Assembly (NCBI GenBank): GCA_028345195.1
Contig: JAOMCX010000003.1
Coordinates: 1 to 64,000, forward strand
Length of the DNA stretch: 64,000 nucleotides
Direction: 5' to 3'
Source: Candidatus Nitrosopelagicus sp.
GTDB lineage: Archaea > Thermoproteota > Nitrososphaeria > Nitrososphaerales > Nitrosopumilaceae
Shown here: piece after piece, positions 1 through 64,000 of the stretch
Layout: every line of letters starts with the position of its first letter
How positions within the stretch are numbered: the stretch's first letter is position 1
Position numbers and translations under genes: made by a program
Notes under the pieces: generated by a model
What the model was told of the DNA's origin: nothing
The model's input: the letters and a program-made list of their open reading frames with translations, nothing else
The model's database searches: none

Positions 1-2
1 GA

Positions 3-176
3 GATATTTTGTATGATATGGCATCAAATTTTTTAAAATTAAACGATATTGAACAATTTCTCAAATTTCTTCAAAAAGCCGTAAATGTAATGCCCAATAT
101 AAAAAATAAATCTAAAAATAATAAAGAGTTTGAAAAATTTTTCACGAATCAGAGATTTGTGGATATCACATCATAG
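3..176 (+). CDS. C-terminal end of a TPR-like protein (partial)
   Basis: An open frame enters from the left edge and stops at TAG 174-176, giving the last 57 residues of a protein. The spacing of A, F, L, K and P (MASNFLKLNDIEQFLKFLQK followed by AVNVMP) resembles the helix pair of a tetratricopeptide repeat. The final residues are basic and then run out in FVDITS. Function cannot be assigned from the tail alone. The frame lacks internal stops and has the local codon style, so it is probably real. Confidence 0.55.
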   Translation, partial: DILYDMASNFLKLNDIEQFLKFLQKAVNVMPNIKNKSKNNKEFEKFFTNQRFVDITS

Positions 177-213
177 GAAAGAATCTTATTAAAAACAAAT
201 TAAATGGAATATT

Positions 214-738
214 ATGATTTCTGAATTCTTTTTTCAGATTGCAGAATTAAAAAAATTACCGCGGTCAGGATGGAAAATAAAAGTAGGATTAGAAGATTCA
301 GAATCAGTTGCAGAACACTCCTACATGATGTCTGTAATGTCAATGGTATTGTCAGATATGAAATCTCTTAATTCAGAAAAAGTGATTAAAATGGCAATCT
401 TACACGATTGGGCTGAATCAAAAATAGGGGATTTTATGCCCGAACAAATTGGATATGATAAAAAATCAGAATTAGAAAACTATGCAATGAGTGAAATTTT
501 AGAATCACTTCCACAAAAAATTCAAGAAGATTATACGAATATTTGGAATGAGTTTTTGGTTAGAGATACACCTGAATCAAAATTGGTTCATGAATTAGAT
601 AAACTAGAGATGGCACTACAGGCAAAAATATATGAAAAAGATACAGACCCAGAAAAAGTTAAACCATTTATCATTTCTGCAGTTGAGCAAATAATGGATC
701 CGGATGTAAAGAAGATCTTAATGGACATCTTAAAATAA
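214..738 (+). CDS. HD-domain phosphohydrolase (YfbR/HDDC2-like)
   Basis: 174-aa soluble protein with the metal-binding HD signature: H35 (in SVAEHSYMM), H64-D65 with E68 (HDWAE), and D129 (HELDKLE). This order and the size match the YfbR/HDDC2 group, whose members dephosphorylate 5'-deoxynucleoside monophosphates using a divalent metal. Nucleotide salvage or pool sanitation is therefore the likely role, inferred from family only. It starts at ATG 214 and is followed 28 bp later by a small coiled-coil gene on the same strand. Confidence 0.8.
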   Translation: MISEFFFQIAELKKLPRSGWKIKVGLEDSESVAEHSYMMSVMSMVLSDMKSLNSEKVIKMAILHDWAESKIGDFMPEQIGYDKKSELENYAMSEILESLPQKIQEDYTNIWNEFLVRDTPESKLVHELDKLEMALQAKIYEKDTDPEKVKPFIISAVEQIMDPDVKKILMDILK

Positions 739-766
739 ATACAAATTTACTTTTTGGTGAGCAATA

Positions 767-1000
767 ATGTCTGAAAATAATGATGAATTGATAAAAGCAC
801 AAAATGAATTAATTGGGATTTTATTCGAGATTATCAAACGTCTTCAATCTAATAATGATTTGGATGCAGAATATTTTCAAATTATTAGTAAAAAAATTAG
901 AACTGAAAATGAAAATTCAAGATTAGAACAAATTACCAAAGAGCGTGAAGAAAATGCAGAGATCGTTTCAAGATTGTTAAAACAGATAGAGTCTAATTAA
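767..1000 (+). CDS. Small coiled-coil protein
   Basis: 77 aa, acidic and Gln/Asn/Glu-rich, almost entirely predicted helix with heptad-like hydrophobic spacing. There is no membrane segment or cysteine. The C-terminal EREENAEIVSRLLKQ resembles the end of the larger coiled-coil protein at 52102-52782 (HEREIIARIVKQ), hinting at a shared helical module. It follows the HD gene closely and its stop overlaps the convergent gene by 4 bp. Function unknown. Confidence 0.65.
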   Translation: MSENNDELIKAQNELIGILFEIIKRLQSNNDLDAEYFQIISKKIRTENENSRLEQITKEREENAEIVSRLLKQIESN

Positions 1001-1311
1001 TTACCACAACTACATGAGTCGCCGTCATTACAAGTATCATCCACGATTCTAAACTTGTTTGTTTGTTCAAATTTTGATTGTGCATAATGTGAAATATTTA
1101 CAATTCGTGATCTAACTTCTTTTACATTCCAACTACCTTCATTTTCAAACCATGATTCAATTTCATCAACATCATACCTTTCACCTTTTTCATTAATTTC
1201 TTTAAAAATTTGTTTTATGAGAGATTCATTTTCCGATGTCAAACCCGATTTATCTTCAATCAGAGTTGTAATTTCGTTTAAACGCATTATTGTTGTATTT
1301 AGCAGAGGCAT
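997..1311 (-). CDS. Conserved small protein of unknown function with Cys-rich tail
   Basis: 104 aa, with a helical N-terminal half and a C-terminus ending in DTCNDGDSCSCGN, where three cysteines could hold metal. The middle (DVDEIESWFENEG followed by WNVKEVRSRIVNISHYAQSK) reads like a small helical domain. I do not recognise the family. It ends convergently against the coiled-coil gene with a 4-bp overlap. Confidence 0.6.
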   Translation of the reverse strand: MPLLNTTIMRLNEITTLIEDKSGLTSENESLIKQIFKEINEKGERYDVDEIESWFENEGSWNVKEVRSRIVNISHYAQSKFEQTNKFRIVDDTCNDGDSCSCGN

Positions 1312-1352
1312 AGAATTGTTAATTTATATCGCATTTATAATATTTTTATCAT

Positions 1353-1700
1353 ATGCAATATTTTCAAGCGTTAAAGATGGGCCAAAAAAGAGTTGAGGCG
1401 TCACGTGCATATTTGAATTCAATATCAAATGATAGGGCAATGCCAGCTTTAGCATTAAGAGATAACAAAACCAATGTGTGGGAACCTGTTGGGGAAGAAA
1501 ATCTATATGCAGTAGTTGATGAATCATCAGGGTTTGTGTTAACAGACTCTAGCGGATATATTATTGCAATATGTGATTCAAAAGGCACCTCAAAATCACT
1601 AGTTCAGAGTCTAAATCAAGAACAAAAAGACAACATTGTAGAATTATTGAAGAAAGATAACATTGTAGAGTACAAAGGCAAAGTAGCTTTACCTGTGTAG
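1353..1700 (+). CDS. Hypothetical protein
   Basis: 115 aa, soluble, alpha then beta. The N-terminal helix (QALKMGQKRVEASRAYL) is followed by a strand-rich part containing two near repeats (YAVVDESSGFVLTD and SGYIIAICDSKG) and a Lys-rich C-terminal helix. There is no catalytic motif I can name. It lies 33 bp upstream of the LOR/SDH gene on the same strand. An overlapping antisense frame (1364-1588) is a shadow. Confidence 0.6.
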   Translation: MQYFQALKMGQKRVEASRAYLNSISNDRAMPALALRDNKTNVWEPVGEENLYAVVDESSGFVLTDSSGYIIAICDSKGTSKSLVQSLNQEQKDNIVELLKKDNIVEYKGKVALPV

Positions 1701-1732
1701 ATTTTATTAATGCCATCTATTATCATACTAAG

Positions 1733-2956
1733 ATGAACAAATATTCAAAAATCATAGAGGTTCGAGGTCATCTCATAGATTCATTGGTTTTAACAAAAAT
1801 TTTTGACAGAGTAATGGATCTTGAAGGAAAATTTGAAGTCATGAAAATTTCAGTTGGAAAACTGAAAACAGATGAAAGTTATGCGAAGTTGCGAGTTATT
1901 GGTAAAAATAGTACACATCTAAATGAAATAATGACTGCATTGCACAGAGAAGGTGCAACTACAAAAACCCAGAAAAAATGTAAAACAAAAACAGCTACAA
2001 AAAATATGGTATTTCCAGATAATTTTTACAGTACCACAAATAATCATACATCAATTTATCACAATGGAAAATGGATTAATGTAGATAACATGATGATGGA
2101 TAAATGCATCATAGTAAAAGGAAACAAGGCAGCTTGTGTTCCAATTAGAGAAGTTAGAAAAGGAGACAAAGTTGTTGTCGGAGAAGATGGAATTAAAGTT
2201 ACAACCCCAGAACGTCCGAGAGAAGGAATGAATGTTTTCCAATTCATGGGAAGTGGAAGTTCTAGTGAAAGACCAACTCAACACATTGCACGTAAGGTTG
2301 CAGAAGATATTATTAGAACAAAAAAGCAAGGCGGAAAAATTGTTTTAGTTGGTGGTCCAGCAATAGTACACACTGGTGCAGCTGATGCCGTTGCAAAATT
2401 GGTTAAATCAGGACACATAAACGCGGTATTGGCAGGAAATGCACTGGCAGTACATGATGTGGAATATGCAACACTTGGGACTTCATTAGGAATGAAAGTT
2501 AAAGATGGGACGCTTGCAGTAAGAGGTCATAGAAATCATATGGATGCCATAAACTCAGTATTCAAAGCAGGTTCGTTAAAGAAAATGGTGCAGCAGAAAA
2601 AACTAACACGTGGAATAATGTATGAATGTATTAAGAAAAAAATCCCATTTGTCTTAGCAGGTTCATTGAGAGATGATGGGCCATTACCAGATGTAATTAC
2701 AGATATTGCAGTAGCTCAAAAAGAATACAAGAAAGTTTTGAAGGATGCAAACATGGTCATCATGGTATCTACAATGTTACATTCAATTGCTACAGGCAAC
2801 ATGCTTCCAGCAAATGTCAAGGTAATTGTAATCGATATCAACCAACCAACTGTGACAAAACTTATGGATAGAGGAACGTGGCAAGCATTAGGAATTGTAT
2901 CTGATGTGGGTGCATTTCTACCAATGGTTGCAAACCAAATTGGTGGTAAAAAATGA
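1733..2956 (+). CDS. LOR/SDH-family protein (TIGR00300 type, ornithine cyclodeaminase-like)
   Basis: 407 aa, matching the length of the archaeal LOR/SDH conserved-domain family. The N-terminal 100 residues form the LOR/SDH-type domain ([20 protein letters not shown]). The rest is Rossmann-like, with Gly-rich [13 protein letters not shown] and a conserved [19 protein letters not shown]. Members occur in archaea and cyanobacteria, and archaeal ones have been linked to ornithine-to-proline deamination. The exact substrate here is inferred. The stop overlaps hisI by 4 bp (ATGA), so the two are probably translationally coupled. Confidence 0.75.
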
Positions 2957-3285
2957 CAGTAAAAGAAGTTGAAAATATTGATTTTGAAAAAGGAGACGGA
3001 CTTGTTCCAGTAATAGTTCAAGATTCAGATTCAAAAGATGTACTTACCCTAGCATACACAAACAAAGAATCACTAGAACTAACTAAAAAAACTGGAAATT
3101 CATGGTTTTGGAGCCGTTCTAGAAATAAACTATGGATGAAAGGTGAAGAATCTGGAAATACACAGAAAGTGAAAAAAATACTAGTCGATTGTGATTCAGA
3201 TGCAATAATTTACTTGGTGGAACCATCAGGTCCTGCATGTCACCTTGGAGAACAAACCTGTTTTCATAATGATATGGAATCTTAG
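2953..3285 (+). CDS. hisI: Phosphoribosyl-AMP cyclohydrolase
   Basis: 110 aa, the typical size of a stand-alone HisI. It opens the adenine ring of PR-AMP in histidine biosynthesis. Seen: [20 protein letters not shown], the Mg/Zn-binding DCDSDA, and the zinc cysteines in [10 protein letters not shown]. No HisE domain is fused. ATG 2953 overlaps the stop of the LOR/SDH gene. No other his genes are in the window, so the rest of the pathway must lie elsewhere. Confidence 0.95.
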
Positions 3286-3288
3286 AAT

Positions 3289-4695
3289 TTATTGATTTAA
3301 TTTTGATTTAATTAATTCAAGTGTTTTAACAGGATCAGCTTTGCCTTTTGTTTTCTGCATTACTTTTCCAACTAGGAAATTCACTGTTTCAGGACGTTCT
3401 TTTGCGTCAATTACTGCCTGTTTTTCTTCTTCAAAAATTTGAGATATTATAGTATCAATTTCAGATGAATCCGAAACTTGACCCAAATCCATTTCATCCA
3501 ATACAAATTTTGTATCTTTACCAGATTTCATAATTTCTTGAAGTGCAACTTTTGCAGAATTTCTAGTTATTGTTTTCGAATTTATCGCATCAATCAAGTC
3601 AGATAGGTGTTTAGAGGTAATCTTTGAGTTTTGTTGTTTTTCTTTAGTATCTATGAAACCTATCACATCAGTCGTTATTAGATTTGCAATATCTTTTGCA
3701 TTATCATCAGAGTATGCATTTTCGAATAATTTTGAATAGTATCTGTCTGATGCTATAATATCTGCAACCTGTGGCGCGATGTCGAATTTTTCAATATATC
3801 TTTCTTTTTTAGAACTAATACTTTCAGGCATATTTTCTTTTAATCTATCTCTTGTACTTTGATCAATTGTTACCCAAGGTATGTCATTTTCTAAGAAGTA
3901 TCTGTAATCTTGGTCTTCTTCTTTACTTCTAGAACTAACTGTTATCTTTCTTCTATCATCCCAGTGTCTGGTTTCTTGAGCAATTTCGATATCTCTTTCA
4001 AACAAACTTTGTTGTCTTGTAATTTCAAAGTGTAATGCTTTTTCCAGGTCATGAAATGAACCTATATTTTTAATTTCAACTTTATTTCCTCCTTCAATTG
4101 AAACATTTCCATCTGCACGCATTGCACCTTCTAAACCAGGTTCTGCAACCCCTAGGTTTTCCAATAAATCCGATAAAATATTCAAAAATACTCTAACTTG
4201 ACGTGGGCTTTCAAAATCAGGGTCTGTCACAATTTCGACTAACGGAGTTCCTGCACGATTGTAATCTACAAGTGTGATTTTGGTCCTTTCAGATGCACCC
4301 TCGTAAATTATTCGTCCAGGGTCTTCTTCTAATTGAATACGTCTAATCTTAATTTTTTTATCTTCAACACTGACATATCCCTCTCCTCCCACGCTCATAT
4401 CCCCATAAACATTGAGTTGTGTAATTTGAAAATTTTTTGGTAAATCTGGATAAAAATAATTTTTTCTAAAAAATGCAATTTTTTCAGGAGTATCACAAGT
4501 TAATGCAAGTGCAATACTGGTTGCAGATTCAACTGCTTTTTGATTCAATCTAGGTAATGAGCCAGGTAACCCCATACATACAGGACAAATGTTATGGTTT
4601 GCTTCAAACTCCCGGTAATTTGCCTTACATGAACAAAATAATTTACTTTCTAACTTTGTTAATTGACAGTGGATTTCCAGTCCTATTTTTGTCAT
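3289..4695 (-). CDS. gatB: Asp/Glu-tRNA amidotransferase subunit B
   Basis: 468 aa. GatB binds the misacylated tRNA and activates the side-chain carboxyl for transamidation. Seen: start GLEIHCQL, zinc cysteines in FCSCKANY and NICPVCMGLPG, RADGNVSIE, the catalytic-cradle region EEDQDYRYFLENDIP, and a C-terminal YqeY/tail domain (NFLVGKVMQKTKGKADP). It is the last gene of aspS-gatC-gatA-gatB and overlaps gatA by 4 bp. Confidence 0.96.
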   Translation of the reverse strand: MTKIGLEIHCQLTKLESKLFCSCKANYREFEANHNICPVCMGLPGSLPRLNQKAVESATSIALALTCDTPEKIAFFRKNYFYPDLPKNFQITQLNVYGDMSVGGEGYVSVEDKKIKIRRIQLEEDPGRIIYEGASERTKITLVDYNRAGTPLVEIVTDPDFESPRQVRVFLNILSDLLENLGVAEPGLEGAMRADGNVSIEGGNKVEIKNIGSFHDLEKALHFEITRQQSLFERDIEIAQETRHWDDRRKITVSSRSKEEDQDYRYFLENDIPWVTIDQSTRDRLKENMPESISSKKERYIEKFDIAPQVADIIASDRYYSKLFENAYSDDNAKDIANLITTDVIGFIDTKEKQQNSKITSKHLSDLIDAINSKTITRNSAKVALQEIMKSGKDTKFVLDEMDLGQVSDSSEIDTIISQIFEEEKQAVIDAKERPETVNFLVGKVMQKTKGKADPVKTLELIKSKLNQ

Positions 4696-6140
4696 AATGG
4701 AACCTCCGGTAAATTGGTCTTTGATTCTAATGCATATGCAGATTGGAATAGTGACTTTTCGTTCAAACTATTTGCCATGATCTGCATTCCTATAGGAAGT
4801 CCATTAATCACACGGTATGGAACAGAAATTGCAGGCTTGCCAGTAAGATTTGCAGTAACGGTATTGTAATCTAATAGCATTAGCGTTACAGGATCATCAA
4901 TTTTTTCTCCAAATTTAAATGGCTGTACAGGTGCAGTAGGGGAAATAAGATAATCAAATTTTTCAAATGCTTTATTGATCTCAGAGATTAATTTTGATTT
5001 CACTTTTAGTGCCTTTAAGAAATATTTGCCGGCATGCCCTGCAGATGGTACAAACCCTCCTAGAATAATTCTACGTGTTACTTCAGGTCCAAATTTTGCG
5101 CGTGATTTCGATATGTAAGAATTGTATTCATAACCTTCAGATTCTAATTCATAACCATAACGAATGTTATCATAACGTGCTAAATTACTACCCGCTTCAG
5201 TTGAAGTTATCGTATAATATGCAGCAACAGTATAAGGGATGGTAGGAAGTGTTACTTCTTCACATGAAGCACCTAAACTCTCAAAATCACCTATAGCGTC
5301 TTTTGTAGCTGTGGAAACTTCTGAGCTTAAACCTTCAGACGTGGTCATTTCTTTTATAATTCCAATTTTCTTGCCTTCAATTCCATCTTCAATATTTTCC
5401 AGATAATTCACATTATCATTATCGATCGTGGTGTCATCATTAGCATCTTGACCAGCAATTATGTTTAACAAAAATGCAGAGTCTTTTACAGTTTTTGTCA
5501 TTGGGCCAATCTGTTCAATACTATTTGCATAAGAAATCAGACCATATCTACTGATTAATCCATATGTTGGTTTTAGACCTACAACTGAACAAAAACTAGC
5601 AGGGTTTCTAACAGATCCTCCTGTATCAGAACCTAGGGATGCGAGACATTCATTTGCAGCAACAGATGCAGCACTTCCGCCTGAAGATCCTCCAGGTACA
5701 TAGTCAAGATTCCAAGGATTTTTTGTAGGACCAAATGCACTAAATTCAGTAGTCAAGCCCATAGCAAATTCATCCAAATTTGTTTTACCAGTAATTACTG
5801 CATCTTCATCCTGTAAGCGATTTATAACCGTGGCAGTGTATGGAGCGATAAAATTTTCTAATATTTTTGAAGCACATGTAGTTTTAGTACCTGTGATGCA
5901 AATGTTATCTTTGATTGAAATAGGGAATCCATAGCATTGACCAATTTTCTCTCCAGATGATATTTTTTGATCAATTAGTTTTGCATCGTTTAGTGCAGAA
6001 TCATTTAATGATAGATATGCATGTACGTCACTATCTACATCTTTAATTCGTTGTAAAGTTTCAGCGGTAAACTCTTCAACAGTAAAAGTTCCAGATTTCA
6101 CATCTTCGATGTATTTTAGAATAGAAGTGTTAAGGTTCAT
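4692..6140 (-). CDS. gatA: Asp/Glu-tRNA amidotransferase subunit A
   Basis: 482 aa amidase subunit that releases ammonia from glutamine (or asparagine) and channels it to GatB. The Ser-cisSer-Lys triad is visible: Lys in FPISIKDNICITGT, and the serines in PGGSSGGSAASVAA and GSDTGGSVRNPASF. Length is normal. It starts at ATG 6140, directly after the gatC stop, and overlaps gatB by 4 bp, so the three subunits should be made in equal amounts. Confidence 0.96.
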   Translation of the reverse strand: MNLNTSILKYIEDVKSGTFTVEEFTAETLQRIKDVDSDVHAYLSLNDSALNDAKLIDQKISSGEKIGQCYGFPISIKDNICITGTKTTCASKILENFIAPYTATVINRLQDEDAVITGKTNLDEFAMGLTTEFSAFGPTKNPWNLDYVPGGSSGGSAASVAANECLASLGSDTGGSVRNPASFCSVVGLKPTYGLISRYGLISYANSIEQIGPMTKTVKDSAFLLNIIAGQDANDDTTIDNDNVNYLENIEDGIEGKKIGIIKEMTTSEGLSSEVSTATKDAIGDFESLGASCEEVTLPTIPYTVAAYYTITSTEAGSNLARYDNIRYGYELESEGYEYNSYISKSRAKFGPEVTRRIILGGFVPSAGHAGKYFLKALKVKSKLISEINKAFEKFDYLISPTAPVQPFKFGEKIDDPVTLMLLDYNTVTANLTGKPAISVPYRVINGLPIGMQIMANSLNEKSLFQSAYALESKTNLPEVPL

Positions 6141-6407
6141 CTAATTCATCTTTGGAGCACGAACATAATGTTCACGGAAGTTTTTTAATGATTCAATTAG
6201 TTTTTTATCATTTGGAATAAATTCATCTTTTCGTAATTCGTTTAAGGATTTTTGTTGAGCAGTGATTTCTTCAGAAGATAGATCAATTTGGTCTAAAATA
6301 TCAAAATATTCGAGCATTTTCTTTACACGGCTTACGTGTTCACCATGTTCTTCTAGATCAATTTTCATTAATTCTGCTACTCGGATTATTTCTTCTTCAT
6401 CAACCAT
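6141..6407 (-). CDS. gatC: Asp/Glu-tRNA amidotransferase subunit C
   Basis: 88 aa, the usual GatC size. GatC wraps around the GatA-GatB interface. The sequence shows the family pattern of an N-terminal helix (EEIIRVAELMKIDL), a second helix (VKKMLEYFDILDQID) and an extended tail containing the usual LR.DE element (LNELRKDEF). It sits between aspS (44 bp gap) and gatA (no gap). Confidence 0.9.
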   Translation of the reverse strand: MVDEEEIIRVAELMKIDLEEHGEHVSRVKKMLEYFDILDQIDLSSEEITAQQKSLNELRKDEFIPNDKKLIESLKNFREHYVRAPKMN

Positions 6408-6451
6408 GTTTTGAAGTAAAATATCCCATAGATATTATTTTGCTAGGACGA

Positions 6452-7762
6452 TTAAGGCGTTAGTCTGTCGACATCTCTAGGGTAGAACGTTGTATCTCGA
6501 ATATTTTCAGTTCCAGTAAGAGCCATCATTAATCTTTCAAGACCGATTCCACATCCAGCATGAGGTGGAACACCGAAATCAAATATGTTAAGATGGTAAT
6601 CAAATGCCTCAGTTTTCATGCCTTTATTCTTCATTCTATCCTCTAATTCAGATTTCTTTTCAATTCTTGTGCTTCCAGAAGATAATTCCAAATCTCCCCA
6701 CATCAAATCAAATGATTCAGATATTTTTTCATCGTCTTTTTTCACCTTGACATAGAAAGGTTTTGGGCCCATTGGCCAGTCAATAATGAAGTAAAATCCA
6801 GTTAAACCGATTTTTTGCAGGTTTTTTGGATACAAATCATCACCCCATTGTGCCTTGACTCCTGCAGCCTGCATCTTTTCAATTAATTCTGCATATTTGT
6901 AACGTGGAATTTTATCAGGAATATCGGGAACGTTAAATTCAACATCTGGGTTTTCTTTTACAAAATTTTGAACCGTAGTGATACAGTTTTTGATTAGGTC
7001 TTCGATTCTGTCCATCACATCATTATAATCCACATATGCTTCTTCAAAATCAATAGAAATTGCTTCAGACAAATGTCGATTTGTTCTAGAGGGTTCTGCT
7101 CTAAATATTGGAGCGATTTCAAAAACTTTTTCAAAACTCATTGTCAATTGTTCTTTGTAAAGTTGGGGGCTCTGAGCTAAGAATGCTTCTTTATTGTAAT
7201 AGAAGATTGGAAATAATGCTGCACCGCCTTCGGTAGCAGTAGCAATCATTTTTGGAGTATTAATTTCAACAAAATCTTCTTTTCCAAAATAATCTCGTAG
7301 TGCTTTTAGTGTGATACTTCTTGCAAGAAATATTTTTTGTAGAACATTTCGTCTAAGATCAATAGCCCTTACTTCTAATCGAGTATCAATATTTTTCACA
7401 GTTTTTGCATACGGTTCAAATGGCGGGATTTTTTCAACTTCTGAAAAAACTCGCATCTCACTTGGAACTACCTCGATTCCTGTAGGAGATTTTTCATTTT
7501 TTCTAGTTTTACCAATTACTGCAATTGATGAATGTTCTTTTAGATGTGATAGTTTTTCACGAATATCATCGTCACATTCTCCACTTTTTGTGATAATCTG
7601 AATATTTCCTAATTTGTCACGAATTGTGGCAAATACAATATTTCCATGACCTCGAACTGTTACGACCCAACCCATTACAACTACCTCTGTACCTTCAGCC
7701 AGAGAATTTAATTCAGTTGAATGATGTGTTCGTCTAAGATCTCCTAGTTCAGTTCCAATCAT
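6452..7762 (-). CDS. aspS: Aspartyl-tRNA synthetase, archaeal type, probably non-discriminating
   Basis: 436 aa class IIb synthetase with an N-terminal OB anticodon domain (about 1-110) and a catalytic core. Seen: PKMIATATEGGAALFPI, motif 2 FRAEPSRTNRHLSE, motif 3 GIGLERLMMALTG and the C-terminus FYPRDVDRLTP. Recalled archaeal discriminating enzymes carry W and K at two anticodon-domain positions. Here they appear as V (GWVVTVRG) and P (EKSPTG), the latter matching the non-discriminating type. Its place in front of gatCAB supports Asp-tRNA(Asn) supply. The specificity call is inference. Confidence 0.93.
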   Translation of the reverse strand: MIGTELGDLRRTHHSTELNSLAEGTEVVVMGWVVTVRGHGNIVFATIRDKLGNIQIITKSGECDDDIREKLSHLKEHSSIAVIGKTRKNEKSPTGIEVVPSEMRVFSEVEKIPPFEPYAKTVKNIDTRLEVRAIDLRRNVLQKIFLARSITLKALRDYFGKEDFVEINTPKMIATATEGGAALFPIFYYNKEAFLAQSPQLYKEQLTMSFEKVFEIAPIFRAEPSRTNRHLSEAISIDFEEAYVDYNDVMDRIEDLIKNCITTVQNFVKENPDVEFNVPDIPDKIPRYKYAELIEKMQAAGVKAQWGDDLYPKNLQKIGLTGFYFIIDWPMGPKPFYVKVKKDDEKISESFDLMWGDLELSSGSTRIEKKSELEDRMKNKGMKTEAFDYHLNIFDFGVPPHAGCGIGLERLMMALTGTENIRDTTFYPRDVDRLTP

Positions 7763-7837
7763 TTAGTTTAAAGTAATTTTTCGGGTTTATTTTACATTTG
7801 GTTTACAATTTTTATTTTAGAGTATAATTGACAGTAT

Positions 7838-8044
7838 ATGAATACGCGAGAGCAAGCTATTGCCTACATATCAGGGGCTATTGCCACATATTCTCTTAGA
7901 AAAGAACGTGGAGAATTGGAAGATCAGGCATCAATGTATGATTTTCTAGCAAAAACCATTCCTGAAGATCTTGAATCTGAAGCAAAAATAGAGTTAATCG
8001 ATGAGATCTTTCAATATGTATCGACCAGATTATCTAGGGAATAG
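7838..8044 (+). CDS. Hypothetical small helical protein
   Basis: 68 aa, acidic, predicted all-helical (NTREQAIAYISGAIATYSLR, then DFLAKTIPEDLE and IDEIFQYVSTRL). There are no cysteines or membrane segments. Its start is divergent from aspS (75 bp between) and it is followed 34 bp later by purP. No family recognised. Confidence 0.6.
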   Translation: MNTREQAIAYISGAIATYSLRKERGELEDQASMYDFLAKTIPEDLESEAKIELIDEIFQYVSTRLSRE

Positions 8045-8078
8045 ATTCAAAAAGCCAATCGGATAAGAAAAAATACTC

Positions 8079-9104
8079 TTGACAAGCATTGCCACTTTAG
8101 GGTCTCACTGTTCATTACAAGTTTTGAAAGGTGCAAAAGATGAAGGATTCAAAACAATACTTGTTTGTGAAAAAAAACGTGAGAAATTATATAGACGATT
8201 CAAGTTTATTGATGAATTAATTATTGTTGATAAATTTTCCGAGATATTAGATGCAAAAATACAAGATAAACTCAAACAACAAGATGCAATATTAATTCCT
8301 CATGGAACATTAATTGCTCAAATGAGCTCTGAAGAGATTGAATCTATCACGGTTCCAATTTTTGGCAATAAATGGATTTTGAGATGGGAATCGGATAGAA
8401 CCATGAAGGAACAACTCATGAGAGAAGCAACCCTTCCAATGCCAAAACCCGTAACAGAACCAAAAGATATTGAAAAATTAGTAATTGTGAAAAGACAAGG
8501 AGCTGCTGGAGGTAAAGGATATTTTATGGCAGCTAATGAAGAAGATTACAATACAAAAAGAAATCAGTTAATTTCTGAAGGAGTGATCTCGAAAGATGAA
8601 ACGCTTTACATTCAAGAATATGCAGCAGGCGTTCTAGCCTATTTACAATTCTTCTACTCCCCGTTAACTGGAGAATTAGAATTCTTTGGAGTGGATCAAA
8701 GACACGAATCAGACATAGAAGGTTTAGGAAGAATTCCATCAGAACAACAATTAAAATCAAAAAAAGTTCCATCCTTCAACGTAATTGGAAATAGTCCTCT
8801 AGTTCTGAGAGAATCTTTATTGGACGAGGTGTATAAAATGGGTGAAAATTTTGTTGAAGCGGCAAAAAGAGTTGTATCTCCTGGCATGAATGGTCCATTT
8901 TGTATTGAAGGTGTGTATGATGAGAACGCTAAATTTACGTCATTTGAATTTTCAGCAAGAATTGTTGCAGGAACTAACATCTACATGGATGGTTCACCCT
9001 ACTATTCATTATTGTTCAATGAAAGTATGAGTATGGGAAAAAGAATCGCAAGAGAGATTAAGATTGCCGAAGAAAAAAATCAAATAGAAAAAATTGTTAC
9101 CTAG
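8079..9104 (+). CDS. purP: FAICAR synthetase PurP (formate-dependent, archaeal)
   Basis: 341 aa ATP-grasp ligase making FAICAR from AICAR, formate and ATP in archaeal purine synthesis, in place of the transformylase half of PurH. Seen: SIATLGSHCSLQVLKGAKDEG, ILIPHGTL, VKRQGAAGGKGYFMA, QEYAAGVLAYLQFFYSP and the C-terminal FEFSARIVAGTNIYMDGSPY metal/ATP region. The start is TTG 8079 because this gives the conserved family N-terminus and no ATG fits. Confidence 0.93.
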   Translation: MTSIATLGSHCSLQVLKGAKDEGFKTILVCEKKREKLYRRFKFIDELIIVDKFSEILDAKIQDKLKQQDAILIPHGTLIAQMSSEEIESITVPIFGNKWILRWESDRTMKEQLMREATLPMPKPVTEPKDIEKLVIVKRQGAAGGKGYFMAANEEDYNTKRNQLISEGVISKDETLYIQEYAAGVLAYLQFFYSPLTGELEFFGVDQRHESDIEGLGRIPSEQQLKSKKVPSFNVIGNSPLVLRESLLDEVYKMGENFVEAAKRVVSPGMNGPFCIEGVYDENAKFTSFEFSARIVAGTNIYMDGSPYYSLLFNESMSMGKRIAREIKIAEEKNQIEKIVT

Positions 9105-9106
9105 AA

Positions 9107-9523
9107 CTATTGTAATGCTCTGGGAATCTTTTTGATTAGATGTGAAATAGAGATTCTACCGGGACCACTAACAATTATGACTAGACTTGCAGCAAGAAGA
9201 ATCAAATCAAATTCATAACCCTTGTCACCCGTAAGACTAGTTGCACCTTTAACAAGAAAGATTGCTCCAAGCATTACTATTGATAGTAATGCACCAGATA
9301 ATCTTGTTAGAACTCCAATTAAGAGTAAAATTCCAGGTACAAATTCAGCTAATGCTATAGGAATTTGCATTTCTGCAGGAATACCCATACTAGCTATCCA
9401 TCCGCCGAATCCAGGATTTCCGAATTTTCCAAATCCGTGAACTATGAAGATAACACCAATAGTTGCACGCATTCCCATGTGTGCAATATCATGAAGTTTA
9501 CTTGTAGAGAGTTCTGCATTCAT
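9107..9523 (-). CDS. DoxX-family membrane protein
   Basis: 138 aa with four predicted membrane helices. The first contains HMGMRATIGVIFIVHGFGKF followed by GNPGF, the second PIALAEFVPGILLLIGVLTR, the third ALLSIVMLGAIFLV and the fourth FDLILLAASLVIIVSGPGR. This RxxxGxxFxxHGxxK pattern marks the DoxX/SURF4-like family, whose members are linked to quinone or thiol redox systems. The substrate is unknown here. It converges on purP with 2 bp between stops. Confidence 0.8.
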   Translation of the reverse strand: MNAELSTSKLHDIAHMGMRATIGVIFIVHGFGKFGNPGFGGWIASMGIPAEMQIPIALAEFVPGILLLIGVLTRLSGALLSIVMLGAIFLVKGATSLTGDKGYEFDLILLAASLVIIVSGPGRISISHLIKKIPRALQ

Positions 9524-9576
9524 ATTTTCTGCATTTTTTTATGAGATAATAATCAATCGGGTGTTTTCTAAATAGA

Positions 9577-10011
9577 CTAGAACGTTAACGACATTCGAAT
9601 GTGATCAATTCCAACTCTTTGGAATATCTCTCCTTCTTCAATAAAACCACACTTTTTGTAGAATCCCCTTACAGAGTAGATGGAATCCAATATCAGTTGA
9701 GAAAAGTTTTTTGTAGAATAATATTCCGTTATTTGTAAAATACAGTTTTTTCCATAATTTTTTGCTCTAAACTCTTTAAGGATAGCCATCCTCTCGAGCT
9801 TTATTGTATTTTCTATAGAACGAATTCTTACAGAACCAGCAATTTTTTTTCCATTAAATATTAAAAAATGATCACATGTTTCATCATGTTTATCGAATAA
9901 TTCAGATTCTGAAATTCCTAATTCCGTATTAAAAACAGATTTACGTATATGTCGAATATGTAAAAAATCTTCATCATTAAAATTTAATTTTAATATGTTA
10001 ATTTCAGACAT
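9577..10011 (-). CDS. GNAT-family N-acetyltransferase
   Basis: 144 aa with a GNAT fold: strand KIAGSVRIRSIENTIKLERM, then the acetyl-CoA loop region EFRAKNYGKNCI (a degenerate R/QxxGxG/A), and the C-terminal SVRGFYKKCGFIEEGE that is the standard Y..GF element. The acceptor is unknown. It is followed 10 bp upstream on the same strand by the tandem winged-helix genes, which may share a transcript. Confidence 0.8.
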   Translation of the reverse strand: MSEINILKLNFNDEDFLHIRHIRKSVFNTELGISESELFDKHDETCDHFLIFNGKKIAGSVRIRSIENTIKLERMAILKEFRAKNYGKNCILQITEYYSTKNFSQLILDSIYSVRGFYKKCGFIEEGEIFQRVGIDHIRMSLTF

Positions 10012-10020
10012 GGATGAACA

Positions 10021-10386
10021 TTATTTCTTATTAGAGTTGTTTGGATAAAGATGTAAAGTTGCATCGTTATCATCAAATGTGATTTCAGCTCGTCCAATTC
10101 TACTCTTGTAAAGTTTAACTTTTTTACCTTCTACAAAATTAAATTTTTCAATTTCTACTAATGTTAATTCTTCAAGTTTTACCAAAGTTTTGTAAACTGC
10201 AGATAGTGATATGTTCAATTCTTCGGCGATTTTTGGGGCATCTTTTGAATCCTTAGTTATAGAAAACAATACCGAACGATGACATGCATTAGTTAACGAA
10301 TCCATGATTTTCTGTGTTATGTCATATTCACTTAATTGTAAAATATTTGGCTTAGGAAGAGCTTCACGAACAATACTTTTCTTCAT
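10021..10386 (-). CDS. Winged-helix transcriptional regulator (second of a tandem pair)
   Basis: About 121 aa from ATG 10386 (MKKSIVREALPKP), which begins one base after the stop of the upstream paralogue. An upstream in-frame ATG at 10401 would overlap that gene by 14 bp and is less likely. The wHTH shows APKIAEELNISLSAVYKTLV as helix-turn-helix, then a wing VKLYKSRIGRAEITF. It is clearly paralogous to the neighbour over the whole length (QLSEYDITQK versus QLKKYDVTQK). Probably a DNA-binding regulator of ArsR-like fold; its targets are unknown. Confidence 0.8.
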   Translation of the reverse strand: MKKSIVREALPKPNILQLSEYDITQKIMDSLTNACHRSVLFSITKDSKDAPKIAEELNISLSAVYKTLVKLEELTLVEIEKFNFVEGKKVKLYKSRIGRAEITFDDNDATLHLYPNNSNKK

Positions 10387-10387
10387 A

Positions 10388-10726
10388 TTATTTGGCGTCA
10401 TTTGGAGTCAAGGTTAATGATGCCTCAGGTTTTTTTATACTTATCTCGGCATCCTTTATTCTACTTCGGTAAACCTTGAATCTGCGACCTTTTTCAGAAA
10501 TTTGCCAGCTGTCTACATGAATTAATGTGAGCTCCTCCAAATCAGAGATTTTTTTATAAACTGAACTTAAAGGAATTTTATGTTTTTCAGATAATTCTGC
10601 AGCAGTTTTTCCTTTTCGGATAATTGAGAAAATAATTGCACGTGATTCTGCATCGGCTAGCATTTCAATAACTTTCTGAGTTACATCATATTTTTTTAAT
10701 TGAGGTAAAGTTATTCGTTTTGCCAT
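10388..10726 (-). CDS. Winged-helix transcriptional regulator (first of a tandem pair)
   Basis: 112 aa. HTH: AAELSEKHKIPLSSVYKKIS, with wing FKVYRSRIKDAEISI. It shares layout and many residues with the downstream gene, which indicates tandem duplication. A TATA-like box (10746-10753, minus strand) is about 24 bp upstream of the ATG, so the mRNA should be leaderless. A 13-bp perfect palindrome (10725-10737) covers the start codon and is a candidate autoregulatory operator. Confidence 0.82.
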   Translation of the reverse strand: MAKRITLPQLKKYDVTQKVIEMLADAESRAIIFSIIRKGKTAAELSEKHKIPLSSVYKKISDLEELTLIHVDSWQISEKGRRFKVYRSRIKDAEISIKKPEASLTLTPNDAK

Positions 10727-10737
10727 GAAAGTTTCAT
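10725..10737. promoter_or_regulatory. Palindrome at the start of the tandem wHTH operon
   Basis: The 13-bp sequence atgaaagtttcat reads as an inverted repeat around its central base and overlaps the start codon, just downstream of the TATA-like box. A dimeric winged-helix protein bound here would block transcription, so it is a candidate autoregulatory operator. Seen directly; function inferred. Confidence 0.4.
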
Positions 10738-10745
10738 AAATAAAG

Positions 10746-10753
10746 TATATTTA
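10746..10753 (-). promoter_or_regulatory. TATA-like box of the wHTH pair
   Basis: On the minus strand the sequence reads cttaaatatac, centred about 24 bp upstream of the ATG at 10726. This fits an archaeal TATA element driving a leaderless transcript. Confidence 0.45.
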
Positions 10754-10800
10754 AGACACATTATATATTCTTAGAATTTAGAATGAGACTGTAGAATGAA

Positions 10801-11013
10801 TTAATGGCAAGGGAAACCAGCGGCATGTCTCATATCATGTGTTAATTCATGTATGAACATTTCATCAAATGCTTGTTCACCCATAACTACACTGAAAATA
10901 TGTCCTTGATCAAAACCTACTATGAATAATCCAAATCCAAATACAAGCGCCAATACAGCAATTGCAATTTTAGAAACACCTGAACTAGTAATCGTAGTTT
11001 GTTCTTGTGACAT
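10801..11013 (-). CDS. CbtB-like small membrane protein (putative cobalt-transport subunit)
   Basis: 70 aa with one membrane helix (IAIAVLALVFGFGLFIVGFD) and a His-rich tail, HELTHDMRHAAGFPCH, which is the hallmark of CbtB. CbtB normally pairs with the larger membrane protein CbtA for B12-linked cobalt uptake. No cbtA is beside it or elsewhere in the window. Thaumarchaea make cobalamin, so cobalt uptake is plausible. It is divergent from the DsbA-like gene with 54 bp between starts. Confidence 0.75.
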   Translation of the reverse strand: MSQEQTTITSSGVSKIAIAVLALVFGFGLFIVGFDQGHIFSVVMGEQAFDEMFIHELTHDMRHAAGFPCH

Positions 11014-11035
11014 TGGTTTTTTGAAGAAACTTATC

Positions 11036-11044
11036 TATTTAAAA
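11036..11044 (+). promoter_or_regulatory. TATA-like element between cbtB-like and dsbA-like genes
   Basis: The sequence tatttaaaag is centred about 28 bp upstream of ATG 11068. Read on the other strand (cttttaaata), it sits about 27 bp upstream of the start at 11013. One AT block may therefore serve both divergent genes as leaderless promoters. Confidence 0.4.
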
Positions 11045-11067
11045 GTAATTAAAAACCGGCTCATTGT

Positions 11068-11718
11068 ATGAAGATCTATTTTTTAGCAATACCAATTATT
11101 ATTGGAATGCTCATAGGAATTGGACTTGTTAGTAACTTAGAGCAAGACTCCGGTAATTCATCAGTTTTAACCAAAGAGAATTTAATCGAAGGATCAATCA
11201 TAATGGGCAGTCCAAATGCCAAGATTACAATAGTTGAATTTGGAGACTACCAGTGTACTTTTTGTTATAAATTTCATGATGAAACAATGAAGAAAATTAC
11301 CGATGAATATATCAAAACAAATAATGTGAATTTTGTCTACAAAGACTTTCCATTGAATGGCGAACAATCGATTTTGGCATCTGAAGCAGCCTATTGTGCA
11401 GAAAAACAAAACAAGTTTTGGGAATATCACAATACATTGTATAATAATTGGGGTGGGGAAAATACAGGATGGATAACTGAAAATGTTTTACTAGGATTTG
11501 CCAGAGATTTAGAAATGAATCTGGATGATTTTAGTCAATGTTTAGGAAATTCAGAGTTTAGACAAAAAGTGCTGGATAATGAACGATTTGGAAGAGAAAT
11601 TGGCATCAATGCAACACCATCATTTTTGATATTCAATGATAATGAGATATACAGAATAATTGGAGCACAGCCATTTGAAAAATTTGAACAGGCATTTCAA
11701 AAACTTGGAAACTCATAA
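11068..11718 (+). CDS. DsbA-family thiol oxidoreductase, membrane-anchored
   Basis: 216 aa. An N-terminal hydrophobic segment (IYFLAIPIIIGMLIGIGLV) acts as signal anchor. The thioredoxin fold carries the CTFC redox pair in EFGDYQCTFCYKFHDE and the cis-Pro loop in INATPSFLIF. The helical insertion is typical of DsbA/DsbG-like proteins (thioredoxin_4 type). It should act outside the membrane on disulfides of secreted proteins. Several secreted or surface proteins with cysteines are encoded in this window. The partner is unknown. Confidence 0.88.
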   Translation: MKIYFLAIPIIIGMLIGIGLVSNLEQDSGNSSVLTKENLIEGSIIMGSPNAKITIVEFGDYQCTFCYKFHDETMKKITDEYIKTNNVNFVYKDFPLNGEQSILASEAAYCAEKQNKFWEYHNTLYNNWGGENTGWITENVLLGFARDLEMNLDDFSQCLGNSEFRQKVLDNERFGREIGINATPSFLIFNDNEIYRIIGAQPFEKFEQAFQKLGNS

Positions 11719-11763
11719 AATCGATATTTCAACTCAATAAAGTGTACCAAAAATTAATAGAAT

Positions 11764-11946
11764 TTAGCCATCGTAACCAATAGTTTTCATACCATAACAA
11801 GGCTTGTTTCCCTTACTCCAGCATTTACAAGAACAAGAAACAGCTTTTCCAGTTTCTAAATCTTTCACGACTTTATGAAATACTCCTTCTCTAACTTTTG
11901 ATTCAATGGATATTGTTTCATATCTGTCATCTTCTGAGTCAGCCAT
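11764..11946 (-). CDS. Small Cys-rich protein
   Basis: 60 aa. The acidic N-terminus is followed by FHKVVKDLETGKAVSCSCKC and then PCYGMKTIGYDG, giving four cysteines that could bind a metal. It resembles the short zinc-binding peptides common in thaumarchaea, but I cannot name the family. The gene is flanked by AT-rich spacers of 45 and 118 bp. Confidence 0.55.
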   Translation of the reverse strand: MADSEDDRYETISIESKVREGVFHKVVKDLETGKAVSCSCKCWSKGNKPCYGMKTIGYDG

Positions 11947-12064
11947 TATTGTTAGATAGTATATCTCCTAAAAAAAGTTAAAAAAATAGAGATATTAGTT
12001 TAATGATCAGTTATGGAGAATAAGTTAGGACATGGAATATTAACGTCGTATTCTAAAAACATCT

Positions 12065-12268
12065 ATGGATGGTGAAACGAAATATGTGGCTTTGGAAAAA
12101 TTCTTAATGGATAAAACTGAGAATATTACTCTAACATTCATAGAAATTAACGAAATAATTGGAGAAAAACTTCCAGTGCCAAGCGATTCAGCAGTATTCA
12201 AAGCAGGTTACAAAGTTGAGAAGATTGATTTTAAAACAAAATCAGTGATATTTTCAAAAATTGAATAA
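12065..12268 (+). CDS. Small protein, possibly a shortened DUF7662-like domain
   Basis: 67 aa. The order YVALEKFLMDK, then TFIEINEIIGEKLP, then FKAGYKVEKIDFKTKSVIF follows the pattern of the DUF7662-type domain (a short helix, F.eI..iiG..LP and a final AGw.V..v...v.F). The usual tryptophan-rich middle between LP and the final strand is missing. It may be a natural compact variant or a deletion. The function of the family is unknown. Confidence 0.5.
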   Translation: MDGETKYVALEKFLMDKTENITLTFIEINEIIGEKLPVPSDSAVFKAGYKVEKIDFKTKSVIFSKIE

Positions 12269-12337
12269 TCAACTAAAATTCCGTTAAGATAAGAACAATC
12301 ACTAATGTTAATATTCTGAGCCAAGGACTATTAGAAA

Positions 12338-13615
12338 ATGGGAAAATTTGAGGTTCAAAATGTAGATTCGGTAAAAATGTACAAGATTAGAAAAACATTG
12401 GAAGAATTAACTCAACATTCAGGTCGGGGAACCGAACTTATCACGGTGTATATTCCAAAAGGTCAACAACTTCATGAAGTAATGACACAGTTAAGAGAAG
12501 AACAAGGCACTGCAGATAATATAAAATCAGATTTGACTAGAACTCACGTAGTAGATTCATTATCAAAAGTACAACAACGATTGAAACTATACAAAAAAAC
12601 ACCGGAGAAAGGATTGGTAGTATTTTGTGGTGCACTTCCAAGAGAAGGAGGAGGCCCACCAGGAAGTGAAGTTGTAAAAATATACGAAATCGACCCACCT
12701 AAAGATTTGACCACATCATTATACCGATGTGATGATCATTTTCATACAGATATTTTGAAAGACATGTTACAAGATGACAACATCATTGGACTATTGGCAA
12801 TTGATGCAAAAGATGCAGGATGGGGATTATTACATGGAGATAAATTAGAAGTTTTAAAACAAACAGGTTCAGGAGTTGCAGGAAAACATAGACAAGGAGG
12901 ACAATCAGCAAAACGATTTCAGAAATTAAGAGAAATGGAATTACAGTATTACTTCAACAGAGTTGCAGAAATAACTAGAGAGTATTTTATCGACATATAT
13001 CAAGTAAAAGGGCTGATAGTATCAGGTCCAGGTCCAACAAAAGAGGAATTTGTGAATAAAGAGTATTTAGAATATAGATTACAAAATAATATTATTGCCA
13101 CAATTGATGCATCGTATTCTGGTGCAGAGGGAATCAGAGAAGCATTTTCAAAATGTTCAGATATTTTATCAAACTTTAGAATGGTAGAAGAAAAAAAAAT
13201 AATTGAAAAATTATTTCAAGAAATTAATACAAATTCAGGATTAGGGAGTTATGGTCTAAAAGAAGTAATTGAGATGTTAAAAAATAACATTGCAGGAATG
13301 GTGGTTATATCAGATGATATCAATATGAGTCGAATTCAAAAAACATGTAAAAGATGTTCAAATGTAGAAGATGAGCTGATTGAATTTGGAAAAAGAATTG
13401 CGAGAAAAACAGAAATGAAGAATATAGCATGTTCGGAATGTAAATCGACGGATTTTGAAATAATTGATCAAGATCTTGTAGACTATATTGCATTAACTGC
13501 AGCTCAAACGGGAACTAAGGTGGAGGTTGTTTCAGGAAAAACAGAACACGGTGTGATGTTAGGTAGTTTAGGAAATATAGCAGCTATACTTCGTTATAAC
13601 CCAAATCGCAGTTAG
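12338..13615 (+). CDS. prf1: Peptide chain release factor aRF1
   Basis: 425 aa, normal for archaeal eRF1. It recognises all three stop codons and triggers peptide release. Domain 1 shows NIKS (61-64) and YRCDDHF (129-135) for stop decoding. Domain 2 shows the GGQ catalytic loop (187-189, in GKHRQGGQSAKRF). Domain 3 has a zinc-ribbon-like pair CKRCSN and CSECKS. The last 4 bp overlap the convergent HIT gene. Confidence 0.96.
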   Translation: MGKFEVQNVDSVKMYKIRKTLEELTQHSGRGTELITVYIPKGQQLHEVMTQLREEQGTADNIKSDLTRTHVVDSLSKVQQRLKLYKKTPEKGLVVFCGALPREGGGPPGSEVVKIYEIDPPKDLTTSLYRCDDHFHTDILKDMLQDDNIIGLLAIDAKDAGWGLLHGDKLEVLKQTGSGVAGKHRQGGQSAKRFQKLREMELQYYFNRVAEITREYFIDIYQVKGLIVSGPGPTKEEFVNKEYLEYRLQNNIIATIDASYSGAEGIREAFSKCSDILSNFRMVEEKKIIEKLFQEINTNSGLGSYGLKEVIEMLKNNIAGMVVISDDINMSRIQKTCKRCSNVEDELIEFGKRIARKTEMKNIACSECKSTDFEIIDQDLVDYIALTAAQTGTKVEVVSGKTEHGVMLGSLGNIAAILRYNPNRS

Positions 13616-14013
13616 AAAGAATCTTTAATTTTTTGTTGTAGAGTGGATAATTCATCATCAGCAGGAATTTCTCTCTTGGTCCACATGGTGGCCTTGTCTG
13701 CATATCGAGGAATAATGTGTATGTGTACATGAGGAATAATTTGTTTTGCCTCTTTGCCATTATTTTGTGCAATACTAAATGCAACAGCCCCCGTAGCTTT
13801 AAGAACAGCATTTGCAATTTCAGGAACCAGAGAAAATAATTCCGCCACTTCATTTTTTGGCATATCTATAATTTTCTCATATGGTTTTTTTGGAATAACC
13901 AAAGAATGACCTGTGTCTATAGGATATTTATCTAAAATTGCAACGTGGTTTTCATCTTCAAAAATAATAAAACCTGGCCTCTCACCTTCAATAATTTCAG
14001 TAAATATGGTCAT
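13612..14013 (-). CDS. HIT-family nucleotide hydrolase/transferase
   Basis: 133 aa with the histidine triad HVHIHIIPRY near residue 95 and the upstream strand/helix VAILDKYPIDTGHSLVIPKK. HIT proteins of this size act on dinucleoside polyphosphates or AMP-lysine-type adducts. The exact substrate cannot be told. It ends convergently with prf1. An antisense-frame ORF (13584-13853) is a shadow of this gene. Confidence 0.9.
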   Translation of the reverse strand: MTIFTEIIEGERPGFIIFEDENHVAILDKYPIDTGHSLVIPKKPYEKIIDMPKNEVAELFSLVPEIANAVLKATGAVAFSIAQNNGKEAKQIIPHVHIHIIPRYADKATMWTKREIPADDELSTLQQKIKDSF

Positions 14014-14091
14014 TACAGATGCATAGACTCAATGATACTAAAAATGATACGGATTGATTGATTTATTTAATTGATGAATTTCAAATGAACA

Positions 14092-14691
14092 ATGGGCAAA
14101 AATAGACGTGAAAAGAGAGAGGAAGAGCGTGAAGGATTTGCAAGTAAGAGAACTTCCCAATACAGATCAAGAAATCTTAAAGCTTTAGGAATTTTATCTA
14201 TGATTGGAGTTATTGTTGCATTTGCTTGTTACGAATTTGTTACATCTACAAATAATGTTCCAGGTGCCCCAGAGAATGCAGGAAAATTGGGAGACGAGCA
14301 TATCCATACATCTCTATTAGTCAGCATATTTGGCGATAAATTTGACTTTTCAACACCGAACTATCAAGTGAAAACACCATGGATTCACTTTGAAAATCAA
14401 GATGGCGATACCATACATAGACATTCGACAGGAGTTGAGCTTGAATTTTTATTCAATTCAATGAGTATTGGTCTTGATGAAAATTGCTTTGTTTTCCCTG
14501 ATGGAAGACAGTTTTGTACAAATGAAGATTATTCATTAAAGTTTTACATTAATCAACAACTGGTTGAAGACATACGAAAATACGTCATACAAGAAGATGA
14601 TAGAATTTTAATCACATATGGAAATGAAGACCAATTAGCTATTGACAAACAGCTAGCAGAGTTAAATGCACAAGCAATCAATAGATTGTGA
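14092..14691 (+). CDS. Membrane-anchored protein with extracytoplasmic domain, unknown
   Basis: 199 aa. A strongly basic N-terminus of about 35 residues precedes a single membrane helix ([20 protein letters not shown]). About 145 residues outside follow, rich in His and acidic residues ([35 protein letters not shown]). Two cysteines (about residues 132 and 141) could form a disulfide. The positive N-terminus predicts the C-terminal domain to be outside. No family recognised. Its stop overlaps the GTG that can start ilvD. Confidence 0.65.
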
Positions 14692-14696
14692 GTAAA

Positions 14697-16376
14697 ATGA
14701 AAATTTCAAGTAGGAATGTTGTTGAAGGTACAGCTCGAGCACCACATCGTGCAATGTACAAAGCAATGGGACTTACCAACGAAGATTTAAGCAAATCATT
14801 TGTTGGAGTATGCCATACTGGTAACGAGGCAACTCCTTGTAACATACATCTTCCAAATCTTGCTCAACAAGCAAAACAAGGAGTAACAGATGGAGGTGCA
14901 ACACCGAGAGAGTTTAGTACAATTGCAGTCAGTGATGGAATTGCAATGGGTCATGAAGGAATGAAATCATCATTAATCAGTAGAGAAGTAATTGCAGATT
15001 CAATTGAATTAATGGTAAGAGCACATCAATATGATGCACTAGTTGGAATTGCAGGATGTGACAAGAGTCTTCCAGGAACAATGATGGGAATGATAAGACT
15101 CAACATACCTTCAGTATTTGTTTATGGTGGAACAATAATGCCAGGAATGTTAGATGGAAGAGAATTAACAGTAGTAGATGTTTACGAAGCTGTTGGATCA
15201 TACGATGCAGGAAAAATTTCTGCAGAAGAGTTAGAAAATATTGAAAATGTAGCATGTCCTAATGCTGGTTCATGTGGAGGAATGTTTACTGCAAACACAA
15301 TGGCATCAATATCAGAAGTTATTGGATTATCATTACCTGGAAGCGCAAGTCCTCCAGCAGAGGATGACAGACGAAATAAAATAGTATTTGAAACTGGAAA
15401 AGCATGTGCAAATTTACTTCAATTAGGCATAAAACCACTGGATATTGTAACGTTTGAGGCATTTGAAAATTCAATTACAATGTTAAATGCAGTTGGAGGA
15501 TCAACAAATGGAATTTTACATTTGTTAGCAATGGCAAACGAGGCAGGAATTAATCTCACATATGATGATTTTGAAAGAATTAGGAAAAAGACACCACATC
15601 TTGCAGACATGAAACCTGGAGGAAATTATGTAATGAATAGCTTGGATAAAATCGGAGGAATTCCGTTAATCATGAAAAAATTATTAGATAAGAATTTGAT
15701 ACATGGAGATTCAATGACTGTCACAGGTAAAACAATTAAACAAAATTTAGAAGAATTAGCAATTATAGAAGTTCCAGAACAACAAATTGTTAAATCAGTA
15801 GAACAGCCAATACATGAAGTAGGTACTGCAGTAATTCTAAAAGGTACATTAGCACCAGAAGGAGGAGTAATTAAAACTGCAGGAGTTGAAATGAAAGAAT
15901 TTACAGGAACTGCAAAGGTTTACGATAGAGAAGAATATGCATTTGAAGCAGTTTCAAAAGGCGAGATAGATGAAGGAGATGTAGTAGTTATCAGATATGA
16001 AGGTCCAAAAGGAGGTCCAGGGATGAGAGAAATGTTATCGACAACTGCAGCGCTTGTAGGTCAAGGACTAGGAAAGAAAGTTGCAATGGTCACAGATGGT
16101 AGATTTTCAGGAGGAACACGTGGATTCATGGTAGGACATGTTGCACCAGAAGCATTTGTTGGAGGACCAATTGCACTTGTGAAAAATGGAGATAAAATAT
16201 CGATTAAATTAGAAGATAATTCACTCAACCTACATGTATCTAAAGAAGAATTAGATATTAGAAAAGAACAATGGAGAAGACCTGCACCAAACTATACTAC
16301 AGGTGCACTTGCAAAGTTTGCATCACTTGTAGGATCTGCAGCAAATGGCGCCATTACAAAACCTGCGCAGTATTAA
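14697..16376 (+). CDS. ilvD: Dihydroxy-acid dehydratase
   Basis: About 559 aa from ATG 14697; a GTG at 14688 is an alternative that overlaps the previous gene. It dehydrates 2,3-dihydroxy acids to 2-keto acids in valine, isoleucine and leucine synthesis using an Fe-S cluster. Seen: cluster cysteines in [25 protein letters not shown] and [17 protein letters not shown], plus [14 protein letters not shown] and [15 protein letters not shown]. It is probably co-transcribed with the preceding membrane protein. No other ilv genes lie nearby. Confidence 0.95.
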
Positions 16377-16574
16377 TTATTCAAAATGTTTTTCACACAA
16401 CATTATATTTTTTGAATCTAAAGTTTTTGCAGTAAGAGAAGTTCCATCCTGAATTCCTTTTTTGCAAACATAGCAATTCATCTCATGTGCATCAGTTCTC
16501 AAAAATACCGGGTCTGTTTTTAAAATAAAATCTTGAATTAAAGCAGATTTTCCAGAATATATCAACTGGCTCAT
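16377..16574 (-). CDS. Small Cys-rich (zinc-binding) protein
   Basis: 65 aa from ATG 16574 (MSQLIYSGKSALIQDF). A TTG 18 bp further upstream is possible but less likely, because a TATA-like tttatat (about 16597-16603, minus strand) lies 26 bp before the ATG. The fold seems set by CYVCKKG and a later CEKHFE, a C2-CH zinc arrangement. Function unknown. It is divergent from trpE and shares its regulatory region. Confidence 0.65.
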   Translation of the reverse strand: MSQLIYSGKSALIQDFILKTDPVFLRTDAHEMNCYVCKKGIQDGTSLTAKTLDSKNIMLCEKHFE

Positions 16575-16605
16575 ATGCTGTTTAGAACACAATGCGATAT
16601 AAAGG

Positions 16606-16649
16606 TACCGTACTTTACTGTAATATCTATTTAGAGTTTAAATACCGTA
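16606..16649. promoter_or_regulatory. trpE upstream region with TATA box and two taccgta copies
   Basis: A TATA box tttaaata (16637-16644) is centred about 29 bp before the GTG at 16670. The heptamer taccgta occurs twice, at 16606-16612 and 16643-16649, 37 bp apart. One copy overlaps the trp TATA box and the other abuts the TATA-like box of the divergent small gene. Paired operators for a tryptophan-responsive regulator are a reasonable guess, not shown. Confidence 0.4.
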
Positions 16650-16669
16650 TTCTAATAGCATGCCTATGG

Positions 16670-18025
16670 GTGAACACCTTTGGAAAACGCAGCATTGCTA
16701 AGATTCCTCTAGTGTACACTGAAACTCAACCATTTGACGTTTACAATAAAATATCTAGAAACTATACGCATTCTTTTTTGTTCGAATCATTAGAAGGACC
16801 AGATGAACTTTCAGAGACCTCCATCATGGGATTCGACCCAGAATTGATTGTGAAAGGTTACTTTAACAAAATAACAATTCAAGACAGAGATGGAAAAATT
16901 GAAACAATTCAAACAGATACACCTCTAGATGAAATCAAGAAATTGGTGAAGAAAACAGATGATATGTCTTACCGATATCTGGGAGGAGCTGTAGGAAATA
17001 TCGATTATGATGCTATCAGATTATTTGAAAATATACCTGGAAATAGAGATTTAGAAAAACCAATAATGGAATTTGGAATTTACAATGATGGCATCCTATA
17101 TGACAATAAAAAGAAACAATTTTTCTATTTTTATTATGATGAAAATAGAAAAGATAGTATAAAGAAAACAGATGGAAATATGGGCATTTTTGAGATGTCA
17201 GATATCAATCCAAATCTAAATGAAGATGAATTTGAGAACATTGTAAAAAAAGCAAAAGCATATGTTCACAGTGGAGATGTATTCCAGGTTGTCCTTTCTA
17301 GAAGATTTTCATTTGAAGGGAAAGGAGATTATCTTAGAGTGTATGGAAAACTACGAGAATTAAATCCATCACCATACATGTTTCATCTTAAGATGAATGA
17401 TGATATAATTATTGGATCAAGTCCAGAAATGTTACTAAGAGTAACTGGAAGAGATGTGGAGACATTTCCAATAGCAGGTACAAGAAAAATTACCAACGAT
17501 GAAGAGAAAAATGAAAAATTGAAAATTGAATTATTAAATGATGAAAAAGAACTTGCAGAACATACAATGCTTGTAGATTTAGGTAGAAATGATATTGGAA
17601 GAGTTTGTGATTATGGAACCGTGAAAGTAAAAGAATTAATGAAAATCAAGAGATTTAGTCATGTTCAACACATAGTGACACATGTAGTGGGTAAATTAAA
17701 TGAGAAACATGACATGTATGATGCTTTTCAAGCCGTTTTCCCAGCAGGAACAGTATCCGGAGCACCAAAAGTAAGAGCGATGGAAATAATTCAAGAATTA
17801 GAACCAACAAAAAGGGAAACATACGCAGGAGCCGTAGGTTATTTTTCATTTAACGGATGCTGTGATTTTGCAATAGCAATTAGGAGTATTTTTGTAGATA
17901 AGGATAAAGGATTCGTACAAGCAGGAGCAGGAATTGTATTTGATTCAATTGCAGAAAATGAATTCAAAGAAACAGAACATAAAGCAAATGCAATGATTAC
18001 AGCGTTGAAGGAGGCTTCAGAATGA
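16670..18025 (+). CDS. trpE: Anthranilate synthase component I
   Basis: About 451 aa from GTG 16670 (NTFGKRSIAKIPLVYTETQP). The open frame runs back to 16592, but the extra 26 residues overlap the divergent gene and precede the TATA box. It converts chorismate to anthranilate with TrpG. Seen: SPYMFHLKM, GSSPEMLLRV, PIAGTRKI, VDLGRNDIGRV and the C-terminal GTVSGAPKVRAMEII. It heads trpEGDCBA and overlaps trpG by 4 bp. Confidence 0.95.
   Translation: MNTFGKRSIAKIPLVYTETQPFDVYNKISRNYTHSFLFESLEGPDELSETSIMGFDPELIVKGYFNKITIQDRDGKIETIQTDTPLDEIKKLVKKTDDMSYRYLGGAVGNIDYDAIRLFENIPGNRDLEKPIMEFGIYNDGILYDNKKKQFFYFYYDENRKDSIKKTDGNMGIFEMSDINPNLNEDEFENIVKKAKAYVHSGDVFQVVLSRRFSFEGKGDYLRVYGKLRELNPSPYMFHLKMNDDIIIGSSPEMLLRVTGRDVETFPIAGTRKITNDEEKNEKLKIELLNDEKELAEHTMLVDLGRNDIGRVCDYGTVKVKELMKIKRFSHVQHIVTHVVGKLNEKHDMYDAFQAVFPAGTVSGAPKVRAMEIIQELEPTKRETYAGAVGYFSFNGCCDFAIAIRSIFVDKDKGFVQAGAGIVFDSIAENEFKETEHKANAMITALKEASE
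18008..18014 (+). promoter_or_regulatory. Shine-Dalgarno of trpG
   Basis: A gaaggagg stretch lies inside the last codons of trpE, 7-8 bases ahead of ATG 18022. It supports translational re-initiation and coupling of the two anthranilate synthase subunits. Confidence 0.55.
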
Positions 18026-18621
18026 AATTTCTAATTATTGATAATTATGATTCTTTTGTATACAATATTGCTCAGAGATTAGGTGAATTAGGTATAACAT
18101 CAGATGTTATTAGAAATGATAAAGTGACAATAAAAAATATTGAAGATTCAGATTATGACGCCATAATTATTTCTCCAGGACCAGGAACTCCCGATGATGA
18201 AAGATATTTTGGAATTTGTAAAAAAGTAATTACTAAACTTGGTCCAAAGAAACCAATTTTAGGAGTTTGTCTTGGACATCAAGGAATTATTTCATGTTTT
18301 GGTGGAAAAGTTGTCAATGCAGAAAATATTCGTCATGGAAAAACAAGTCAAATTAGACATACTCATGAATCATTATTCAAAGGAGTAAAAAATCCATTTA
18401 GGGCAACTAGATATCATTCACTGGTAGGAGAAAAAACAATCATACCAAATTCCTTAAAAATTACTGCAGTTGCGGAAGATGATGGAGAGGTGATGGGTGT
18501 AAGTCATAAAGAATATCTGATTGAAGGAGTTCAATTTCATCCCGAATCAATATTAACAGATGAAGGATCAAAGATATTTTCAAATTTTATAAAAAAGGTA
18601 GAGAATCATGAAAAAAATTAA
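18022..18621 (+). CDS. trpG: Anthranilate synthase component II (glutamine amidotransferase)
   Basis: 199 aa class I glutaminase giving ammonia to TrpE. Seen: oxyanion loop ISPGPGTPDD, nucleophile Cys in GVCLGHQGI, RYHSLVGE, and the His-Glu pair in GVQFHPESILT. Size and motifs are complete. Thaumarchaea may also use such a subunit for folate synthesis (PabA role), but the operon points to tryptophan. It overlaps trpD by 14 bp. Confidence 0.95.
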   Translation: MKFLIIDNYDSFVYNIAQRLGELGITSDVIRNDKVTIKNIEDSDYDAIIISPGPGTPDDERYFGICKKVITKLGPKKPILGVCLGHQGIISCFGGKVVNAENIRHGKTSQIRHTHESLFKGVKNPFRATRYHSLVGEKTIIPNSLKITAVAEDDGEVMGVSHKEYLIEGVQFHPESILTDEGSKIFSNFIKKVENHEKN

Positions 18622-19627
18622 CGGGAATTTAACATTTGATGAAATGTCATCAGTGATGAGTGAAATACTAAATGGAAAAAATAGTGATGATGAGATTGCA
18701 GAATTTTTCAAAGATTTATCAAACAAAGGGGAAACGAATGAAGAACTACGTGCAATGTTTACAAAAATGAATGAATATTCAGTCAATATCAATCCACGTT
18801 GTCATGGAAACTTAATTGATGTATGTGGTACAGGTGGAGATAATTTACAGACATTCAATATTTCCACATCTGCAGCATTTGTTATTGCAGGAGCAGGAGG
18901 AAGTGTTGCAAAACATGGAAATCGTTCAGTTTCAGGCATATCAGGCAGTGCAGATATTTTTGAATATTTTGGATTTGATTTGAATTCAGAACCATGGGTT
19001 GTGGAAGAAATGATTGAGAAAATAGGAATAGGATTTATGTTTGCACCAAAATTTCATCCTGCAATGAAAAATGTTGCGACAGCGAGAAAAATAATTGGTA
19101 AAAGAACAGCGTTTAATCTTTTAGGTCCATTATGCAATCCAGCAAAAGTAAGACATCAGATGATAGGAGTTTTTGCAGATAATTATATTGAAAGAATTGC
19201 AAAGATTATGCAAAAGAATTTTTCAGATACAGTGTTAACAGTAAGATCTGATGATGGCATGGATGAACTGTCAACAACATCAAAAAATAAAGCATGTTTA
19301 TTAAAAAATGAAGAGATTACAGAGTTCATTATTGATCCAAGTAAATACGGTATGGAAAAAGGAAATATATCAGACATCCAAATTACAACAAAAAAAGAAG
19401 CCATAGATTCATTTGTAAAAGTATTGAATAATACATCAAATAAAACAATGAAAGAAATTACAATCTTAAATTCTGCAGGAGGACTTCTTGTAGGAGGAAT
19501 ATGCAACAAGTTTGAAGAAGGTGTAGAATTAGCTCGTCAAACAATAGATAACGGAAAAGCATTTGAAAAATTAAAACATTTTACAAAAGAAAATAACGCA
19601 TCCGATAAACTAGAGGAGTTTGAATGA
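18608..19627 (+). CDS. trpD: Anthranilate phosphoribosyltransferase
   Basis: 339 aa. It transfers phosphoribosyl from PRPP to anthranilate. Seen: DVCGTGGD, the Thr/Ser-rich FNISTSAAFVIAGAG, VAKHGNRSVSG, SGSADIFEYFG, and RSDDGMDELSTT, which binds the second Mg. Normal length. The start ATG overlaps the end of trpG by 14 bp, and the stop overlaps trpC by 8 bp. Confidence 0.95.
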   Translation: MKKINGNLTFDEMSSVMSEILNGKNSDDEIAEFFKDLSNKGETNEELRAMFTKMNEYSVNINPRCHGNLIDVCGTGGDNLQTFNISTSAAFVIAGAGGSVAKHGNRSVSGISGSADIFEYFGFDLNSEPWVVEEMIEKIGIGFMFAPKFHPAMKNVATARKIIGKRTAFNLLGPLCNPAKVRHQMIGVFADNYIERIAKIMQKNFSDTVLTVRSDDGMDELSTTSKNKACLLKNEEITEFIIDPSKYGMEKGNISDIQITTKKEAIDSFVKVLNNTSNKTMKEITILNSAGGLLVGGICNKFEEGVELARQTIDNGKAFEKLKHFTKENNASDKLEEFE

Positions 19628-20402
19628 TATGGAAAATATTTTAGAGAAACTTGTAAACAATTCAAGAAAAGCAATCGATAATGGAGTTTATAATATTTCA
19701 GAATCATTATCAAATTCAGGAATTGATTTAGGCGAAACAATAATTAATTCACAGCATGCGCCGGTGATTACAGAAATAAAGTTTTCATCACCCGCATTAG
19801 GCAATATTAGAAAAGTATCAGACCCCGTAGACATTGCAATGCAAATGGTTAATGGAGGAGCATCTGCATTATCAGTATTAACTCAACCATTTTTGTTTGA
19901 TGGATCACCTGAACTTTTTATGAAAGTTAGAAAAGTAGTTGAAATTCCAATGGTGATGAAAGACATAACAATCGATAAAATACAAATCGATGCTGCCAAA
20001 AAAATAGGTGCAGATTATTTTTTACTTATACAATCTCTTTTTGATAAGAAAATGGTATCAGAAATGGATGAACTAATTGAATATGGGCACAAAAATGGGG
20101 TAAAAGTGATTGTTGAGGCACATACTTTAGATGAATTTGAAAATGCTTGTAAAACTAATGCAGACATTGTTGGAATAAATAATCGTAATTTAGATACATT
20201 GAAAATTGATCTGAACACAACTAAAGACATACTAGAAAAATCAAATTCATCTAAAATCATCATCTCAGAGAGCGGAATTGAGTTAAAAGATGATATTCGA
20301 TTTCTTCATAAATGCGGTGCAAAAGGGTATCTAATAGGAACAGCAATAATGAAAAATAATAACATTGAACAAACGGTTAGAGGGCTAGTGAATTCAATAT
20401 GA
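19620..20402 (+). CDS. trpC: Indole-3-glycerol phosphate synthase
   Basis: 260 aa TIM barrel. Seen: [15 protein letters not shown] (the family has EiKr.SPs.G), [63 protein letters not shown] and GTAIMKNN. Only the indoleglycerol-phosphate synthase domain is present, and no TrpF half is fused. The start may be ATG 19620 or ATG 19629. It overlaps trpB by 4 bp. Confidence 0.94.
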
Positions 20403-21595
20403 AAATAGGAATACCAAAAGATGGAAGGTTTGGGGAATTTGGTGGAAAATACATTCCAGAAACGCTTGCACCTGCAATAGAAGAATTAGAAAAAAATTAT
20501 CTAAAAATTAGGAATGATAAAAATTTTAAAAAAGAACTTGGGAGATTATTAATTGACTATGCAGGAAGACCAACTCCAATCTATTTTGCAAGAAATCTTA
20601 CAAAAACAATAGGTGGAGCAAAAATCTATTTGAAAAGAGAAGATTTACTGCATGGAGGGGCTCATAAAATCAATAACACACTAGGACAAGCATTACTTGC
20701 TAAACGGATGGGTAAAAAAAGAATCATTGCTGAAACCGGCGCGGGTCAACATGGAGTGGCAACTGCGATGGCATGTGCCAGTTTAGGATTAAAAGCTGAA
20801 ATTTACATGGGATATGTGGACACATTACGTCAAAAACAAAATGTTTACAGAATGGAATTATTAGGCGCTAAAGTACATGCAGTAAAATCAGGTTCAAAGA
20901 CACTCAAAGATGCAATAAATGAAGCAATGAGAGATTGGATTACAAATGTTGAAACAACATATTATTTGTTGGGCTCTGCAGTAGGACCGCACCCATACCC
21001 TTTGATGGTAAGAGATTTTCAAGCAGTAATTGGAGTAGAAATTAAAAAACAAATGAAGAAAATTCCAAATGCAGTGATTGCATGTGTAGGTGGAGGGTCT
21101 AATGCAATAGGAACATTTTATCCGTTAATAGATACTAATGCCAGAATTATAGGAATAGAAGCAGGCGGAAAAGGAGTAAAAACAAAATTACATTCAGCCC
21201 CACTTTCGGCAGGTAAGAAAGGGGTCTTACATGGAATGATGACATATCTAATGCAAGACAAAGATGGACAGATTAGTGAAACACATAGTATTTCTGCAGG
21301 ACTAGATTATCCAGGAGTTGGACCAGAACATGCATATCTTAAAGATGAAAATCGAGTAGAATACAAAGCAGTAACTGATGATGAAGTAATTGATGCATTT
21401 TTAATTCTTACAAGAACTGAGGGAATTATCCCTGCATTAGAATCAGCCCATGCAATAGCACATGCAATTAAAATTTCAAAGAAAATGAAGAAAACAGAAT
21501 CAATTGTGGTTACCTTATCAGGTAGAGGCGACAAAGACATCGATATTGTAAAGGAGTATTTGGCCAAAAATGTCAAGAATAAAAGAAAAATTTAA
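20399..21595 (+). CDS. trpB: Tryptophan synthase beta subunit
   Basis: 398 aa TrpB1-type, PLP enzyme joining indole and serine. The PLP lysine sits in [18 protein letters not shown]. The catalytic glutamate region is [13 protein letters not shown] and the phosphate loop is [11 protein letters not shown]. The N-terminal [16 protein letters not shown] is the usual TrpB1 signature and predicts partnership with TrpA. It overlaps trpA by 26 bp. Confidence 0.96.
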
Positions 21596-22370
21596 TCAAT
21601 TAAAATTAAAAAAAGAGACTGCGTTAATCTCATACATTATGGCAGGATATCCATCAGAAAAAGCAACACTTGCAGCAGTAAGAGGATTGATTCAAGGAGG
21701 TTCAGATATCATTGAATTAGGTTTTCCATTTTCAGATCCAATTGCGGATGGGCCAACAATTCAGATGGCAAGTACAGAATCATTAAACAGTGGAACAAAA
21801 ATTGAGAATTTCTTTTCAATTGTAAAAAAAATACGTAAGGAATCAAACATCCCATTAGTATTGATGACATACACAAACATCTTGTATAACCAAACATATC
21901 TGAAATTTATTTCACGAGCAAAACAAGCAGGTATTGATGGATTGATTTTACCAGATATGGCAATAGAAGAATCAAAAGAATATGTCAAAGCTGCTAAAAA
22001 AATAGGAATGGATACAATATTTCTTGTATCGCCAAATACAGAAAAAGTTCGATTAAAACAAATTATCAAATCCACATCAGGATTTCTTTACATGGTCGCA
22101 GTTTTTGGAACAACAGGAGTTCAAACAAAAATTCACAAATATACACTAGATGCACTCAAAAATACAAAAATTGCTGCAAAAGGAAAAATTCCCGTAGGCA
22201 TAGGATTTGGAGTTTCTACAGAAAGAGATGTTCAAAAATACGTTTCATCAGGGGCAGATGCAGTGATAGTAGGGAGTGCGAACATAAAGATTATTGAAAA
22301 TACGCCTACAAATAAGGTCCAAACTCGAATTGCAACATTTACAAAAAAACTAAAAAACAGAACTAGATAA
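21570..22370 (+). CDS. trpA: Tryptophan synthase alpha subunit
   Basis: 266 aa TIM barrel that splits indole-3-glycerol phosphate. The catalytic Glu and Asp are in [18 protein letters not shown]; further signatures are [25 protein letters not shown] and [14 protein letters not shown]. It is the last gene of the operon. The start codon lies inside trpB, with an aaggag element about 15 bases upstream. Confidence 0.95.
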
Positions 22371-22410
22371 TGAAATAAACGAATAAAAACTAGAAGTGTT
22401 TAAGAAAAAA

Positions 22411-24012
22411 ATGCAGACAAAGTTTATTTTTGTTACAGGTGGAGTTATGTCTGGTTTAGGTAAAGGCGTAGTTTCATCATCAATTTGTAAATTATTACAA
22501 TTATCAGATCAAAAAGTGTCATGCATCAAAATTGATCCATACCTAAATTACGATGCAGGTACAATGAACCCAATTGCACATGGAGAGGTCTTTGTGACAG
22601 ATGATGGAGGAGAATGTGATATGGACATAGGGAATTATGAGAGATTTTTGAATCAAGATATACCAAAATCACATAACATTACAACTGCACAAATTTATTC
22701 AAGTGTTATAGAATCGGAACGAAAAGGAGAATATTTGGGAGCATGTGTTCAGATTATCCCACATGTTACAGACGCAATAAAGAATAGAATTAAAAAAATT
22801 GCTACAGACGAAGAATTAGAAATACTGGTAGTGGAATGTGGAGGAACAGTAGGAGATATAGAAAGTCTACCATTTTTAGAGGCATTAAGACAAATCAGAG
22901 TTGAGGAAGGATCAGAAAATGTTATTTTTGTTCATGTTACATTAGCACCATCATTAGATGTAGTAGGAGAACAAAAGACTAAACCTACTCAACATAGTGT
23001 ACAAGAGCTAAGAAGAATTGGAATTCAACCAGATTTACTTTGTGTGAGATGTTCCATGCCATTACAAGATAAAACAAGAAATAAGATTTCAATGTTTACA
23101 AATGTTACAAACAATGACGTATTTTCATGTCATGATGTTGATTCAATTTTTCAAGTACCTGAAATCCTATACGGGCAAGGTTTGGTAGATGTTATTTTTA
23201 AAAAATTTAACAAGATGGGATATGTCAATGCATCTCAGAACTGGGATACATGGAATAAGATAGTTAATTCATTACAAAATGAAGGGGAACCAATCAATAT
23301 TGCAATGGTAGGGAAATATGTAACACTTGCGGATAGTTATGTTAGTGTAAATCATGCGTTAAAACATGCAGCTGCATCACTTGGAAAAAAAATTGCAATA
23401 GATTGGATTGATTCAGAAAATATTAACGGTAATGTGGATACATTATCCAAATATGATGGAATTTTAGTTCCAGGAGGATTTGGGACTAGAGGCTCAGAAG
23501 GAATAATAAAAACTGCAAATTTTGCAAGAGAACAAAATATCCCGTATCTTGGAATATGTTTTGGATTTCAGCTGGCAGCAGTATCATTTGCAAGAAGTGT
23601 TTGTAATCATACAGATGCAAATTCAACAGAAATTGAACAAAATACCGACAATCCGATAATCGATTTACTTCCAGAACAAGATGGAATTACAGACATGGGG
23701 GGATCATTGAGATTAGGTGCAAATGATATTAATGTAAAACCAGATACAATGGCAAACAAAATTTATGGGCAAGATAAAATTTCAAAAAGACACAGACACA
23801 GATATGAATTTAATACAAAATATTTAGATGAATTTGCAAAAAAGGGTATGATTTTTTCAGGTGAAAGTGATGGAGGAAGAAGAATGGAGATTTTAGAGAT
23901 ACCATCTCATAAATTTTTTGTCGGGGTTCAATTCCACCCAGAATTTAATAGTAGACCCGGATATCCCGAACATGTATTCAAAGCATTCACTACTGCTGCA
24001 AATCAGAATTAA
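22411..24012 (+). CDS. pyrG: CTP synthase
   Basis: About 533 aa from ATG 22411; a GTG 15 bp upstream would add five residues. It converts UTP to CTP with glutamine. The synthase domain begins KFIFVTGGVMSGLGKGVVSS and has KIDPYLNYDAGTMNP and VECGGTVGDIESLPF. The C-terminal glutaminase has GICFGFQLAAV (Cys nucleophile, with F where L is common) and GVQFHPEFNSRP. The stop overlaps the convergent NAD kinase gene by 23 bp. Confidence 0.95.
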   Translation: MQTKFIFVTGGVMSGLGKGVVSSSICKLLQLSDQKVSCIKIDPYLNYDAGTMNPIAHGEVFVTDDGGECDMDIGNYERFLNQDIPKSHNITTAQIYSSVIESERKGEYLGACVQIIPHVTDAIKNRIKKIATDEELEILVVECGGTVGDIESLPFLEALRQIRVEEGSENVIFVHVTLAPSLDVVGEQKTKPTQHSVQELRRIGIQPDLLCVRCSMPLQDKTRNKISMFTNVTNNDVFSCHDVDSIFQVPEILYGQGLVDVIFKKFNKMGYVNASQNWDTWNKIVNSLQNEGEPINIAMVGKYVTLADSYVSVNHALKHAAASLGKKIAIDWIDSENINGNVDTLSKYDGILVPGGFGTRGSEGIIKTANFAREQNIPYLGICFGFQLAAVSFARSVCNHTDANSTEIEQNTDNPIIDLLPEQDGITDMGGSLRLGANDINVKPDTMANKIYGQDKISKRHRHRYEFNTKYLDEFAKKGMIFSGESDGGRRMEILEIPSHKFFVGVQFHPEFNSRPGYPEHVFKAFTTAANQN

Positions 24013-25009
24013 TCAATTTTGATATTTCATATATTTTCTGACGTGAATCTCTGATGGAAACTTTCTTTTTCACATATCCTTTCTCCAACAGATGGCTCAT
24101 AGCTAATCGTACAGTTCTATCAGGTAGTAATGTTTTTTTCACTAATTCTTTTTGACTCATTGAACCCTCATACTCTAAAATTTTAAGAAGTAATTTTGAA
24201 CTTGGTGGCATGTTAAATAATTCTTCAGCAAGTTTAACTTTTTTAGCAATGGCAGAGATAGCAGTCGTGTCTTTTTTTAGGCGAATAATATTTGCAGATG
24301 GTTCATAGTTTGTAGCCTCAACAGAGTTTTTTACTTTGTAACGATCCAACCCATCCAGAACAACTTCACAATGTAATCTTGATGAAATTTCATCAACTTC
24401 AATTACACTAGCATTAGATACAATCAATGGTCGTCTAGTAATATCAAGAGAATTTACAGAAATTATTCCAAATACATCAGAATCTTGAAAAATTACAGGA
24501 CCGCCTGCAGACATGGAATATGCAGAAGAACCAATTGGAGTTGAAATTATCACACCATCACTGCTATCATGCCATACTTCATCGCCGTTAACTCTCAAAG
24601 TATGCTCCATCAACATGGCACTTCGAGATGAAAAAACAGCAACATCATTTAGAACAGGATATACATTTTTTCCATCAATTTTTACACCTAATCGAGTTAC
24701 TTGTTCAGTCTCAAAATCCATTTTCTTGATACGTGAAATTAATGATGGAAGTTGTTTCAAATCAAGTTGTGAAAGGAATCCATCAGATTCAGATTCATTT
24801 ATTCCCAGAACAGGAATTGATGAATCAAATGTTCGATGGAAGTAATTTCTAACCCCCTTATCGCCTCCAAGAACAAATATGCAATCAGGTTTTCTATTCT
24901 TAGATTTTGTTCCAATTTTTGATGATGAGATATTATTTTCATCTAAAATTTTTTTTAGAAATTTTTCAGAAGAATCAGTTAATCCAGTTCCAAATATTCC
25001 AACATGCAT
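23990..25009 (-). CDS. NAD kinase fused to a C-terminal winged helix
   Basis: 339 aa. Residues 1-250 form an NAD kinase: FVLGGDKGV (family GGDG, here with K), ESDGFLSQL, LNDVAVFSS (the NE/ND substrate motif), STPIGSSAYSMSAGGP and SVNSLDITRRPL. Residues about 260-335 form a MarR-like winged helix (LLLKILEYEGSMSQKELVKK, LPDRTVRLAMSHLLEKGYVK). NAD kinases normally lack a DNA-binding domain, so this may be an NADP-sensing regulator, an active kinase, or both. Confidence 0.85.
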   Translation of the reverse strand: MHVGIFGTGLTDSSEKFLKKILDENNISSSKIGTKSKNRKPDCIFVLGGDKGVRNYFHRTFDSSIPVLGINESESDGFLSQLDLKQLPSLISRIKKMDFETEQVTRLGVKIDGKNVYPVLNDVAVFSSRSAMLMEHTLRVNGDEVWHDSSDGVIISTPIGSSAYSMSAGGPVIFQDSDVFGIISVNSLDITRRPLIVSNASVIEVDEISSRLHCEVVLDGLDRYKVKNSVEATNYEPSANIIRLKKDTTAISAIAKKVKLAEELFNMPPSSKLLLKILEYEGSMSQKELVKKTLLPDRTVRLAMSHLLEKGYVKKKVSIRDSRQKIYEISKLINSDLQQ

Positions 25010-25040
25010 AGATAAATTATTTTGTTATGCACAATATATG

Positions 25041-25913
25041 TTAGATCTGCTTAAACTCCAGTATATTATAAAAATAAGAACCATTACTTTCTAATGCATT
25101 TTTTTCTGGAACTTTCTCAAGACCAAATGCCTTCGATTCTAAGGCTGATTGAGCAGCTCCTCCTGCAAAAGACAATGCCCATAGAAAGTCTTTTTCTTTT
25201 AACATAGTGCAAACAAATGTAGAACAAAAAATATCTCCAATTCCAGTAGTATCAGTCAAATTAATTTTTGGTAAGTAAATTGTATATAATTTATCTTTTA
25301 CAAGTAAAGATATTTCTTGTTTATTTGTATAAATTACATATTCAATTCCCAGTTTTTGTAATTGTTTAATTCCATCATTACCTGTAAGACCAGTCAATGC
25401 ATACAATTCATCAGGATTCATCTTAATAGCATTGATATTGTTAAGATCAAGTGAAGTTCTTTTTAGAGAAATTTCATTATCAGTATTTTTTTCTCTTAGA
25501 AAACCTTGAGGATCTAAAAATGAGAAATTATCAGAGTTTTTAATTTGGGAATAAGTTTCTAAAGAAATTTCATCAAATACAGGACTAATTATCACCCCAT
25601 CATCATTATTTTCTATAAAATTAATTTTGTCACACATATTTTCCACGAAAAGTTTTCTATCAGAACCATTTAGTTCAATTTTAAATCTAGTAGTAGATTG
25701 GGAAGATAATGCATCTGGAATATTGATTTTGTTTTCTTTGAAAAACTCCTCTAAAGGATAATTTGGACCAAATTTTGTGTATAGATTGACATCATGTTTT
25801 TGTTTTCGTGTAGTTAATGAGCAATAGCTAGCAGGGCCACCAGGAGCATCATATTGTTCATTTTCATAAATAATCGTATCCATCGTACAATGAGAAAATA
25901 TTCCAACTTTCAT
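25041..25913 (-). CDS. PfkB-family carbohydrate/nucleoside kinase
   Basis: About 290 aa from ATG 25913 (MKVGIFSHCTMD); a TTG 9 bp upstream is also open. PfkB signatures: N-terminal DAPGGPASYCSL (the family GG motif), AIKMNPDELYALTG, and the C-terminal catalytic DTTGIGDIFCSTF with the Asp base and anion hole. The substrate cannot be read from the sequence; ribokinase-like sugars or nucleosides are likely. The 31-bp gap to the NAD kinase on the same strand suggests one transcript. Confidence 0.85.
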   Translation of the reverse strand: MKVGIFSHCTMDTIIYENEQYDAPGGPASYCSLTTRKQKHDVNLYTKFGPNYPLEEFFKENKINIPDALSSQSTTRFKIELNGSDRKLFVENMCDKINFIENNDDGVIISPVFDEISLETYSQIKNSDNFSFLDPQGFLREKNTDNEISLKRTSLDLNNINAIKMNPDELYALTGLTGNDGIKQLQKLGIEYVIYTNKQEISLLVKDKLYTIYLPKINLTDTTGIGDIFCSTFVCTMLKEKDFLWALSFAGGAAQSALESKAFGLEKVPEKNALESNGSYFYNILEFKQI

Positions 25914-25937
25914 AATGAGCAAAAATTGTGGTTTGTA

Positions 25938-26042
25938 CTACTTATTTGAATCCTTATTTGCGCAATTAGAACAAAGTGTTTTTCCTTTAACAAATTTAAC
26001 TTCAATATTAGAAGCAAGGCAATTTTCACACAGTCCAGTCAT
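25938..26042 (-). CDS. 34-aa double-CxxC zinc-ribbon micro-protein
   Basis: ATG at 26042 and TAG at 25938-25940. The peptide begins MTGLCENCLASNIE and continues VKGKTLCSNCANKD, giving two CxxC pairs 18 residues apart, a minimal zinc ribbon. It is divergent from rps26e and lies just upstream of the PfkB gene on the same strand. Similar tiny Cys4 peptides recur in the window. It is too short to name. Confidence 0.6.
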   Translation of the reverse strand: MTGLCENCLASNIEVKFVKGKTLCSNCANKDSNK

Positions 26043-26096
26043 AATTCGTAATTATTCTTGATCTTTAAATTGTTTTTTTGAGATATAATATCTCAC

Positions 26097-26104
26097 TTTA
26101 TATA
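26097..26104 (+). promoter_or_regulatory. TATA box of rps26e
   Basis: The sequence tttatata is centred 25-26 bp before ATG 26126, the geometry of a leaderless archaeal transcript. Confidence 0.6.
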
Positions 26105-26125
26105 TCGAAGATTTGAATTTCTAAC

Positions 26126-26416
26126 ATGCCATCAAAGCGTGCAAGTAGAGGTAGACGAAAAGGAGGAAAAGGGTCTTCAGGTACAATTCAATGTGTCAAT
26201 TGTGCAGGAACTGTTCCAAAAGATAAAGCAAAAAAAGTTACTTCACGTCTAAGTTTAGTAGAACATCAATTGGCAAAAGAATTACGTGCACAAGGAGCAT
26301 ACATTGCTGCACCAAAAGTTACTAAATGGTATTGTATTTCATGTGCAATACATTTCAAAGTTCTAAAAATTCGTTCAGCAGATCAGAGACGTAAACATAC
26401 AAAACTTCGTGGATAA
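26126..26416 (+). CDS. rps26e: Ribosomal protein S26e
   Basis: 96 aa. The Arg/Lys/Gly-rich start (PSKRASRGRRKGGKG) is followed by the zinc ribbon CVNCAGTVPKDKA and YCISCAIHFKVLKIRS, as in eukaryotic S26. In archaea this protein is known from Crenarchaeota and Thaumarchaeota and is generally absent from Euryarchaeota, so it helps place the organism. It sits at the mRNA exit channel of the small subunit. Its own TATA box is present. Confidence 0.95.
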   Translation: MPSKRASRGRRKGGKGSSGTIQCVNCAGTVPKDKAKKVTSRLSLVEHQLAKELRAQGAYIAAPKVTKWYCISCAIHFKVLKIRSADQRRKHTKLRG

Positions 26417-26417
26417 A

Positions 26418-26984
26418 TTATCTATTTTTCATTAAAACAGAAATTCTTTGAGCTAGAGTTATTCCAGCAATAATTATCACAATTATTACTGCAATTTCCA
26501 TAAAACCAATCATTCCTATTATAGCGATAACAAGTAATCTTTCTGCACGTTCACCAATTCCAATTCCTTGCATCTTTATTCCTGCAGCATCAGCCTTTGC
26601 ACGTGCATAACTAACCAATAAGGAAAGAGTGATTGCAGCAAATACTAAGTATGGTTCAGTATAATTTCCAATTAAGATTCCGAAAAAGATTGCAACTTCC
26701 GCAATTTTATCAAATATCGAATCCAAAAATCCTCCAGATTTTGACATTTTATTTGCATAACGAGCAACCTGCCCATCAACAATGTCAAAGAAACCAGAGG
26801 CTAGCAATGCAATGCCACCTAGAAATAACGAATATTCAAATCCAATTCCATAAATTATTGATGCAACAAATGCTAATGCCAGACCAATGCCAGTAAATAC
26901 ATTTGGAGATAATCCCGTAGATGCAAAAGATTTTCCAATTTTTTGTAATACCGGTTTTAAAGAATCACGTAAATTATTTAACAA
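26418..26984 (-). CDS. CDP-alcohol phosphatidyltransferase (archaetidylinositol-phosphate synthase-like)
   Basis: 188 aa integral membrane enzyme. The diagnostic DxxDGxxAR...G...D...D motif is present as DIVDGQVARYA followed by SGGFLDSIFDKIAE. Several hydrophobic helices follow. Family members join a CDP-archaeol-type lipid to a polar head group, and archaeal relatives of this length often make archaetidylinositol phosphate. The head group here is inferred. It is downstream of the agmatinase-like gene with a 9-bp gap. Confidence 0.85.
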   Translation of the reverse strand: MLNNLRDSLKPVLQKIGKSFASTGLSPNVFTGIGLALAFVASIIYGIGFEYSLFLGGIALLASGFFDIVDGQVARYANKMSKSGGFLDSIFDKIAEVAIFFGILIGNYTEPYLVFAAITLSLLVSYARAKADAAGIKMQGIGIGERAERLLVIAIIGMIGFMEIAVIIVIIIAGITLAQRISVLMKNR

Positions 26985-26993
26985 TACATTTCC

Positions 26994-27860
26994 TCACTTT
27001 TGATTCATTGCAATTATTATTGAAATCATTCTAGCAGCTAAAGATGCAGTAGCACCATTATCAAACATAGGATTTAATTCAACAATATCTGTAGCTTTAA
27101 TTTTTTTATTTTTTAATGCAACCACCATATCATGTAATTCACGAGAAGTAATTCCAATCGCTTCAGGATTTCCAACACCAGGAGCATAAGCAGGATCTAA
27201 TACATCAAGATCAATACTAACATAGAGATTTTCAAACTTTTCAGTTAATTTTTCTAATAATTTTGGACCATCTCCATTTTTAATTTCAGAGTCAGAGATA
27301 GTTTGAATGTTATTTTCAGTAAGATACTCCAATTCTTCTTTTACAAATGCACGAGCCCCAACATGAATAATATTTTCAGAACCACGTTCTTCAACAATTC
27401 TTCTCAAATATGCAGCATGACTTAATTTAGTACCTGCATATTCATCTCTCAGATCATAATGTGCATCAAACACAACATATCCAGTATCTTTAGGATAGCT
27501 CAAGTAGCTTCCATAAGTGAGTGAATGTTCTCCTCCAAGAATGATTAATTGGTCGGATGTATCTTTCAATTCGCCAGTAGTTTTTCTCACCATGTCAATC
27601 ATGTTTTTAGCAACGACTGTATGTTCGAGATTTCCCAAATCTTTAATGTTAATCTGTTCTAAATCAACACCAAATTCTGGCATAAAAATTTCAATATTGT
27701 TAAACGCATCACGAATTACATCAGGACCAAAACGACATCCGGGTTTGTATGAATGAGTTGAATCAAATGGAATTCCAAATAATGTTGCTACAGGTTCAGA
27801 ATCATCTGCAGGAGATATAATCTTCGGAGAACTAGTCAGGTACAAATCAGAGTAACTCAT
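26994..27860 (-). CDS. speB: Ureohydrolase, agmatinase-like
   Basis: 288 aa with all the binuclear manganese ligands of the arginase/agmatinase family: GGEHSLTYG, DAHYDLRDEY, SIDLDVLDPAYAPGVGNPEA and ELNPMFDNGATASLAA. The most likely reaction is agmatine to putrescine and urea, which would feed the polyamine used by the deoxyhypusine synthase at 54246. Guanidinobutyrase or arginase activity cannot be excluded. Confidence 0.87.
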   Translation of the reverse strand: MSYSDLYLTSSPKIISPADDSEPVATLFGIPFDSTHSYKPGCRFGPDVIRDAFNNIEIFMPEFGVDLEQINIKDLGNLEHTVVAKNMIDMVRKTTGELKDTSDQLIILGGEHSLTYGSYLSYPKDTGYVVFDAHYDLRDEYAGTKLSHAAYLRRIVEERGSENIIHVGARAFVKEELEYLTENNIQTISDSEIKNGDGPKLLEKLTEKFENLYVSIDLDVLDPAYAPGVGNPEAIGITSRELHDMVVALKNKKIKATDIVELNPMFDNGATASLAARMISIIIAMNQK

Positions 27861-27901
27861 TATACAGATTTCAATTCACTTTAAAATAAAGTAATGCCCA
27901 A

Positions 27902-27988
27902 TTAATCAGACTGACATGAAGAGTCATCACACAAACAGAAATTATGAGATTCACCACAATCCGTACAGATTAGTAACTTTCCATGCAT
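27902..27988 (-). CDS. 28-aa Cys-rich micro-ORF
   Basis: ATG at 27988 and TAA at 27902-27904. The peptide contains ICTDCGE and FCLCDDSSCQ, so five cysteines in 28 residues, a treble-clef-like or ribbon-like pattern. It lies between speB and thrS on their strand. The dense cysteine spacing argues against chance, but there is no family match I can state. Confidence 0.45.
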   Translation of the reverse strand: MHGKLLICTDCGESHNFCLCDDSSCQSD

Positions 27989-28044
27989 GAATTATAGTCA
28001 CAAAATTTGTATTTAACCACAAAGAAGGAAAGATAAATCATCCA

Positions 28045-29895
28045 TTAAACTTGGATAATTGGTCTTTTTGATAGAAGTAGAGGCAAGTTTAGAGTGGAAT
28101 GTGGCTTACCGTCATTTTGTTTAGTAATTTCTTCTACAAAATTATCAAATGATATTTCTCTTACATCACGTTGTGTTCTGTCACGAACACTTAGATTCTC
28201 AGAACCTACCTCTTTTTCTCCAATTACAAGTACATATCTAATCCATTCTTTTTCAGATTCACGAATACGTTTTCCAATTGATTCATTTCTGTCATCTATA
28301 TCTACACGAATATTTTGTGCAGTTAGTTTTTCAGAAAGTTTTTGTGAAAATTCTAAGAAATCATCAGCTAAAGGAATTATACGGACTTGAGTGGGAGCAA
28401 GCCATAACGGGAACATTGGTTTTCTTCCTTCTTTAGCATCAGTAGCACATTTTTCAAGTAGAGCATATATGACACGTTCAATTGCACCACTAGGAGAATT
28501 ATGCAAAATAATTGGATTAATTGTAGAGTTATTTTCATCAACAAACTCAATTCCATATCTCTTACCATTTTCAACATCAATTTGATCAGTTGATAATGCA
28601 GATGCCTTTCCTAAATTATCAATATAGTTGAATTCCCATTTTAAAACAAAGTAAAAGAATCGTTCTTTCCACATCTCAACAAGTACTGGTTTGTCTAATT
28701 TTTTGACCAACTCGGAGATTAATTCTTTATTTTCATTGTAGAAATCTTCTGTAAATCGTATAGCCATTTCATAATCATCTTTTTCAATGCCAACATTTTT
28801 CAAAACATCTCTAGATAAATCAAAACGAGTTCTAAACTCCTCTACAGCCTGTGGAATGTCTTTACAAAATGCATGGCAATCAGGCATCGTAAATGCTCTC
28901 AATCTTCTAAGACCTACTAATTCTCCAGACTGCTCCCGTCTAAAGCTGTATCGAGTCATTTCATAGAGCCTATATGGTAAATTTTTGTAAGATATTTGCA
29001 TGTCATGTGCTATCAAGAATTGTCCAAAGCAGGCTGCAAATCTTAAGAATAATTGTTTTCCATCTGCATTAATGTTGTATTGTCGTGCAGGAAATCTGTT
29101 AAAGTAACTCTGCATGCTAGGATGGTGCGAGTCATACATAATTGGAGTCTCAACCTCATAGCCACCATAGTCTTTTACTTTATTTGTTACATATTGTTCT
29201 AGGAGTGATTTTATGAGACGTCCATTTGGAAAAAATCTCATATTGCCATGATCAGATGCAGATTCATAGTCAGCAATTGCAAGTTTTTTCATTAATGCTA
29301 CATGTGGAGGAGGTTGGTCAACATTTCGGTTTTTATCAGATTCGTATTTTGCAAGTTTTTCTAATTTTTTGTGTTTAGAGAAATTAAACTTGTCAAATTC
29401 AGTCATAGAGCCATCTGGAGATAAAATAAACCAATAAGATTTGATTTTTGATTCAGATTCCAACGCAGTGGAAGTTTTTTCTTTTTTATCACCAGATCTA
29501 ATAACTTTGGAACTTTCAGCTAACGGATGACCCTTTACTTTGACATTATATGATTTGGTCCAACCAAATGGTGCACGACTAACTTCCAAGTCTTGAGATT
29601 CAGATTCCATTAATTTCAAAATGGATAATGCAGTAGATGGAGCAGCCAAGTCAGAACTCAAATGAGCATAAGGGTATAACAGTAATTTTTTACAGCCAAT
29701 TTTTTGCATAGATTCTTTAATTTGAGAAATCGCATCCAATGCTACATTATCGTCATCGCCTTCTTCAACAGCTATAAAACAAACAACAACTTCATCAATT
29801 GAGACAGGTTTTGGCTCAATATCTTCAGCAGATTTTATCTCTTTTTTCGTGGCCTCATACGAGATATTATCACAGTGTAATTGTAAGATTCTCAT
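28045..29895 (-). CDS. thrS: Threonyl-tRNA synthetase, archaeal type
   Basis: 616 aa. The N-terminal ~140 residues (RILQLHCDNISYEATKKEI) form the archaeal editing domain related to D-aminoacyl-tRNA deacylase, which removes Ser from tRNA(Thr). Catalytic core: YEVETPIMYDSHHPSM, motif 2 YEMTRYSFRREQSGELVGLR, MPDCHAFCKD, and HNSPSGAIERVIYALLE. The anticodon-binding domain starts PLWLAPTQVRIIPL. Complete length. Confidence 0.95.
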   Translation of the reverse strand: MRILQLHCDNISYEATKKEIKSAEDIEPKPVSIDEVVVCFIAVEEGDDDNVALDAISQIKESMQKIGCKKLLLYPYAHLSSDLAAPSTALSILKLMESESQDLEVSRAPFGWTKSYNVKVKGHPLAESSKVIRSGDKKEKTSTALESESKIKSYWFILSPDGSMTEFDKFNFSKHKKLEKLAKYESDKNRNVDQPPPHVALMKKLAIADYESASDHGNMRFFPNGRLIKSLLEQYVTNKVKDYGGYEVETPIMYDSHHPSMQSYFNRFPARQYNINADGKQLFLRFAACFGQFLIAHDMQISYKNLPYRLYEMTRYSFRREQSGELVGLRRLRAFTMPDCHAFCKDIPQAVEEFRTRFDLSRDVLKNVGIEKDDYEMAIRFTEDFYNENKELISELVKKLDKPVLVEMWKERFFYFVLKWEFNYIDNLGKASALSTDQIDVENGKRYGIEFVDENNSTINPIILHNSPSGAIERVIYALLEKCATDAKEGRKPMFPLWLAPTQVRIIPLADDFLEFSQKLSEKLTAQNIRVDIDDRNESIGKRIRESEKEWIRYVLVIGEKEVGSENLSVRDRTQRDVREISFDNFVEEITKQNDGKPHSTLNLPLLLSKRPIIQV

Positions 29896-29908
29896 AATTC
29901 ATGCCACT

Positions 29909-30655
29909 TTATTTTTGATTAAAGTGTTCTGATGTAATTGAGCGGTCCGGAGATATTATCATCCCCCATCGTTCAGGAGAAGGAATTTTTTGAGGGTATT
30001 TCCCAGAATGTTCAATTGGATATGCCATTACTGTTTTTCCATCAAAAACCTGGATAAAAAATCCATAATCATCTTCGAATCCAATTTGTTCAAGAGGGAT
30101 CCGAAATTCGTATGCAGCATGAGGAGTTCTAAGATATCTGTCATTTTCCCCAGAAGTGCCACCAATTGCTATCAAATCAGGATGGTTCTTTTCAATATGA
30201 AAATGAGAGGTTCTATGTACCGGAGAACCTCCATTCAGAGTATGAGCGTTTTTTGAGCCTCTAGTTGCAACATAACACCAATCCGAATCATCTGCCATTT
30301 TTGACGTCTCCCCACCATCAAAACACACAACTGCCCGATCTGCCATATGATCATTTGTGACATCACCTAAAACGTCAATCAGGACATACATGTAATTATC
30401 CTGATGTGCTGTACGTAAAATCAGATCACTGTTGTTGAACCTAAAAGAATCTAATGATGATGCCTTCCATTCATGAGTAAAAGACCACTCCCCGTCATAT
30501 ATGACATCATCAAATGTATTGGAAATGGTGACTTTGATGGGTTCATCAGCATAGGCGGCAGTCCAAAATAAAGAAATTGCACAAAGTGACAGAACCCCTA
30601 TAATTTTATGCAATGTACTTTTTTGTGTTTTCGTTAAATAAGTTAGTCCACTCAA
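29909..30655 (-). CDS. Secreted CBM9/DOMON-like protein
   Basis: 248 aa starting at TTG 30655. A signal peptide or anchor (IIGVLSLCAISLFWTAAYAD) precedes a beta-sandwich of about 200 residues. The pattern VIYDGEWSFTHEWKA, MYVLIDVLGDVT, RAVVCFDGG, and later AYEFRIPLEQIG matches the CBM9/ethylbenzene-dehydrogenase-gamma-like (DOMON-type) fold, which binds heme or sugar. Two cysteines are present in the domain. It is divergent from the surface-protein locus, with only 33 bp between starts. Confidence 0.7.
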   Translation of the reverse strand: MSGLTYLTKTQKSTLHKIIGVLSLCAISLFWTAAYADEPIKVTISNTFDDVIYDGEWSFTHEWKASSLDSFRFNNSDLILRTAHQDNYMYVLIDVLGDVTNDHMADRAVVCFDGGETSKMADDSDWCYVATRGSKNAHTLNGGSPVHRTSHFHIEKNHPDLIAIGGTSGENDRYLRTPHAAYEFRIPLEQIGFEDDYGFFIQVFDGKTVMAYPIEHSGKYPQKIPSPERWGMIISPDRSITSEHFNQK

Positions 30656-30688
30656 TGTTTAATAATTTTCAGGTAAAATAATAATGAA

Positions 30689-30901
30689 TTGAACAAAGGT
30701 ATAGCAGTAGGAATTGGAGTTGGAATTGGACTTTTAGCCCTTGCAGTGATATTTCTAGTTCCTAACGATGCAGGACTTTCAGAAAATGAAGCTCCAATGG
30801 CAGTAGAATTATCAGATCAGGTCGAAGTAGTTTCTGAAGAATCCAAATCATACGAGATAGGTATTTCAGAAGGGTTAGAAGTCGGAGACGGTTCACCTTA
30901 A
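30689..30901 (+). CDS. 70-aa membrane peptide sharing a motif with the giant surface protein
   Basis: It starts at TTG 30689, because the nearest ATG is followed by a stop. A single membrane helix (GIAVGIGVGIGLLALAVIFL) is followed by an acidic tail ending IGISEGLEVGDGSP and stop. Nearly the same string, ISISEGLIIGDGSP, occurs in the giant protein at about 33079-33117. It could be a remnant of a once longer paralogue or an assembly partner. A TATA-like tttaataatt lies about 27 bp upstream. Confidence 0.6.
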   Translation: MNKGIAVGIGVGIGLLALAVIFLVPNDAGLSENEAPMAVELSDQVEVVSEESKSYEIGISEGLEVGDGSP

Positions 30902-30918
30902 ATTTTCATCATAATTTC

Positions 30919-30962
30919 ATAAATAATGATAAACATAAATAATTAATACTAGGTGTGTACAC
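30919..30962. promoter_or_regulatory. Upstream region of the AbrB-like gene: repeated cataaataat and an 8-bp palindrome
   Basis: The 10-mer cataaataat occurs at 30919-30928 and 30935-30944, and the palindrome gtgtacac lies at 30955-30962, 7 bp before the ATG. The second 10-mer is at TATA distance (about 30 bp). The arrangement suits a promoter with an operator, but no binding is shown. Confidence 0.35.
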
Positions 30963-30969
30963 TAAAACC

Positions 30970-31128
30970 ATGAGTGAGATACAAGAGGAGTTAGTCAAAA
31001 TCACATCAGGAGGAACAATCTCAATCCCTAAACAATTTAGGCGTTATTTGGAGATGCAAAAGGGGGATTACCTCAAAATAGGTCTGGAAGGCGACCATCT
31101 AGTAGTTCGAAAAGTTCAGATATCATAA
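30970..31128 (+). CDS. AbrB/SpoVT-like DNA-binding protein
   Basis: 52 aa from ATG 30970 to TAA 31126-31128. The sequence VKITSGGTISIPKQFRRYLE followed by MQKGDYLKIGLEGDHLVVRK is the swapped-hairpin AbrB fold, complete in one domain. Such proteins bind DNA as dimers and serve as transition regulators or antitoxins. No toxin gene is adjacent. The position just ahead of the secreted-protein genes suggests it could regulate them or itself. Confidence 0.75.
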   Translation: MSEIQEELVKITSGGTISIPKQFRRYLEMQKGDYLKIGLEGDHLVVRKVQIS

Positions 31129-31411
31129 TTTGCCATTAAATGTCACCAAGTCTAGATGTAAGATTTTAATTTCAAAGTAATAATGAGATGTTTTTTCAAT
31201 ATTAGGTTCAAATAGATACAAAAATTGACTAGAAATTCTACTATTTTCAACAACGATCTTTAGTAATTATTCTATCATAATAATTATAAGAATTAGAAGT
31301 TAAGTCGATCAATTAGTAATTCCTTCAAGTTAGTTAGTAAGTTAGTAAAACCCTCATGATTTTTAAGTTTTTCCGGATCCATGTAAATAGATCTATAAGG
31401 AATACGATCTA
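31129..31411. other. AT-rich spacer before the surface-protein genes
   Basis: A 283-bp gap, long for this window. I see no open frame or tRNA. It contains an imperfect tandem ttagttagtaagttagtaa (31331-31349) and a weak Shine-Dalgarno-like taagga about 14 bases before ATG 31412. It probably holds the promoter for the secreted protein and giant gene. Confidence 0.5.
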
Positions 31412-32071
31412 ATGAAACAGATTACGACAATCACTGCACTTGTGGCAGCTTTGGCTGTTACTTCAGGTGGATTAGGCTTATCATTAACAGGTGTTTTTGA
31501 AGATAACAACGTTACAACTACTTCAAATACAGTAAATGGACTAATGATGGGGCATCTTACCGTAGAAGCACACAATGAAGCAGGAGAACTTGTTGCATAT
31601 AGACAATCAGACAACGAAGTGGTAGACGATGGCGAACAATGTATTCTCAAAATGCTATTTGGTACAACTGGCTCAAGTCAGGCAGGTAGAGGCGAATATA
31701 CTACTACAGGTGCCTGTACAGGAGCATTAACCGGTGCATGGGACAACATTGCCATAGGAACCACTACCACAGCAGCCGCAGATGCTCAAGTACTCTTAGG
31801 AAATGAGACATCATCATCTGATGGACTAGAGAGAGGTACTGCAACCACCAAAACATGGACAAATGGAACAGGGTCTACAACAACTAAAATTGTGTTGTCA
31901 AAGACATTCACCAATGATAGTCCTAGGGCACACACTATTGCAGAATCAGGACTATTCAATAGTACCACAAATGATGCAAATGGAATGCTTGCAAGACAGA
32001 CATTCACAGGTGTGGCACTCTCAAATGGTGACTCAATAACCATCACTTGGACCTTCACTGTGGGCAATTAG
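31412..32071 (+). CDS. 219-aa secreted protein preceding the giant gene
   Basis: A signal peptide (ITTITALVAALAVTSGGLGL) is followed by a Thr/Ser/Gly-rich beta domain of about 190 residues. The C-terminal block IAESGLFN...MLARQTFTGVALSNGDSITITWTFTV recalls domains at the ends of phage-tail or virion structural proteins; this is a pattern impression, not an alignment. Two cysteines (GEQCILKML, TGACTGAL) could pair. Its stop lies 5 bp before the TTG start of the giant gene, so the two should be co-expressed. Confidence 0.7.
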   Translation: MKQITTITALVAALAVTSGGLGLSLTGVFEDNNVTTTSNTVNGLMMGHLTVEAHNEAGELVAYRQSDNEVVDDGEQCILKMLFGTTGSSQAGRGEYTTTGACTGALTGAWDNIAIGTTTTAAADAQVLLGNETSSSDGLERGTATTKTWTNGTGSTTTKIVLSKTFTNDSPRAHTIAESGLFNSTTNDANGMLARQTFTGVALSNGDSITITWTFTVGN

Positions 32072-32076
32072 CACAC

Positions 32077-35000
32077 TTGAATTCCAAGATTTTTTCTTTA
32101 TTTTTATTCACGGTTTTAGGGTTTTCAGCAGTTTCGATCCCAAGTAATGGACTGGAAATAAGCCAAAATACTCAATTTTCAATCAATTTGGCAGAAGATT
32201 TGGCAGTTTCTAGCGGATTTGGTCAAAAAATCGGAAATAATCATAATATCGCTCTAAATGAACAATTAGAGATATCGAACCATGAGAAGTATCAGGAATT
32301 AATTTTAGCCACAAAACAGCTCACCGATAGACATGCCATTATGGATAGAGTTGTTCCAAATACAAGATTACGGACTATTCAAGATAGTGACTTAAGTGAT
32401 AAAACAAACGAAGCCACAATAACAGATTTTATCGATAATATCACAGATGCATTCTATGATGGAGGTGGAAAATCACCTTCAATGCCCTCAATCCCCCTGG
32501 CATTTGCGGCAAATATGAATTCAGATTCAATTCAACTGCTTCAAGTAAATGAAATGCATGGGGACAGCCTAGAATCTGTCTATTCAGATACGGGACCACC
32601 ATGGACAATTTTAGATCATCAAAAAAGTTTTTCACAAATTTCCCCAGATAATATTCCAAATTATTATTTTGACTATACAGATAGTTTTTCATCAAAAATC
32701 ACTCCAGCAGAATTAGATTTTACCCAAGCAATACTCATTGTTTCAGCACCAGGAATAATTTACATTATACTATTTTCAGAGGGATTAGTACCAGGAATCA
32801 GACCTCCCAAATTACCTCAATTAGCAGGATTTTATTTTCTATTCATCTTTTTTGTATTTACATCATTTTCAACCCCATTTGCAATTGGAAATGGCATGTG
32901 GAGTACGGCATTTGGAAACATGGATAATTCTACGAATACAAACAGCACTCAATTCGATAATCCAGAATACATTCAACTTTCTAACATGACACAAATTGAC
33001 GATGTAGAAACATCATTTCAAAACAACACGGTAACTGAAACAGACAACGTAGCAGATGGGCCAAAGCATTATTCAATATCAATATCAGAGGGCTTGATCA
33101 TAGGAGATGGCTCACCGACAAACACTCAAACACAAAACGAACCAATTTTTGAAGAGATATTAAAAGATGTCCAAATTTCAGAATCTGTATCATTTTCAGA
33201 TACAATAGCAGAAGAAGAGAAATCACAAAATAATGTGAATGTTTCAGAATCGGTATCATTTTCCGACCGATTAGAGGCAATAATCATCCTTCCATATGGC
33301 GTAATTCGTCTAAATGAAACGATTTCCTTCATTAATGAAACAGATGTAGGTTTTGGTTTGGAATTAATCAATATTTCAGAATCTGTATCGCTTTCAGATT
33401 ATATCACAATTGAATCTCATAGAACCCTGAATGTAATAGTTGATGTTTCGGAATCCATAGAATTTTCATCACAGATAGCAATTGATGGAATTACAGAACT
33501 TCAGATAAATGAATTTTTGATGATGTCTACCATAGTTGGAATTTATCAATCAACAGTTAGAATTGATGAACATTTACAATTATCAGATTATGAAGAAAAT
33601 CAATTTATTGAAATTTCTTTAATCGACATACCAGCAACTAGATTAATACCACAAAATTCAACTTTAGTTCTAAACGGAACCTCATATGTAGAAACTAATC
33701 AAGACATTTCAGAATCTACAAACGAAATCTCAGTTTCTGCATGGATAAAACCTGAATTCGATTCAGGTACACCACAAATGGTTGCATTATCAAAGGATTT
33801 GACTTTTCAAATCAGAATAAATAATCTTGTAGAGCCACACAAGGTTCCAGTTTTTGCAATTTACGATGGAATGAAATGGCATGAAGTTAATGGAAAAACA
33901 CCACTAGAAGAAGGAAAATGGCATCACATTTCAGGAGTACTAGATAAAACTGAAATTACAATTTTTGTTAATGGAATTCAACAGGAAGTAATATCAATTC
34001 CTGAACTTGTTATTGTAGGAAAATTTGCAGTCACTACTACTGAAATGGGCATTTCAATATCTGAAAGTAACATCGTAATTGGAGCTGAACATGATTCGGA
34101 TGAAACAACATCAAAATTCTCAGGGCAAATTTCAGGAGTTTTAATTCACAATAAAGCACTTAATACAGAATTTATCAATGAGGTATTACAAAATACAGCT
34201 CCATTTGCAACTACAGAAATTGTACTAACTGAGACAGTTCAAATTTCAGATGTACAAGGACTTTCAGGAAAAGGTGCGGTAAACATCAACGAGAGTATTT
34301 CATTTCCAGATACAGTAAACAATGGTTCAATCATCTTACCTAGAATTTATTCAGAAAAAATAGATCTATTATCAGTAAATGGCACATATACAAATTCCAC
34401 CATCGCATTAAATGGCACAGGATTTGTTGTTGTGGAAGATACAATATCTTCTGATATCAATACCATGAGTATTTCATCATGGATTAAGCCTGAATTTCAT
34501 GTTGGAAATCCTCAGTATACTATTGCATCAAAAGACAATTCGTTCAATCTATTTATCAGAAATGCAAATGTTGAATCACCATCTCATACAATTGGATTTT
34601 CTGTTTTTGATGGTGTAAGATGGACTGAGATTCTAGGTCACCAAATAATAGATGAAAAGTGGCATCATGCAATGGCATTTGTCAATGGTTCAAAAATTTC
34701 ATTGTACGTGAATGGAAATCTAGAAGATGAGAAAACCTTACAAGATGAATTTTCAATTGGAAACAATGGTCAATATTCAATTCAAGATTCACAAATATCA
34801 GTTTCAGATTCTGAAATAATTATTGGAGCATATGTCAGTAAACTTCGTGAAGAAGCTAAAATTTCGGATAAATTTATAGGAAAAATTGCATCAGTTGATG
34901 TCTATACAGAGGTTCTAAACAAAGAACAGGTTGTATACAAATATGAAACAGAATTACTAGAAATTCACAATGTTGTCTCACTTTATGAGACCATACAGAT

Positions 35001-38000
35001 TCATGACAAAACCAATCTTTTGGATGAGTTAACCACGACGAATGTTAAATTATATCGAATAAACCTTTACGATGAAATATTCTTAGAAGATGTCATTCTA
35101 GTTGCAGGATTAGATAATAACGTTCATCTCAATGAATTTCTCATTTTACAAGAAAACATCTCATTTGATAATCATGTAACAATGAAACCACTTACTCCGT
35201 TAGTTAATCCTGAGATAAAGATGGTGAAATCTGGATTTCTAATAACTGAGACACCAAAATTTGAATTAGAATATTATTCAGAAAATGATGCTGCAAAAAT
35301 TGATCACCTACAAATTGTAAATGCCACAAACATTGCAAATCAGATACAGGAAGATTTAGCCCCAACACCAGCTGAATTATTAACTACAGGTAATCTCAAC
35401 GAAATTACAACAGCAATTCAAATTATTGAGACCAGAAAAGCTATCTTAGATTTACAAAATCAACTTGATCAGATGCCAGAGGATGTTAAACCTGAAGATG
35501 TTAAACCACTACTGGATAGATTAAATGAAATCACAGAATCAATTGAAGAAACCGCAGAAAAACTTGAAGAAATACGCCTAGAAGAAAAGGCAGAAGAAAT
35601 CGAGAATTCTGTAAAGAAAATCAAAGAGGCTGCAGATATTAAACAAAATCTAAACCAGACCGGAACATGGAAAAGCGCACATGAGATAATCAGTTCAAAG
35701 ATTATTGCACCAGATGGTAAAATATTTGCCGAGGAAGTATTCTTTGAAAAAATGAGAGAGGGTAAGTTTGGTATTGAAATATCAAACGATATCATAAATT
35801 CCGATAAAGCAAAACCAGGAATCTACATAATCCAGAATACAATCATCATAGATGGAAATGAATTTACAATAAATGAAGAATTTGCATGGGGATTAGTCTC
35901 ACTCAATACAAAAAAGAGTACCTACCATCCTGGTGAAACCGCAGAATTTGTGATTGTTGTCCTAGATTCAGTAGGAGCCCCAGTATGTGATGCCAATTTG
36001 GTGATGTCAATTAATGGAACGACATTATCGTCTGGTGCAGGAATTACACCAAATGAAGAATGTGGAATTTATGATGCTGCATACGATACAGGTTCAAAGG
36101 GAACATATCATGTAGATATTTCAGCAATTGCAGATGGAATTCAAACTGGATTTGAGACTACATTTGATGTTGCAAATCATGTAGAATTTGACATCATACG
36201 AACAGCACAATCAAAGATTGACCCAGTCAACAATCCAAATGAGTTTGATGTAATTCTAGATATTACATCTCATACAGATGCAGATCAAATTCAAATTGTA
36301 GAAATGGTGCCATCTGCCTTTGAAATAATTACCGACGGTCAGATTACAGAAAAAAATAACATCACCACAATTACATGGGATAAGACACTTGTTGGAAATA
36401 GCACACAGATTAGTTACACATATTCTGTTCCATTTGTTTTCCCAGAACTTTATCCATTAGGTCCTGTACAGATTGATTATGATGGAAAATCATACAATGA
36501 AGCACGTCCATGGTTTGTTGCAAATGATCCGCTAACGATATCACCTAATATTGTAAATTTAGACGAGGTAGTTAGCATACAAGATGACATTTCTGTAGTA
36601 ACTAGTACTAATCAGGTTGTTCTAAATGAAGAAATACAATTTGTAGATAAGACAACTACCGGATATGAAAGTGATGGAGTAATTCTGTCCACCCAAAGAA
36701 TTACTATTGATTCTGATGGTGCAAGACAAGGATTTGGAATGGGTCTTGCACGCCTTGGAGATTTAGATGGTAACGGGGTAGATGATTTTGCTGTTGGTGC
36801 AGCTACTGGTGACAGATGGTACTCCTCATGGAGTTGGCCAACTAACAAAAACGGAGCAGTATACATCATGTTCATGAATTCTGACGGTTCAGTAAAAGGT
36901 ACTGCAACAATTGACAAGGATACAACTAACGGACCCGACATTGGTTCTAATGCACATAGTTATGGTAGATCAGTTCAAAACATTGGCGACATAGATGGAG
37001 ACGGAATAAATGACATTGCCGTTGGAGAAGAACGAGGAGATAGTGGAAAAGGTGCAGTGTACATTCATTTCTTGAATGCAGATGGTACGGTAAAAAGTAC
37101 TGCAACAATTAAGGACGGCGTAACAAATGCGCCAGGTTTAGCTGCAGGTGATCATTATGGTGCAGACATTGCAAACATGGGTGATTTGGATGGAGACGGA
37201 ATAAATGACATTGCCGTTGGTGCAGACGAGGATAGTAGTAATGGAACAGACAAAGGTGTAGTGTACATTCATTATTTGAATTCTGATGGAAGTCTAAAAG
37301 AAGACACTGTGAAAATTGGACATGGTACAACTAACGGACCAGATATCCATGATTACGGTGGTTATGGAGGATCTATAGAAAATATTGGCGATTTGGATGG
37401 AGATGGTGTTAATGATTTAGCAGTTGGTGAGACAAATCAGAGTAATTGGGCTAGTCCTGGTTATGTACACATCCATTTCATGAATGCCGACCAATCTATC
37501 AAATCCACAAATGAGATTGAAGGAAAGTCCTCAGCAGATATGCCCGGTGATCGTACAACAGGATATTATACCTACTTTGGTTCATCAATTGCAAACATCG
37601 GTGATCAAAACGGCGATGGAATAAATGACATTGCAGTAGGTGCCAGTCTATCAGGATATCAATTGGATACAGATGGCGTCAGTGGAGTCGATTATGAGAT
37701 GGGCAAAGGTGCAGTGTACATTTTGAATATGGATACTGATGGAACGGTAAAAGATAGTTTCAGAATTAATGAAGATATACCAAATGGACCAGCACTCTGG
37801 GGTGATGGAATAACCTATGGAAATTCAGGAAGTAACAGAGGACAGTTTGGAGCTTCTATGGATGGCGCATTCATCACTGATGATTATCAACTTGAACTGA
37901 TAGTAGGTGCACCAACTGATGCCACAGCTGGTAGCAACGAGGGCACAATATGGATCATATACTTGAATATTGGAAATGATTATCCAGTAGTTGAATTAGA

Positions 38001-41000
38001 AGAATCCATATCATTAACAGATACAAAATCTGTTATTCCCGATAAAGCATTATCAGAAACAGTATCATTAACAGATACAGCTTATGGTGGATTAGGTCAA
38101 GCCCATATTTTCATGAAAGAATCGATTGCATTTACAGATTCAAGTATTGTTTCAGCAAGAGATGTCACTCAATGGATTTCTGAAACTTTACCTGTAAGTG
38201 ATACTTTCTTACGAAACTTCCATCTTTACTACCCATCTCTATCTGAATCCATATCATTAACAGATTCCATAACAGGTGTTTTAGAAACAGGACCAGTAAT
38301 TTATGGTACTGTAAAAACTACTAAGGATTCTGACGGTGCAAGACAAGGATTTGGAATGGGCATGGCAAGTCTTGGAGATTTAGATGGCAATGGAGCGATG
38401 GATTTGGCAATTGGTGCAGCAGACGGTGACAAATGGTATGGAAGTTCAACTGGCACTTATTGGTCATCTAGCAAAAATGGAGCAGTTTACATTACGTATA
38501 TGAATACGGATGGCTCCATCAAATCTACTGTAACAATTGACAAGGATACAACTAATGGTCCGGGGTCAAGTGCAGCTAGCAGTTATGGTAAATCAGTTGC
38601 AAACATTGGCGACATAGATGGAGATGGAATAGTAGACATTGCAGTTGGTGCCGATAAACAAGATAGCGCTAAAGGTGAAGTGTACATTCATTTCTTGAAT
38701 GCAAACGGTTCGGTAAAAAGTACTGCAACAATTAAGGACGGCGTAACAAATGCGCCAGATTTAGCTGCAGGTGATCATTATGGTGCAGACATTGCAAACA
38801 TGGGCGATTTGGATGGAGACGGAATAAATGACATTGCCGTTGGTGCAGACCAGGATAGTAGTAATGGAACAGACAAAGGTGCAGTTTACATTCATTATTT
38901 GAATTCTGATGGAAGTCTAAAAGAAGACACTGTGAAAATTAGACATGGTACAACTAACGGGCCAAGCATAGAGAATAAAGGCAATTATGGAAACTCTGTA
39001 GAAAATATTGGCGACGTAGATGGCGATGGCGTTAATGATTTAGCAGTTAGTGAGACAGACCATTCAAGCACATATGGCTCTCGTGGTACTCTACATATTC
39101 ATTTGATGAACGCTGACGAGTCTATCAAATCAACTAACGAGATTAATCCAAATTCTGCATCACACATGCCGAATCACAGAACTCCATCATACTATGTTAT
39201 GTTTGGAACAGCAATTACAAACATCGGTGATCAAAACGGTGATGGAATTAGTGACATTGCCGTTGGTGCCAGCATGGATGGATATTATCATGGATTAGAT
39301 CAACAATCGTCAGGCAATGTGTATTACGGCAAGATGAGCAGAGGTGCAGTTTACATTCTGTATTTGGACGATGATGCAACGATAAAAGATAGTTATAGAA
39401 TTGATGAAAAGTATATACCGCATTTTGGACCTAATTTAATAGAAAATTATAGCTGGTCTCATGGAGGACAGTTTGGAAGTTCAATTGTAGCTGCTGATAT
39501 TAACGGTAATGAGAAATTAGATCTTATAGTCGGCGCACCATCAGAAAGAGAAGCTGGTAACTATGAAGGTGCAATATGGATTATAAATAATCATCAAGGT
39601 GCAACATATCTCAAAACATACACTCAAGCTATTTCAGAAACGTTAACTTTGACAGATATTGCAGGTAAGAAAACAGTTATTGAAATATCAGAATCATTAT
39701 CAATAACCGATACCATATTATCAGCAAGACAAGTATCAATTTCTGAATCAATATCATTTACTGATACAGCGGTACTTCATGATTTTACAATTGGTAACGT
39801 AGTAACAATATCATTTACTGATACCATTACAATAAGAAAGGCTGTAACTCAATTCATCGATGAGACAGTATCACTAACAGACACAGCAGACGGAGAGAGA
39901 GTTGCAGTTGAACTTTCAGAAACTTTAGCACTGACAGATTCTATTACTATCACTAGAGAATTTGGATTATACAGTTCTACAGAAATTAATCACAATACAT
40001 CAAACGCTCCTGATTTAACTAATAGGCAAGGATTTGGAGCATCTGTTGCAAGTCTTGGGGACATGGATGGTGATGGAGTAGTAGACATTGCAGTTGGTAC
40101 ACAAGGAATTAATGGAGGCAGGAGTAGTCCATGGGAGCCTTTCCAAGCAAACGTCAATGGAGCAGTGTACATTATGTATTTGAACTCTGACGGTTCTGTA
40201 AAATCTACTGTAACAATTGATAAAGATACAACTAATGGGCCAGGTTCAGGTGCAGGTCACGGATATGGACAAGCAATTGCAAGTCTTGGGGATTTGGATG
40301 GTGATGGAGTAGTAGACATTGCAGTAGGAGATCTGAAAGAAGATAATCAAAAAGGCAGAATATTAATTCATTATTTGAACTCTAACGGTTCTGTAAAATC
40401 TACTGTAGAAATTAAACATGGTACAGCAAATGGACCATCATTATCTAACAATGATGAATATGGCGTATCCATCGCAAACATGGGTGACCTAGACGGTGAT
40501 GGAGTAGTAGACATTGCAGTAGGTGCATTTCTAGATGACGATGCAGGTACTGATACAGGTGCAGTTTACATTCATTATTTGAACTCTAACGGTTCTGTAA
40601 AATCTACTGTAAAAATTAATCATGATACAACAAATGGGGCCACCAACGATGGTACTAACTTTGGTAATCAACATTATGGACGTGCTGTAGCAAATATCGG
40701 AGATTTAGACGGTGATGGAGTAACGGATATGGCTGTAAGCGAACCAAGACTTTCATCTTACAGGTATACAGGTCCAGTAAACGTTCATTTTATGAACTCT
40801 AACGGTTCCATAAAATCCACAGTAGAGATTGATGGATATGGATTTTCATCGACTTCAAGAACTGCTTCCGCGTACAGTCAGTTTGGAACATCAATTGTAG
40901 GAATTGGTGACCGGAACAATGATGGAGTACCAGACATGGCTATTGGTGCAGCCCAGGATGGATGGGGACATAGATGGCCAAATAATACGCACGTAAATGA

Positions 41001-44000
41001 AATGGGAAAAGGTTCAGTACATGTTTTAGAAATGAATTCTGATGGAAGTGTCAAAAATAATTTCAGAATTAATGAAATGGAAACAAACGGACCATCAACA
41101 CTTTGGAAGGATGCAGATGGATCGTTTACTACTAACGATGACGGTTGGGCTTGTTGTGGAGACCAGTTTGGATCATCAATGGCACATATCGGAGATTTGG
41201 ATGGGGATAATCAATCAGACCTAATAGTTGGCGCATGGCAAGATAATACAGTAGGCAATCTCGGAAGTAGTTGGAAGGACAAAGGTGCAATTTGGATTAT
41301 ACAATACTCGGGTTCAAAGCCAGATGATACGACTAGCAATATAAAGAATCTTTCAGAATCAGTATCATTTAGTGACAGTGTTGGAAAGGATGCGGTAACG
41401 AAACTTTCAGAGTCCATTTCATTTAGTGACATTTCTTCCATTGGAATTTCAATTTCAGAGTTGATATCATTTACAGATAGTGCAGTTACTGCCGATTATG
41501 TTGTGGGATTATCAGAATCAGTATCATTGACAGATACTGTTAGTCTAGTAAAGGATGTTACTCAAACAATTTCTGAATCAGTATCATTTACGGATAATAC
41601 TTCAAAGATTGTAGGAATTCCATTATCAGAATCAGTATCATTTAGTGAGAGTATTGAACTTGGAGGTCAAACCACAGTTACATTATCTGAATCTGTATCA
41701 TTTAGTGACAGTGTTGGAAAGGATGCGGTAACGAAACTTTCAGAGTCCATTTCATTTAGTGATAGTGCCTCTAAGACTGTAGGAATTCCATTATCAGAAT
41801 CAGTATCATTTACGGATAGTTTATCAAAATCACAACAATACATTATATCAGTATCAGAATCTATAGCGTTATCAGATAACATTTCAAAGTCTAATGAATC
41901 TACAATTAAACTATCAGAATCTGTTTCAGTTGGTGACAGTGTTGGAAAGGATGCGGTAACGAAACTTTCAGAGTCCATTTCATTTAGTGACAATACTTCC
42001 AAATTTGTAGAAATTGGATTATCAGAATCAGTATCATTTGATGATAGTACTTCCAAATCCAGTGCAACTTCAGTTGCAATATCTGAATTAATTTCAGTGG
42101 CAGATAGTATTTCAAAAGATGGTGAGATTACATTATCAGAATCAGTATCGATAACAGATAGTACTTCAATAGGTAAAGCAACTACTAAAAATCTAACAGA
42201 ATCAATAGTACTGACAGATAATGTTGGAAAGAATGTTACAACTGCGCTAACTGAATCTATAATGCTGACAGATGATCTATCTAGAATTAAATTACAAATC
42301 ATACCATTATCAGAATCAATTGCATTCACAGATAGTTTATCTGAGAATAACGATACGGTAGTTCCATTAGCAGAATCAGTTTTGTTAACAGATAGTACTT
42401 TGATTGGAAAGACAGTCACTCAGTCACTAACAGAAACATTACAACTTGATGATACAATTTCGACAAAGAAGAGTATCAATATTTCACTTTCAGAATCTGT
42501 TGCATTAGGAGACAGTATTTCTGCAGGCATATCAGTCACTCAGTCACTATCAGAATCAATTTCATTTGCAGATAGTACTGCTAATACTCCAGAGATTTCA
42601 CTAACAGAGACAATTCAATTGAACGATAGTAATTTGATAGGTAAGACAGTCACTCAGTCACTATCAGAATCAATTTCATTTACAGATGATAGTTCTAAGA
42701 AAGTTGATACAAGTCTATTAGAGTCAATATCATTTACAGATAATATTTCTACAATCAAATCAAGAATTATCTCACTTTCGGAATCTGTTGTCTTAACAGA
42801 TAGTCATTCAAAGGCAATTGATACTAAACTGATAGAGTCAATATCATTAGACGATGGTGTTTCAAAGGCAGTGGATAAGAAATTATCAGAATCTGTACAG
42901 CTGATTGATTTCAGACCATCTTCACCTACAGACATTGTTGCAGTAGATGCTGAAATTATCACTGTCAACCAAGGTGATGGAAGTGAAGCCAATGTGTATA
43001 CTGTCGAAACAGTTGTTATTGGTGGAAAGACGTATGCAATAGTTACAGGTCAAATGGCAGGTGCGTCATCATTGTATACAATGCAGATGATTGATGTCAG
43101 CTATCCTACAAACATTGTTGAAAAAGACTCAGTATTGGTTAACTCTCCTGTAGAGAGACATTTCTTGGGCTTGGATACATTTACTATTGGTGCAAGTACG
43201 TATGCAATACTTTCAACAAATATTCAAGGTGGTGTACGAGTATACGATATCAGTGATCCTGAAAACATAGTAGCTAAAGACACAATGGTTGATAATGCTT
43301 CACTTATGTTAAAAGGTGCAAGAGATGTTGAAATATTTACTATTGGTGCAAGTACGTATGCGATAGTTGCAGCGTATTTAGACAAGGGTGTACAGATAAT
43401 TGACATTAGTGATCCTGAAAACATAGTAGCTAAAAATGCATTTAGCTTCGATTCAGTGGTGCTTACATACCCAGAAGATGTTGAAATATTTACTATTGGT
43501 GCAAGTACGTATGCGATAGTTGCAGCATATGGAGGAGGAACTGGTGTACAGATAATTGACATTAGTGATCCTGAAAACATAGTAGCTAAAGACACAATGG
43601 TTGATACAGGATCACTTGTGCTTCAACAGGCAAAGGATGTGAATGTATTTACTATTGGTGCAAGTACGTATGCGATACTTACTAGTTCTAGTGATAACGG
43701 TGTTCAGATAATTGACATTAGTGATCCTGAAAACATAGTAGCTAAAGATGCACTGGTGTATGATGGAACCCTTGAGCTGCAATACTCACATGGTATTGAC
43801 ACGTTTACGAGTGGCTCCAGTACATATGCCATTGTTGCAAATTGGGGATACACCTCTGGCGGTGTACAAACACTTGACATCAGTGATCCTGAAAACATAG
43901 TTGCACTAGATGCTGAAACTGATGGAAATAATGGATTTGATATGCTTAGTGGTGCAAATGATGTTGATACGTTTACTATTGGTGCAAGTACGTATGCGAT

Positions 44001-47000
44001 AGTTGCAGCACAGGAGAGTGGCGGGGGTGTACAGATAATTAAATTATTAACAACTGGCGAGGGTCTTGTTGTAGGTAAAACAATCACCCAATCGCTAACA
44101 GAATCGATTTCATTGTCAGATAGCATCTCCAGTACTCCAGAAATTGTACTCTCAGAATCAGTCGTATTAACAGATGGAATAACTATTGGAAAGACAGTCA
44201 CTCAATCATTAACAGAAACATTACAACTACAAACGACTAGTCATTCTCCACCTACAGACATCATAGCAGTTGATGCTGAAAATGATGGCGTAAATGGATT
44301 TGATGCACTTAATGGTGCAACTGACGTTGACACATTTACTATTGGTTCAAGTACGTATGCAATAGTTACAGGTAAGTTTGATTCTGGTGTTCAGATGATT
44401 GATGTTAGTGATCCTACAAACATTGTTGCATTAGATGAGGAATTTGATGCAAGTGCATGGAACTGGAATATGCCAGGAGCACACGGAGTTGAGACATTTA
44501 CTATTGGTTCAAGTACGTATGCGATAGTTACAGGACCTTCGGGCATTTTTGCAACGGATAGTATACAGATGATTGATGTTAGTGATCCTACAAACATTGT
44601 TGCATTAGATAATGAGAGGGAAGGATCTAATGGATTTTTGAGGATTAGAGACGCATATAATGTTGAGACATTTACTATTGGTTCAAGTACGTATGCGATA
44701 GTTCCAGCATACGGTGGTAACGGTGTGCAGACGATTGATGTTAGTGATCCTACAGACATTGTTGCATTGGATAATGAATATAATAACAATAATGGATTTG
44801 ATAGACTTACGAGAGCAACTGATGTTGCTATCTTTACTATTGGTTTAAGTACGTATGCGATAGTTACAGCAGGATCACCACTTGGACATGGTGTTCAGAT
44901 AATTGATGTTAGTGATCCTACAGACATTGTTGCAAAAGATAGTGCAAGTTATGGCACGGATATGCAAACTTACAGTGCACACGGAGTAGAGACATTTACT
45001 ATTGGTTCAAGTACGTATGCGATAGTAACCAGTCAAGGTGGAAGCACTAGTGGCGTGCAGATAATTGATGTTAGTGATCCTACAAACATTGTTGCAAAAG
45101 ATGCTGCAAATGCCTTGGAAAATGAATTTGAGGAACTTCTATGGGCACATGACGTTGACATATTTACTAACGGTGCAAGTACGTATGCGATAGTTACAGC
45201 ACGAGCAGATAACGGTGTTCAGATAATTGATGTTAGTGATCCTACAAACATTGTTGCATTGGATGCTAAAGATGGCAGTGATGATCGTGAAGATGGATTT
45301 ACTGCACTTTTGGGCGCACGTGGAGTAGACACATTCACTATTGGTGCAAGTACGTATGCGATAGTCGCATCTCAACAAAGTGATGGTGTGCAGATAATTA
45401 AATTATCAACTGCAACTGCAACTGGGGATGATGCAATTTTGATAAATAAAAATATCAACACTTCACTTTCTGAATCTATAGCACTCACAGATAGTATTGT
45501 TGCAGGCATATCAGTCACTCAGTCATTAACAGAATCAATTTCATTGTCAGATAGCATCTCCAGTACTTTAGAAATCGTACTAAATGAATCAGTATTATTT
45601 ACAGATGGAATAACTATTGGAAAGACAGTAACTCAGTCATTAACAGAAACATTACAACTACAAACAGCCAGTCAATATAATGACATCACTGCAGTAAGAG
45701 CAGCAATTCTAGGAAATCAATTGATCCATCATACGCATGGAGGTTGGTCCTCACTAGTCCATTTGGATTCAAATACGTATGCGTTAGCTTTTCAAAGTGG
45801 AATTAACAGATCAGGAATTTCTACATTTACCATCTCGCCTGATGGTCAAACAATTACAGAATTAGATTTCATGCTGCATGATGTTAGTAATAGCGGATAC
45901 AACTCCCTAGTAAAAGTCGATTCAGATACGGTTGCGTTAGCGTATAGGTCTTCTAATTCAGGTACCATTAAGACATTTGATATTGACAGTGATGGAGACA
46001 TCACACTTGCAGATAGTTTAGTGCATGCTACAGGTGGTGTATTTTTCAACTCACTAGTTCAAGTCGATTCAGATACGTTTGCGTTAGCGTATGTGGATTG
46101 CGTTTGGTGCGTAGGTGCAATGTACATTGCGACAGTTGATATTGATAGTGATGGAGACATCACAGCAGTAAAGACACAGTCTGAGGGAAATATTTCATAT
46201 CAGTATAATGGAGAAGGATACAACTCACTAGTTCAAGTCGATTCAGATACGTTTGCGTTAGCGTATACTGGCGCTTTTTATGATGGTTACATTTCAACAT
46301 TAACCATCTCGTCTGATGGTCAAACAATTACAAAAGTAGATACTTTAGAGCATGATGAAATAAACGGAAAATGGAACTCACTAGTTCAAGTGGATTCAGA
46401 TACGTATGCGTTAGCGTATCAGGGTAATGGTGGTGGTTACATTTCAACATTTGATATTGATAGTGATGGAGACATCACAGCAGTAAAGACACAGTCTGAG
46501 GGAAATAATCTAGAGTATAGTGGAGACGTCAACGCTGTGGAGTCTTGGGGCAAGTCATTCGTTAAAATGGATTCAGATACGTTTGCGTTAGCGCATACTA
46601 ATCCTTATTCGGGAGGTCACATCACTACATTCAACATCTCGTCTAATGGTCAAGCAATTACAAAATTATCTGCTTTACAGCATGATACAGATTATGCAAC
46701 AAGAGGAACCATGCTCAAAGTGGGTTCAGATACAGTTGCAATAGCGTATTATGGTGGTGGTGGTAATGGCGGTATCATTTCTACAGTTACAATTGGAACA
46801 GGAGCTGATCTAATTTCGATAAATAAGAATATCAACACTTCACTTTCTGAATCCATAACACTCACAGATAGTATTGGTGCAGGCATATCAGTCACTCAGT
46901 CATTAACAGAAACAATTTCATTTGCAGACAGCATTACTAGAGCTCCAATCAAAAATCTTTCAGAATCAATAGTGTTGAGTGCTCTACTTGAGACTAGATA

Positions 47001-50000
47001 TTCACCAAGAATAGCAGAGATATTAACATTTACAGATACAGTTGAAATACAAAGATCACCACTTGCTCCACATCTCTTTGCAGTTCCAGCAGAAGACATT
47101 GTCACTTTAGCATGGAATCCACAGAGCGATTCAAGAGTTGCGCCAATCACCGATTATGTTATACAACACAGCACTGATGAAATAAACTGGACTACAATTA
47201 ATGATGGTGTTAATTCAGTAAGAGCATATTCAGTTGAACCAAGCTATCCGGGATGTCCAAATGCTCCATTGCCATGTATGGAAAATGGAGTAGACAGTTA
47301 CTTCCGTGTACAAGCAATCAATAATCTTGGTACTGGTGAATGGTCTATTGTACAAGATGCAATGCCAGAATCTGATGACAATGAATTTGTAAGAGAAGTA
47401 GTAGTTACTCCTCAACCAGAAAAGTTTACTGTTTCATGGGAACCACATCCAAATTATTGGATGGACATTGTTGATTATTTGATATATCATGCAAATACAC
47501 CAAGTGGTCCATGGACATTATACGATGATGGTTACAATACATTAACAACTGTAACGATTGATGGAATTTCCTCATTTGAGCCTACATTTGTAAAGGTTCA
47601 ACCAGTCATGGAAAGCAATAACGGATGTGCAGCAGATGAAGAGACAGGTCCAGGTGCATCTCAAATAGCATGGACAATGCCATTAAAACAAACACCTAGA
47701 CAGATTCCAGCAGATGATATTTTCACATTCCCAGAAGATGATTCTGTGACTATAGAGTGGGAAAAACCAAGAACAGGAGGAGCAGAAATTGAATATTATC
47801 AAATACAAAAGAAAATGAAAATGCTTGGAGGTATTTGGTCTCCATGGCAAAATCCTCCAGATGATGTACGGGTTACAGCAGATGCTTATGATTGGTATGA
47901 ACATGAAATCATAGGTTTAATGAGTAAATCTGAATATCAGTTCCAAATTCGTGGTGTCAATGAAATTGGAAATGGAGTTTGGTCAAATTCTATCAATGTT
48001 GAAACAAAAGAAGGTGCAGTTCAAAACTTCCATAAAGTTTCAGATGTCTGGTGGGGAGATGACTACATGGATAATGATTATGACGGTCTAACAGATGAAG
48101 AAGATGAACAAAGATACGGTCCTCCAGCATTCCAAGAAAGCTTTGACTATTCTGCAGAAGGCACAAATTTCGGCGATGATCAATTCTTCGGTGAAGCACA
48201 AGACTTTGGTGCAGGTCAAACATTTGGAGACAATACAGAGTTCTATGCAGGACAAACATTTGACGATGATGTAAACTTCTCTGGTAAGAACATCAAGTTT
48301 AATGGTGCAAACTTCCAAAATGCAGAAACATTTGGAGATGGTGCAGCATTTGAAGGTACACAGTCATTTACTGGACAAAACACATTCGGCGATTCAACTG
48401 AATTTAAAGGTGCACAGAACTTTGGTTCGGCCATACAGACATTTGGAGATGGAGTAAAATTCCATGGCGCTACCGACTTTGCTGATGGTCAAACATTTGG
48501 TGCAAACACAGAATTTGCTGATGGACAGAGATTTGATGCAACAGAAGATTATGACTTTGAGATGATAGGATTAGACTTTGGTGCAGGTACTACATTTGGC
48601 AGGGCAGAAGTATTTGGTAGAGGTGCTGAGTTTAATGACGGTGCAGTCGACTTTTACGGTACAAACACATTTGGCTACGGTACAAAATTCGCTGCAGGAC
48701 AAGACTTTGACGCACCTCAGATATTTGGTCAAGGAGTTGATTTCGAAGACAATATGGAATTTGCTGACGGTCAGGTATTTGCACTAGACTTTGACTTTAA
48801 TGAAGAAGGATTGGAATTCGGTAACAATACAGTCTTTTGTGAGGGAGAAGAGATAGGAGCTGGTGCCGAGTTTAAGGGAGCCGTACAATTGGGAGGCGTT
48901 ACTAAATTCAAGGGCGAAGAAGGAAAGCCAATAAAATTCGCTGCAGGACAAGACTTTGATGATTACATTCACGACTTTATTGGCGAGGTAGAATTCATGG
49001 GAGAAATGGATTTCAGAGAAGGTCAGGACTTTGAAGGAGATGTAGAATTCAAAGGATTGTTTGATTACGACGATATGTTTGGCAAAAAACTGGAGTTCAA
49101 AGGAGATGATGTACACTTCTTCATGCCTCCAACTGTTTTGATAGGTGATGAATACTATACCCCTCCACTTGCAATTCCACCGGGAACCGTATTTGGAGAT
49201 GGATTTGACTATGACGATATGTTCTCAGATGCTGATAACGACGGAGTAAACGATGAATACTATGTATTTGAACCAGGGGTAGAATTTGCAACAGAAACTA
49301 GATTCCCACCAATGATAGAATTTGCAGATGGATTCTCCAAAAGTGACATGTTAGGAAAGACATTCACATTTGATGAAGGTGTTTTCTTTGCAGGAGATCC
49401 AATTTTCCCACCAGGACAAAAAATTAAACCAGGAGTAATGTGGGACGAGCCACCAACTTTTGAAGCTGGTGTGAACATAGACCCGGGACTTGCATTACCA
49501 TTAAACACAAAGTTTAGTGAAAATCTAGAATTACCGGCATTTGTAGCTACACCATATGGAATGTTATTAGCACCAATAACATGTGAAGATGAACATTGTA
49601 TACCAGATGAAAGTGCATACTTGGAGCCAGGCGAATTGTTACCACCGGGAGTGGATCCAGCACCGGTTGTAAATTTCATTACAAATACAAACAAAACATT
49701 TGCAAACCCAGGTCTTGGATTTGAAATGGAATTTGATACAGTTGCAAAAGATGGAAAAGTAAATGTTGATCTACAGGATCCTGTTAGCGTTCCTGCAACT
49801 AGTCCTGGTGACACTCCAGGACAACGTGCCATGACATCAGGTACGGGTATTTTCCAAAATGTTGGTTCAATCATTGATGTATCAGTAGATACAGCATCTG
49901 CCACAGGTGCAATGACCGTTACACTTCCATATGATGAATCAACACTTGGCACTGTCTCTGAAGATGAAATAGTCCTACTCCACTATACAGGTGGACAATG

Positions 50001-51486
50001 GGTTACAGTGGATAACATTACAGTTGATAAAGAAAATAACAAAGTATCAGGAACCGTTACCTCACTTTCACCATTTACAGTTGGAAAACAAACAGGTAGT
50101 GTTTCAACAGGAAGTTCTAGTACTACAGGAACTACAGGAGCTGGTTCAGGAGGCGGCGGTGGAGGCGGAGGCGGCGGTGGAGCAGTAATAAGTAGTGAAG
50201 GTGGTGAAAAGGGAGGATATCCAACACTGAAAATAGTTGAATTGACATACGACACTGATTCGGATATTGTAAGAGTGACAGTATCTCCAGAATATGAAAA
50301 AACGGATATAATTATTAAAACAGTAACTGGATTTGAACTTGCAACAAAGATTGGAACACATCCAATACTCAACCAGGCAGTATATGAAGCACCATTACTG
50401 GCTAATAGCGGACCAATTCAGGTATCAGCTACTGCATTTGTAAAATCATTAGTCATAGAATCAACTCCACTTGTCGCTACAATTTCGGCAGGTACAACAA
50501 CCATTAAACCAGAAGAAGACGTAATCAGACAACCAGTAATAACTTCCCCATCAAAAGATTTCCAGAAACCTGATGATTTCATCACAGATGCACAGTGTCC
50601 ATTTGGAACAAATCTTATTGGTGGAAAATGTGTCCAACAAACTTTCCAAGAACAACCACTTCCAATACAATTTGGAGTAATCTTACTCTTAGTGATGCTA
50701 GCGATTGGGTTAACACTGACAATTGAAATAAGAAGACGTAAGGCAAGAAAGATTGTTTCATCACAACTAGTATTTGAAACAAAAGAAGACGTAATCAGAC
50801 AACCAGTAATTCCAAAATCAGAACCACCAATAATCATTTCACAAGAATTAGAACCAGAAAAGGCAGTTCTAATTCAATTATTAAAAACATTACAAACACA
50901 AGAAGAAATACAGAAAAAAATACATTTGCTAGAATCTCAATTATTAGAACACGTAAATGAAGAGGTCAAGGTTAGAGAGAAATTAACTACACTGATAAAA
51001 TTAGTAGAGATCAGATTAAATCTAGTAGAACCATTATTGGCACAACAGCTTAAAGCACTACCACGACCAAAACGCACTTACAAGAAAAAGAGAAAAGTAT
51101 TGACAGTAGAACATAAAGCAAAGATTGCAGCCGCAAGAAGAGGTAAGAAACAGACTGAGATAACTAAACAGAAAATCGTAATAGCTAAGACTGGCAGAAA
51201 AATGTCTGACGAACATAAAGCAAAGATTGCAGCCGCAAGAAGAGGTAAGAAACAGACTGAGATAACTAAACAGAAAATCGTAATAGCTAAGACTGGCAGA
51301 AAAATGTCTGACGAACATAAAGCAAAGATTGCAGCCGCAAGAAGAGGTAAGAAACAGACTGAGATAACTAAACAGAAAATCTCAGATTCAAGAATTGGTA
51401 AAAGAATGTCAGAATCTACTAAACGAAAGATTTCCAAATCAAGGAAAACTGTAAAAAATAAGGAGGTACAGTTAGATGAAAAATAA
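32077..51486 (+). CDS. Giant multidomain surface protein with NUMOD3-like basic tail
   Basis: About 6,469 aa with no internal stop. The start is taken as TTG 32077 (NSKIFSLFLFTVLGFSAVSI, a good signal peptide) rather than TTG 32047, which overlaps the previous gene. Order: hydrophobic pair (32730-32886), two LamG-like domains, coiled coil, MG2/Ig-like domain, three FG-GAP propellers, 28 SES repeats, three seven-bladed propellers, three Fn3 domains, a Phe-hexapeptide solenoid, a beta-sandwich (LPYDE...LSPFTVG), poly-Gly, a last Ig-like domain, a membrane helix, a coiled coil and seven 17-residue NUMOD3-like units. Adhesion, matrix or cell-cell contact is the probable role. Ca sites are likely in DxDGDG loops. 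Several stretches are repeated almost exactly at DNA level. Confidence 0.93.
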   Translation: MNSKIFSLFLFTVLGFSAVSIPSNGLEISQNTQFSINLAEDLAVSSGFGQKIGNNHNIALNEQLEISNHEKYQELILATKQLTDRHAIMDRVVPNTRLRTIQDSDLSDKTNEATITDFIDNITDAFYDGGGKSPSMPSIPLAFAANMNSDSIQLLQVNEMHGDSLESVYSDTGPPWTILDHQKSFSQISPDNIPNYYFDYTDSFSSKITPAELDFTQAILIVSAPGIIYIILFSEGLVPGIRPPKLPQLAGFYFLFIFFVFTSFSTPFAIGNGMWSTAFGNMDNSTNTNSTQFDNPEYIQLSNMTQIDDVETSFQNNTVTETDNVADGPKHYSISISEGLIIGDGSPTNTQTQNEPIFEEILKDVQISESVSFSDTIAEEEKSQNNVNVSESVSFSDRLEAIIILPYGVIRLNETISFINETDVGFGLELINISESVSLSDYITIESHRTLNVIVDVSESIEFSSQIAIDGITELQINEFLMMSTIVGIYQSTVRIDEHLQLSDYEENQFIEISLIDIPATRLIPQNSTLVLNGTSYVETNQDISESTNEISVSAWIKPEFDSGTPQMVALSKDLTFQIRINNLVEPHKVPVFAIYDGMKWHEVNGKTPLEEGKWHHISGVLDKTEITIFVNGIQQEVISIPELVIVGKFAVTTTEMGISISESNIVIGAEHDSDETTSKFSGQISGVLIHNKALNTEFINEVLQNTAPFATTEIVLTETVQISDVQGLSGKGAVNINESISFPDTVNNGSIILPRIYSEKIDLLSVNGTYTNSTIALNGTGFVVVEDTISSDINTMSISSWIKPEFHVGNPQYTIASKDNSFNLFIRNANVESPSHTIGFSVFDGVRWTEILGHQIIDEKWHHAMAFVNGSKISLYVNGNLEDEKTLQDEFSIGNNGQYSIQDSQISVSDSEIIIGAYVSKLREEAKISDKFIGKIASVDVYTEVLNKEQVVYKYETELLEIHNVVSLYETIQIHDKTNLLDELTTTNVKLYRINLYDEIFLEDVILVAGLDNNVHLNEFLILQENISFDNHVTMKPLTPLVNPEIKMVKSGFLITETPKFELEYYSENDAAKIDHLQIVNATNIANQIQEDLAPTPAELLTTGNLNEITTAIQIIETRKAILDLQNQLDQMPEDVKPEDVKPLLDRLNEITESIEETAEKLEEIRLEEKAEEIENSVKKIKEAADIKQNLNQTGTWKSAHEIISSKIIAPDGKIFAEEVFFEKMREGKFGIEISNDIINSDKAKPGIYIIQNTIIIDGNEFTINEEFAWGLVSLNTKKSTYHPGETAEFVIVVLDSVGAPVCDANLVMSINGTTLSSGAGITPNEECGIYDAAYDTGSKGTYHVDISAIADGIQTGFETTFDVANHVEFDIIRTAQSKIDPVNNPNEFDVILDITSHTDADQIQIVEMVPSAFEIITDGQITEKNNITTITWDKTLVGNSTQISYTYSVPFVFPELYPLGPVQIDYDGKSYNEARPWFVANDPLTISPNIVNLDEVVSIQDDISVVTSTNQVVLNEEIQFVDKTTTGYESDGVILSTQRITIDSDGARQGFGMGLARLGDLDGNGVDDFAVGAATGDRWYSSWSWPTNKNGAVYIMFMNSDGSVKGTATIDKDTTNGPDIGSNAHSYGRSVQNIGDIDGDGINDIAVGEERGDSGKGAVYIHFLNADGTVKSTATIKDGVTNAPGLAAGDHYGADIANMGDLDGDGINDIAVGADEDSSNGTDKGVVYIHYLNSDGSLKEDTVKIGHGTTNGPDIHDYGGYGGSIENIGDLDGDGVNDLAVGETNQSNWASPGYVHIHFMNADQSIKSTNEIEGKSSADMPGDRTTGYYTYFGSSIANIGDQNGDGINDIAVGASLSGYQLDTDGVSGVDYEMGKGAVYILNMDTDGTVKDSFRINEDIPNGPALWGDGITYGNSGSNRGQFGASMDGAFITDDYQLELIVGAPTDATAGSNEGTIWIIYLNIGNDYPVVELEESISLTDTKSVIPDKALSETVSLTDTAYGGLGQAHIFMKESIAFTDSSIVSARDVTQWISETLPVSDTFLRNFHLYYPSLSESISLTDSITGVLETGPVIYGTVKTTKDSDGARQGFGMGMASLGDLDGNGAMDLAIGAADGDKWYGSSTGTYWSSSKNGAVYITYMNTDGSIKSTVTIDKDTTNGPGSSAASSYGKSVANIGDIDGDGIVDIAVGADKQDSAKGEVYIHFLNANGSVKSTATIKDGVTNAPDLAAGDHYGADIANMGDLDGDGINDIAVGADQDSSNGTDKGAVYIHYLNSDGSLKEDTVKIRHGTTNGPSIENKGNYGNSVENIGDVDGDGVNDLAVSETDHSSTYGSRGTLHIHLMNADESIKSTNEINPNSASHMPNHRTPSYYVMFGTAITNIGDQNGDGISDIAVGASMDGYYHGLDQQSSGNVYYGKMSRGAVYILYLDDDATIKDSYRIDEKYIPHFGPNLIENYSWSHGGQFGSSIVAADINGNEKLDLIVGAPSEREAGNYEGAIWIINNHQGATYLKTYTQAISETLTLTDIAGKKTVIEISESLSITDTILSARQVSISESISFTDTAVLHDFTIGNVVTISFTDTITIRKAVTQFIDETVSLTDTADGERVAVELSETLALTDSITITREFGLYSSTEINHNTSNAPDLTNRQGFGASVASLGDMDGDGVVDIAVGTQGINGGRSSPWEPFQANVNGAVYIMYLNSDGSVKSTVTIDKDTTNGPGSGAGHGYGQAIASLGDLDGDGVVDIAVGDLKEDNQKGRILIHYLNSNGSVKSTVEIKHGTANGPSLSNNDEYGVSIANMGDLDGDGVVDIAVGAFLDDDAGTDTGAVYIHYLNSNGSVKSTVKINHDTTNGATNDGTNFGNQHYGRAVANIGDLDGDGVTDMAVSEPRLSSYRYTGPVNVHFMNSNGSIKSTVEIDGYGFSSTSRTASAYSQFGTSIVGIGDRNNDGVPDMAIGAAQDGWGHRWPNNTHVNEMGKGSVHVLEMNSDGSVKNNFRINEMETNGPSTLWKDADGSFTTNDDGWACCGDQFGSSMAHIGDLDGDNQSDLIVGAWQDNTVGNLGSSWKDKGAIWIIQYSGSKPDDTTSNIKNLSESVSFSDSVGKDAVTKLSESISFSDISSIGISISELISFTDSAVTADYVVGLSESVSLTDTVSLVKDVTQTISESVSFTDNTSKIVGIPLSESVSFSESIELGGQTTVTLSESVSFSDSVGKDAVTKLSESISFSDSASKTVGIPLSESVSFTDSLSKSQQYIISVSESIALSDNISKSNESTIKLSESVSVGDSVGKDAVTKLSESISFSDNTSKFVEIGLSESVSFDDSTSKSSATSVAISELISVADSISKDGEITLSESVSITDSTSIGKATTKNLTESIVLTDNVGKNVTTALTESIMLTDDLSRIKLQIIPLSESIAFTDSLSENNDTVVPLAESVLLTDSTLIGKTVTQSLTETLQLDDTISTKKSINISLSESVALGDSISAGISVTQSLSESISFADSTANTPEISLTETIQLNDSNLIGKTVTQSLSESISFTDDSSKKVDTSLLESISFTDNISTIKSRIISLSESVVLTDSHSKAIDTKLIESISLDDGVSKAVDKKLSESVQLIDFRPSSPTDIVAVDAEIITVNQGDGSEANVYTVETVVIGGKTYAIVTGQMAGASSLYTMQMIDVSYPTNIVEKDSVLVNSPVERHFLGLDTFTIGASTYAILSTNIQGGVRVYDISDPENIVAKDTMVDNASLMLKGARDVEIFTIGASTYAIVAAYLDKGVQIIDISDPENIVAKNAFSFDSVVLTYPEDVEIFTIGASTYAIVAAYGGGTGVQIIDISDPENIVAKDTMVDTGSLVLQQAKDVNVFTIGASTYAILTSSSDNGVQIIDISDPENIVAKDALVYDGTLELQYSHGIDTFTSGSSTYAIVANWGYTSGGVQTLDISDPENIVALDAETDGNNGFDMLSGANDVDTFTIGASTYAIVAAQESGGGVQIIKLLTTGEGLVVGKTITQSLTESISLSDSISSTPEIVLSESVVLTDGITIGKTVTQSLTETLQLQTTSHSPPTDIIAVDAENDGVNGFDALNGATDVDTFTIGSSTYAIVTGKFDSGVQMIDVSDPTNIVALDEEFDASAWNWNMPGAHGVETFTIGSSTYAIVTGPSGIFATDSIQMIDVSDPTNIVALDNEREGSNGFLRIRDAYNVETFTIGSSTYAIVPAYGGNGVQTIDVSDPTDIVALDNEYNNNNGFDRLTRATDVAIFTIGLSTYAIVTAGSPLGHGVQIIDVSDPTDIVAKDSASYGTDMQTYSAHGVETFTIGSSTYAIVTSQGGSTSGVQIIDVSDPTNIVAKDAANALENEFEELLWAHDVDIFTNGASTYAIVTARADNGVQIIDVSDPTNIVALDAKDGSDDREDGFTALLGARGVDTFTIGASTYAIVASQQSDGVQIIKLSTATATGDDAILINKNINTSLSESIALTDSIVAGISVTQSLTESISLSDSISSTLEIVLNESVLFTDGITIGKTVTQSLTETLQLQTASQYNDITAVRAAILGNQLIHHTHGGWSSLVHLDSNTYALAFQSGINRSGISTFTISPDGQTITELDFMLHDVSNSGYNSLVKVDSDTVALAYRSSNSGTIKTFDIDSDGDITLADSLVHATGGVFFNSLVQVDSDTFALAYVDCVWCVGAMYIATVDIDSDGDITAVKTQSEGNISYQYNGEGYNSLVQVDSDTFALAYTGAFYDGYISTLTISSDGQTITKVDTLEHDEINGKWNSLVQVDSDTYALAYQGNGGGYISTFDIDSDGDITAVKTQSEGNNLEYSGDVNAVESWGKSFVKMDSDTFALAHTNPYSGGHITTFNISSNGQAITKLSALQHDTDYATRGTMLKVGSDTVAIAYYGGGGNGGIISTVTIGTGADLISINKNINTSLSESITLTDSIGAGISVTQSLTETISFADSITRAPIKNLSESIVLSALLETRYSPRIAEILTFTDTVEIQRSPLAPHLFAVPAEDIVTLAWNPQSDSRVAPITDYVIQHSTDEINWTTINDGVNSVRAYSVEPSYPGCPNAPLPCMENGVDSYFRVQAINNLGTGEWSIVQDAMPESDDNEFVREVVVTPQPEKFTVSWEPHPNYWMDIVDYLIYHANTPSGPWTLYDDGYNTLTTVTIDGISSFEPTFVKVQPVMESNNGCAADEETGPGASQIAWTMPLKQTPRQIPADDIFTFPEDDSVTIEWEKPRTGGAEIEYYQIQKKMKMLGGIWSPWQNPPDDVRVTADAYDWYEHEIIGLMSKSEYQFQIRGVNEIGNGVWSNSINVETKEGAVQNFHKVSDVWWGDDYMDNDYDGLTDEEDEQRYGPPAFQESFDYSAEGTNFGDDQFFGEAQDFGAGQTFGDNTEFYAGQTFDDDVNFSGKNIKFNGANFQNAETFGDGAAFEGTQSFTGQNTFGDSTEFKGAQNFGSAIQTFGDGVKFHGATDFADGQTFGANTEFADGQRFDATEDYDFEMIGLDFGAGTTFGRAEVFGRGAEFNDGAVDFYGTNTFGYGTKFAAGQDFDAPQIFGQGVDFEDNMEFADGQVFALDFDFNEEGLEFGNNTVFCEGEEIGAGAEFKGAVQLGGVTKFKGEEGKPIKFAAGQDFDDYIHDFIGEVEFMGEMDFREGQDFEGDVEFKGLFDYDDMFGKKLEFKGDDVHFFMPPTVLIGDEYYTPPLAIPPGTVFGDGFDYDDMFSDADNDGVNDEYYVFEPGVEFATETRFPPMIEFADGFSKSDMLGKTFTFDEGVFFAGDPIFPPGQKIKPGVMWDEPPTFEAGVNIDPGLALPLNTKFSENLELPAFVATPYGMLLAPITCEDEHCIPDESAYLEPGELLPPGVDPAPVVNFITNTNKTFANPGLGFEMEFDTVAKDGKVNVDLQDPVSVPATSPGDTPGQRAMTSGTGIFQNVGSIIDVSVDTASATGAMTVTLPYDESTLGTVSEDEIVLLHYTGGQWVTVDNITVDKENNKVSGTVTSLSPFTVGKQTGSVSTGSSSTTGTTGAGSGGGGGGGGGGGAVISSEGGEKGGYPTLKIVELTYDTDSDIVRVTVSPEYEKTDIIIKTVTGFELATKIGTHPILNQAVYEAPLLANSGPIQVSATAFVKSLVIESTPLVATISAGTTTIKPEEDVIRQPVITSPSKDFQKPDDFITDAQCPFGTNLIGGKCVQQTFQEQPLPIQFGVILLLVMLAIGLTLTIEIRRRKARKIVSSQLVFETKEDVIRQPVIPKSEPPIIISQELEPEKAVLIQLLKTLQTQEEIQKKIHLLESQLLEHVNEEVKVREKLTTLIKLVEIRLNLVEPLLAQQLKALPRPKRTYKKKRKVLTVEHKAKIAAARRGKKQTEITKQKIVIAKTGRKMSDEHKAKIAAARRGKKQTEITKQKIVIAKTGRKMSDEHKAKIAAARRGKKQTEITKQKISDSRIGKRMSESTKRKISKSRKTVKNKEVQLDEK
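32730..32886 (+). other. N-terminal hydrophobic pair in the giant protein
   Basis: Two hydrophobic stretches, AILIVSAPGIIYIILF (about 32730-32778) and LAGFYFLFIFFVFTSF (32821-32868), are separated by a short Pro/Arg-containing loop. They look like a membrane hairpin about 220-270 residues after the signal peptide. If both span the membrane, the protein is anchored at both ends. Confidence 0.6.
33640..34200 (+). other. LamG-like (concanavalin-like) domain 1
   Basis: The signature order is LVLNGTSYVE, ISVSAWIKPEF, ALSKDLTFQIRI, EGKWHHISGVLDK, ITIFVNGIQQ and GQISGVLIHNKAL. This is the lectin-like jelly roll used for carbohydrate or protein binding outside cells. Confidence 0.75.
34335..34960 (+). 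other. LamG-like domain 2
   Basis: It repeats the pattern of domain 1: IALNGTGFVVVED, MSISSWIKPEFHVG, DEKWHHAMAFVNG, ISLYVNGNLED and GKIASVDVYTEVLN. The two copies are clearly related at protein level but diverged at DNA level. Confidence 0.75.
35340..35640 (+). other. Coiled-coil segment
   Basis: About 100 residues of charged heptads (IQIIETRKAILDLQNQLDQM, then SIEETAEKLEEIRLEEKAEE) predicted as a long helix. It includes a short direct repeat PEDVKPEDVKP. It may set oligomeric state or spacing. Confidence 0.7.
35880..36180 (+). other. MG2/Ig-like domain
   Basis: The pattern STYHPGETAEFVIVVLDSVG, followed by DANLVMSING and CGIYDAAYDTGSKGTYHVDI, is that of macroglobulin-like or bacterial Ig domains. 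Confidence 0.6.
36670..37975 (+). other. FG-GAP beta-propeller 1
   Basis: Six FG-GAP motifs are visible, such as GFGMGLARLGDLDGNGVDDF and YGADIANMGDLDGDGINDIA. Each has a DxDGxG calcium loop followed by AVGA/E. The arrangement matches the integrin-alpha-like propeller. Confidence 0.85.
37089..37337 (+). repeat. Near-identical DNA segment, copy 1
   Basis: This 249-bp segment matches 38712-38960 (offset 1,623 bp, 541 codons) with six differences that I can count, about 97.6 percent identity. Flanking propeller sequence is much more diverged. Confidence 0.8.
38295..39595 (+). other. FG-GAP beta-propeller 2
   Basis: Same layout as propeller 1, starting DGARQGFGMGMASLGDLDGN. A 249-bp part (38712-38960) is almost identical in DNA to 37089-37337 of propeller 1. 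Confidence 0.85.
38712..38960 (+). repeat. Near-identical DNA segment, copy 2
   Basis: Partner of 37089-37337. The sharp edges and high identity suggest a recent gene-conversion tract or local duplication between FG-GAP propellers 1 and 2. Confidence 0.8.
39960..41320 (+). other. FG-GAP beta-propeller 3
   Basis: It starts QGFGASVASLGDMDGDGVVD and has the same blade order. It contains its own internally repeated phrase NSNGSVKSTV in successive blades, which differs from the phrases used in propellers 1 and 2. Confidence 0.85.
41341..42910 (+). repeat. 28 tandem SESVSFTDS-type repeats
   Basis: I count 28 units of 18-22 residues with core L-S-E-S-V/I-x-F/L-x-D-S, for example LSESVSFSDSVGKDAVT, which occurs several times. 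The same unit also appears singly or in small groups at 33172-33590, 37990-38290, 39610-39950, 44070-44240, 45460-45670 and 46840-47050. It forms a spacer between folded domains. It is coding, not a CRISPR array. Confidence 0.9.
42917..44050 (+). repeat. LVIVD-type seven-bladed propeller A
   Basis: Seven blades with core FTIGASTYAIVAA...GVQIIDISDPENIVAKD. Blade DNA is highly uniform, e.g. tttactattggtgcaagtacg recurs in most blades. The ISDPENIV form is specific to this propeller. Confidence 0.8.
44250..45410 (+). repeat. LVIVD-type seven-bladed propeller B
   Basis: Seven blades with core FTIGSSTYAIVT...GVQIIDVSDPTNIVALD. It is closely related to propeller A but carries its own consistent VSDPTNIV wording, which indicates homogenisation within the domain. 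Confidence 0.8.
45680..46800 (+). repeat. Seven-bladed propeller C (SLVQVDSDTFALAY type)
   Basis: Seven blades with core SLVQVDSDTFALAY...ISTFDIDSDGDITAVKT. The blade motif differs from both LVIVD and FG-GAP. I do not recognise a named family; the seven-fold repeat supports a propeller. Confidence 0.7.
47070..48010 (+). other. Three fibronectin type III domains
   Basis: Each shows the Fn3 pattern: VTLAWNPQSDSRVAPITDYV then YFRVQAINNLGTGEWS; FTVSWEPHPNYWMDIVDYLI; VTIEWEKPRTGGAEIEYYQI then YQFQIRGVNEIGNGVWSN. The middle copy is the least typical. Confidence 0.8.
48140..49480 (+). repeat. Phenylalanine hexapeptide solenoid
   Basis: A run of hexads F-x-x-G/A-x-x, such as FGAGQT FGDNTE FYAGQT and FADGQT FGANTE FADGQR. 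Period is about 18 bp in DNA over the first part, loosening to F..G/P forms after 49080. It should fold as a beta-helix with stacked Phe. Classical left-handed helices use Leu/Ile/Val at this position, so this is atypical. Confidence 0.75.
49680..50090 (+). other. Beta-sandwich domain before the poly-Gly linker
   Basis: It reads MTVTLPYDESTLGTVSEDEI, then GGQWVTVDNITVDKENNKVS and GTVTSLSPFTVG, a pattern seen near the C-termini of archaeal and bacterial surface proteins just before their anchors. Confidence 0.55.
50149..50184 (+). repeat. Poly-glycine linker
   Basis: Eleven to twelve consecutive glycine codons (ggc/gga/ggt mixed) follow a Ser/Thr/Gly stretch. They provide a flexible hinge before the membrane-proximal domain. 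Confidence 0.9.
50513..50540 (+). repeat. 28-bp direct repeat, copy 1, before the membrane helix
   Basis: An identical 28-bp sequence (beginning aagaagacgtaatcagacaa) occurs at 50513-50540 and 50783-50810. Both code for EDVIRQPVI. The 270-bp unit between repeat starts (90 codons) contains the C-terminal membrane helix. Confidence 0.9.
50665..50727 (+). other. C-terminal membrane helix of the giant protein
   Basis: About 21 hydrophobic residues (FGVILLLVMLAIGLTLTI) are followed at once by EIRRRKARK. By the positive-inside rule the remaining ~250 residues are cytoplasmic. Confidence 0.85.
50783..50810 (+). repeat. 28-bp direct repeat, copy 2, after the membrane helix
   Basis: Exact partner of 50513-50540. 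It lies 56 bp after the end of the membrane segment, on the predicted cytoplasmic side, whereas copy 1 is on the outer side. Confidence 0.9.
51103..51459 (+). repeat. Seven NUMOD3-like 17-residue repeats (102-bp DNA repeat)
   Basis: Units alternate between EHKAKIAAARRGKKQ and TEITKQKIVIAKTGRKM, with the last two diverged (KISDSRIGKRM, SESTKRKISKSRK). The core S/T-x-E-x-K-x-K-I-x-x-A-x-x-G-K/R matches NUMOD3, a DNA-binding module of GIY-YIG and HNH homing endonucleases. The DNA period is 102 bp, starting at 51109, 51211 and 51313, with the first two copies essentially identical. Confidence 0.8.
51462..51467 (+). promoter_or_regulatory. Strong Shine-Dalgarno inside the 3' end of the giant gene
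   Basis: The perfect ggaggt lies 8 bases before ATG 51476. It is read as KEV by the giant frame and as a ribosome binding site for the next gene, which implies translational coupling. Confidence 0.75.
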
Positions 51487-52105
51487 ACTTTCAATGAATT
51501 CTAGAAAGTGTTTACTAGCAATACTTTGCTGTATGATAATTATGCCAGGTATGATATATGGTCAAGAAGAACAGATACCGCTTCAAGTTGAACAAGAACA
51601 GTACATACTAGAAAGAACAGGCGACATACTGGTAAAAATTTTAGGAAGTATTGAATTGGATGGACGTGAAACATCTAGAACCCAAGTAGTATTAACTCAT
51701 AATTCACCTAATGGAGAATCAATGACACATCTTGTCAGAACGAACAATTACGGATACTACGAATTTTATTTTATCCACAATTGGGATTCCGCACGAGGAG
51801 TTTATGATATCAACATAAGTAATAATTCAAAATCAATTGATAATGTAACATACGAATTGGTACAAGACCCATCTTACAAATTAGATAAACAAGTAAAGGA
51901 TGAATATTGGATCAAAGAAGTAAATAACAGAGAAATAATCAACACGGTGATTAATGCCTGGGAATATTATGAAGGAAATAAAAAAGAAGTAAATTATTGG
52001 ATGAAAAATATCTTCCACTGGTATTACACTAATTCCATAACTGAAGAAGAAGTAATCAGTTCAGTTCAATATTTAATAGAAAATAATATATTAAAATTTG
52101 ATTAA
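51476..52105 (+). CDS. 209-aa secreted protein, partner candidate of the giant protein
   Basis: Signal peptide CLLAILCCMIIMPGMIYG. About 100 residues of beta-rich, carboxypeptidase-regulatory-like sequence follow (ILVKILGSIELDGRETSRTQ, NYGYYEFYFIHNW). A C-terminal helix-rich module, YWMKNIFHWYYTNSITEEEV then QYLIENNIL, matches the W...W...I...eF..giqyLIe.gI module common at the ends of thaumarchaeal secreted proteins. It overlaps the giant gene by 11 bp behind a strong Shine-Dalgarno, so it should be made together with it. Function unknown. Confidence 0.75.
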   Translation: MKNKLSMNSRKCLLAILCCMIIMPGMIYGQEEQIPLQVEQEQYILERTGDILVKILGSIELDGRETSRTQVVLTHNSPNGESMTHLVRTNNYGYYEFYFIHNWDSARGVYDINISNNSKSIDNVTYELVQDPSYKLDKQVKDEYWIKEVNNREIINTVINAWEYYEGNKKEVNYWMKNIFHWYYTNSITEEEVISSVQYLIENNILKFD

Positions 52106-52782
52106 TTTTTGTTTTGTTTGACTATTCTAGCAATTATTTCACGCTCATGTTGACGTTCTTCTTCTAATAGATTCATTTGAGATTTTATTTCCAGTTCCAA
52201 CATTGAACGATCAGATGTAATCTGTTCCAAACGATGCCGATATTCCAAAATATGCGTTTGTATATTTTGTGTAGTTTTATTTTTATTTACAATGTTTAAT
52301 CTTTCTAAGCGTAATCCTTCTAATTCCTTTTCTTGAGACATACGTAATTTTTGAGCATCTTGTATTTTTTCTACAAGTTCTTTTTCTTGAGGAACTAATT
52401 GAGATATTTCATTATTGGTGGAATAAAGCTCGTTCATTTTTTCTTCTGTTTCATTTTTAATTTCTTTGATTGAATGAGTTATTTCTTTTTGTAATTTTTG
52501 TAGATTAGATCTTAGTTCTTGAATATGTTGTTTTCTATCTTCAAATTTATCATCTAGTTCTTTTTTCTTATTATGTAAATCAGTCAGTAAATCTTTGGAA
52601 TTAAGTTCTTTTAATGTAGCACGTTTTTGTTTTAAATTATTTTCAAGTGAACTAATTATTTCATAATAGTTATTGGGCAAGATTTCTTTTTCAGTAGGAA
52701 TGGATTTTGATATTTCAAGATATTTTTTTTTCATCTGATCATATTTTTTTTGTTTTTCAATATCTAGATGTGAATCTACCAT
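52102..52782 (-). CDS. Coiled-coil protein
   Basis: 226 aa, almost entirely charged heptads (KKKELDDKFEDRKQHIQELR, EKELVEKIQDAQKLRMSQEK), with no cysteine, signal or membrane segment. It is probably a cytoplasmic elongated dimer, perhaps structural. It converges on the secreted-protein gene with a 4-bp overlap. The C-terminus HEREIIARIVKQNKN resembles that of the 77-aa protein at 767-1000. Confidence 0.75.
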   Translation of the reverse strand: MVDSHLDIEKQKKYDQMKKKYLEISKSIPTEKEILPNNYYEIISSLENNLKQKRATLKELNSKDLLTDLHNKKKELDDKFEDRKQHIQELRSNLQKLQKEITHSIKEIKNETEEKMNELYSTNNEISQLVPQEKELVEKIQDAQKLRMSQEKELEGLRLERLNIVNKNKTTQNIQTHILEYRHRLEQITSDRSMLELEIKSQMNLLEEERQHEREIIARIVKQNKN

Positions 52783-52835
52783 AACTCATTATAACCACCA
52801 TATCACTTATAATTTTCTAATATTATAGAAATACG

Positions 52836-52967
52836 ATGAAGGAAAAAAACAAAAAGGATAAAGAACATGAACATTTTGCCAATGATGACCCCACAAAGTT
52901 TGATGAAAAAAGTGCAGAAGACATAGCAAAAGAAGCTATAAAAAAATTCAAATCATTAAACAGTTAA
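52836..52967 (+). CDS. 43-aa charged micro-protein
   Basis: ATG 52836 to TAA 52965-52967. The sequence is very Lys/Asp/Glu-rich (MKEKNKKDKEHEHFANDDPT) and ends in an amphipathic helix DIAKEAIKKFKSLNS. It overlaps the convergent 82-aa gene by 4 bp, the same tight spacing as true neighbours, which supports it being real. Confidence 0.5.
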   Translation: MKEKNKKDKEHEHFANDDPTKFDEKSAEDIAKEAIKKFKSLNS

Positions 52968-53212
52968 CTAAATCCTGCACCAAATTCATCACCTTTGGTT
53001 AAAGGATCAATATCTTTAGCATTTTTCATTGCAATGTACAAAAATGCTTCATTGACTACTTCTTCAGTATTTGAAATATCTACACCCAAAGTAATTGCAA
53101 ATTTTTGTAGATACTCAAGGGTTTCAGAGGATGGTTCATCGGTAGGAATTTTTTCTTCAGTTATCTTTAATGCTATTTTATCAATACACTGATTCCTAAA
53201 ACTGTCGTCCAA
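52964..53212 (-). CDS. Hypothetical 82-aa helical protein
   Basis: Predicted helical and acidic (SSETLEYLQKFAITLGVDIS, EEVVNEAFLYIAMKNAKDID). No metal-binding residues or membrane helix. I do not recognise the family. It ends in GDEFGAGFS. Confidence 0.6.
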   Translation of the reverse strand: MDDSFRNQCIDKIALKITEEKIPTDEPSSETLEYLQKFAITLGVDISNTEEVVNEAFLYIAMKNAKDIDPLTKGDEFGAGFS

Positions 53213-53245
53213 CGTAAAGTGATAAAATCACCGGGTAATAAACAA

Positions 53246-53413
53246 TCAAGATTCATTTTCATCATGACCAATAACATGCTTTTCACAATAATAGAGATCA
53301 TTCATGTTACAATAATATGAACAATCATTGTCACATAATGCACATTTTGGTTTTTTATCATCTGCAGATAATTTGTAATGATAGTTTTTACTTTTCAATT
53401 TTTTCAAGTTCAT
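53246..53413 (-). CDS. 55-aa Cys/His-rich micro-protein
   Basis: ATG 53413 to TGA 53246-53248. The basic N-terminus is followed by KCALCDNDCSYYCNMNDLYY and CEKHVIGH, giving five cysteines and two histidines in a zinc-finger-like layout. The start overlaps the end of the upstream gene (53388-53735) by 26 bp on the same strand, which suggests coupling. Family unknown. Confidence 0.55.
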   Translation of the reverse strand: MNLKKLKSKNYHYKLSADDKKPKCALCDNDCSYYCNMNDLYYCEKHVIGHDENES

Positions 53414-53735
53414 TTTTTAATGAAATTAAACTACGAAGTATTAATCCAGATAAACCTAAATTTTGTACAAGCATGGTTGCAGAATCATTTAATGCATCAT
53501 CTCCTCTATAACCCTCATCGTAAAGTATTTCGATTTGACCTTGATCTGTATCAACTAATGCAGTGATAATTGAATATTCCCCCAAATTTTGATCTGTTTT
53601 AATTCTATAATGTAATAACTCAATTTTTTTAATCGCCACGCCATCTTGTGTTATTTCTCCATCAGAAAAAATCAAATTTCTATCATCAGGTTCACGTTCA
53701 ATTCTTTTTGAATCAGGAATATCAACAAATTTCAT
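53388..53735 (-). CDS. Hypothetical 115-aa protein
   Basis: Beta-rich first two thirds (NLIFSDGEITQDGVAIKKIE, YSIITALVDTDQGQIEILYD) and a C-terminal helix (LSGLILRSLISLKNELEKIE). No known catalytic motif. It is upstream of the Cys-rich micro-protein on the same strand, likely in one transcript. Function not recognised. Confidence 0.6.
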   Translation of the reverse strand: MKFVDIPDSKRIEREPDDRNLIFSDGEITQDGVAIKKIELLHYRIKTDQNLGEYSIITALVDTDQGQIEILYDEGYRGDDALNDSATMLVQNLGLSGLILRSLISLKNELEKIEK

Positions 53736-53810
53736 ATTTTAAAATTATAAATTAACGTATTAAAAGAAATGAAAAGCTTATAACGCATTTACTTGTTAAA
53801 CTCTTTTGTT

Positions 53811-54212
53811 ATGGACTACGGTAAACTTTGTAATGCATTACTAGATTCAAATGAAAAGATCCGCTATGTAGGCGTATACAATTCATTCAGTGGAGACGTT
53901 TATGAGAAAATGCAGAATGGGACAGCACGCCATTTTGATAAAGATCAAACAAAAAAATCTATGACTCAGGCAATTATGCGATGGAAAACACGGAAACAAT
54001 TTTCATCAGAAATTGGAGAACCAGAATTTGCTATGACAAGATATGAGAAAGTGAATAGAATAACCATGGCGTGTGGAAAAGACGGACTATTGATGTTTAG
54101 TACAGAAGTCGATGTACACCTTTGCGATATAATAGATGATGTGACAAAGATGGTAAAAGAACATGTTGGAGAATCAGATAATGATGACGGTTCACGTAAC
54201 ATTAGATCCTAA
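53811..54212 (+). CDS. Conserved thaumarchaeal-type protein (DUF6659-like)
   Basis: About 133 aa from ATG 53811 (MDYGKLCNALLDSNEKIRYV); an in-frame TTG at 53793 is an unlikely start. The layout, with LC..LL..... IRYVGVYN near the start, FDKDQTKKSMTQAIMRWKTR in the middle and strands MACGKDGLLMFSTEVDV at the end, resembles DUF6659, a family frequent in thaumarchaea. It has a roadblock/profilin-like alpha-beta look. Function unknown. Confidence 0.65.
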   Translation: MDYGKLCNALLDSNEKIRYVGVYNSFSGDVYEKMQNGTARHFDKDQTKKSMTQAIMRWKTRKQFSSEIGEPEFAMTRYEKVNRITMACGKDGLLMFSTEVDVHLCDIIDDVTKMVKEHVGESDNDDGSRNIRS

Positions 54213-54245
54213 AAGCTTATTTTAGTTATATTACAAAATTTTTAT

Positions 54246-55352
54246 GTGAATCACCACCATTTTGAAGGAAAAGACATACCTCACATCAAACTTGACTCTA
54301 AAACAACAGTAAAAGAGTTAGTTGAAATTTATGCAAATTCTGGATTTAATGCAAGACAATTAGGAGAGGCGGCAAAATTATATCAAAAAATGATTCACGA
54401 GAATGCAACTATTTGTTTAACAGTTGCAGGTGCAATGACGCCCGTAGGATTTGGCGGAATTATTAAAACACTTTTAGAAAAAGGATTTGTAGATTGGATT
54501 GTTACGACAGGTGCAAATGTATATCATGAAGATCATTTTGCGTGGGGATTACCAGTAAAACAAGGGCATTTTGAAGTTGACGATAACATATTGTATGAAA
54601 AAGAAATTGTGAGAATTAGAGATGTGTATGTTAAATTTTATGAGACATTAGAATTAGAAGATAATATAATTCAGAATATGTTTAAGGATAAATTTTCAGA
54701 AAAATCATTTACAACTGCAGAATTTTGTAATGTATTAGGAAGAATCAGTAAAGAAAAATCAAAATTTCCTGAAAAAAGTTTCCTTACAACTGCGTATGAA
54801 TTAGACGTTCCAGTATACGTATCAACACTCAAAGATTCATCTCTTGCAATGAATTTGGCAGTACATAGATTAAAAAATAAACAATTCAATTTAGACTTCG
54901 TTAGAGAGATTATTGAACAAGCAGCAATTGTTTACAATTCAAAAAAATCAGGCATTTTAGAACTTGGAGGAGGAGTTCCAAAAAATACAGCACAACAAAC
55001 AGGTCCATTGTTAGATCAAATTTTAAGAAAAGATCATGGAGGACAAAATTATATTATTCAGATTACAGATGCGCGACCAGACACAGGAGGATTATCAGGT
55101 GCAACATTACAAGAAGGAAAGAGTTGGGGAAAAGTAAAAGATTCACATGAAGATTTGATTACAGTGTACACAGACTCTACAATCGCATTTCCCATGTTAG
55201 CGCTTTATGCATTATCAAATGAGGAATCTAGAGAACAAAAAAGAATTTATAAAAAATTAGGTAATTATTATGATACATTACAAGAATCAGCTAATAATGT
55301 TCCAGACAAATTTGCCGATATACTGAAAAAATCCGATATAAACCTGGATTAA
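54246..55352 (+). CDS. dys: Deoxyhypusine synthase
   Basis: 368 aa from GTG 54246, since the nearby ATG runs into a stop. It transfers the aminobutyl group of spermidine to a lysine of aIF5A. Seen: the NAD-binding LTVAGAMTPVGFGGI, WIVTTGANVYHEDHFAWG, LGGGVPKNTAQQTGP, ITDARPDTGGLSGATLQEGK, and the catalytic Lys in KSWGKVK. Polyamine supply may come from the agmatinase-like enzyme at 26994. Confidence 0.93.
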   Translation: MNHHHFEGKDIPHIKLDSKTTVKELVEIYANSGFNARQLGEAAKLYQKMIHENATICLTVAGAMTPVGFGGIIKTLLEKGFVDWIVTTGANVYHEDHFAWGLPVKQGHFEVDDNILYEKEIVRIRDVYVKFYETLELEDNIIQNMFKDKFSEKSFTTAEFCNVLGRISKEKSKFPEKSFLTTAYELDVPVYVSTLKDSSLAMNLAVHRLKNKQFNLDFVREIIEQAAIVYNSKKSGILELGGGVPKNTAQQTGPLLDQILRKDHGGQNYIIQITDARPDTGGLSGATLQEGKSWGKVKDSHEDLITVYTDSTIAFPMLALYALSNEESREQKRIYKKLGNYYDTLQESANNVPDKFADILKKSDINLD

Positions 55353-55429
55353 GATTTTTTGTTAGCCTTTCTTCGTGCTGCTTTCTGATCTGCAAATCGT
55401 GCATGTTTTCCATCCTTTCTTTTACCCAT
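55349..55429 (-). CDS. 26-aa basic micro-protein
   Basis: ATG 55429 to TAA 55349-55351. The peptide begins MGKRKDGKHARFADQKAARR and continues KANKKS, with nearly half basic residues. It overlaps the dys stop by 3 bp in convergent orientation. Its composition fits a ribosome- or nucleic-acid-associated peptide, but length makes this tentative. Confidence 0.45.
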   Translation of the reverse strand: MGKRKDGKHARFADQKAARRKANKKS

Positions 55430-55505
55430 GAACAATCGAGAATCTTTTTCAATGTAAATGATTCGGTATGTAAAAAATTAAAAGTCCTTATTTTTGAAAC
55501 ATTTT

Positions 55506-55820
55506 ATGGGAAAAATGTTTCCAATCATAATAATTGCAGTAGCGATTATTGGATTTTCATCTTCAGCGTATTTTTTCAGCGAGACAGATATCACTATAGA
55601 AAGTCCCATATCTATGGAATTTCAAAATAATAGTTCCTTAATGCAAGAAATAGAATCATGTATTGAACAGAATCTAGCAGGTGAAAGTTCCGTTGCATTA
55701 AATTCATTCAATACAAACATGTTGTTGACGTTAAAACAGACTGCAATGGAAACTGATGATGAAAATGAGTTAGAACAAATTAAACAGAAACTTTACACAT
55801 TAACCAATTGTGAACCTTAG
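55506..55820 (+). CDS. Hypothetical membrane-anchored protein
   Basis: About 104 aa from ATG 55506; a TTG 12 bp upstream is also open. An N-terminal helix FPIIIIAVAIIGFSSSAYFF is followed by an acidic, Gln/Asn/Ser-rich domain with two cysteines (ESCIEQN, LTNCEP) that may form a disulfide outside the cell. Family not recognised. It converges on the small Zn protein with 1 bp between. Confidence 0.6.
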   Translation: MGKMFPIIIIAVAIIGFSSSAYFFSETDITIESPISMEFQNNSSLMQEIESCIEQNLAGESSVALNSFNTNMLLTLKQTAMETDDENELEQIKQKLYTLTNCEP

Positions 55821-55821
55821 A

Positions 55822-56034
55822 TTAACCTCTATCATATCTGGCACGTTCCAGTGAACGGTCATCTTTTGTTGCTTTTTTCCATTCTTTGTAATGTTCTTTA
55901 CATAAACCGGATTTCTTACCAGATGAGTTAAGACGTAATCCAGCATCCTCAACCTTTTTTGTATTAAGAGAACGTGCCGCATCAGCATCACAACCATCTA
56001 CATTACATTTTGTGCCTTTTGAAACAATACCCAT
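55822..56034 (-). CDS. Small zinc-binding protein
   Basis: 70 aa. Ligand pattern KCNVDGCDADAAR, then GLCKEHYKEWKK, giving C-x4-C and C-x2-H, a compact zinc knuckle. The C-terminus is basic (SLERARYDRG). Probably nucleic-acid- or ribosome-associated, but no family is certain. Confidence 0.65.
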   Translation of the reverse strand: MGIVSKGTKCNVDGCDADAARSLNTKKVEDAGLRLNSSGKKSGLCKEHYKEWKKATKDDRSLERARYDRG

Positions 56035-56090
56035 TGTAATAACAACAATTCAACCGTTAATAAAGTTGAAATAAAGAAAATTTTTGTTCG

Positions 56091-56098
56091 TTTATAAA
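56091..56098 (+). promoter_or_regulatory. TATA box of rps25e
   Basis: The sequence tttataaa is centred 26 bp before ATG 56121, consistent with a leaderless transcript. Confidence 0.6.
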
Positions 56099-56120
56099 TA
56101 GCAATTATTGATGTGAGAAT

Positions 56121-56420
56121 ATGGGAAGTAAGAACAAATCCGTCTCATCAAATGAGAAATCACAGAGCGGTAAAGATAAGACAAAAAAAGATAAGAAAGA
56201 TCATAGTGAGAAAAAAGAGGTTGATGTATTCATCAACGAAGAACAAGCTAATAAAATAGTTAAATCATCAAAAGCAATTACAATTCAAGATTTAGCAAGA
56301 CAAGCAAATGTAAAAATTTCAACTGCAAACGCATTTCTTAAAAAAGCATTATCAGAAGGAACTGTCAAAAAGGTAGGCGGATTTAGTGGTCACTATATCT
56401 ATCAACCAGTTTCACAATAG
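56121..56420 (+). CDS. rps25e: Ribosomal protein S25e
   Basis: 99 aa. A Lys/Ser-rich disordered N-terminus (about 1-40) is followed by the winged-helix-like S25 domain: EQANKIVKSSKAITIQDLAR, then ISTANAFLKKALSEGTVKKV and GHYIYQP. Absent from bacteria. It is found in Crenarchaeota and Thaumarchaeota. The 3' end overlaps the convergent cyclophilin-like gene by 19 bp. Confidence 0.93.
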   Translation: MGSKNKSVSSNEKSQSGKDKTKKDKKDHSEKKEVDVFINEEQANKIVKSSKAITIQDLARQANVKISTANAFLKKALSEGTVKKVGGFSGHYIYQPVSQ

Positions 56421-56800
56421 ATAGAAACTTTATCTCCAGAATTAATTTTTAACAATTCATCAATATTTCCAATGATTTTTCCTATTGGAACTAGTTCTTT
56501 TCCAACTTTGGCATCTTTATGGAAAAAGCAAAATGCATGACCTACCGATAAAAATGCAATATCACCTTTTTTGAATTCTTTTCGAGTACGTTCCCCTCCA
56601 GATTCAATATGAGATTCAACATAAACACCACTTGTACCAAGTATGTGAATAGTTCCGGTTACAGGCAATGAGCGAATAATCGTTCCAACTAATGAAGGAG
56701 AAAGATGACGTTTTAATTCGCATTTGATTTTAGATTTACCTATTATTTCTAAAATTACTTGTGATTTTGATACAGATCCACCATCCATTGTTAAATACAC
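56402..56800 (-). CDS. Cyclophilin-like-fold protein (DUF369/TM1367 type)
   Basis: 132 aa, all-beta. The N-terminal strand VILEIIGKSKIKCELKRHLS, the segment IIRSLPVTGTIHILGTSGVY, and GDIAFLSVGHAFCFFHKDA followed by PIGKIIGNID match the small cyclophilin-like family found in archaea and thermophiles. These lack the catalytic Arg of true cyclophilins. Role unknown. Confidence 0.7.
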   Translation of the reverse strand: MYLTMDGGSVSKSQVILEIIGKSKIKCELKRHLSPSLVGTIIRSLPVTGTIHILGTSGVYVESHIESGGERTRKEFKKGDIAFLSVGHAFCFFHKDAKVGKELVPIGKIIGNIDELLKINSGDKVSIYCETG

Positions 56801-56839
56801 AGCTTTGGATTATATATTGGCATTTTTCAATTAGTTTAC

Positions 56840-57385
56840 TTGTCTGAGCCCGAAGAAACACCAATTACAACTGAAAAAAAAGAGGAAGAACCAGCTCCCT
56901 TAGTTCCAGAAGCAAAATTGGATGAAATTATTCAACCAGAAACTGAAGAAATTGATCCAGATGCAGAGGTAAGTGTTCACGCAACAATGGAAAAAGCAAT
57001 TGAGAATTATAGAAAAATAAAAGAAGGAAAATTAGAATTAACAGATAAACAATTAGAAGAATTGGAAAAAGAATGTGAAGCGATAAGACAACGCGATATC
57101 ATTGATGTTGATGCACAGCATGAAATTATGGAGCTAAGTGCGGATGGAAAAGTTTTGATGGGTCCTCCAACATTAACAAGGTTTGAAAAAGCAAGAATCA
57201 TGGGAGCACGTGCATTACAATTATCATTAGGTGCGCCACCATTCATAGATATTCCCGTAAGTGCTGCAACATCACTAGATATATCAATGAAAGAATTAGA
57301 AGAACGAGTCATTCCAATTACAATAAGACGTGTATTACCAAACGGTGATTACCAAAATATACCATTGTTAGATTTTAAGGAATAG
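56840..57385 (+). CDS. rpoK: RNA polymerase subunit Rpo6 (RpoK) with long acidic N-terminus
   Basis: 181 aa from TTG 56840. The C-terminal ~70 residues are the omega/RPB6 domain: PTLTRFEKARIMGARALQLS, GAPPFIDIP, then ELEERVIPITIRRVLPNGDY. The first ~110 residues are acidic and partly coiled coil (KIKEGKLELTDKQLEELEKE), whereas most archaeal Rpo6 proteins are only 55-90 aa. A later start would be possible but the acidic frame has good coding character. Alba follows 49 bp downstream. Confidence 0.9.
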   Translation: MSEPEETPITTEKKEEEPAPLVPEAKLDEIIQPETEEIDPDAEVSVHATMEKAIENYRKIKEGKLELTDKQLEELEKECEAIRQRDIIDVDAQHEIMELSADGKVLMGPPTLTRFEKARIMGARALQLSLGAPPFIDIPVSAATSLDISMKELEERVIPITIRRVLPNGDYQNIPLLDFKE

Positions 57386-57434
57386 ACGATTCGTCTATAT
57401 CATTTAAAAGAAGTCCAACAAAATTATAATTAAG

Positions 57435-57734
57435 ATGGAATTGGAAGAAATTAAACGATCAGAAACTAATTTGGACAAAGATAGTTATTTTGTAAAAGAT
57501 GAATCAGTAATGACCAGTTCGCTAGATGTCTTAACTGCGATATCATCAAGTAAGAGAGTTGTTTTGATGGCAAAAGGAAATTTAATTCCAAATGCAGTGG
57601 CGGTAGCAAATATTGTAACAGAAAATATGTTAAAAGGAAATTCAAAAATTGAGAATATTAAATTAGATAGTGTAATTTCAGAAGAAGATGGACAGATGAT
57701 TTCAAATATTGAGATTGTTTTAATAAAAAACTAG
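57435..57734 (+). CDS. albA: Alba-family chromatin/RNA-binding protein
   Basis: 99 aa. The Alba core appears as SSLDVLTAISSSKRVVLMAK, GNLIPNAVAVANIVTENML (family G..I..AV..ae......) and IENIKLDSVISEE, then ISNIEIVLIKN. The N-terminus is acidic, and the usual Lys-rich DNA loop is less basic than in Sulfolobus Alba. A catttaaaag element about 30 bp upstream may be its promoter. It overlaps the convergent HTH gene by 4 bp. Confidence 0.8.
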   Translation: MELEEIKRSETNLDKDSYFVKDESVMTSSLDVLTAISSSKRVVLMAKGNLIPNAVAVANIVTENMLKGNSKIENIKLDSVISEEDGQMISNIEIVLIKN

Positions 57735-58147
57735 TAAACGCTGCCAGGCCCTTTTAGAAGCATATTCTCACATTCTTTACAAATTGCTTCATCTATATCA
57801 GATTCTAAATTATGATGAATGTCACAAATTAAGAGACTAGTTTTAATATAATTACAAAGACCAATGAATTTTGATAAACTTGAAGGAGAGTACGCCATAT
57901 CAGATGAAAGATCAACTGCGATTTCATCAATCATTTCAGATACTTGTTTTTCAGCAGATAATTTTTTTATTAATTCTGGATCACCTCGAGTTCCACGAAT
58001 GTAATTACTAATTGCGGCTTGTGTAACACCTAACATTTTTGAGATCTCATCTTCACGAACATTATGATTTTCAGCTAAGTTTTTTGCAAGTATTGCACGA
58101 AGAGCAGGAATCAAAGTCTTTGATTCAATTTCTGCAGGAAGTAACAT
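57731..58147 (-). CDS. HTH transcriptional regulator (COG2522-like)
   Basis: About 138 aa from ATG 58147 (MLLPAEIESKTLIPALRAIL). A TATA-like acttataagg (58169-58178) lies 26 bp upstream, which makes the longer starts (58219, 58162) unlikely. Cro/XRE-like helix-turn-helix: VREDEISKMLGVTQAAISNY, followed by IRGTRG. The C-terminal half is helical, with a CDIHHN and CKECENML element that may bind metal. Targets unknown. Confidence 0.78.
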   Translation of the reverse strand: MLLPAEIESKTLIPALRAILAKNLAENHNVREDEISKMLGVTQAAISNYIRGTRGDPELIKKLSAEKQVSEMIDEIAVDLSSDMAYSPSSLSKFIGLCNYIKTSLLICDIHHNLESDIDEAICKECENMLLKGPGSVY

Positions 58148-58169
58148 GGAATATCTTATCATAATTACC

Positions 58170-58176
58170 TTATAAG
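58170..58176 (-). promoter_or_regulatory. TATA-like box of the COG2522-like regulator
   Basis: The minus strand reads acttataagg, centred 26 bp before ATG 58147. This fixes the likely start and predicts a leaderless mRNA. Confidence 0.5.
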
Positions 58177-58250
58177 TTCCGCTGAAATTAGCTGCAACTA
58201 TCTCTTTTTGTATTAACAAATTTTTATTTGAAATGTATTCTAGTTAGATT

Positions 58251-59198
58251 ATGAAAACGGATATGGATCAATGTACAGAAGTTTTACAGAATGCAGTTAG
58301 AGAATGTGAATCACAATGGATTGCATTATCTGGAGGATTAGATAGTAGCATACTAGCACATCTAAGAAAAGATCTAAAGCCACAAGCAATAACAATAATA
58401 ACAAAGGATTTTTTGGGAACAGATCTTACTTTTGCACAAATCATTGCCAAACATACAGGATTGCCCCTATCATTGATGCAAGTAACCATGGAAGAAGTAT
58501 TAGATTCCATTAACGAAACAATCAAAATTTTAGATAATTTTAATGACATAGAGATACGTAATTCAATTGTTCCATATCTCTATCTTAATTCATTAAAAAA
58601 GAAAGGAGTTGATTCAGTAATTACAGGTGATGGAGCAGATGAGATTTTTGCAGGATATAATTTCTTATTAAAAAAATCTAATGATGAACTAGATCAAGAA
58701 TTAGAGCGAATTAAAAAAATCATGCACTTTCCATCAAGAAATATTGCCGAATCATTAAACATGAAAGTTGAAACACCATTTTTGAATGAAGATGTAATAA
58801 AATTTTCAAATAGTATTCCAATTTCAAGAAAAATTAATGTTAAAGAAGATAAGAAATATGGAAAATGGATCCTTAGAAAAACATTTGAAAAAGATCTTCC
58901 AAAAAATATCATTTGGAGAGAGAAATCACCCATGCAAGATGGATCAGGAACAAATAACCTAACAGGATTGTTCAATACTATAATTACAGATGATATTTTT
59001 TCACAGAAAAAAACAAAAATCTTGGAAGAGGATGGAGTGTACATTAGAACTAAAGAATCATTACACTACTACGAATGTTTTAGAAAGTCTAGTTCAGTTA
59101 AAAAATCTAATTCAGACAGAAAATGTCCAGATTGTGATTACGAGATTAATTTAGATTCAAGATTTTGTAGAATGTGTGGTAAATTTCCTATTAATTAG
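58251..59198 (+). CDS. Stand-alone asparagine-synthase-like domain with C-terminal zinc ribbon
   Basis: 315 aa. PP-loop ATP site SGGLDSSILAHL, the second signature GDGADEIFAGYNFL, and RNIAESLNMKVETPFLNEDV then REKSPMQDGSG as in AsnB synthetase domains. The N-terminal glutaminase of AsnB is absent. About 35 residues at the C-terminus form CPDCDYE and CRMCGKF, a zinc ribbon. It probably adenylates a carboxylate or carbonyl and adds an amine or thiol from elsewhere. The substrate is unknown and may be macromolecular given the ribbon. Confidence 0.8.
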   Translation: MKTDMDQCTEVLQNAVRECESQWIALSGGLDSSILAHLRKDLKPQAITIITKDFLGTDLTFAQIIAKHTGLPLSLMQVTMEEVLDSINETIKILDNFNDIEIRNSIVPYLYLNSLKKKGVDSVITGDGADEIFAGYNFLLKKSNDELDQELERIKKIMHFPSRNIAESLNMKVETPFLNEDVIKFSNSIPISRKINVKEDKKYGKWILRKTFEKDLPKNIIWREKSPMQDGSGTNNLTGLFNTIITDDIFSQKKTKILEEDGVYIRTKESLHYYECFRKSSSVKKSNSDRKCPDCDYEINLDSRFCRMCGKFPIN

Positions 59199-59343
59199 AT
59201 TTTTTTGACCATTTCTTTGGTTTTTTGATAAAGATCTTTTTACAGCCATCACAACAAAAATGATATTTTTTTGAATTATAATCATGTGTGACAGATAAAT
59301 CCTCATCAAATTCAAGACCGCAAACTGGATCTGTAACCTTCAT
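59191..59343 (-). CDS. YHS-domain micro-protein
   Basis: 50 aa from ATG 59343 to TAA 59191-59193. DPVCGLEFDEDLSVTHDYNS is followed by KKYHFCCDGCKKIFIKKPKK, a full YHS domain (C in DPVCG, then C-x-x-C), as found in copper-handling and monooxygenase-linked proteins. It overlaps the stop of the asparagine-synthase-like gene by 8 bp. Metal (Cu/Zn) handling is the likely role. Confidence 0.7.
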   Translation of the reverse strand: MKVTDPVCGLEFDEDLSVTHDYNSKKYHFCCDGCKKIFIKKPKKWSKKSN

Positions 59344-59439
59344 GGTCTTTTGCAATTAGAGTCGTATTTCTATTTATCTAAACAGTGAGAACTCATTAAT
59401 CATAAGAATATCTTATATGGAAAAAAATGAATCCAGTAC

Positions 59440-59607
59440 ATGAAAAAACTTTTTGGGTTATGTCCTGAATGTAAAAAGCAGGAATTATTCATGACAGAAT
59501 ACAAATGTCTAAAAATCATAATGAAAACAAAAAATTGGATTGTATGTAAAAATTGTGATTATGTAATACAAATTGAGAAATTAAAAAATAGTTTATGTTG
59601 TGTGTGA
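59440..59607 (+). CDS. 55-aa zinc-ribbon micro-protein
   Basis: ATG 59440 to TGA 59605-59607. LCPECKKQELFM and IVCKNCDYVIQIEKLK give two CxxC pairs about 28 residues apart, a typical zinc ribbon, and the protein ends in LCCV. Its stop directly abuts the convergent aldo/keto reductase. Function unknown. Confidence 0.6.
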   Translation: MKKLFGLCPECKKQELFMTEYKCLKIIMKTKNWIVCKNCDYVIQIEKLKNSLCCV

Positions 59608-60717
59608 TTAAGATATTAATTTTTTAAGAAATTCATCATATTCTGATTGATTCAATGAATTAATTTTCATTACTTCAAGATTTTCATTGACATGTGTACT
59701 AGATTTTTGACCAATTAATGGAGCGAGAACTCCAGGAGTTGAACGAATGAATTGTAAAAGTCCAACAGAAGGAGATGAAGTTTCAAAGAAAGGTTTTGAT
59801 TTTGCCCATTCTAAAAGTTTACCTTGCATTAATGGAACACTTGTAAAAATACCAATTCCTAATTCAGTTGCAGCGTCTAGAATAGATTTTTGTGTTCCAG
59901 ATACAGTTTGGTTTTTCAGTAACATTGCTTGATCAAAATGTAAATTGAAAGGAAGTTGTATGAATCTAAATCCATGATCACTTCCACCAACATCTTGTGC
60001 AAGTTTTACTACATCCTCTAGAGATAGAAACATTGCATTATCAGAAGTTGCTCTAAAACACTCCCATGTTGCCAAACCATAAAATCTAATCTTACCTTCT
60101 TTGCGTTTTTCTTCATAAAATTTAAAAACTTTTTTAAGATTTTCTAAAAATTGAGATTTAGACATTTCAGGGTGACCTTCAACAGCATTATGGAGATACA
60201 TTAAATCAATGCATTCAAGGTCTAGATTTTTTAAACTTCGTTCTAATTGATCTTGTAAATATGGAATAGTCATGCAATGATAGCCAGAAGATATATCGCC
60301 CTCTTTGACAATTCCAGGTTGACCTAATTCACGCATTACATATTGCATGAAATCTTCTTGAATATCTCCATCATTAGTTACATAACCGTTTTTTGTACAA
60401 ATGAATACTTCATCTCTTTTAATTGAATTTTCATCAATTAATTCAGATAATGCAGTACCAATACTCCGTTCAGATTTTTGTGCACGATAATTTATTGCAG
60501 TATCAATCACATTTACGCCAGACATAATAGATTTTTTTACAGCATCTTTTACTATAGTATCTGTTTGAGAGTCAGGCTCTCCAAGATAGGTTCCAATTCC
60601 AATATTTGATAAATGTAAATTTTGAAAAGAATTGTAATTTTCACTAAGAAACTTTTCAGAGAAGGTTTTGGTTCCAGTAGATGTTGCAAAGCCAGGAATC
60701 ATTCTAAATTCTATCAA
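59608..60717 (-). CDS. Aldo/keto reductase
   Basis: 369 aa (ATG 60702 would give 364 and begins MIPGFATSTGTKTF). The AKR tetrad is present: Asp in GVNVIDTAINYR, Tyr in the same stretch, Lys in VFICTKNGYV and His in LMYLHNAVEGHP. It should use NADPH to reduce a carbonyl compound. The C-terminal part includes GIGIFTSVPLMQGKLLEW. It is longer than the usual 280-330 aa because of a loop after NGYV. Substrate unknown. Confidence 0.88.
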   Translation of the reverse strand: MIEFRMIPGFATSTGTKTFSEKFLSENYNSFQNLHLSNIGIGTYLGEPDSQTDTIVKDAVKKSIMSGVNVIDTAINYRAQKSERSIGTALSELIDENSIKRDEVFICTKNGYVTNDGDIQEDFMQYVMRELGQPGIVKEGDISSGYHCMTIPYLQDQLERSLKNLDLECIDLMYLHNAVEGHPEMSKSQFLENLKKVFKFYEEKRKEGKIRFYGLATWECFRATSDNAMFLSLEDVVKLAQDVGGSDHGFRFIQLPFNLHFDQAMLLKNQTVSGTQKSILDAATELGIGIFTSVPLMQGKLLEWAKSKPFFETSSPSVGLLQFIRSTPGVLAPLIGQKSSTHVNENLEVMKINSLNQSEYDEFLKKLIS

Positions 60718-60727
60718 AAATCATTAC

Positions 60728-61612
60728 TTAAAATCCTATCAGAAATGAAATAATGAAAAGTGCACCGGCAATTCTACTAAAGTAAAGGGTATTGGTCATT
60801 GAACTGATTAGAATATTTTCAGACTTTTCTAAATCCTTCAAATGCAATATGGCTAAAATAAGAAATGGTTTAGCTAAAAGAACTATCAAACTATAGATTG
60901 GGAATAATCCAGATACAACTCCATAAATTATAATTCCATATGTCAGTATTGGAAAAATTAAGAAAGTTCTGACTGCATTTGATTTACCAAAAATAATTAT
61001 CAACGTTCTTCGTCCTTTTTCTTTATCCACATCATGATCAGGAATGGAAGTTACAAACAAAACTAATGAAGAAAGTATTCCTACTACAATACCTGCAAGA
61101 ATTGTGAAATCATCAATATTTTGAGTTTGAATGAAATATGTTCCAATTATAATCAATGCACCCTTAATTGTAACAAATACTTCTGCTAGTCCCCAATTAA
61201 CAATCTTCGTTGAATAGAAATAAACAGAAAGAATGGCAAATCCTAAGATCAAACCAATTGTAATTCCAAATATTGTAACAAAATAGATGCCAATTATTGC
61301 ACCTAAAATTAAGAATCCAATACCAACGAGATATACGGATTTTGGTTTGAGTAATCCTTCAGGTAAAACTCCGGTACCCCCACTCATCTTAGTACGTTTT
61401 GTTTTTGTATCAATTCCACGTTTGAAATCCCAATAATCATTTAGCAGATCAACACTAGCATGAAGTGAAATAACACCTGCAAATGTCAGCATTGCATGAA
61501 AAATATCAATTTGGTATCCAGCATACCATGAAAGAGAAAGCCCAAGTGAAACAGCAATTACAGATGCTAATAGAAATTTTATTCGTATTGCACGTAGCCA
61601 GACAGAGAGCAT
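60728..61612 (-). CDS. UbiA/MenA-family prenyltransferase
   Basis: 294 aa with 8-9 membrane helices. Two Asp-rich motifs: LLNDYWDFKRGIDTKT (NDxxDxxxD) and SIPDHDVDKEKGRRTLI. The SGGTGVLPEGLL loop is characteristic of 1,4-dihydroxy-2-naphthoate prenyltransferase (MenA). Thaumarchaea use menaquinone, so a role in respiratory quinone synthesis is likely. A different aromatic acceptor is possible. It overlaps the DUF2203 gene by one base. Confidence 0.85.
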   Translation of the reverse strand: MLSVWLRAIRIKFLLASVIAVSLGLSLSWYAGYQIDIFHAMLTFAGVISLHASVDLLNDYWDFKRGIDTKTKRTKMSGGTGVLPEGLLKPKSVYLVGIGFLILGAIIGIYFVTIFGITIGLILGFAILSVYFYSTKIVNWGLAEVFVTIKGALIIIGTYFIQTQNIDDFTILAGIVVGILSSLVLFVTSIPDHDVDKEKGRRTLIIIFGKSNAVRTFLIFPILTYGIIIYGVVSGLFPIYSLIVLLAKPFLILAILHLKDLEKSENILISSMTNTLYFSRIAGALFIISFLIGF

Positions 61613-62013
61613 CAGATTAATGACTCTGCATCTACACTAACTGGTTTTCGTCCATTAAATCCAGAGTCTTTTTCATGCCAAAATTTTATTTTGGTTTCAC
61701 CTTCCTTCCAACAAAGCCATACTTCTTCATCAAATCTTTTTGAAGGAAAATCAAGTAAACCTTGATCTAATCCTTTCATAACAACTCCAGTTTCTTCTAA
61801 TTCTTGAATAGTTTTATAAAATTTTGATAATTCTTCATTTAATTTTTGTTTTAAAACAACATATTTTTCAAATGTATTGTTATCAGTCAGAGTAACCTGA
61901 AGTTCCTGTTCTGCTTTTATTACTTCATTTTTTTGCTTTTTGATATTCGCGTATCTTTCTATAACAAGAGGCAAGATTTCATTTGCAGTTTGTACGGTGA
62001 AATATTTGAACAT
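61612..62013 (-). CDS. DUF2203-family protein
   Basis: 133 aa. The N-terminal YFTVQTANEILPLVIERYAN begins a long charged helix. The C-terminal LDQGLLDFPSKRFDEEVWLC and WKEGETKIKFWHEKDSGFNG are the family hallmark. Function unknown. Placed upstream of the prenyltransferase in the same transcript. Confidence 0.85.
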   Translation of the reverse strand: MFKYFTVQTANEILPLVIERYANIKKQKNEVIKAEQELQVTLTDNNTFEKYVVLKQKLNEELSKFYKTIQELEETGVVMKGLDQGLLDFPSKRFDEEVWLCWKEGETKIKFWHEKDSGFNGRKPVSVDAESLI

Positions 62014-62090
62014 TATCCAGATGTTTGAATTGTTTAATTAAAAGATATCTTGCGCAAATTACTTATTTATCTAAAAATATTGAGAAATGT

Positions 62091-62378
62091 ATGAGCGCTG
62101 AAGAACAATTACAAGCAATGGTGGATCAAACAATTGACATGGCACTCATGAATGTTGAGGCATATCATAAGGAAATAGAAGCTAGCAATGAAATTTTGAA
62201 AATTGAAAATCCTAAAGAATTTGTTTTTGGATTAATTATGGGTCAGATTTTAGGATTAGGAGTTGCAGCACTTGCACAAATGAAACAAGGAAATCCTACA
62301 CCACAGGATCAAATGCAAGTAAGAGATATGGCATACAAACGAGTTCCACAAATTAGAGAGAGGATTTTTGATAAATAA
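62091..62378 (+). CDS. Hypothetical 95-aa protein
   Basis: From ATG 62091 (MSAEEQLQAMVDQTIDMALM). The open frame extends to 62025 but overlaps the upstream divergent promoter region and adds non-conserved residues. It is helical, with one moderately hydrophobic stretch (FVFGLIMGQILGLGVAALAQ) that may touch the membrane. Its stop shares one base with the parvulin ATG (taatg), so the two are coupled. Confidence 0.6.
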   Translation: MSAEEQLQAMVDQTIDMALMNVEAYHKEIEASNEILKIENPKEFVFGLIMGQILGLGVAALAQMKQGNPTPQDQMQVRDMAYKRVPQIRERIFDK

Positions 62379-62653
62379 TGGCTCAAAAAGTAAAATGTTC
62401 ACATATTTTAGTTGAAAAACAAAGTCAAGCTTTGCAAATACTAGACCAAATTAAAAAAGGAAAAAAATTTGGTGCTGCAGCTAAAGAAATATCATCATGT
62501 CCAAGTGCAAAAAAAGAAGGAGATTTAGGATATTTCACAAAAGGCCAGATGGTAAAAGAATTTGAAGATGTTGCATTCAATTTAGAAATTGGAGAAGTTT
62601 CAGCACCAGTTAAGACTCAATTTGGCTATCACATCATCAAACGACTTGGGTAA
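62378..62653 (+). CDS. Parvulin-type peptidyl-prolyl isomerase (PpiC-like)
   Basis: 91 aa, a single minimal parvulin domain: CSHILVEKQSQALQILDQIK, EGDLGYFTKGQMVKEFEDVA and TQFGYHIIKRLG. No signal peptide, so it is cytoplasmic. Thaumarchaeal parvulins of this type are known as small single-domain PPIases. It aids prolyl cis/trans isomerisation. Confidence 0.92.
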   Translation: MAQKVKCSHILVEKQSQALQILDQIKKGKKFGAAAKEISSCPSAKKEGDLGYFTKGQMVKEFEDVAFNLEIGEVSAPVKTQFGYHIIKRLG

Positions 62654-62831
62654 TTAGATCTTAAATACAAATTTTGTAATAGGTGTTGGAGTGAGAGCAC
62701 ATTGACTTCAGTATTTAGAACAACATCTCTCTTCTACTCCACTAATTATCTTCTTTAATGGATTTTTAGCAACACTGATCGAGACAATTTTTTACTAAAA
62801 TTATGAAATACCAGTTAACATTGTAGTCTGT
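62654..62831. other. Intergenic spacer
   Basis: 178 bp without a convincing frame. It contains short T-rich runs (e.g. cttcttt, atttttagc) after the parvulin gene that could end transcription. No tRNA or strong hairpin is visible. Confidence 0.4.
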
Positions 62832-62990
62832 ATGCCTGAAGTAACAGTTTTTTCTACAAAAGACATTGAGAACATAATCTCATGGTTTGAGAGAATCTAT
62901 AGTAGCGACGAAGAAATATCTGACTTTGAACGCGAAACATATCTCAAACTTGCAAAATACTTCATTCTCGAAGAAAAAGCGATGTGTTAG
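62832..62990 (+). CDS. Hypothetical 52-aa protein
   Basis: ATG 62832 to TAG 62988-62990. It starts MPEVTVFSTKDIENIISWFE and is acidic and helical (DFERETYLKLAKYFILEEK). No cysteine cluster or membrane segment. Codon use agrees with its surroundings, but there is no family match I can state. Confidence 0.5.
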   Translation: MPEVTVFSTKDIENIISWFERIYSSDEEISDFERETYLKLAKYFILEEKAMC

Positions 62991-63014
62991 AGACTCGCAT
63001 ATTCTCTTTTTAAT

Positions 63015-63773
63015 TTATGGGAACGATTTTATCGTTTTTGCATAGCTTGCAAACCTATGATTTTGTGGGCGTACTTTTTTTTGAACATATTTTGGACAAG
63101 TAGTTCCTAATGCACCACGATAGCCTATTGGAGATTCAACCCATTTTTCATCATGAGCGGCTTTTAGTACATCATCATAAGGACTGTAATGATTTATGAT
63201 TTTTTTGTTTATAATTTTTTGAAATTCATTACCATGTATGAGAGGTTTCATGGAATCAGCAGGAATAGACGCTCCAAAGAAATGTACAGATTCAATAATT
63301 CCTTTATTTTTTGGATTTTTTGCTAGGGATTGTATTGTTGATAAAATGACTTGAGCACCAAGGGAATGTCCTATCAATCTAATTTTTAGTGAAGGGTTTT
63401 TTGATTTCACATCTAAAATAAATTTTGAAAGATTTTTTCCATTCTTTTTTGCAATTAGAACCCCAATTTTTAGTGCAGATAATGCTGTGGATTTGTATTG
63501 TACACCTGCAGTATTCGAATCATAACTATAACCAACCACATCGTGTCGATAGTTTAATGATTTCAAGCGTTTTTCAGCTATCACATATTTTGCAAGGGCA
63601 CCAGATTTGTTATTTCTTAAACCATGAATCATTATGACAATTTCAGAATTTTGCAATATTTTTTGAAAAGTAGTCTTAGGATAGATATCATACGAAGTGT
63701 TTTTGATAGTTTTTCCAGTTTTTAGATCATAATACCCTCTAGTAGATATTTTCGGGAATACCTTGCCAATCAT
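63015..63773 (-). CDS. Alpha/beta hydrolase (lipase/esterase-like, DUF726-like)
   Basis: 252 aa. The oxyanion start is IVIMIHGLRNNKSGALAKYV, the nucleophile elbow is RLIGHSLGAQVILSTI (G-x-S-x-G), and later there is FFGASIPADSM and HYSPYDDVL, which supplies the acid (D), with a late His (NHRF) as base. No signal peptide is seen. Substrate unknown. It is followed 1 bp upstream by the metG-like frame. Confidence 0.82.
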   Translation of the reverse strand: MIGKVFPKISTRGYYDLKTGKTIKNTSYDIYPKTTFQKILQNSEIVIMIHGLRNNKSGALAKYVIAEKRLKSLNYRHDVVGYSYDSNTAGVQYKSTALSALKIGVLIAKKNGKNLSKFILDVKSKNPSLKIRLIGHSLGAQVILSTIQSLAKNPKNKGIIESVHFFGASIPADSMKPLIHGNEFQKIINKKIINHYSPYDDVLKAAHDEKWVESPIGYRGALGTTCPKYVQKKVRPQNHRFASYAKTIKSFP

Positions 63774-63774
63774 T

Positions 63775-64000
63775 CTAATTTCCTAATTTTGATTGCTCTT
63801 TTTCAATGTCAGATAATTCCACTTTTGAAAATATTGGTTCAACTGTTCCAATTTTATGTCCGGTCTTTAATTTCAACTCAGACATTTCATTCCAAGATAT
63901 ATCAGAAACATCTCCTTCAAGCCCTAATTGTGACCAAATTTTTTGAGATGATTTTGGCAAAAATGAGTGTAAACATATTGCAATTGAACGTACAGCATTA
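63775..64000 (-). CDS. metG: C-terminal end of methionyl-tRNA synthetase (partial)
   Basis: The frame runs off the right edge without a start. The visible ~75 residues read NAVRSIAICLHSFLPKSSQK, then IWSQLGLEGDVSDISWNEM and KIGTVEPIFSKVE, the anticodon-binding helix bundle end of archaeal-type MetRS. An internal TTG could be read as a start, but it codes for L in the conserved FLPKSS motif. There is no C-terminal tRNA-binding domain after this point. Confidence 0.8.
   Translation of the reverse strand, partial: NAVRSIAICLHSFLPKSSQKIWSQLGLEGDVSDISWNEMSELKLKTGHKIGTVEPIFSKVELSDIEKEQSKLGN

Follow-up and report, generated by a model that had tools for sequence, protein, structure and literature searches.

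The gene at positions 23990-25009 (minus strand) of the window, by which we mean the whole stretch of 64,000 nucleotides analysed, raises the question of whether a protein that joins an NAD-kinase-like domain to a winged helix phosphorylates NAD, regulates transcription, or does both. The first-pass annotation had read the gene as such a fusion, with a MarR-like winged helix and an altered GGDG motif, and had allowed for a frameshift artefact joining two genes. The coding sequence is a single uninterrupted frame of 339 amino acids with an ATG start, and the fusion is borne out by this open reading frame, by Pfam domains, by relatives of the same type and by an AlphaFold model. The NAD-kinase-like ligand domain covers approximately residues 1-249 (24263-25009, minus strand), as delimited by PF01513/PF20143 and by matches to NAD kinases in the PDB. 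Within it, residues 34-95 match the N-terminal NAD_kinase model of Pfam (26.8 bits, cut-off 25.5) and residues 120-229 match NAD_kinase_C (68.4 bits, cut-off 23.7). The C-terminal winged helix occupies approximately residues 264-332 (PPSSKLLLKILEYEG...LPDRTVRLAM; 24014-24220, minus strand), of which residues 273-314 match HTH_24 at 22.0 bits (cut-off 21.9). The domain is thus a winged helix as annotated, but the MarR models stay below their cut-offs in the window protein (MarR_2 21.1 vs 27, MarR 18.4 vs 24.6). Among the 61 aligned fused copies, at E 0.01, NAD_kinase_C is matched by all 61 and MarR_2 by 57, and the RNA polymerase III subunit models RPC82 and RPC34 give weak matches to 19 and 7 copies, respectively.

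The AlphaFold model of the fusion protein (pLDDT 86.5, pTM 0.84) places three helices (269-281, 286-293 and 297-310) and two strands (313-317 and 325-329) in the winged helix. Residues 1-259 of the model match solved NAD kinases, the best being 7qvs, solved with NADP (Z 26.8, rmsd 2.5, 257 residues aligned); this comparison bears on residues 1-259, and the region beyond residue 263 is barely tested by it. By fold and by Pfam domains, the window protein is an NAD kinase by homology. This is what would be seen if it were an ordinary NAD kinase whose C-terminal domain is decorative or artefactual, a reading we consider highly improbable given that the winged helix is kept across the 61 copies, with S270, G282, R298, T299 and L307 invariant in all of them, and that the fused copies form a clade of their own. 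A tree calculated from 60 NAD-kinase domains has a single branch (100/99; present in 100% of the 200 bootstrap trees) that separates the 30 fused ones from the rest, namely 21 stand-alone NAD kinases and 9 other sequences. A frameshift or chimera of two genes was also considered, and is excluded by the full-length relatives found widely, in the family, class and phylum samples as well as among the 61 aligned members.

A fusion-type match (E <=1.1e-47, some matches being cut by contig ends) was found in 136 of the 151 genomes searched of the window's family; of the 15 genomes in which none was found, three are at least 90% complete (G009, G016 and G036). The fusion also occurs in other families of the window's order and class and, in the phylum sample, in f14, f17, f20, f21, f30, f33, f38 and f40 (f-numbers are family labels without formal names). 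Outside the phylum, among the matches listed, it is carried by a named Thorarchaeon and by a MAG labelled Thermoplasmatota. As it is present in the Thorarchaeon and throughout much of the window's phylum, the fusion may date back to the common ancestor of the two. G196, an order-mate of family f4 with a completeness of 100, gave no match for either nadA or the fusion. Short stand-alone winged-helix genes were also observed (G234, G268, G286 and G317 of f30, G331 of f49; L350, L351), whose similarity to the fusion profile is confined to its C-terminal part (E 1e-16 to 1e-23); genomes of f30 and f49 thus carry a DNA-binding half that is not joined to a kinase half.

One loop of the kinase half differs from that of its stand-alone counterparts. 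Residues 48-52 (24854-24868, minus strand) read GGDKG where GGDGT is usual, as the annotation had noticed, and the change at residue 51 is found family-wide, which excludes a motif loss restricted to the window's genome. None of the 61 fused copies has Gly at this position (R in 35, K in 20, S in 5, D in 1), whereas it is G in all 21 stand-alone NAD kinases, every one of which reads GGDGT. At residue 52, T is seen in one of the 61 fused copies and in 21/21 stand-alone kinases, and residue 49 is G in 30 of the 61. Much of the remaining site is shared: G48, D50, N121, D151, T157, S161 and D219 do not vary in either the fused or the stand-alone set. The NE/D motif and region II, whose residues have roles in NAD binding and in catalysis according to the available portion of PMC8553519, are present in the window protein and throughout the fused copies (N121, D/E122, D151, T157, G160 and S161 in all 61, Y164 in 60). 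Other residues are specific to the fused copies, namely D148 (61/61, 1/21 in stand-alone kinases), N186 (60, 1/21) and R223 (58, 6/21). The picture these alignments suggest is that of a nucleotide site that would be retained for binding, with its phosphate end changed. One idea is that Lys/Arg51 could serve as the contact for the 2'-phosphate of NADP(H).

With GGDK in place of the GGDG of active NAD kinases, catalysis has probably been lost in the fused protein, and, with D50 and the NE/D motif still in place, some residual kinase activity is conceivable. That D50, N121-D/E122 and the residues of region II persist in the 61 copies, with few or no exceptions, could also be read as the mark of a bifunctional enzyme-regulator like NadR, which would still make NADP, perhaps with a phosphate donor other than ATP, and regulate transcription as well; in phosphofructokinases, the residue after GGD differs between ATP- and PPi-using enzymes. 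We regard this reading as unlikely. The loop residues at 49, 51 and 52 are lost to the extent given above, and a Gly-to-Asp change at the equivalent place kills sphingosine and diacylglycerol kinases. GGDGT was found in 124 of 127 archaeal NAD kinases (PMC8553519, available portion). In addition, the search for a second, canonical NAD kinase that the annotation had proposed gave a clear answer, as the window's genome encodes one separately (G000 contig 27, 271 amino acids, LGGDGTTLR), which leaves the fused copy free for another role.

What this other role might be is indicated by the gene neighbourhoods, which were analysed for 59 of 60 loci (L064 was dropped at gene calling). In nine of the 59, belonging to f14, f17, f21 and f38, nadA is the immediate neighbour of the fused gene, divergent from it in eight and in line in one. 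The positions of nadA were also located with a NadA HMM; NadA, quinolinate phosphoribosyltransferase (QPRTase) and aspartate dehydrogenase were confirmed by Pfam in L091 and L104. In the Thorarchaeon (L135), where the motif reads GSDRS, nadA is likewise divergent from the fused gene. In f6/f7, no nadA match was found in the six genomes searched, all of which are incomplete, and the fused gene adjoins an MFS gene. For these neighbouring MFS proteins, the nearest NCBIfam model is one for aromatic acid/H+ symport, far under its cut-off. The fused gene is divergent from a branched-chain-type ABC operon in f40 (L087, L088) and from an APC-type permease in f30 (L094, L095), both of which are possible further NAD-precursor transporters.

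Within the window's order, nadA is found at a distance from the fused gene. Directly upstream of it, across a 31-bp gap, lies a gene for a PfkB-family kinase (25041-25922, minus strand; Pfam PfkB 38.9 bits, with TIGR02152 far under its cut-off), with which it perhaps forms one transcription unit; this PfkB cluster (cluster 4) recurs in the order's families f1 and f3. On the other side, genes resembling trpC, trpB, trpA and CTP synthase (19620-24012) converge on the fused gene, an arrangement that also recurs in the order. The PfkB kinase, CTP synthase and tryptophan genes were considered as functional partners and set aside, as their recurrence in the order yielded no functional link.

A palindrome, TGGCAAnnnTTGCCA, was noticed on reading the regions upstream of nadA. 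In the order's genomes, its core GGCAANNNTTGCC is found there exactly in 14 of 26 regions; allowing one mismatch raises the number to 24, and allowing two raises it to all 26. These counts use the core only, which was chosen after viewing the regions (L229, L235 and L245 are among the 26). When each stretch was resampled with a Markov model, the observed best was equalled in 0 to 7% of 400 resamples. As 23 of the same 26 regions served to build the matrix, its scores for them are circular; in three further family genomes, outside the matrix set, the core upstream of nadA has 0, 0 and 1 mismatch. The predicted site of the window's own genome lies upstream of nadA on another contig (L237:2501-2515), with one core mismatch. 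A scan of 20 genomes gave 39 exact copies of the core, distributed over 15 of the genomes, and 10 of these copies are just upstream of nadA. Of the remaining 29, 20 were retrieved; every one of these falls within an ORF, although five of the ORFs are shorter than 135 amino acids and may not be genes. Core-like matches are not in excess within the 64-kb window (23 vs 17.2 by chance), and, as regards autoregulation in the order, the matrix scan gave no strong site near the start of the fused gene.

Beyond the order, the palindrome accompanies the fusion in several lineages and is missing in others. In the Thorarchaeon, an exact core and a weaker site 29 bp away lie in the 138-bp gap between nadA and the fused gene. 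With at most one mismatch allowed, the core is present upstream of nadA in f17 (3/3), f14 (1/1), f33 (3/5) and f21 (2/7), and in none of the regions from the fusion-bearing families f38 (0/3) and f20 (0/1), so that 9 of the 20 nadA regions from fusion-bearing genomes of the phylum outside the order pass and 11 fail. One of the two passing sites in f21 sits within the preceding ORF, and two f21 genomes have a two-mismatch variant upstream of nadA instead. In f33, where three of the five nadA regions pass, nadA is located elsewhere than the fusion. In f6/f7, the site is found upstream of the adjacent MFS gene in 6/6 loci whose sequence covers this region (mismatches 0, 0, 1, 1, 1 and 2), a count made without L078, in which the MFS gene is cut by the contig end. 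Two sites approximately 30 bp apart precede the MFS gene in L077, L081 and L082, and in f7 the nearer of the paired sites abuts a likely TATA box (judged by eye), which favours repression. No strong site was found at two f7 loci without an MFS neighbour, nor at the fused genes beside the f40 ABC operon or the f30 permease, or at those of f9 and f20.

As a control, the stretch upstream of each of 26 nadA genes from 26 fusion-free genomes of the phylum was inspected; this stretch is not necessarily the first promoter of a longer operon. None of the 26 has the core with at most one mismatch, and one has it with two. Since the genomes are related and the counts are not independent events, no probability is attached to the association between palindrome and fusion. 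A different palindrome-like element, approximately CGAACATATGTTCG, was seen by eye at the start of nadA in four fusion-free genomes of f30 (L288-L291). In G331, an exact core, AGGCAAAATTTGCCT, lies directly after a stand-alone winged-helix match and before a cysS-like gene (L352:2555-2569).

These observations also bear on whether the palindrome belongs to the fused protein at all. The distance between the fusion and nadA in the window's order, the absence of the palindrome in several fusion-bearing families, and the weak resemblance of the winged helix to RNA polymerase III subunit domains would all suit a protein that regulates something else or uses its winged helix structurally, the nadA palindrome being that of another, co-inherited regulator. 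Such a scheme appears improbable to us when set against the single intergenic stretch holding both palindrome and fusion in f17 (3/3), f14 (1/1), locus L108 of f21 and the Thorarchaeon, against the shift of the palindrome to the neighbouring transporter in f6/f7, and against its absence at nadA in the 26 fusion-free genomes.

Taken together, the conserved architecture that was observed, the altered motif, the adjoining genes, and the palindrome with its association with the fusion are best explained if the fused gene encodes a transcription factor of archaeal NAD supply derived from an NAD kinase, to which we give a probability of about 0.7 on comparative sequence evidence. The fused protein would be a dimer, like NAD kinases, and its NAD-kinase part would bind NAD or NADP as a signal, probably without phosphorylating it, since the NAD(P)-binding residues are kept while the phosphate-donor loop is altered (GGD-K/R for GGDG-T). 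The bound ligand would alter how far apart the two C-terminal winged helices stand, and these would bind the palindrome, to which the protein is linked by association, before nadA, the gene for quinolinate synthase of de novo NAD synthesis. In lineages without a detected nadA, they may instead bind before the neighbouring MFS transporter, which would import an NAD precursor. Most probably, the winged helices would act as repressors at high levels of NAD(P). Of the NAD(P)-responsive repressor proposed in the first-pass annotation, an NAD(P)-linked transcription regulator is favoured by the comparative evidence, while the sign of regulation and the ligand (whether NAD or NADP, and in which redox state) are what we infer; and where the annotation had linked redox cofactor level to transcription in general, the target looks narrower, being NAD supply, by way of nadA in many genomes and of a transporter elsewhere.

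The enterobacterial, trifunctional NadR joins an N-terminal DNA-binding domain to adenylyltransferase and ribosylnicotinamide kinase domains and is not known to contain an NAD-kinase domain, and the ligand domain of NiaR also differs from that of the fusion. No adenylyltransferase, ribosylnicotinamide kinase or Nudix family is among the Pfam/NCBIfam matches of the window protein. The resemblance to NadR lies in a repressor joined to NAD-metabolic enzyme domains, a kinase included, with NAD as ligand (PMC6800001, available portion). NrtR resembles the fusion in combining an enzyme-derived ligand domain with a winged helix, and in having its gene beside and divergent from nadA/B/C with a site in the gap, according to the same portion of PMC6800001; it differs in that its ligand domain is Nudix-like rather than NAD-kinase-like, in being bacterial rather than archaeal, and in its operator. 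NiaR likewise governs genes of NAD synthesis and niacin uptake but responds to nicotinic acid (PMC5343564 and PMC7713382, available portions). To NAD kinases themselves (PF01513/PF20143; 7qvs, 1suw), the likeness extends to the fold over residues 1-259, D50, N121-D122 and region II, whereas the fusion lacks the GGDG(T) loop, has an extra C-terminal winged helix and forms a separate clade. The fusion would work like NrtR or NadR, as a regulator made from an NAD-metabolic enzyme, and belongs to neither, since its ligand domain is that of an NAD kinase.

Three kinds of NAD-biosynthesis regulators, NadR, NiaR and NrtR, are presented for bacteria in the available portion of PMC6800001, and the open-licence literature, to which the search was confined with subscription journals outside its scope, yielded no archaeal NAD-biosynthesis regulator and no fusion of NAD kinase and winged helix. 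We put forward, tentatively and at somewhat less than even odds, that the fused copies are a new archaeal family of NAD(P) sensors, in which an NAD kinase would have lost its donor loop, acquired a Lys or Arg in that place that may contact the 2'-phosphate, and turned into the ligand domain of a repressor that followed NAD supply from nadA to precursor import. The regulator reading is directly testable, as the predicted operator is 15 bp long. If it is true, this would be a third independent use of an NAD-metabolic enzyme as a sensor, and archaea would govern their NAD supply with a repurposed NAD kinase, ammonia-oxidising ones among them, as the window's order presumably is, judging from its named relatives Nitrosopumilus and Nitrososphaeraceae.

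Follow-up and report, generated by a model that had tools for sequence, protein, structure and literature searches.

In homing endonucleases of the phage type, NUMODs are described as the regions that bind DNA (PMC3943268, PMC1564403). The papers found to name NUMOD3 describe, by title and abstract, no adhesin that carries such a module. Here, we analyzed a 64,000-nucleotide stretch of DNA (the window) from Candidatus Nitrosopelagicus sp., which belongs to a group of open-ocean ammonia-oxidising archaea, and in which a giant surface protein gene ends in an array of NUMOD3-type units.

A giant protein with a predicted cytoplasmic tail

The open reading frame opens at a TTG at 32047 and runs to 51486 on the plus strand (6,479 aa). 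Since the N-terminal homology of orthologues in three further species of the genus (G022, G027 and G029) begins at TTG 32077, just past an upstream gene, this is the likely start, giving a gene at 32077-51486. The protein begins with a signal-sequence-like hydrophobic segment, LNSKIFSLFLFTVLGFSAV (32077-32160), followed by a predicted transmembrane (TM) hairpin with a basic loop, RPPKLPQ (32719-32868), both identified by hydropathy and kept in the three orthologues. The predicted ectodomain (32870-50664) contains, according to Pfam, LamG-type lectin domains, FG-GAP and EPTP beta-propeller repeats and fn3 modules, together with SES(V/I)SxxDS-type repeats, and has a membrane-adjoining Cys pair that the tail/TM sequences of all four species have in common.

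A C-terminal TM helix, IQFGVILLLVMLAIGLTLTI (hydropathy 2.48, helical in AlphaFold2), is followed by RRRKARK (50665-50751) and is kept in four species, the basic stretch being a predicted stop-transfer signal with its positive side inside. Next come a predicted coiled-coil helix (50848-51057; helix 62-131 of the AlphaFold2 model, pLDDT about 91-96 over most of its length), which aligns in four species, a basic linker, RTYKKKRKV (51073-51099), which is invariant across them, and seven 17-residue units (51100-51456). The TM helix, RRRKARK, coiled coil and seven units reported in the preliminary description are thus all present, at 50665-51456. Because of the signal sequence, the TM hairpin, the ectodomain with its Cys pair and the C-terminal TM helix with its basic stretch, the tail is predicted to be cytoplasmic rather than extracellular.

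The tail units are related to NUMOD3 and I-TevI

The units, parsed as LTVEHKAKIAAARRGKK, QTEITKQKIVIAKTGRK, MSDEHKAKIAAARRGKK, QTEITKQKIVIAKTGRK, MSDEHKAKIAAARRGKK, QTEITKQKISDSRIGKR and MSESTKRKISKSRKTVK, include a 102-bp exact tandem repeat (51109-51381, plus strand; TRF, 2.7 copies, 100% matches), which reflects recent expansion or homogenisation of the array. Pfam calls NUMOD3 (PF07460) on seven stretches of the tail (E 8.3e-20, 70.9 bits) and on the tails of all four species, and the PHROG homing-endonuclease profile phrog_314 matches as well (3.1e-11). The whole-tail NUMOD3 E-value is inflated, since tandem arrays of shuffled units gave spurious matches to other families, down to 3e-9. 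NUMOD3 itself matched none of four composition shuffles and four such arrays, while a nonredundant 39-aa piece of two units scored 33.5 bits (E 4e-8) and the three-unit G027 tail 30.1 bits, against a cut-off of 20.4 bits.

When a NUMOD3 profile built from the tail units and independent NUMOD3 proteins was compared with the PDB, the sole match of this tail-inclusive profile was the DNA-binding domain of I-TevI, a phage homing enzyme (1i3j/1t2t, segment NHKHSDITKSKISEKMKGKKPSN, E 9.4e-4). The tail units thus resemble a segment in the DNA-binding part of I-TevI; within the whole giant protein, the best match to this segment is the unit GKKQTEITKQKISDSRIGKRMSE, with a score reached by 0 of 5,000 shuffles. 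The NUMOD3 likeness proposed in the preliminary description is therefore a solid sequence match and not an artefact of repeats or composition. Its observation that a nuclease domain is lacking also held, Pfam finding none in the entire giant protein.

The tail is under purifying selection within an accessory island

The same giant protein, conserved at both ends, occurs in the three congeners, with three to six units each, so that unit number varies from three to seven per chain over four species. With a dN/dS of 0.06-0.24, versus 0.28-0.42 for the TM helix and coiled coil, the tail is under purifying selection. Outside the genus, those homologues of the ectodomain that could be read have no NUMOD3-type tail, and beyond the three congeners the TM-plus-NUMOD3 architecture is absent from the genomes searched, which lie almost entirely within the phylum. 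As to the earlier remark that no such adhesin was known, the module itself is a known one, while its architecture here was found nowhere else among the genomes searched.

New here is that the giant gene lies within a 22.9-kb accessory island (29899-52804), as part of a conserved gene module. Blastn junctions pair window position 29898 with L106 9424, and 52805 with L106 9444; in G014, where the site is empty, 19 bp stand in the island's place, and the junctions are the same in G006 and G025. The site is empty in ten congeners and, because most congeners lack the island, the function of the giant protein is dispensable.

The module consists of five genes. Upstream lies a gene for an AbrB/MazE-like 52-aa DNA-binding protein (30970-31128, plus strand; Pfam MazE_antitoxin, 3.4e-6), with 87-92% identity at the orthologous loci of G022, G027 and G029. 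Directly 5' of the giant gene is that of a predicted secreted protein of 219 aa (31412-32071, plus strand; phrog_5417, unknown function, 6.5e-12), 67-84% identical in the same species. A small secreted protein of 209 aa (51476-52105, plus strand), whose open reading frame overlaps the giant-gene end, adjoins it in all four species (70% identity in G022, 55% in G029 and 53% in G027). The convergent coiled-coil protein gene (52102-52782, minus strand) is likewise kept in all four (tblastn, 60-64% identity at three loci).

A possible connection between surface and DNA

Given its relationship to NUMOD3 and I-TevI, the tail may bind nucleic acid and serve in tethering or signalling, and the preliminary proposal of a nucleic-acid tether or surface signal is partly supported. 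Neither of the two checks named there as able to refute it did so: the NUMOD3 similarity goes beyond composition, and the predicted topology places the tail inside the cell. With moderate confidence, we consider most likely an envelope-spanning connector, in which a cytoplasmic, multivalent NUMOD3-type array would tie the surface protein to DNA. In favour of this reading, the 137-aa tail has a strongly basic composition, with 48 K+R vs. 13 D+E. Alternatively, the tail may bind RNA, lipid or protein, or may serve membrane-bound regulation. Over the array, AlphaFold2 reaches only moderate to low confidence, with block means of about 50-79, and the modelled helices are no proof of DNA binding. 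NUMOD3 units being short, the likeness could also have arisen through convergence. The tailless ectodomain homologues of other genera and the absence of the island from most congeners also count against the connector.

For the connector to DNA, we infer that the chains oligomerise, that they bind DNA and that a tether results. The very long ectodomain of adhesion-type modules would lie outside the cell and a single helix would cross the membrane; the cytoplasmic coiled coil would gather several chains, and the flexible array of three to seven NUMOD3-type helices per chain would grip DNA multivalently, with probably modest sequence preference, like the related I-TevI segment. Such a cluster would keep DNA of the chromosome, perhaps that of its own island, close to a patch of the surface or, alternatively, couple surface engagement to DNA. 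If this is true, the cell surface would be linked to the chromosome.

The Tail of the Giant Protein Can Be Assigned to NUMOD3

The open reading frame at 32047-51486 (+) encodes a giant protein of 6,479 residues, whose ectodomain contains FG-GAP, LamG, and fn3 domains and repeats (Pfam). The features that a preliminary description had read at its C terminus are all present. Within the last 273 residues (50665-51483, +), a hydrophobic helix is followed by RRRKARK, a coiled coil, the linker RTYKKKRKV, and seven units of 17 residues each, which we parsed at 51100-51456 (+). At the DNA level, this array contains a 102-bp unit in 2.7 copies with zero mismatches (51109-51381). AlphaFold2, run on a two-sequence alignment, modeled the coiled coil as a long confident helix (pLDDT of ~91-96 over most of its length) and split the array into four helical stretches, for which confidence was moderate to low. 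When the coiled coil alone was used as a query against the PDB, no match was found.

The similarity of these units to NUMOD3, which had been proposed from the sequence, holds beyond composition. Using Pfam, we found that the tail matches PF07460 over seven stretches with an E value of 8.3e-20 and 70.9 bits, for a curated gathering cut-off of 20.4 bits. The orthologues in three congeners (G022, G027, and G029) score 30.1-73.8 bits, with 30.1 bits for the three-unit tail of G027. Neither composition shuffles of the tail nor four tandem arrays of shuffled units matched NUMOD3 (Pfam), while these shuffled-unit arrays did match other families spuriously, down to 3e-9. Since repetition inflates E values in this way, single copies were scored, and a 39-residue piece of two units reached 33.5 bits, which is above the cut-off. 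Independently of Pfam, the tail matched the homing endonuclease family phrog_314 in PHROGs (3.1e-11).

When the PDB was searched with a NUMOD3 profile including the tail units, the sole match was 1i3j, the DNA-binding domain of I-TevI (E value of 9.4e-4). Since the profile behind this match consists mostly of other NUMOD3 proteins, it is a direct comparison that tests the tail itself. By direct ungapped scoring, the best match of the I-TevI stretch NHKHSDITKSKISEKMKGKKPSN in the whole giant protein is the tail unit GKKQTEITKQKISDSRIGKRMSE, with a score of 47 vs. 24 at the best place outside the tail, and 0 of 5000 tail shuffles reach the score of this match. On three counts (score over the cut-off, similarity beyond composition and repetition, and relation to the I-TevI segment), the tail can be assigned to NUMOD3 as a sequence family. 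Within the tail, NUMOD3 alone passes a curated cut-off, and no helix-turn-helix exceeds its own (Pfam).

Two other candidates were rejected. A 56B-like ribbon-helix-helix match in the tail is below its own cut-off (Pfam), and PDB matches to TALE repeats (phmmer), in which no single stretch is significant, are caused by a shared 34-residue period. No match to the tail was found in phages and plasmids by tblastn, where the BLAST low-complexity filter may mask the tail, and a scan of viral_contigs found no relative.

I-TevI, the phage T4 intron endonuclease (1i3j/1t2t), resembles the giant protein in that its NUMOD3-type segment aligns with a tail unit, and its DNA-binding domain has reportedly been co-crystallized with its substrate (Van Roey, in 2001, cited in PMC3943268). 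However, I-TevI is soluble and its segment is joined to a GIY-YIG nuclease, whereas in the giant protein tandem units are found behind a membrane helix. As had been claimed, no nuclease domain (GIY-YIG, HNH, or other) was detected in a Pfam scan of the whole protein. It is thus distinct from NUMOD-bearing homing endonucleases, which have the nuclease in the same protein and in which NUMODs are DNA-binding regions (PMC1564403; PMC3943268).

The Tail Is Predicted to Be Cytoplasmic

By hydropathy, the giant protein has a signal-like segment at its N terminus and, at residues ~225-274, a hydrophobic hairpin whose loop is basic. The orthologues retain both, together with the C-terminal helix. In all four species, arginines and lysines directly follow this last helix, and a Cys pair conserved in the orthologues lies just outside it, on the side opposite to the basic residues. 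When all the hydrophobic segments are counted together, the ectodomain comes to lie outside the cell and the tail within it. The giant protein is thus predicted to be a type I-like membrane-anchored surface protein with an extra N-terminal transmembrane hairpin. The cytoplasmic location of the tail suggested in the preliminary description is borne out at the level of prediction, by hydropathy and conservation in four species.

The Tail Is Maintained by Selection in Four Species

The same transmembrane helix, coiled coil, and tail are encoded in the three further congeners, the number of tail units across the four species being 7, 6, 5, and 3. The N-terminal 800 residues are found at full length only in these three genomes (62-88% identity), and parts of them are matched by two more. 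In L138 (G002:C12), a locus of another relative that sits at a contig end, we observed a distant N terminus of the family (47-48% identity over ~168 residues), with the 219-aa gene of the island module upstream of it. The tail has dN/dS values (Nei-Gojobori) of 0.06-0.24, compared with 0.28-0.42 in the transmembrane helix plus coiled coil and 0.16-0.31 in the neighboring part of the ectodomain; these values are rough because of repeat homogenization and synonymous sites that are near-saturated in comparisons with G027. The tail is clearly maintained by selection.

In a sample of 398 genomes spanning the phylum, we found NUMOD3 in 2, including the source genome itself, and in 6 of 61 when considering the source genome and 60 nearer relatives; these are lower bounds because the Pfam count missed G027, which was found only by protein query. 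One of the six, G054 (same order), has 51 matches, on L003, L008, L013, L019, L025, and other loci, many in short or broken ORFs and one beside an ORF resembling CRISPR Cas1 by eye. Where read, the other NUMOD3 ORFs in relatives are stand-alone or fused to a Vsr/DUF559-type nuclease and are therefore a plausible source of the module. In G006, a 355-aa ORF (L073:1013-2077) combines NUMOD3 with a C-terminal Vsr/DUF559-type nuclease match, and a 190-aa NUMOD3 ORF runs off its contig; a 370-aa ORF in G137 (L122) resembles the former by eye. These ORFs display the same repeated module, with some unit pairs close to the tail, but none of them looks like a giant membrane protein. Conversely, giant adhesion-type surface proteins of Nitrososphaerota have a similar ectodomain with FG-GAP, LamG, fn3, and repeats, but no transmembrane helix plus NUMOD3 tail was seen in the homologues found by ectodomain. 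In other genera, where loci are often cut and the tail check covered plus-strand loci in the correct frame, the matches stop before the transmembrane helix and the shared part is the membrane-near stretch. This conserved and unusual combination is real: the module was already known, and the architecture is new.

The Giant Gene Is Part of an Accessory Island

We located the locus across the genus via a conserved anchor gene (54246-55349), which revealed a genomic setting absent from the preliminary description. The flanking genes, a 616-aa gene on the left (28045-29895) and a small conserved gene on the right (53388-53735), are 603-659 bp apart in ten genomes vs. 23.5 kb in the window, and the island (29899-52804) is absent at its site in ten congeners. 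The junctions are sharp: positions 29898 and 52805 of the window correspond to 9424 and 9444 in G014, where the site is empty. In G011 (L119) and G026 (L120), the gap at the island site is ~1.25 kb instead of ~0.6 kb. In G022, G027, and G029, the site is occupied at its 3' side, and the contigs end partway through the giant gene, with the 5' ends located on other contigs. No tRNA gene was found in 26000-56000, and no clear target-site duplication was seen.

The conserved module carried by the island consists of an AbrB-like gene, a 219-aa gene, the giant gene, an overlapping gene for a small secreted protein, and a convergent coiled-coil gene. The small ORF and the end of the giant gene share 51476-51486, and similar overlaps in orthologous loci suggest translational coupling. 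Since the AbrB/MazE-like gene (30970-31128) is conserved upstream of the giant gene, two genes away, in all four species, expression of the island is probably regulated.

The Tail Might Connect the Cell Surface to the Chromosome

The best reading of the tail from its sequence is a putative cytoplasmic multivalent DNA-binding array. The coiled coil would oligomerize the giant protein, the basic linker would be followed by several NUMOD3 helices per chain, and many chains in one surface patch would hold DNA near the membrane. The idea of such a chromosome tether is attractive. We tentatively propose, as a possibility rather than a probability, that one protein from an accessory module might link the outside of the cell to the chromosome, by combining an adhesion-type ectodomain thousands of residues long with a multivalent NUMOD3 array.

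It is also conceivable, albeit doubtful, that the basic helical array formed by the tail binds to something other than DNA (RNA/ribosomes, polyphosphate, acidic lipid head groups, or an acidic partner protein) and would anchor or space the protein from the inside, with the NUMOD3 match reflecting ancestry or convergence. A net charge of ~+35 in 137 residues is consistent with this, as is the drift in unit number between species (3 to 7), which fits nonspecific multivalent binding, and the acidic SDEEYSDE termini of the G029 and G027 tails hint at other partners. However, conservation follows the NUMOD3 pattern (S/T-x-E-x-T/H-K-x-K-I ... G-K/R-K) and not charge alone, and the NUMOD3 match disappears when the tail is shuffled at constant composition.

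Regulators of the ToxR/CadC type likewise have an outside domain, one transmembrane helix, and a cytoplasmic DNA-binding part, as predicted here, but theirs is a winged helix-turn-helix at the N terminus and their ectodomain is small. That the giant protein is such a membrane-bound regulator, in which binding outside would alter or proteolytically free the tail so that the array controls transcription, perhaps that of its own island, appears unlikely. I-TevI is a transcriptional autorepressor via its DNA-binding part (PMC3943268), and regulation is therefore a live rival, with which the conserved AbrB-like regulator gene is also consistent. Yet the absence of any helix-turn-helix domain above its cut-off (Pfam) sets the giant protein apart from this type, sensors of 6,000 residues would be out of the ordinary, and the exact repeats point to valency and not to a single operator.

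Neutral repeat growth, in which a NUMOD3 piece of a mobile nuclease was fused in-frame at the 3' end and expanded by slippage with no function, would account for the exact 102-bp tandem copies and agrees with the NUMOD3-nuclease ORFs in G006 and G137, but it is made very improbable by retention in four species at a synonymous divergence of at least ~0.5, by dN/dS values clearly below 1, and by the linker RTYKKKRKV being invariant in all four species. Least credible is an extracellular tail, perhaps binding environmental DNA: the topology rests on prediction and the N-terminal hairpin adds uncertainty, but the basic residues after the last helix in all four species, the Cys pair opposite, and the joint count of hydrophobic segments still place the tail inside.

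To our knowledge, chromosome placement relative to the envelope in archaea is largely an open question. NUMOD3, familiar from selfish phage-type endonucleases as the part that holds DNA, is here kept nuclease-free under purifying selection, at the predicted intracellular end of a giant surface protein in open-ocean ammonia oxidizers. If the tail binds DNA, this would be a case of an archaeal surface protein tied to the nucleoid.
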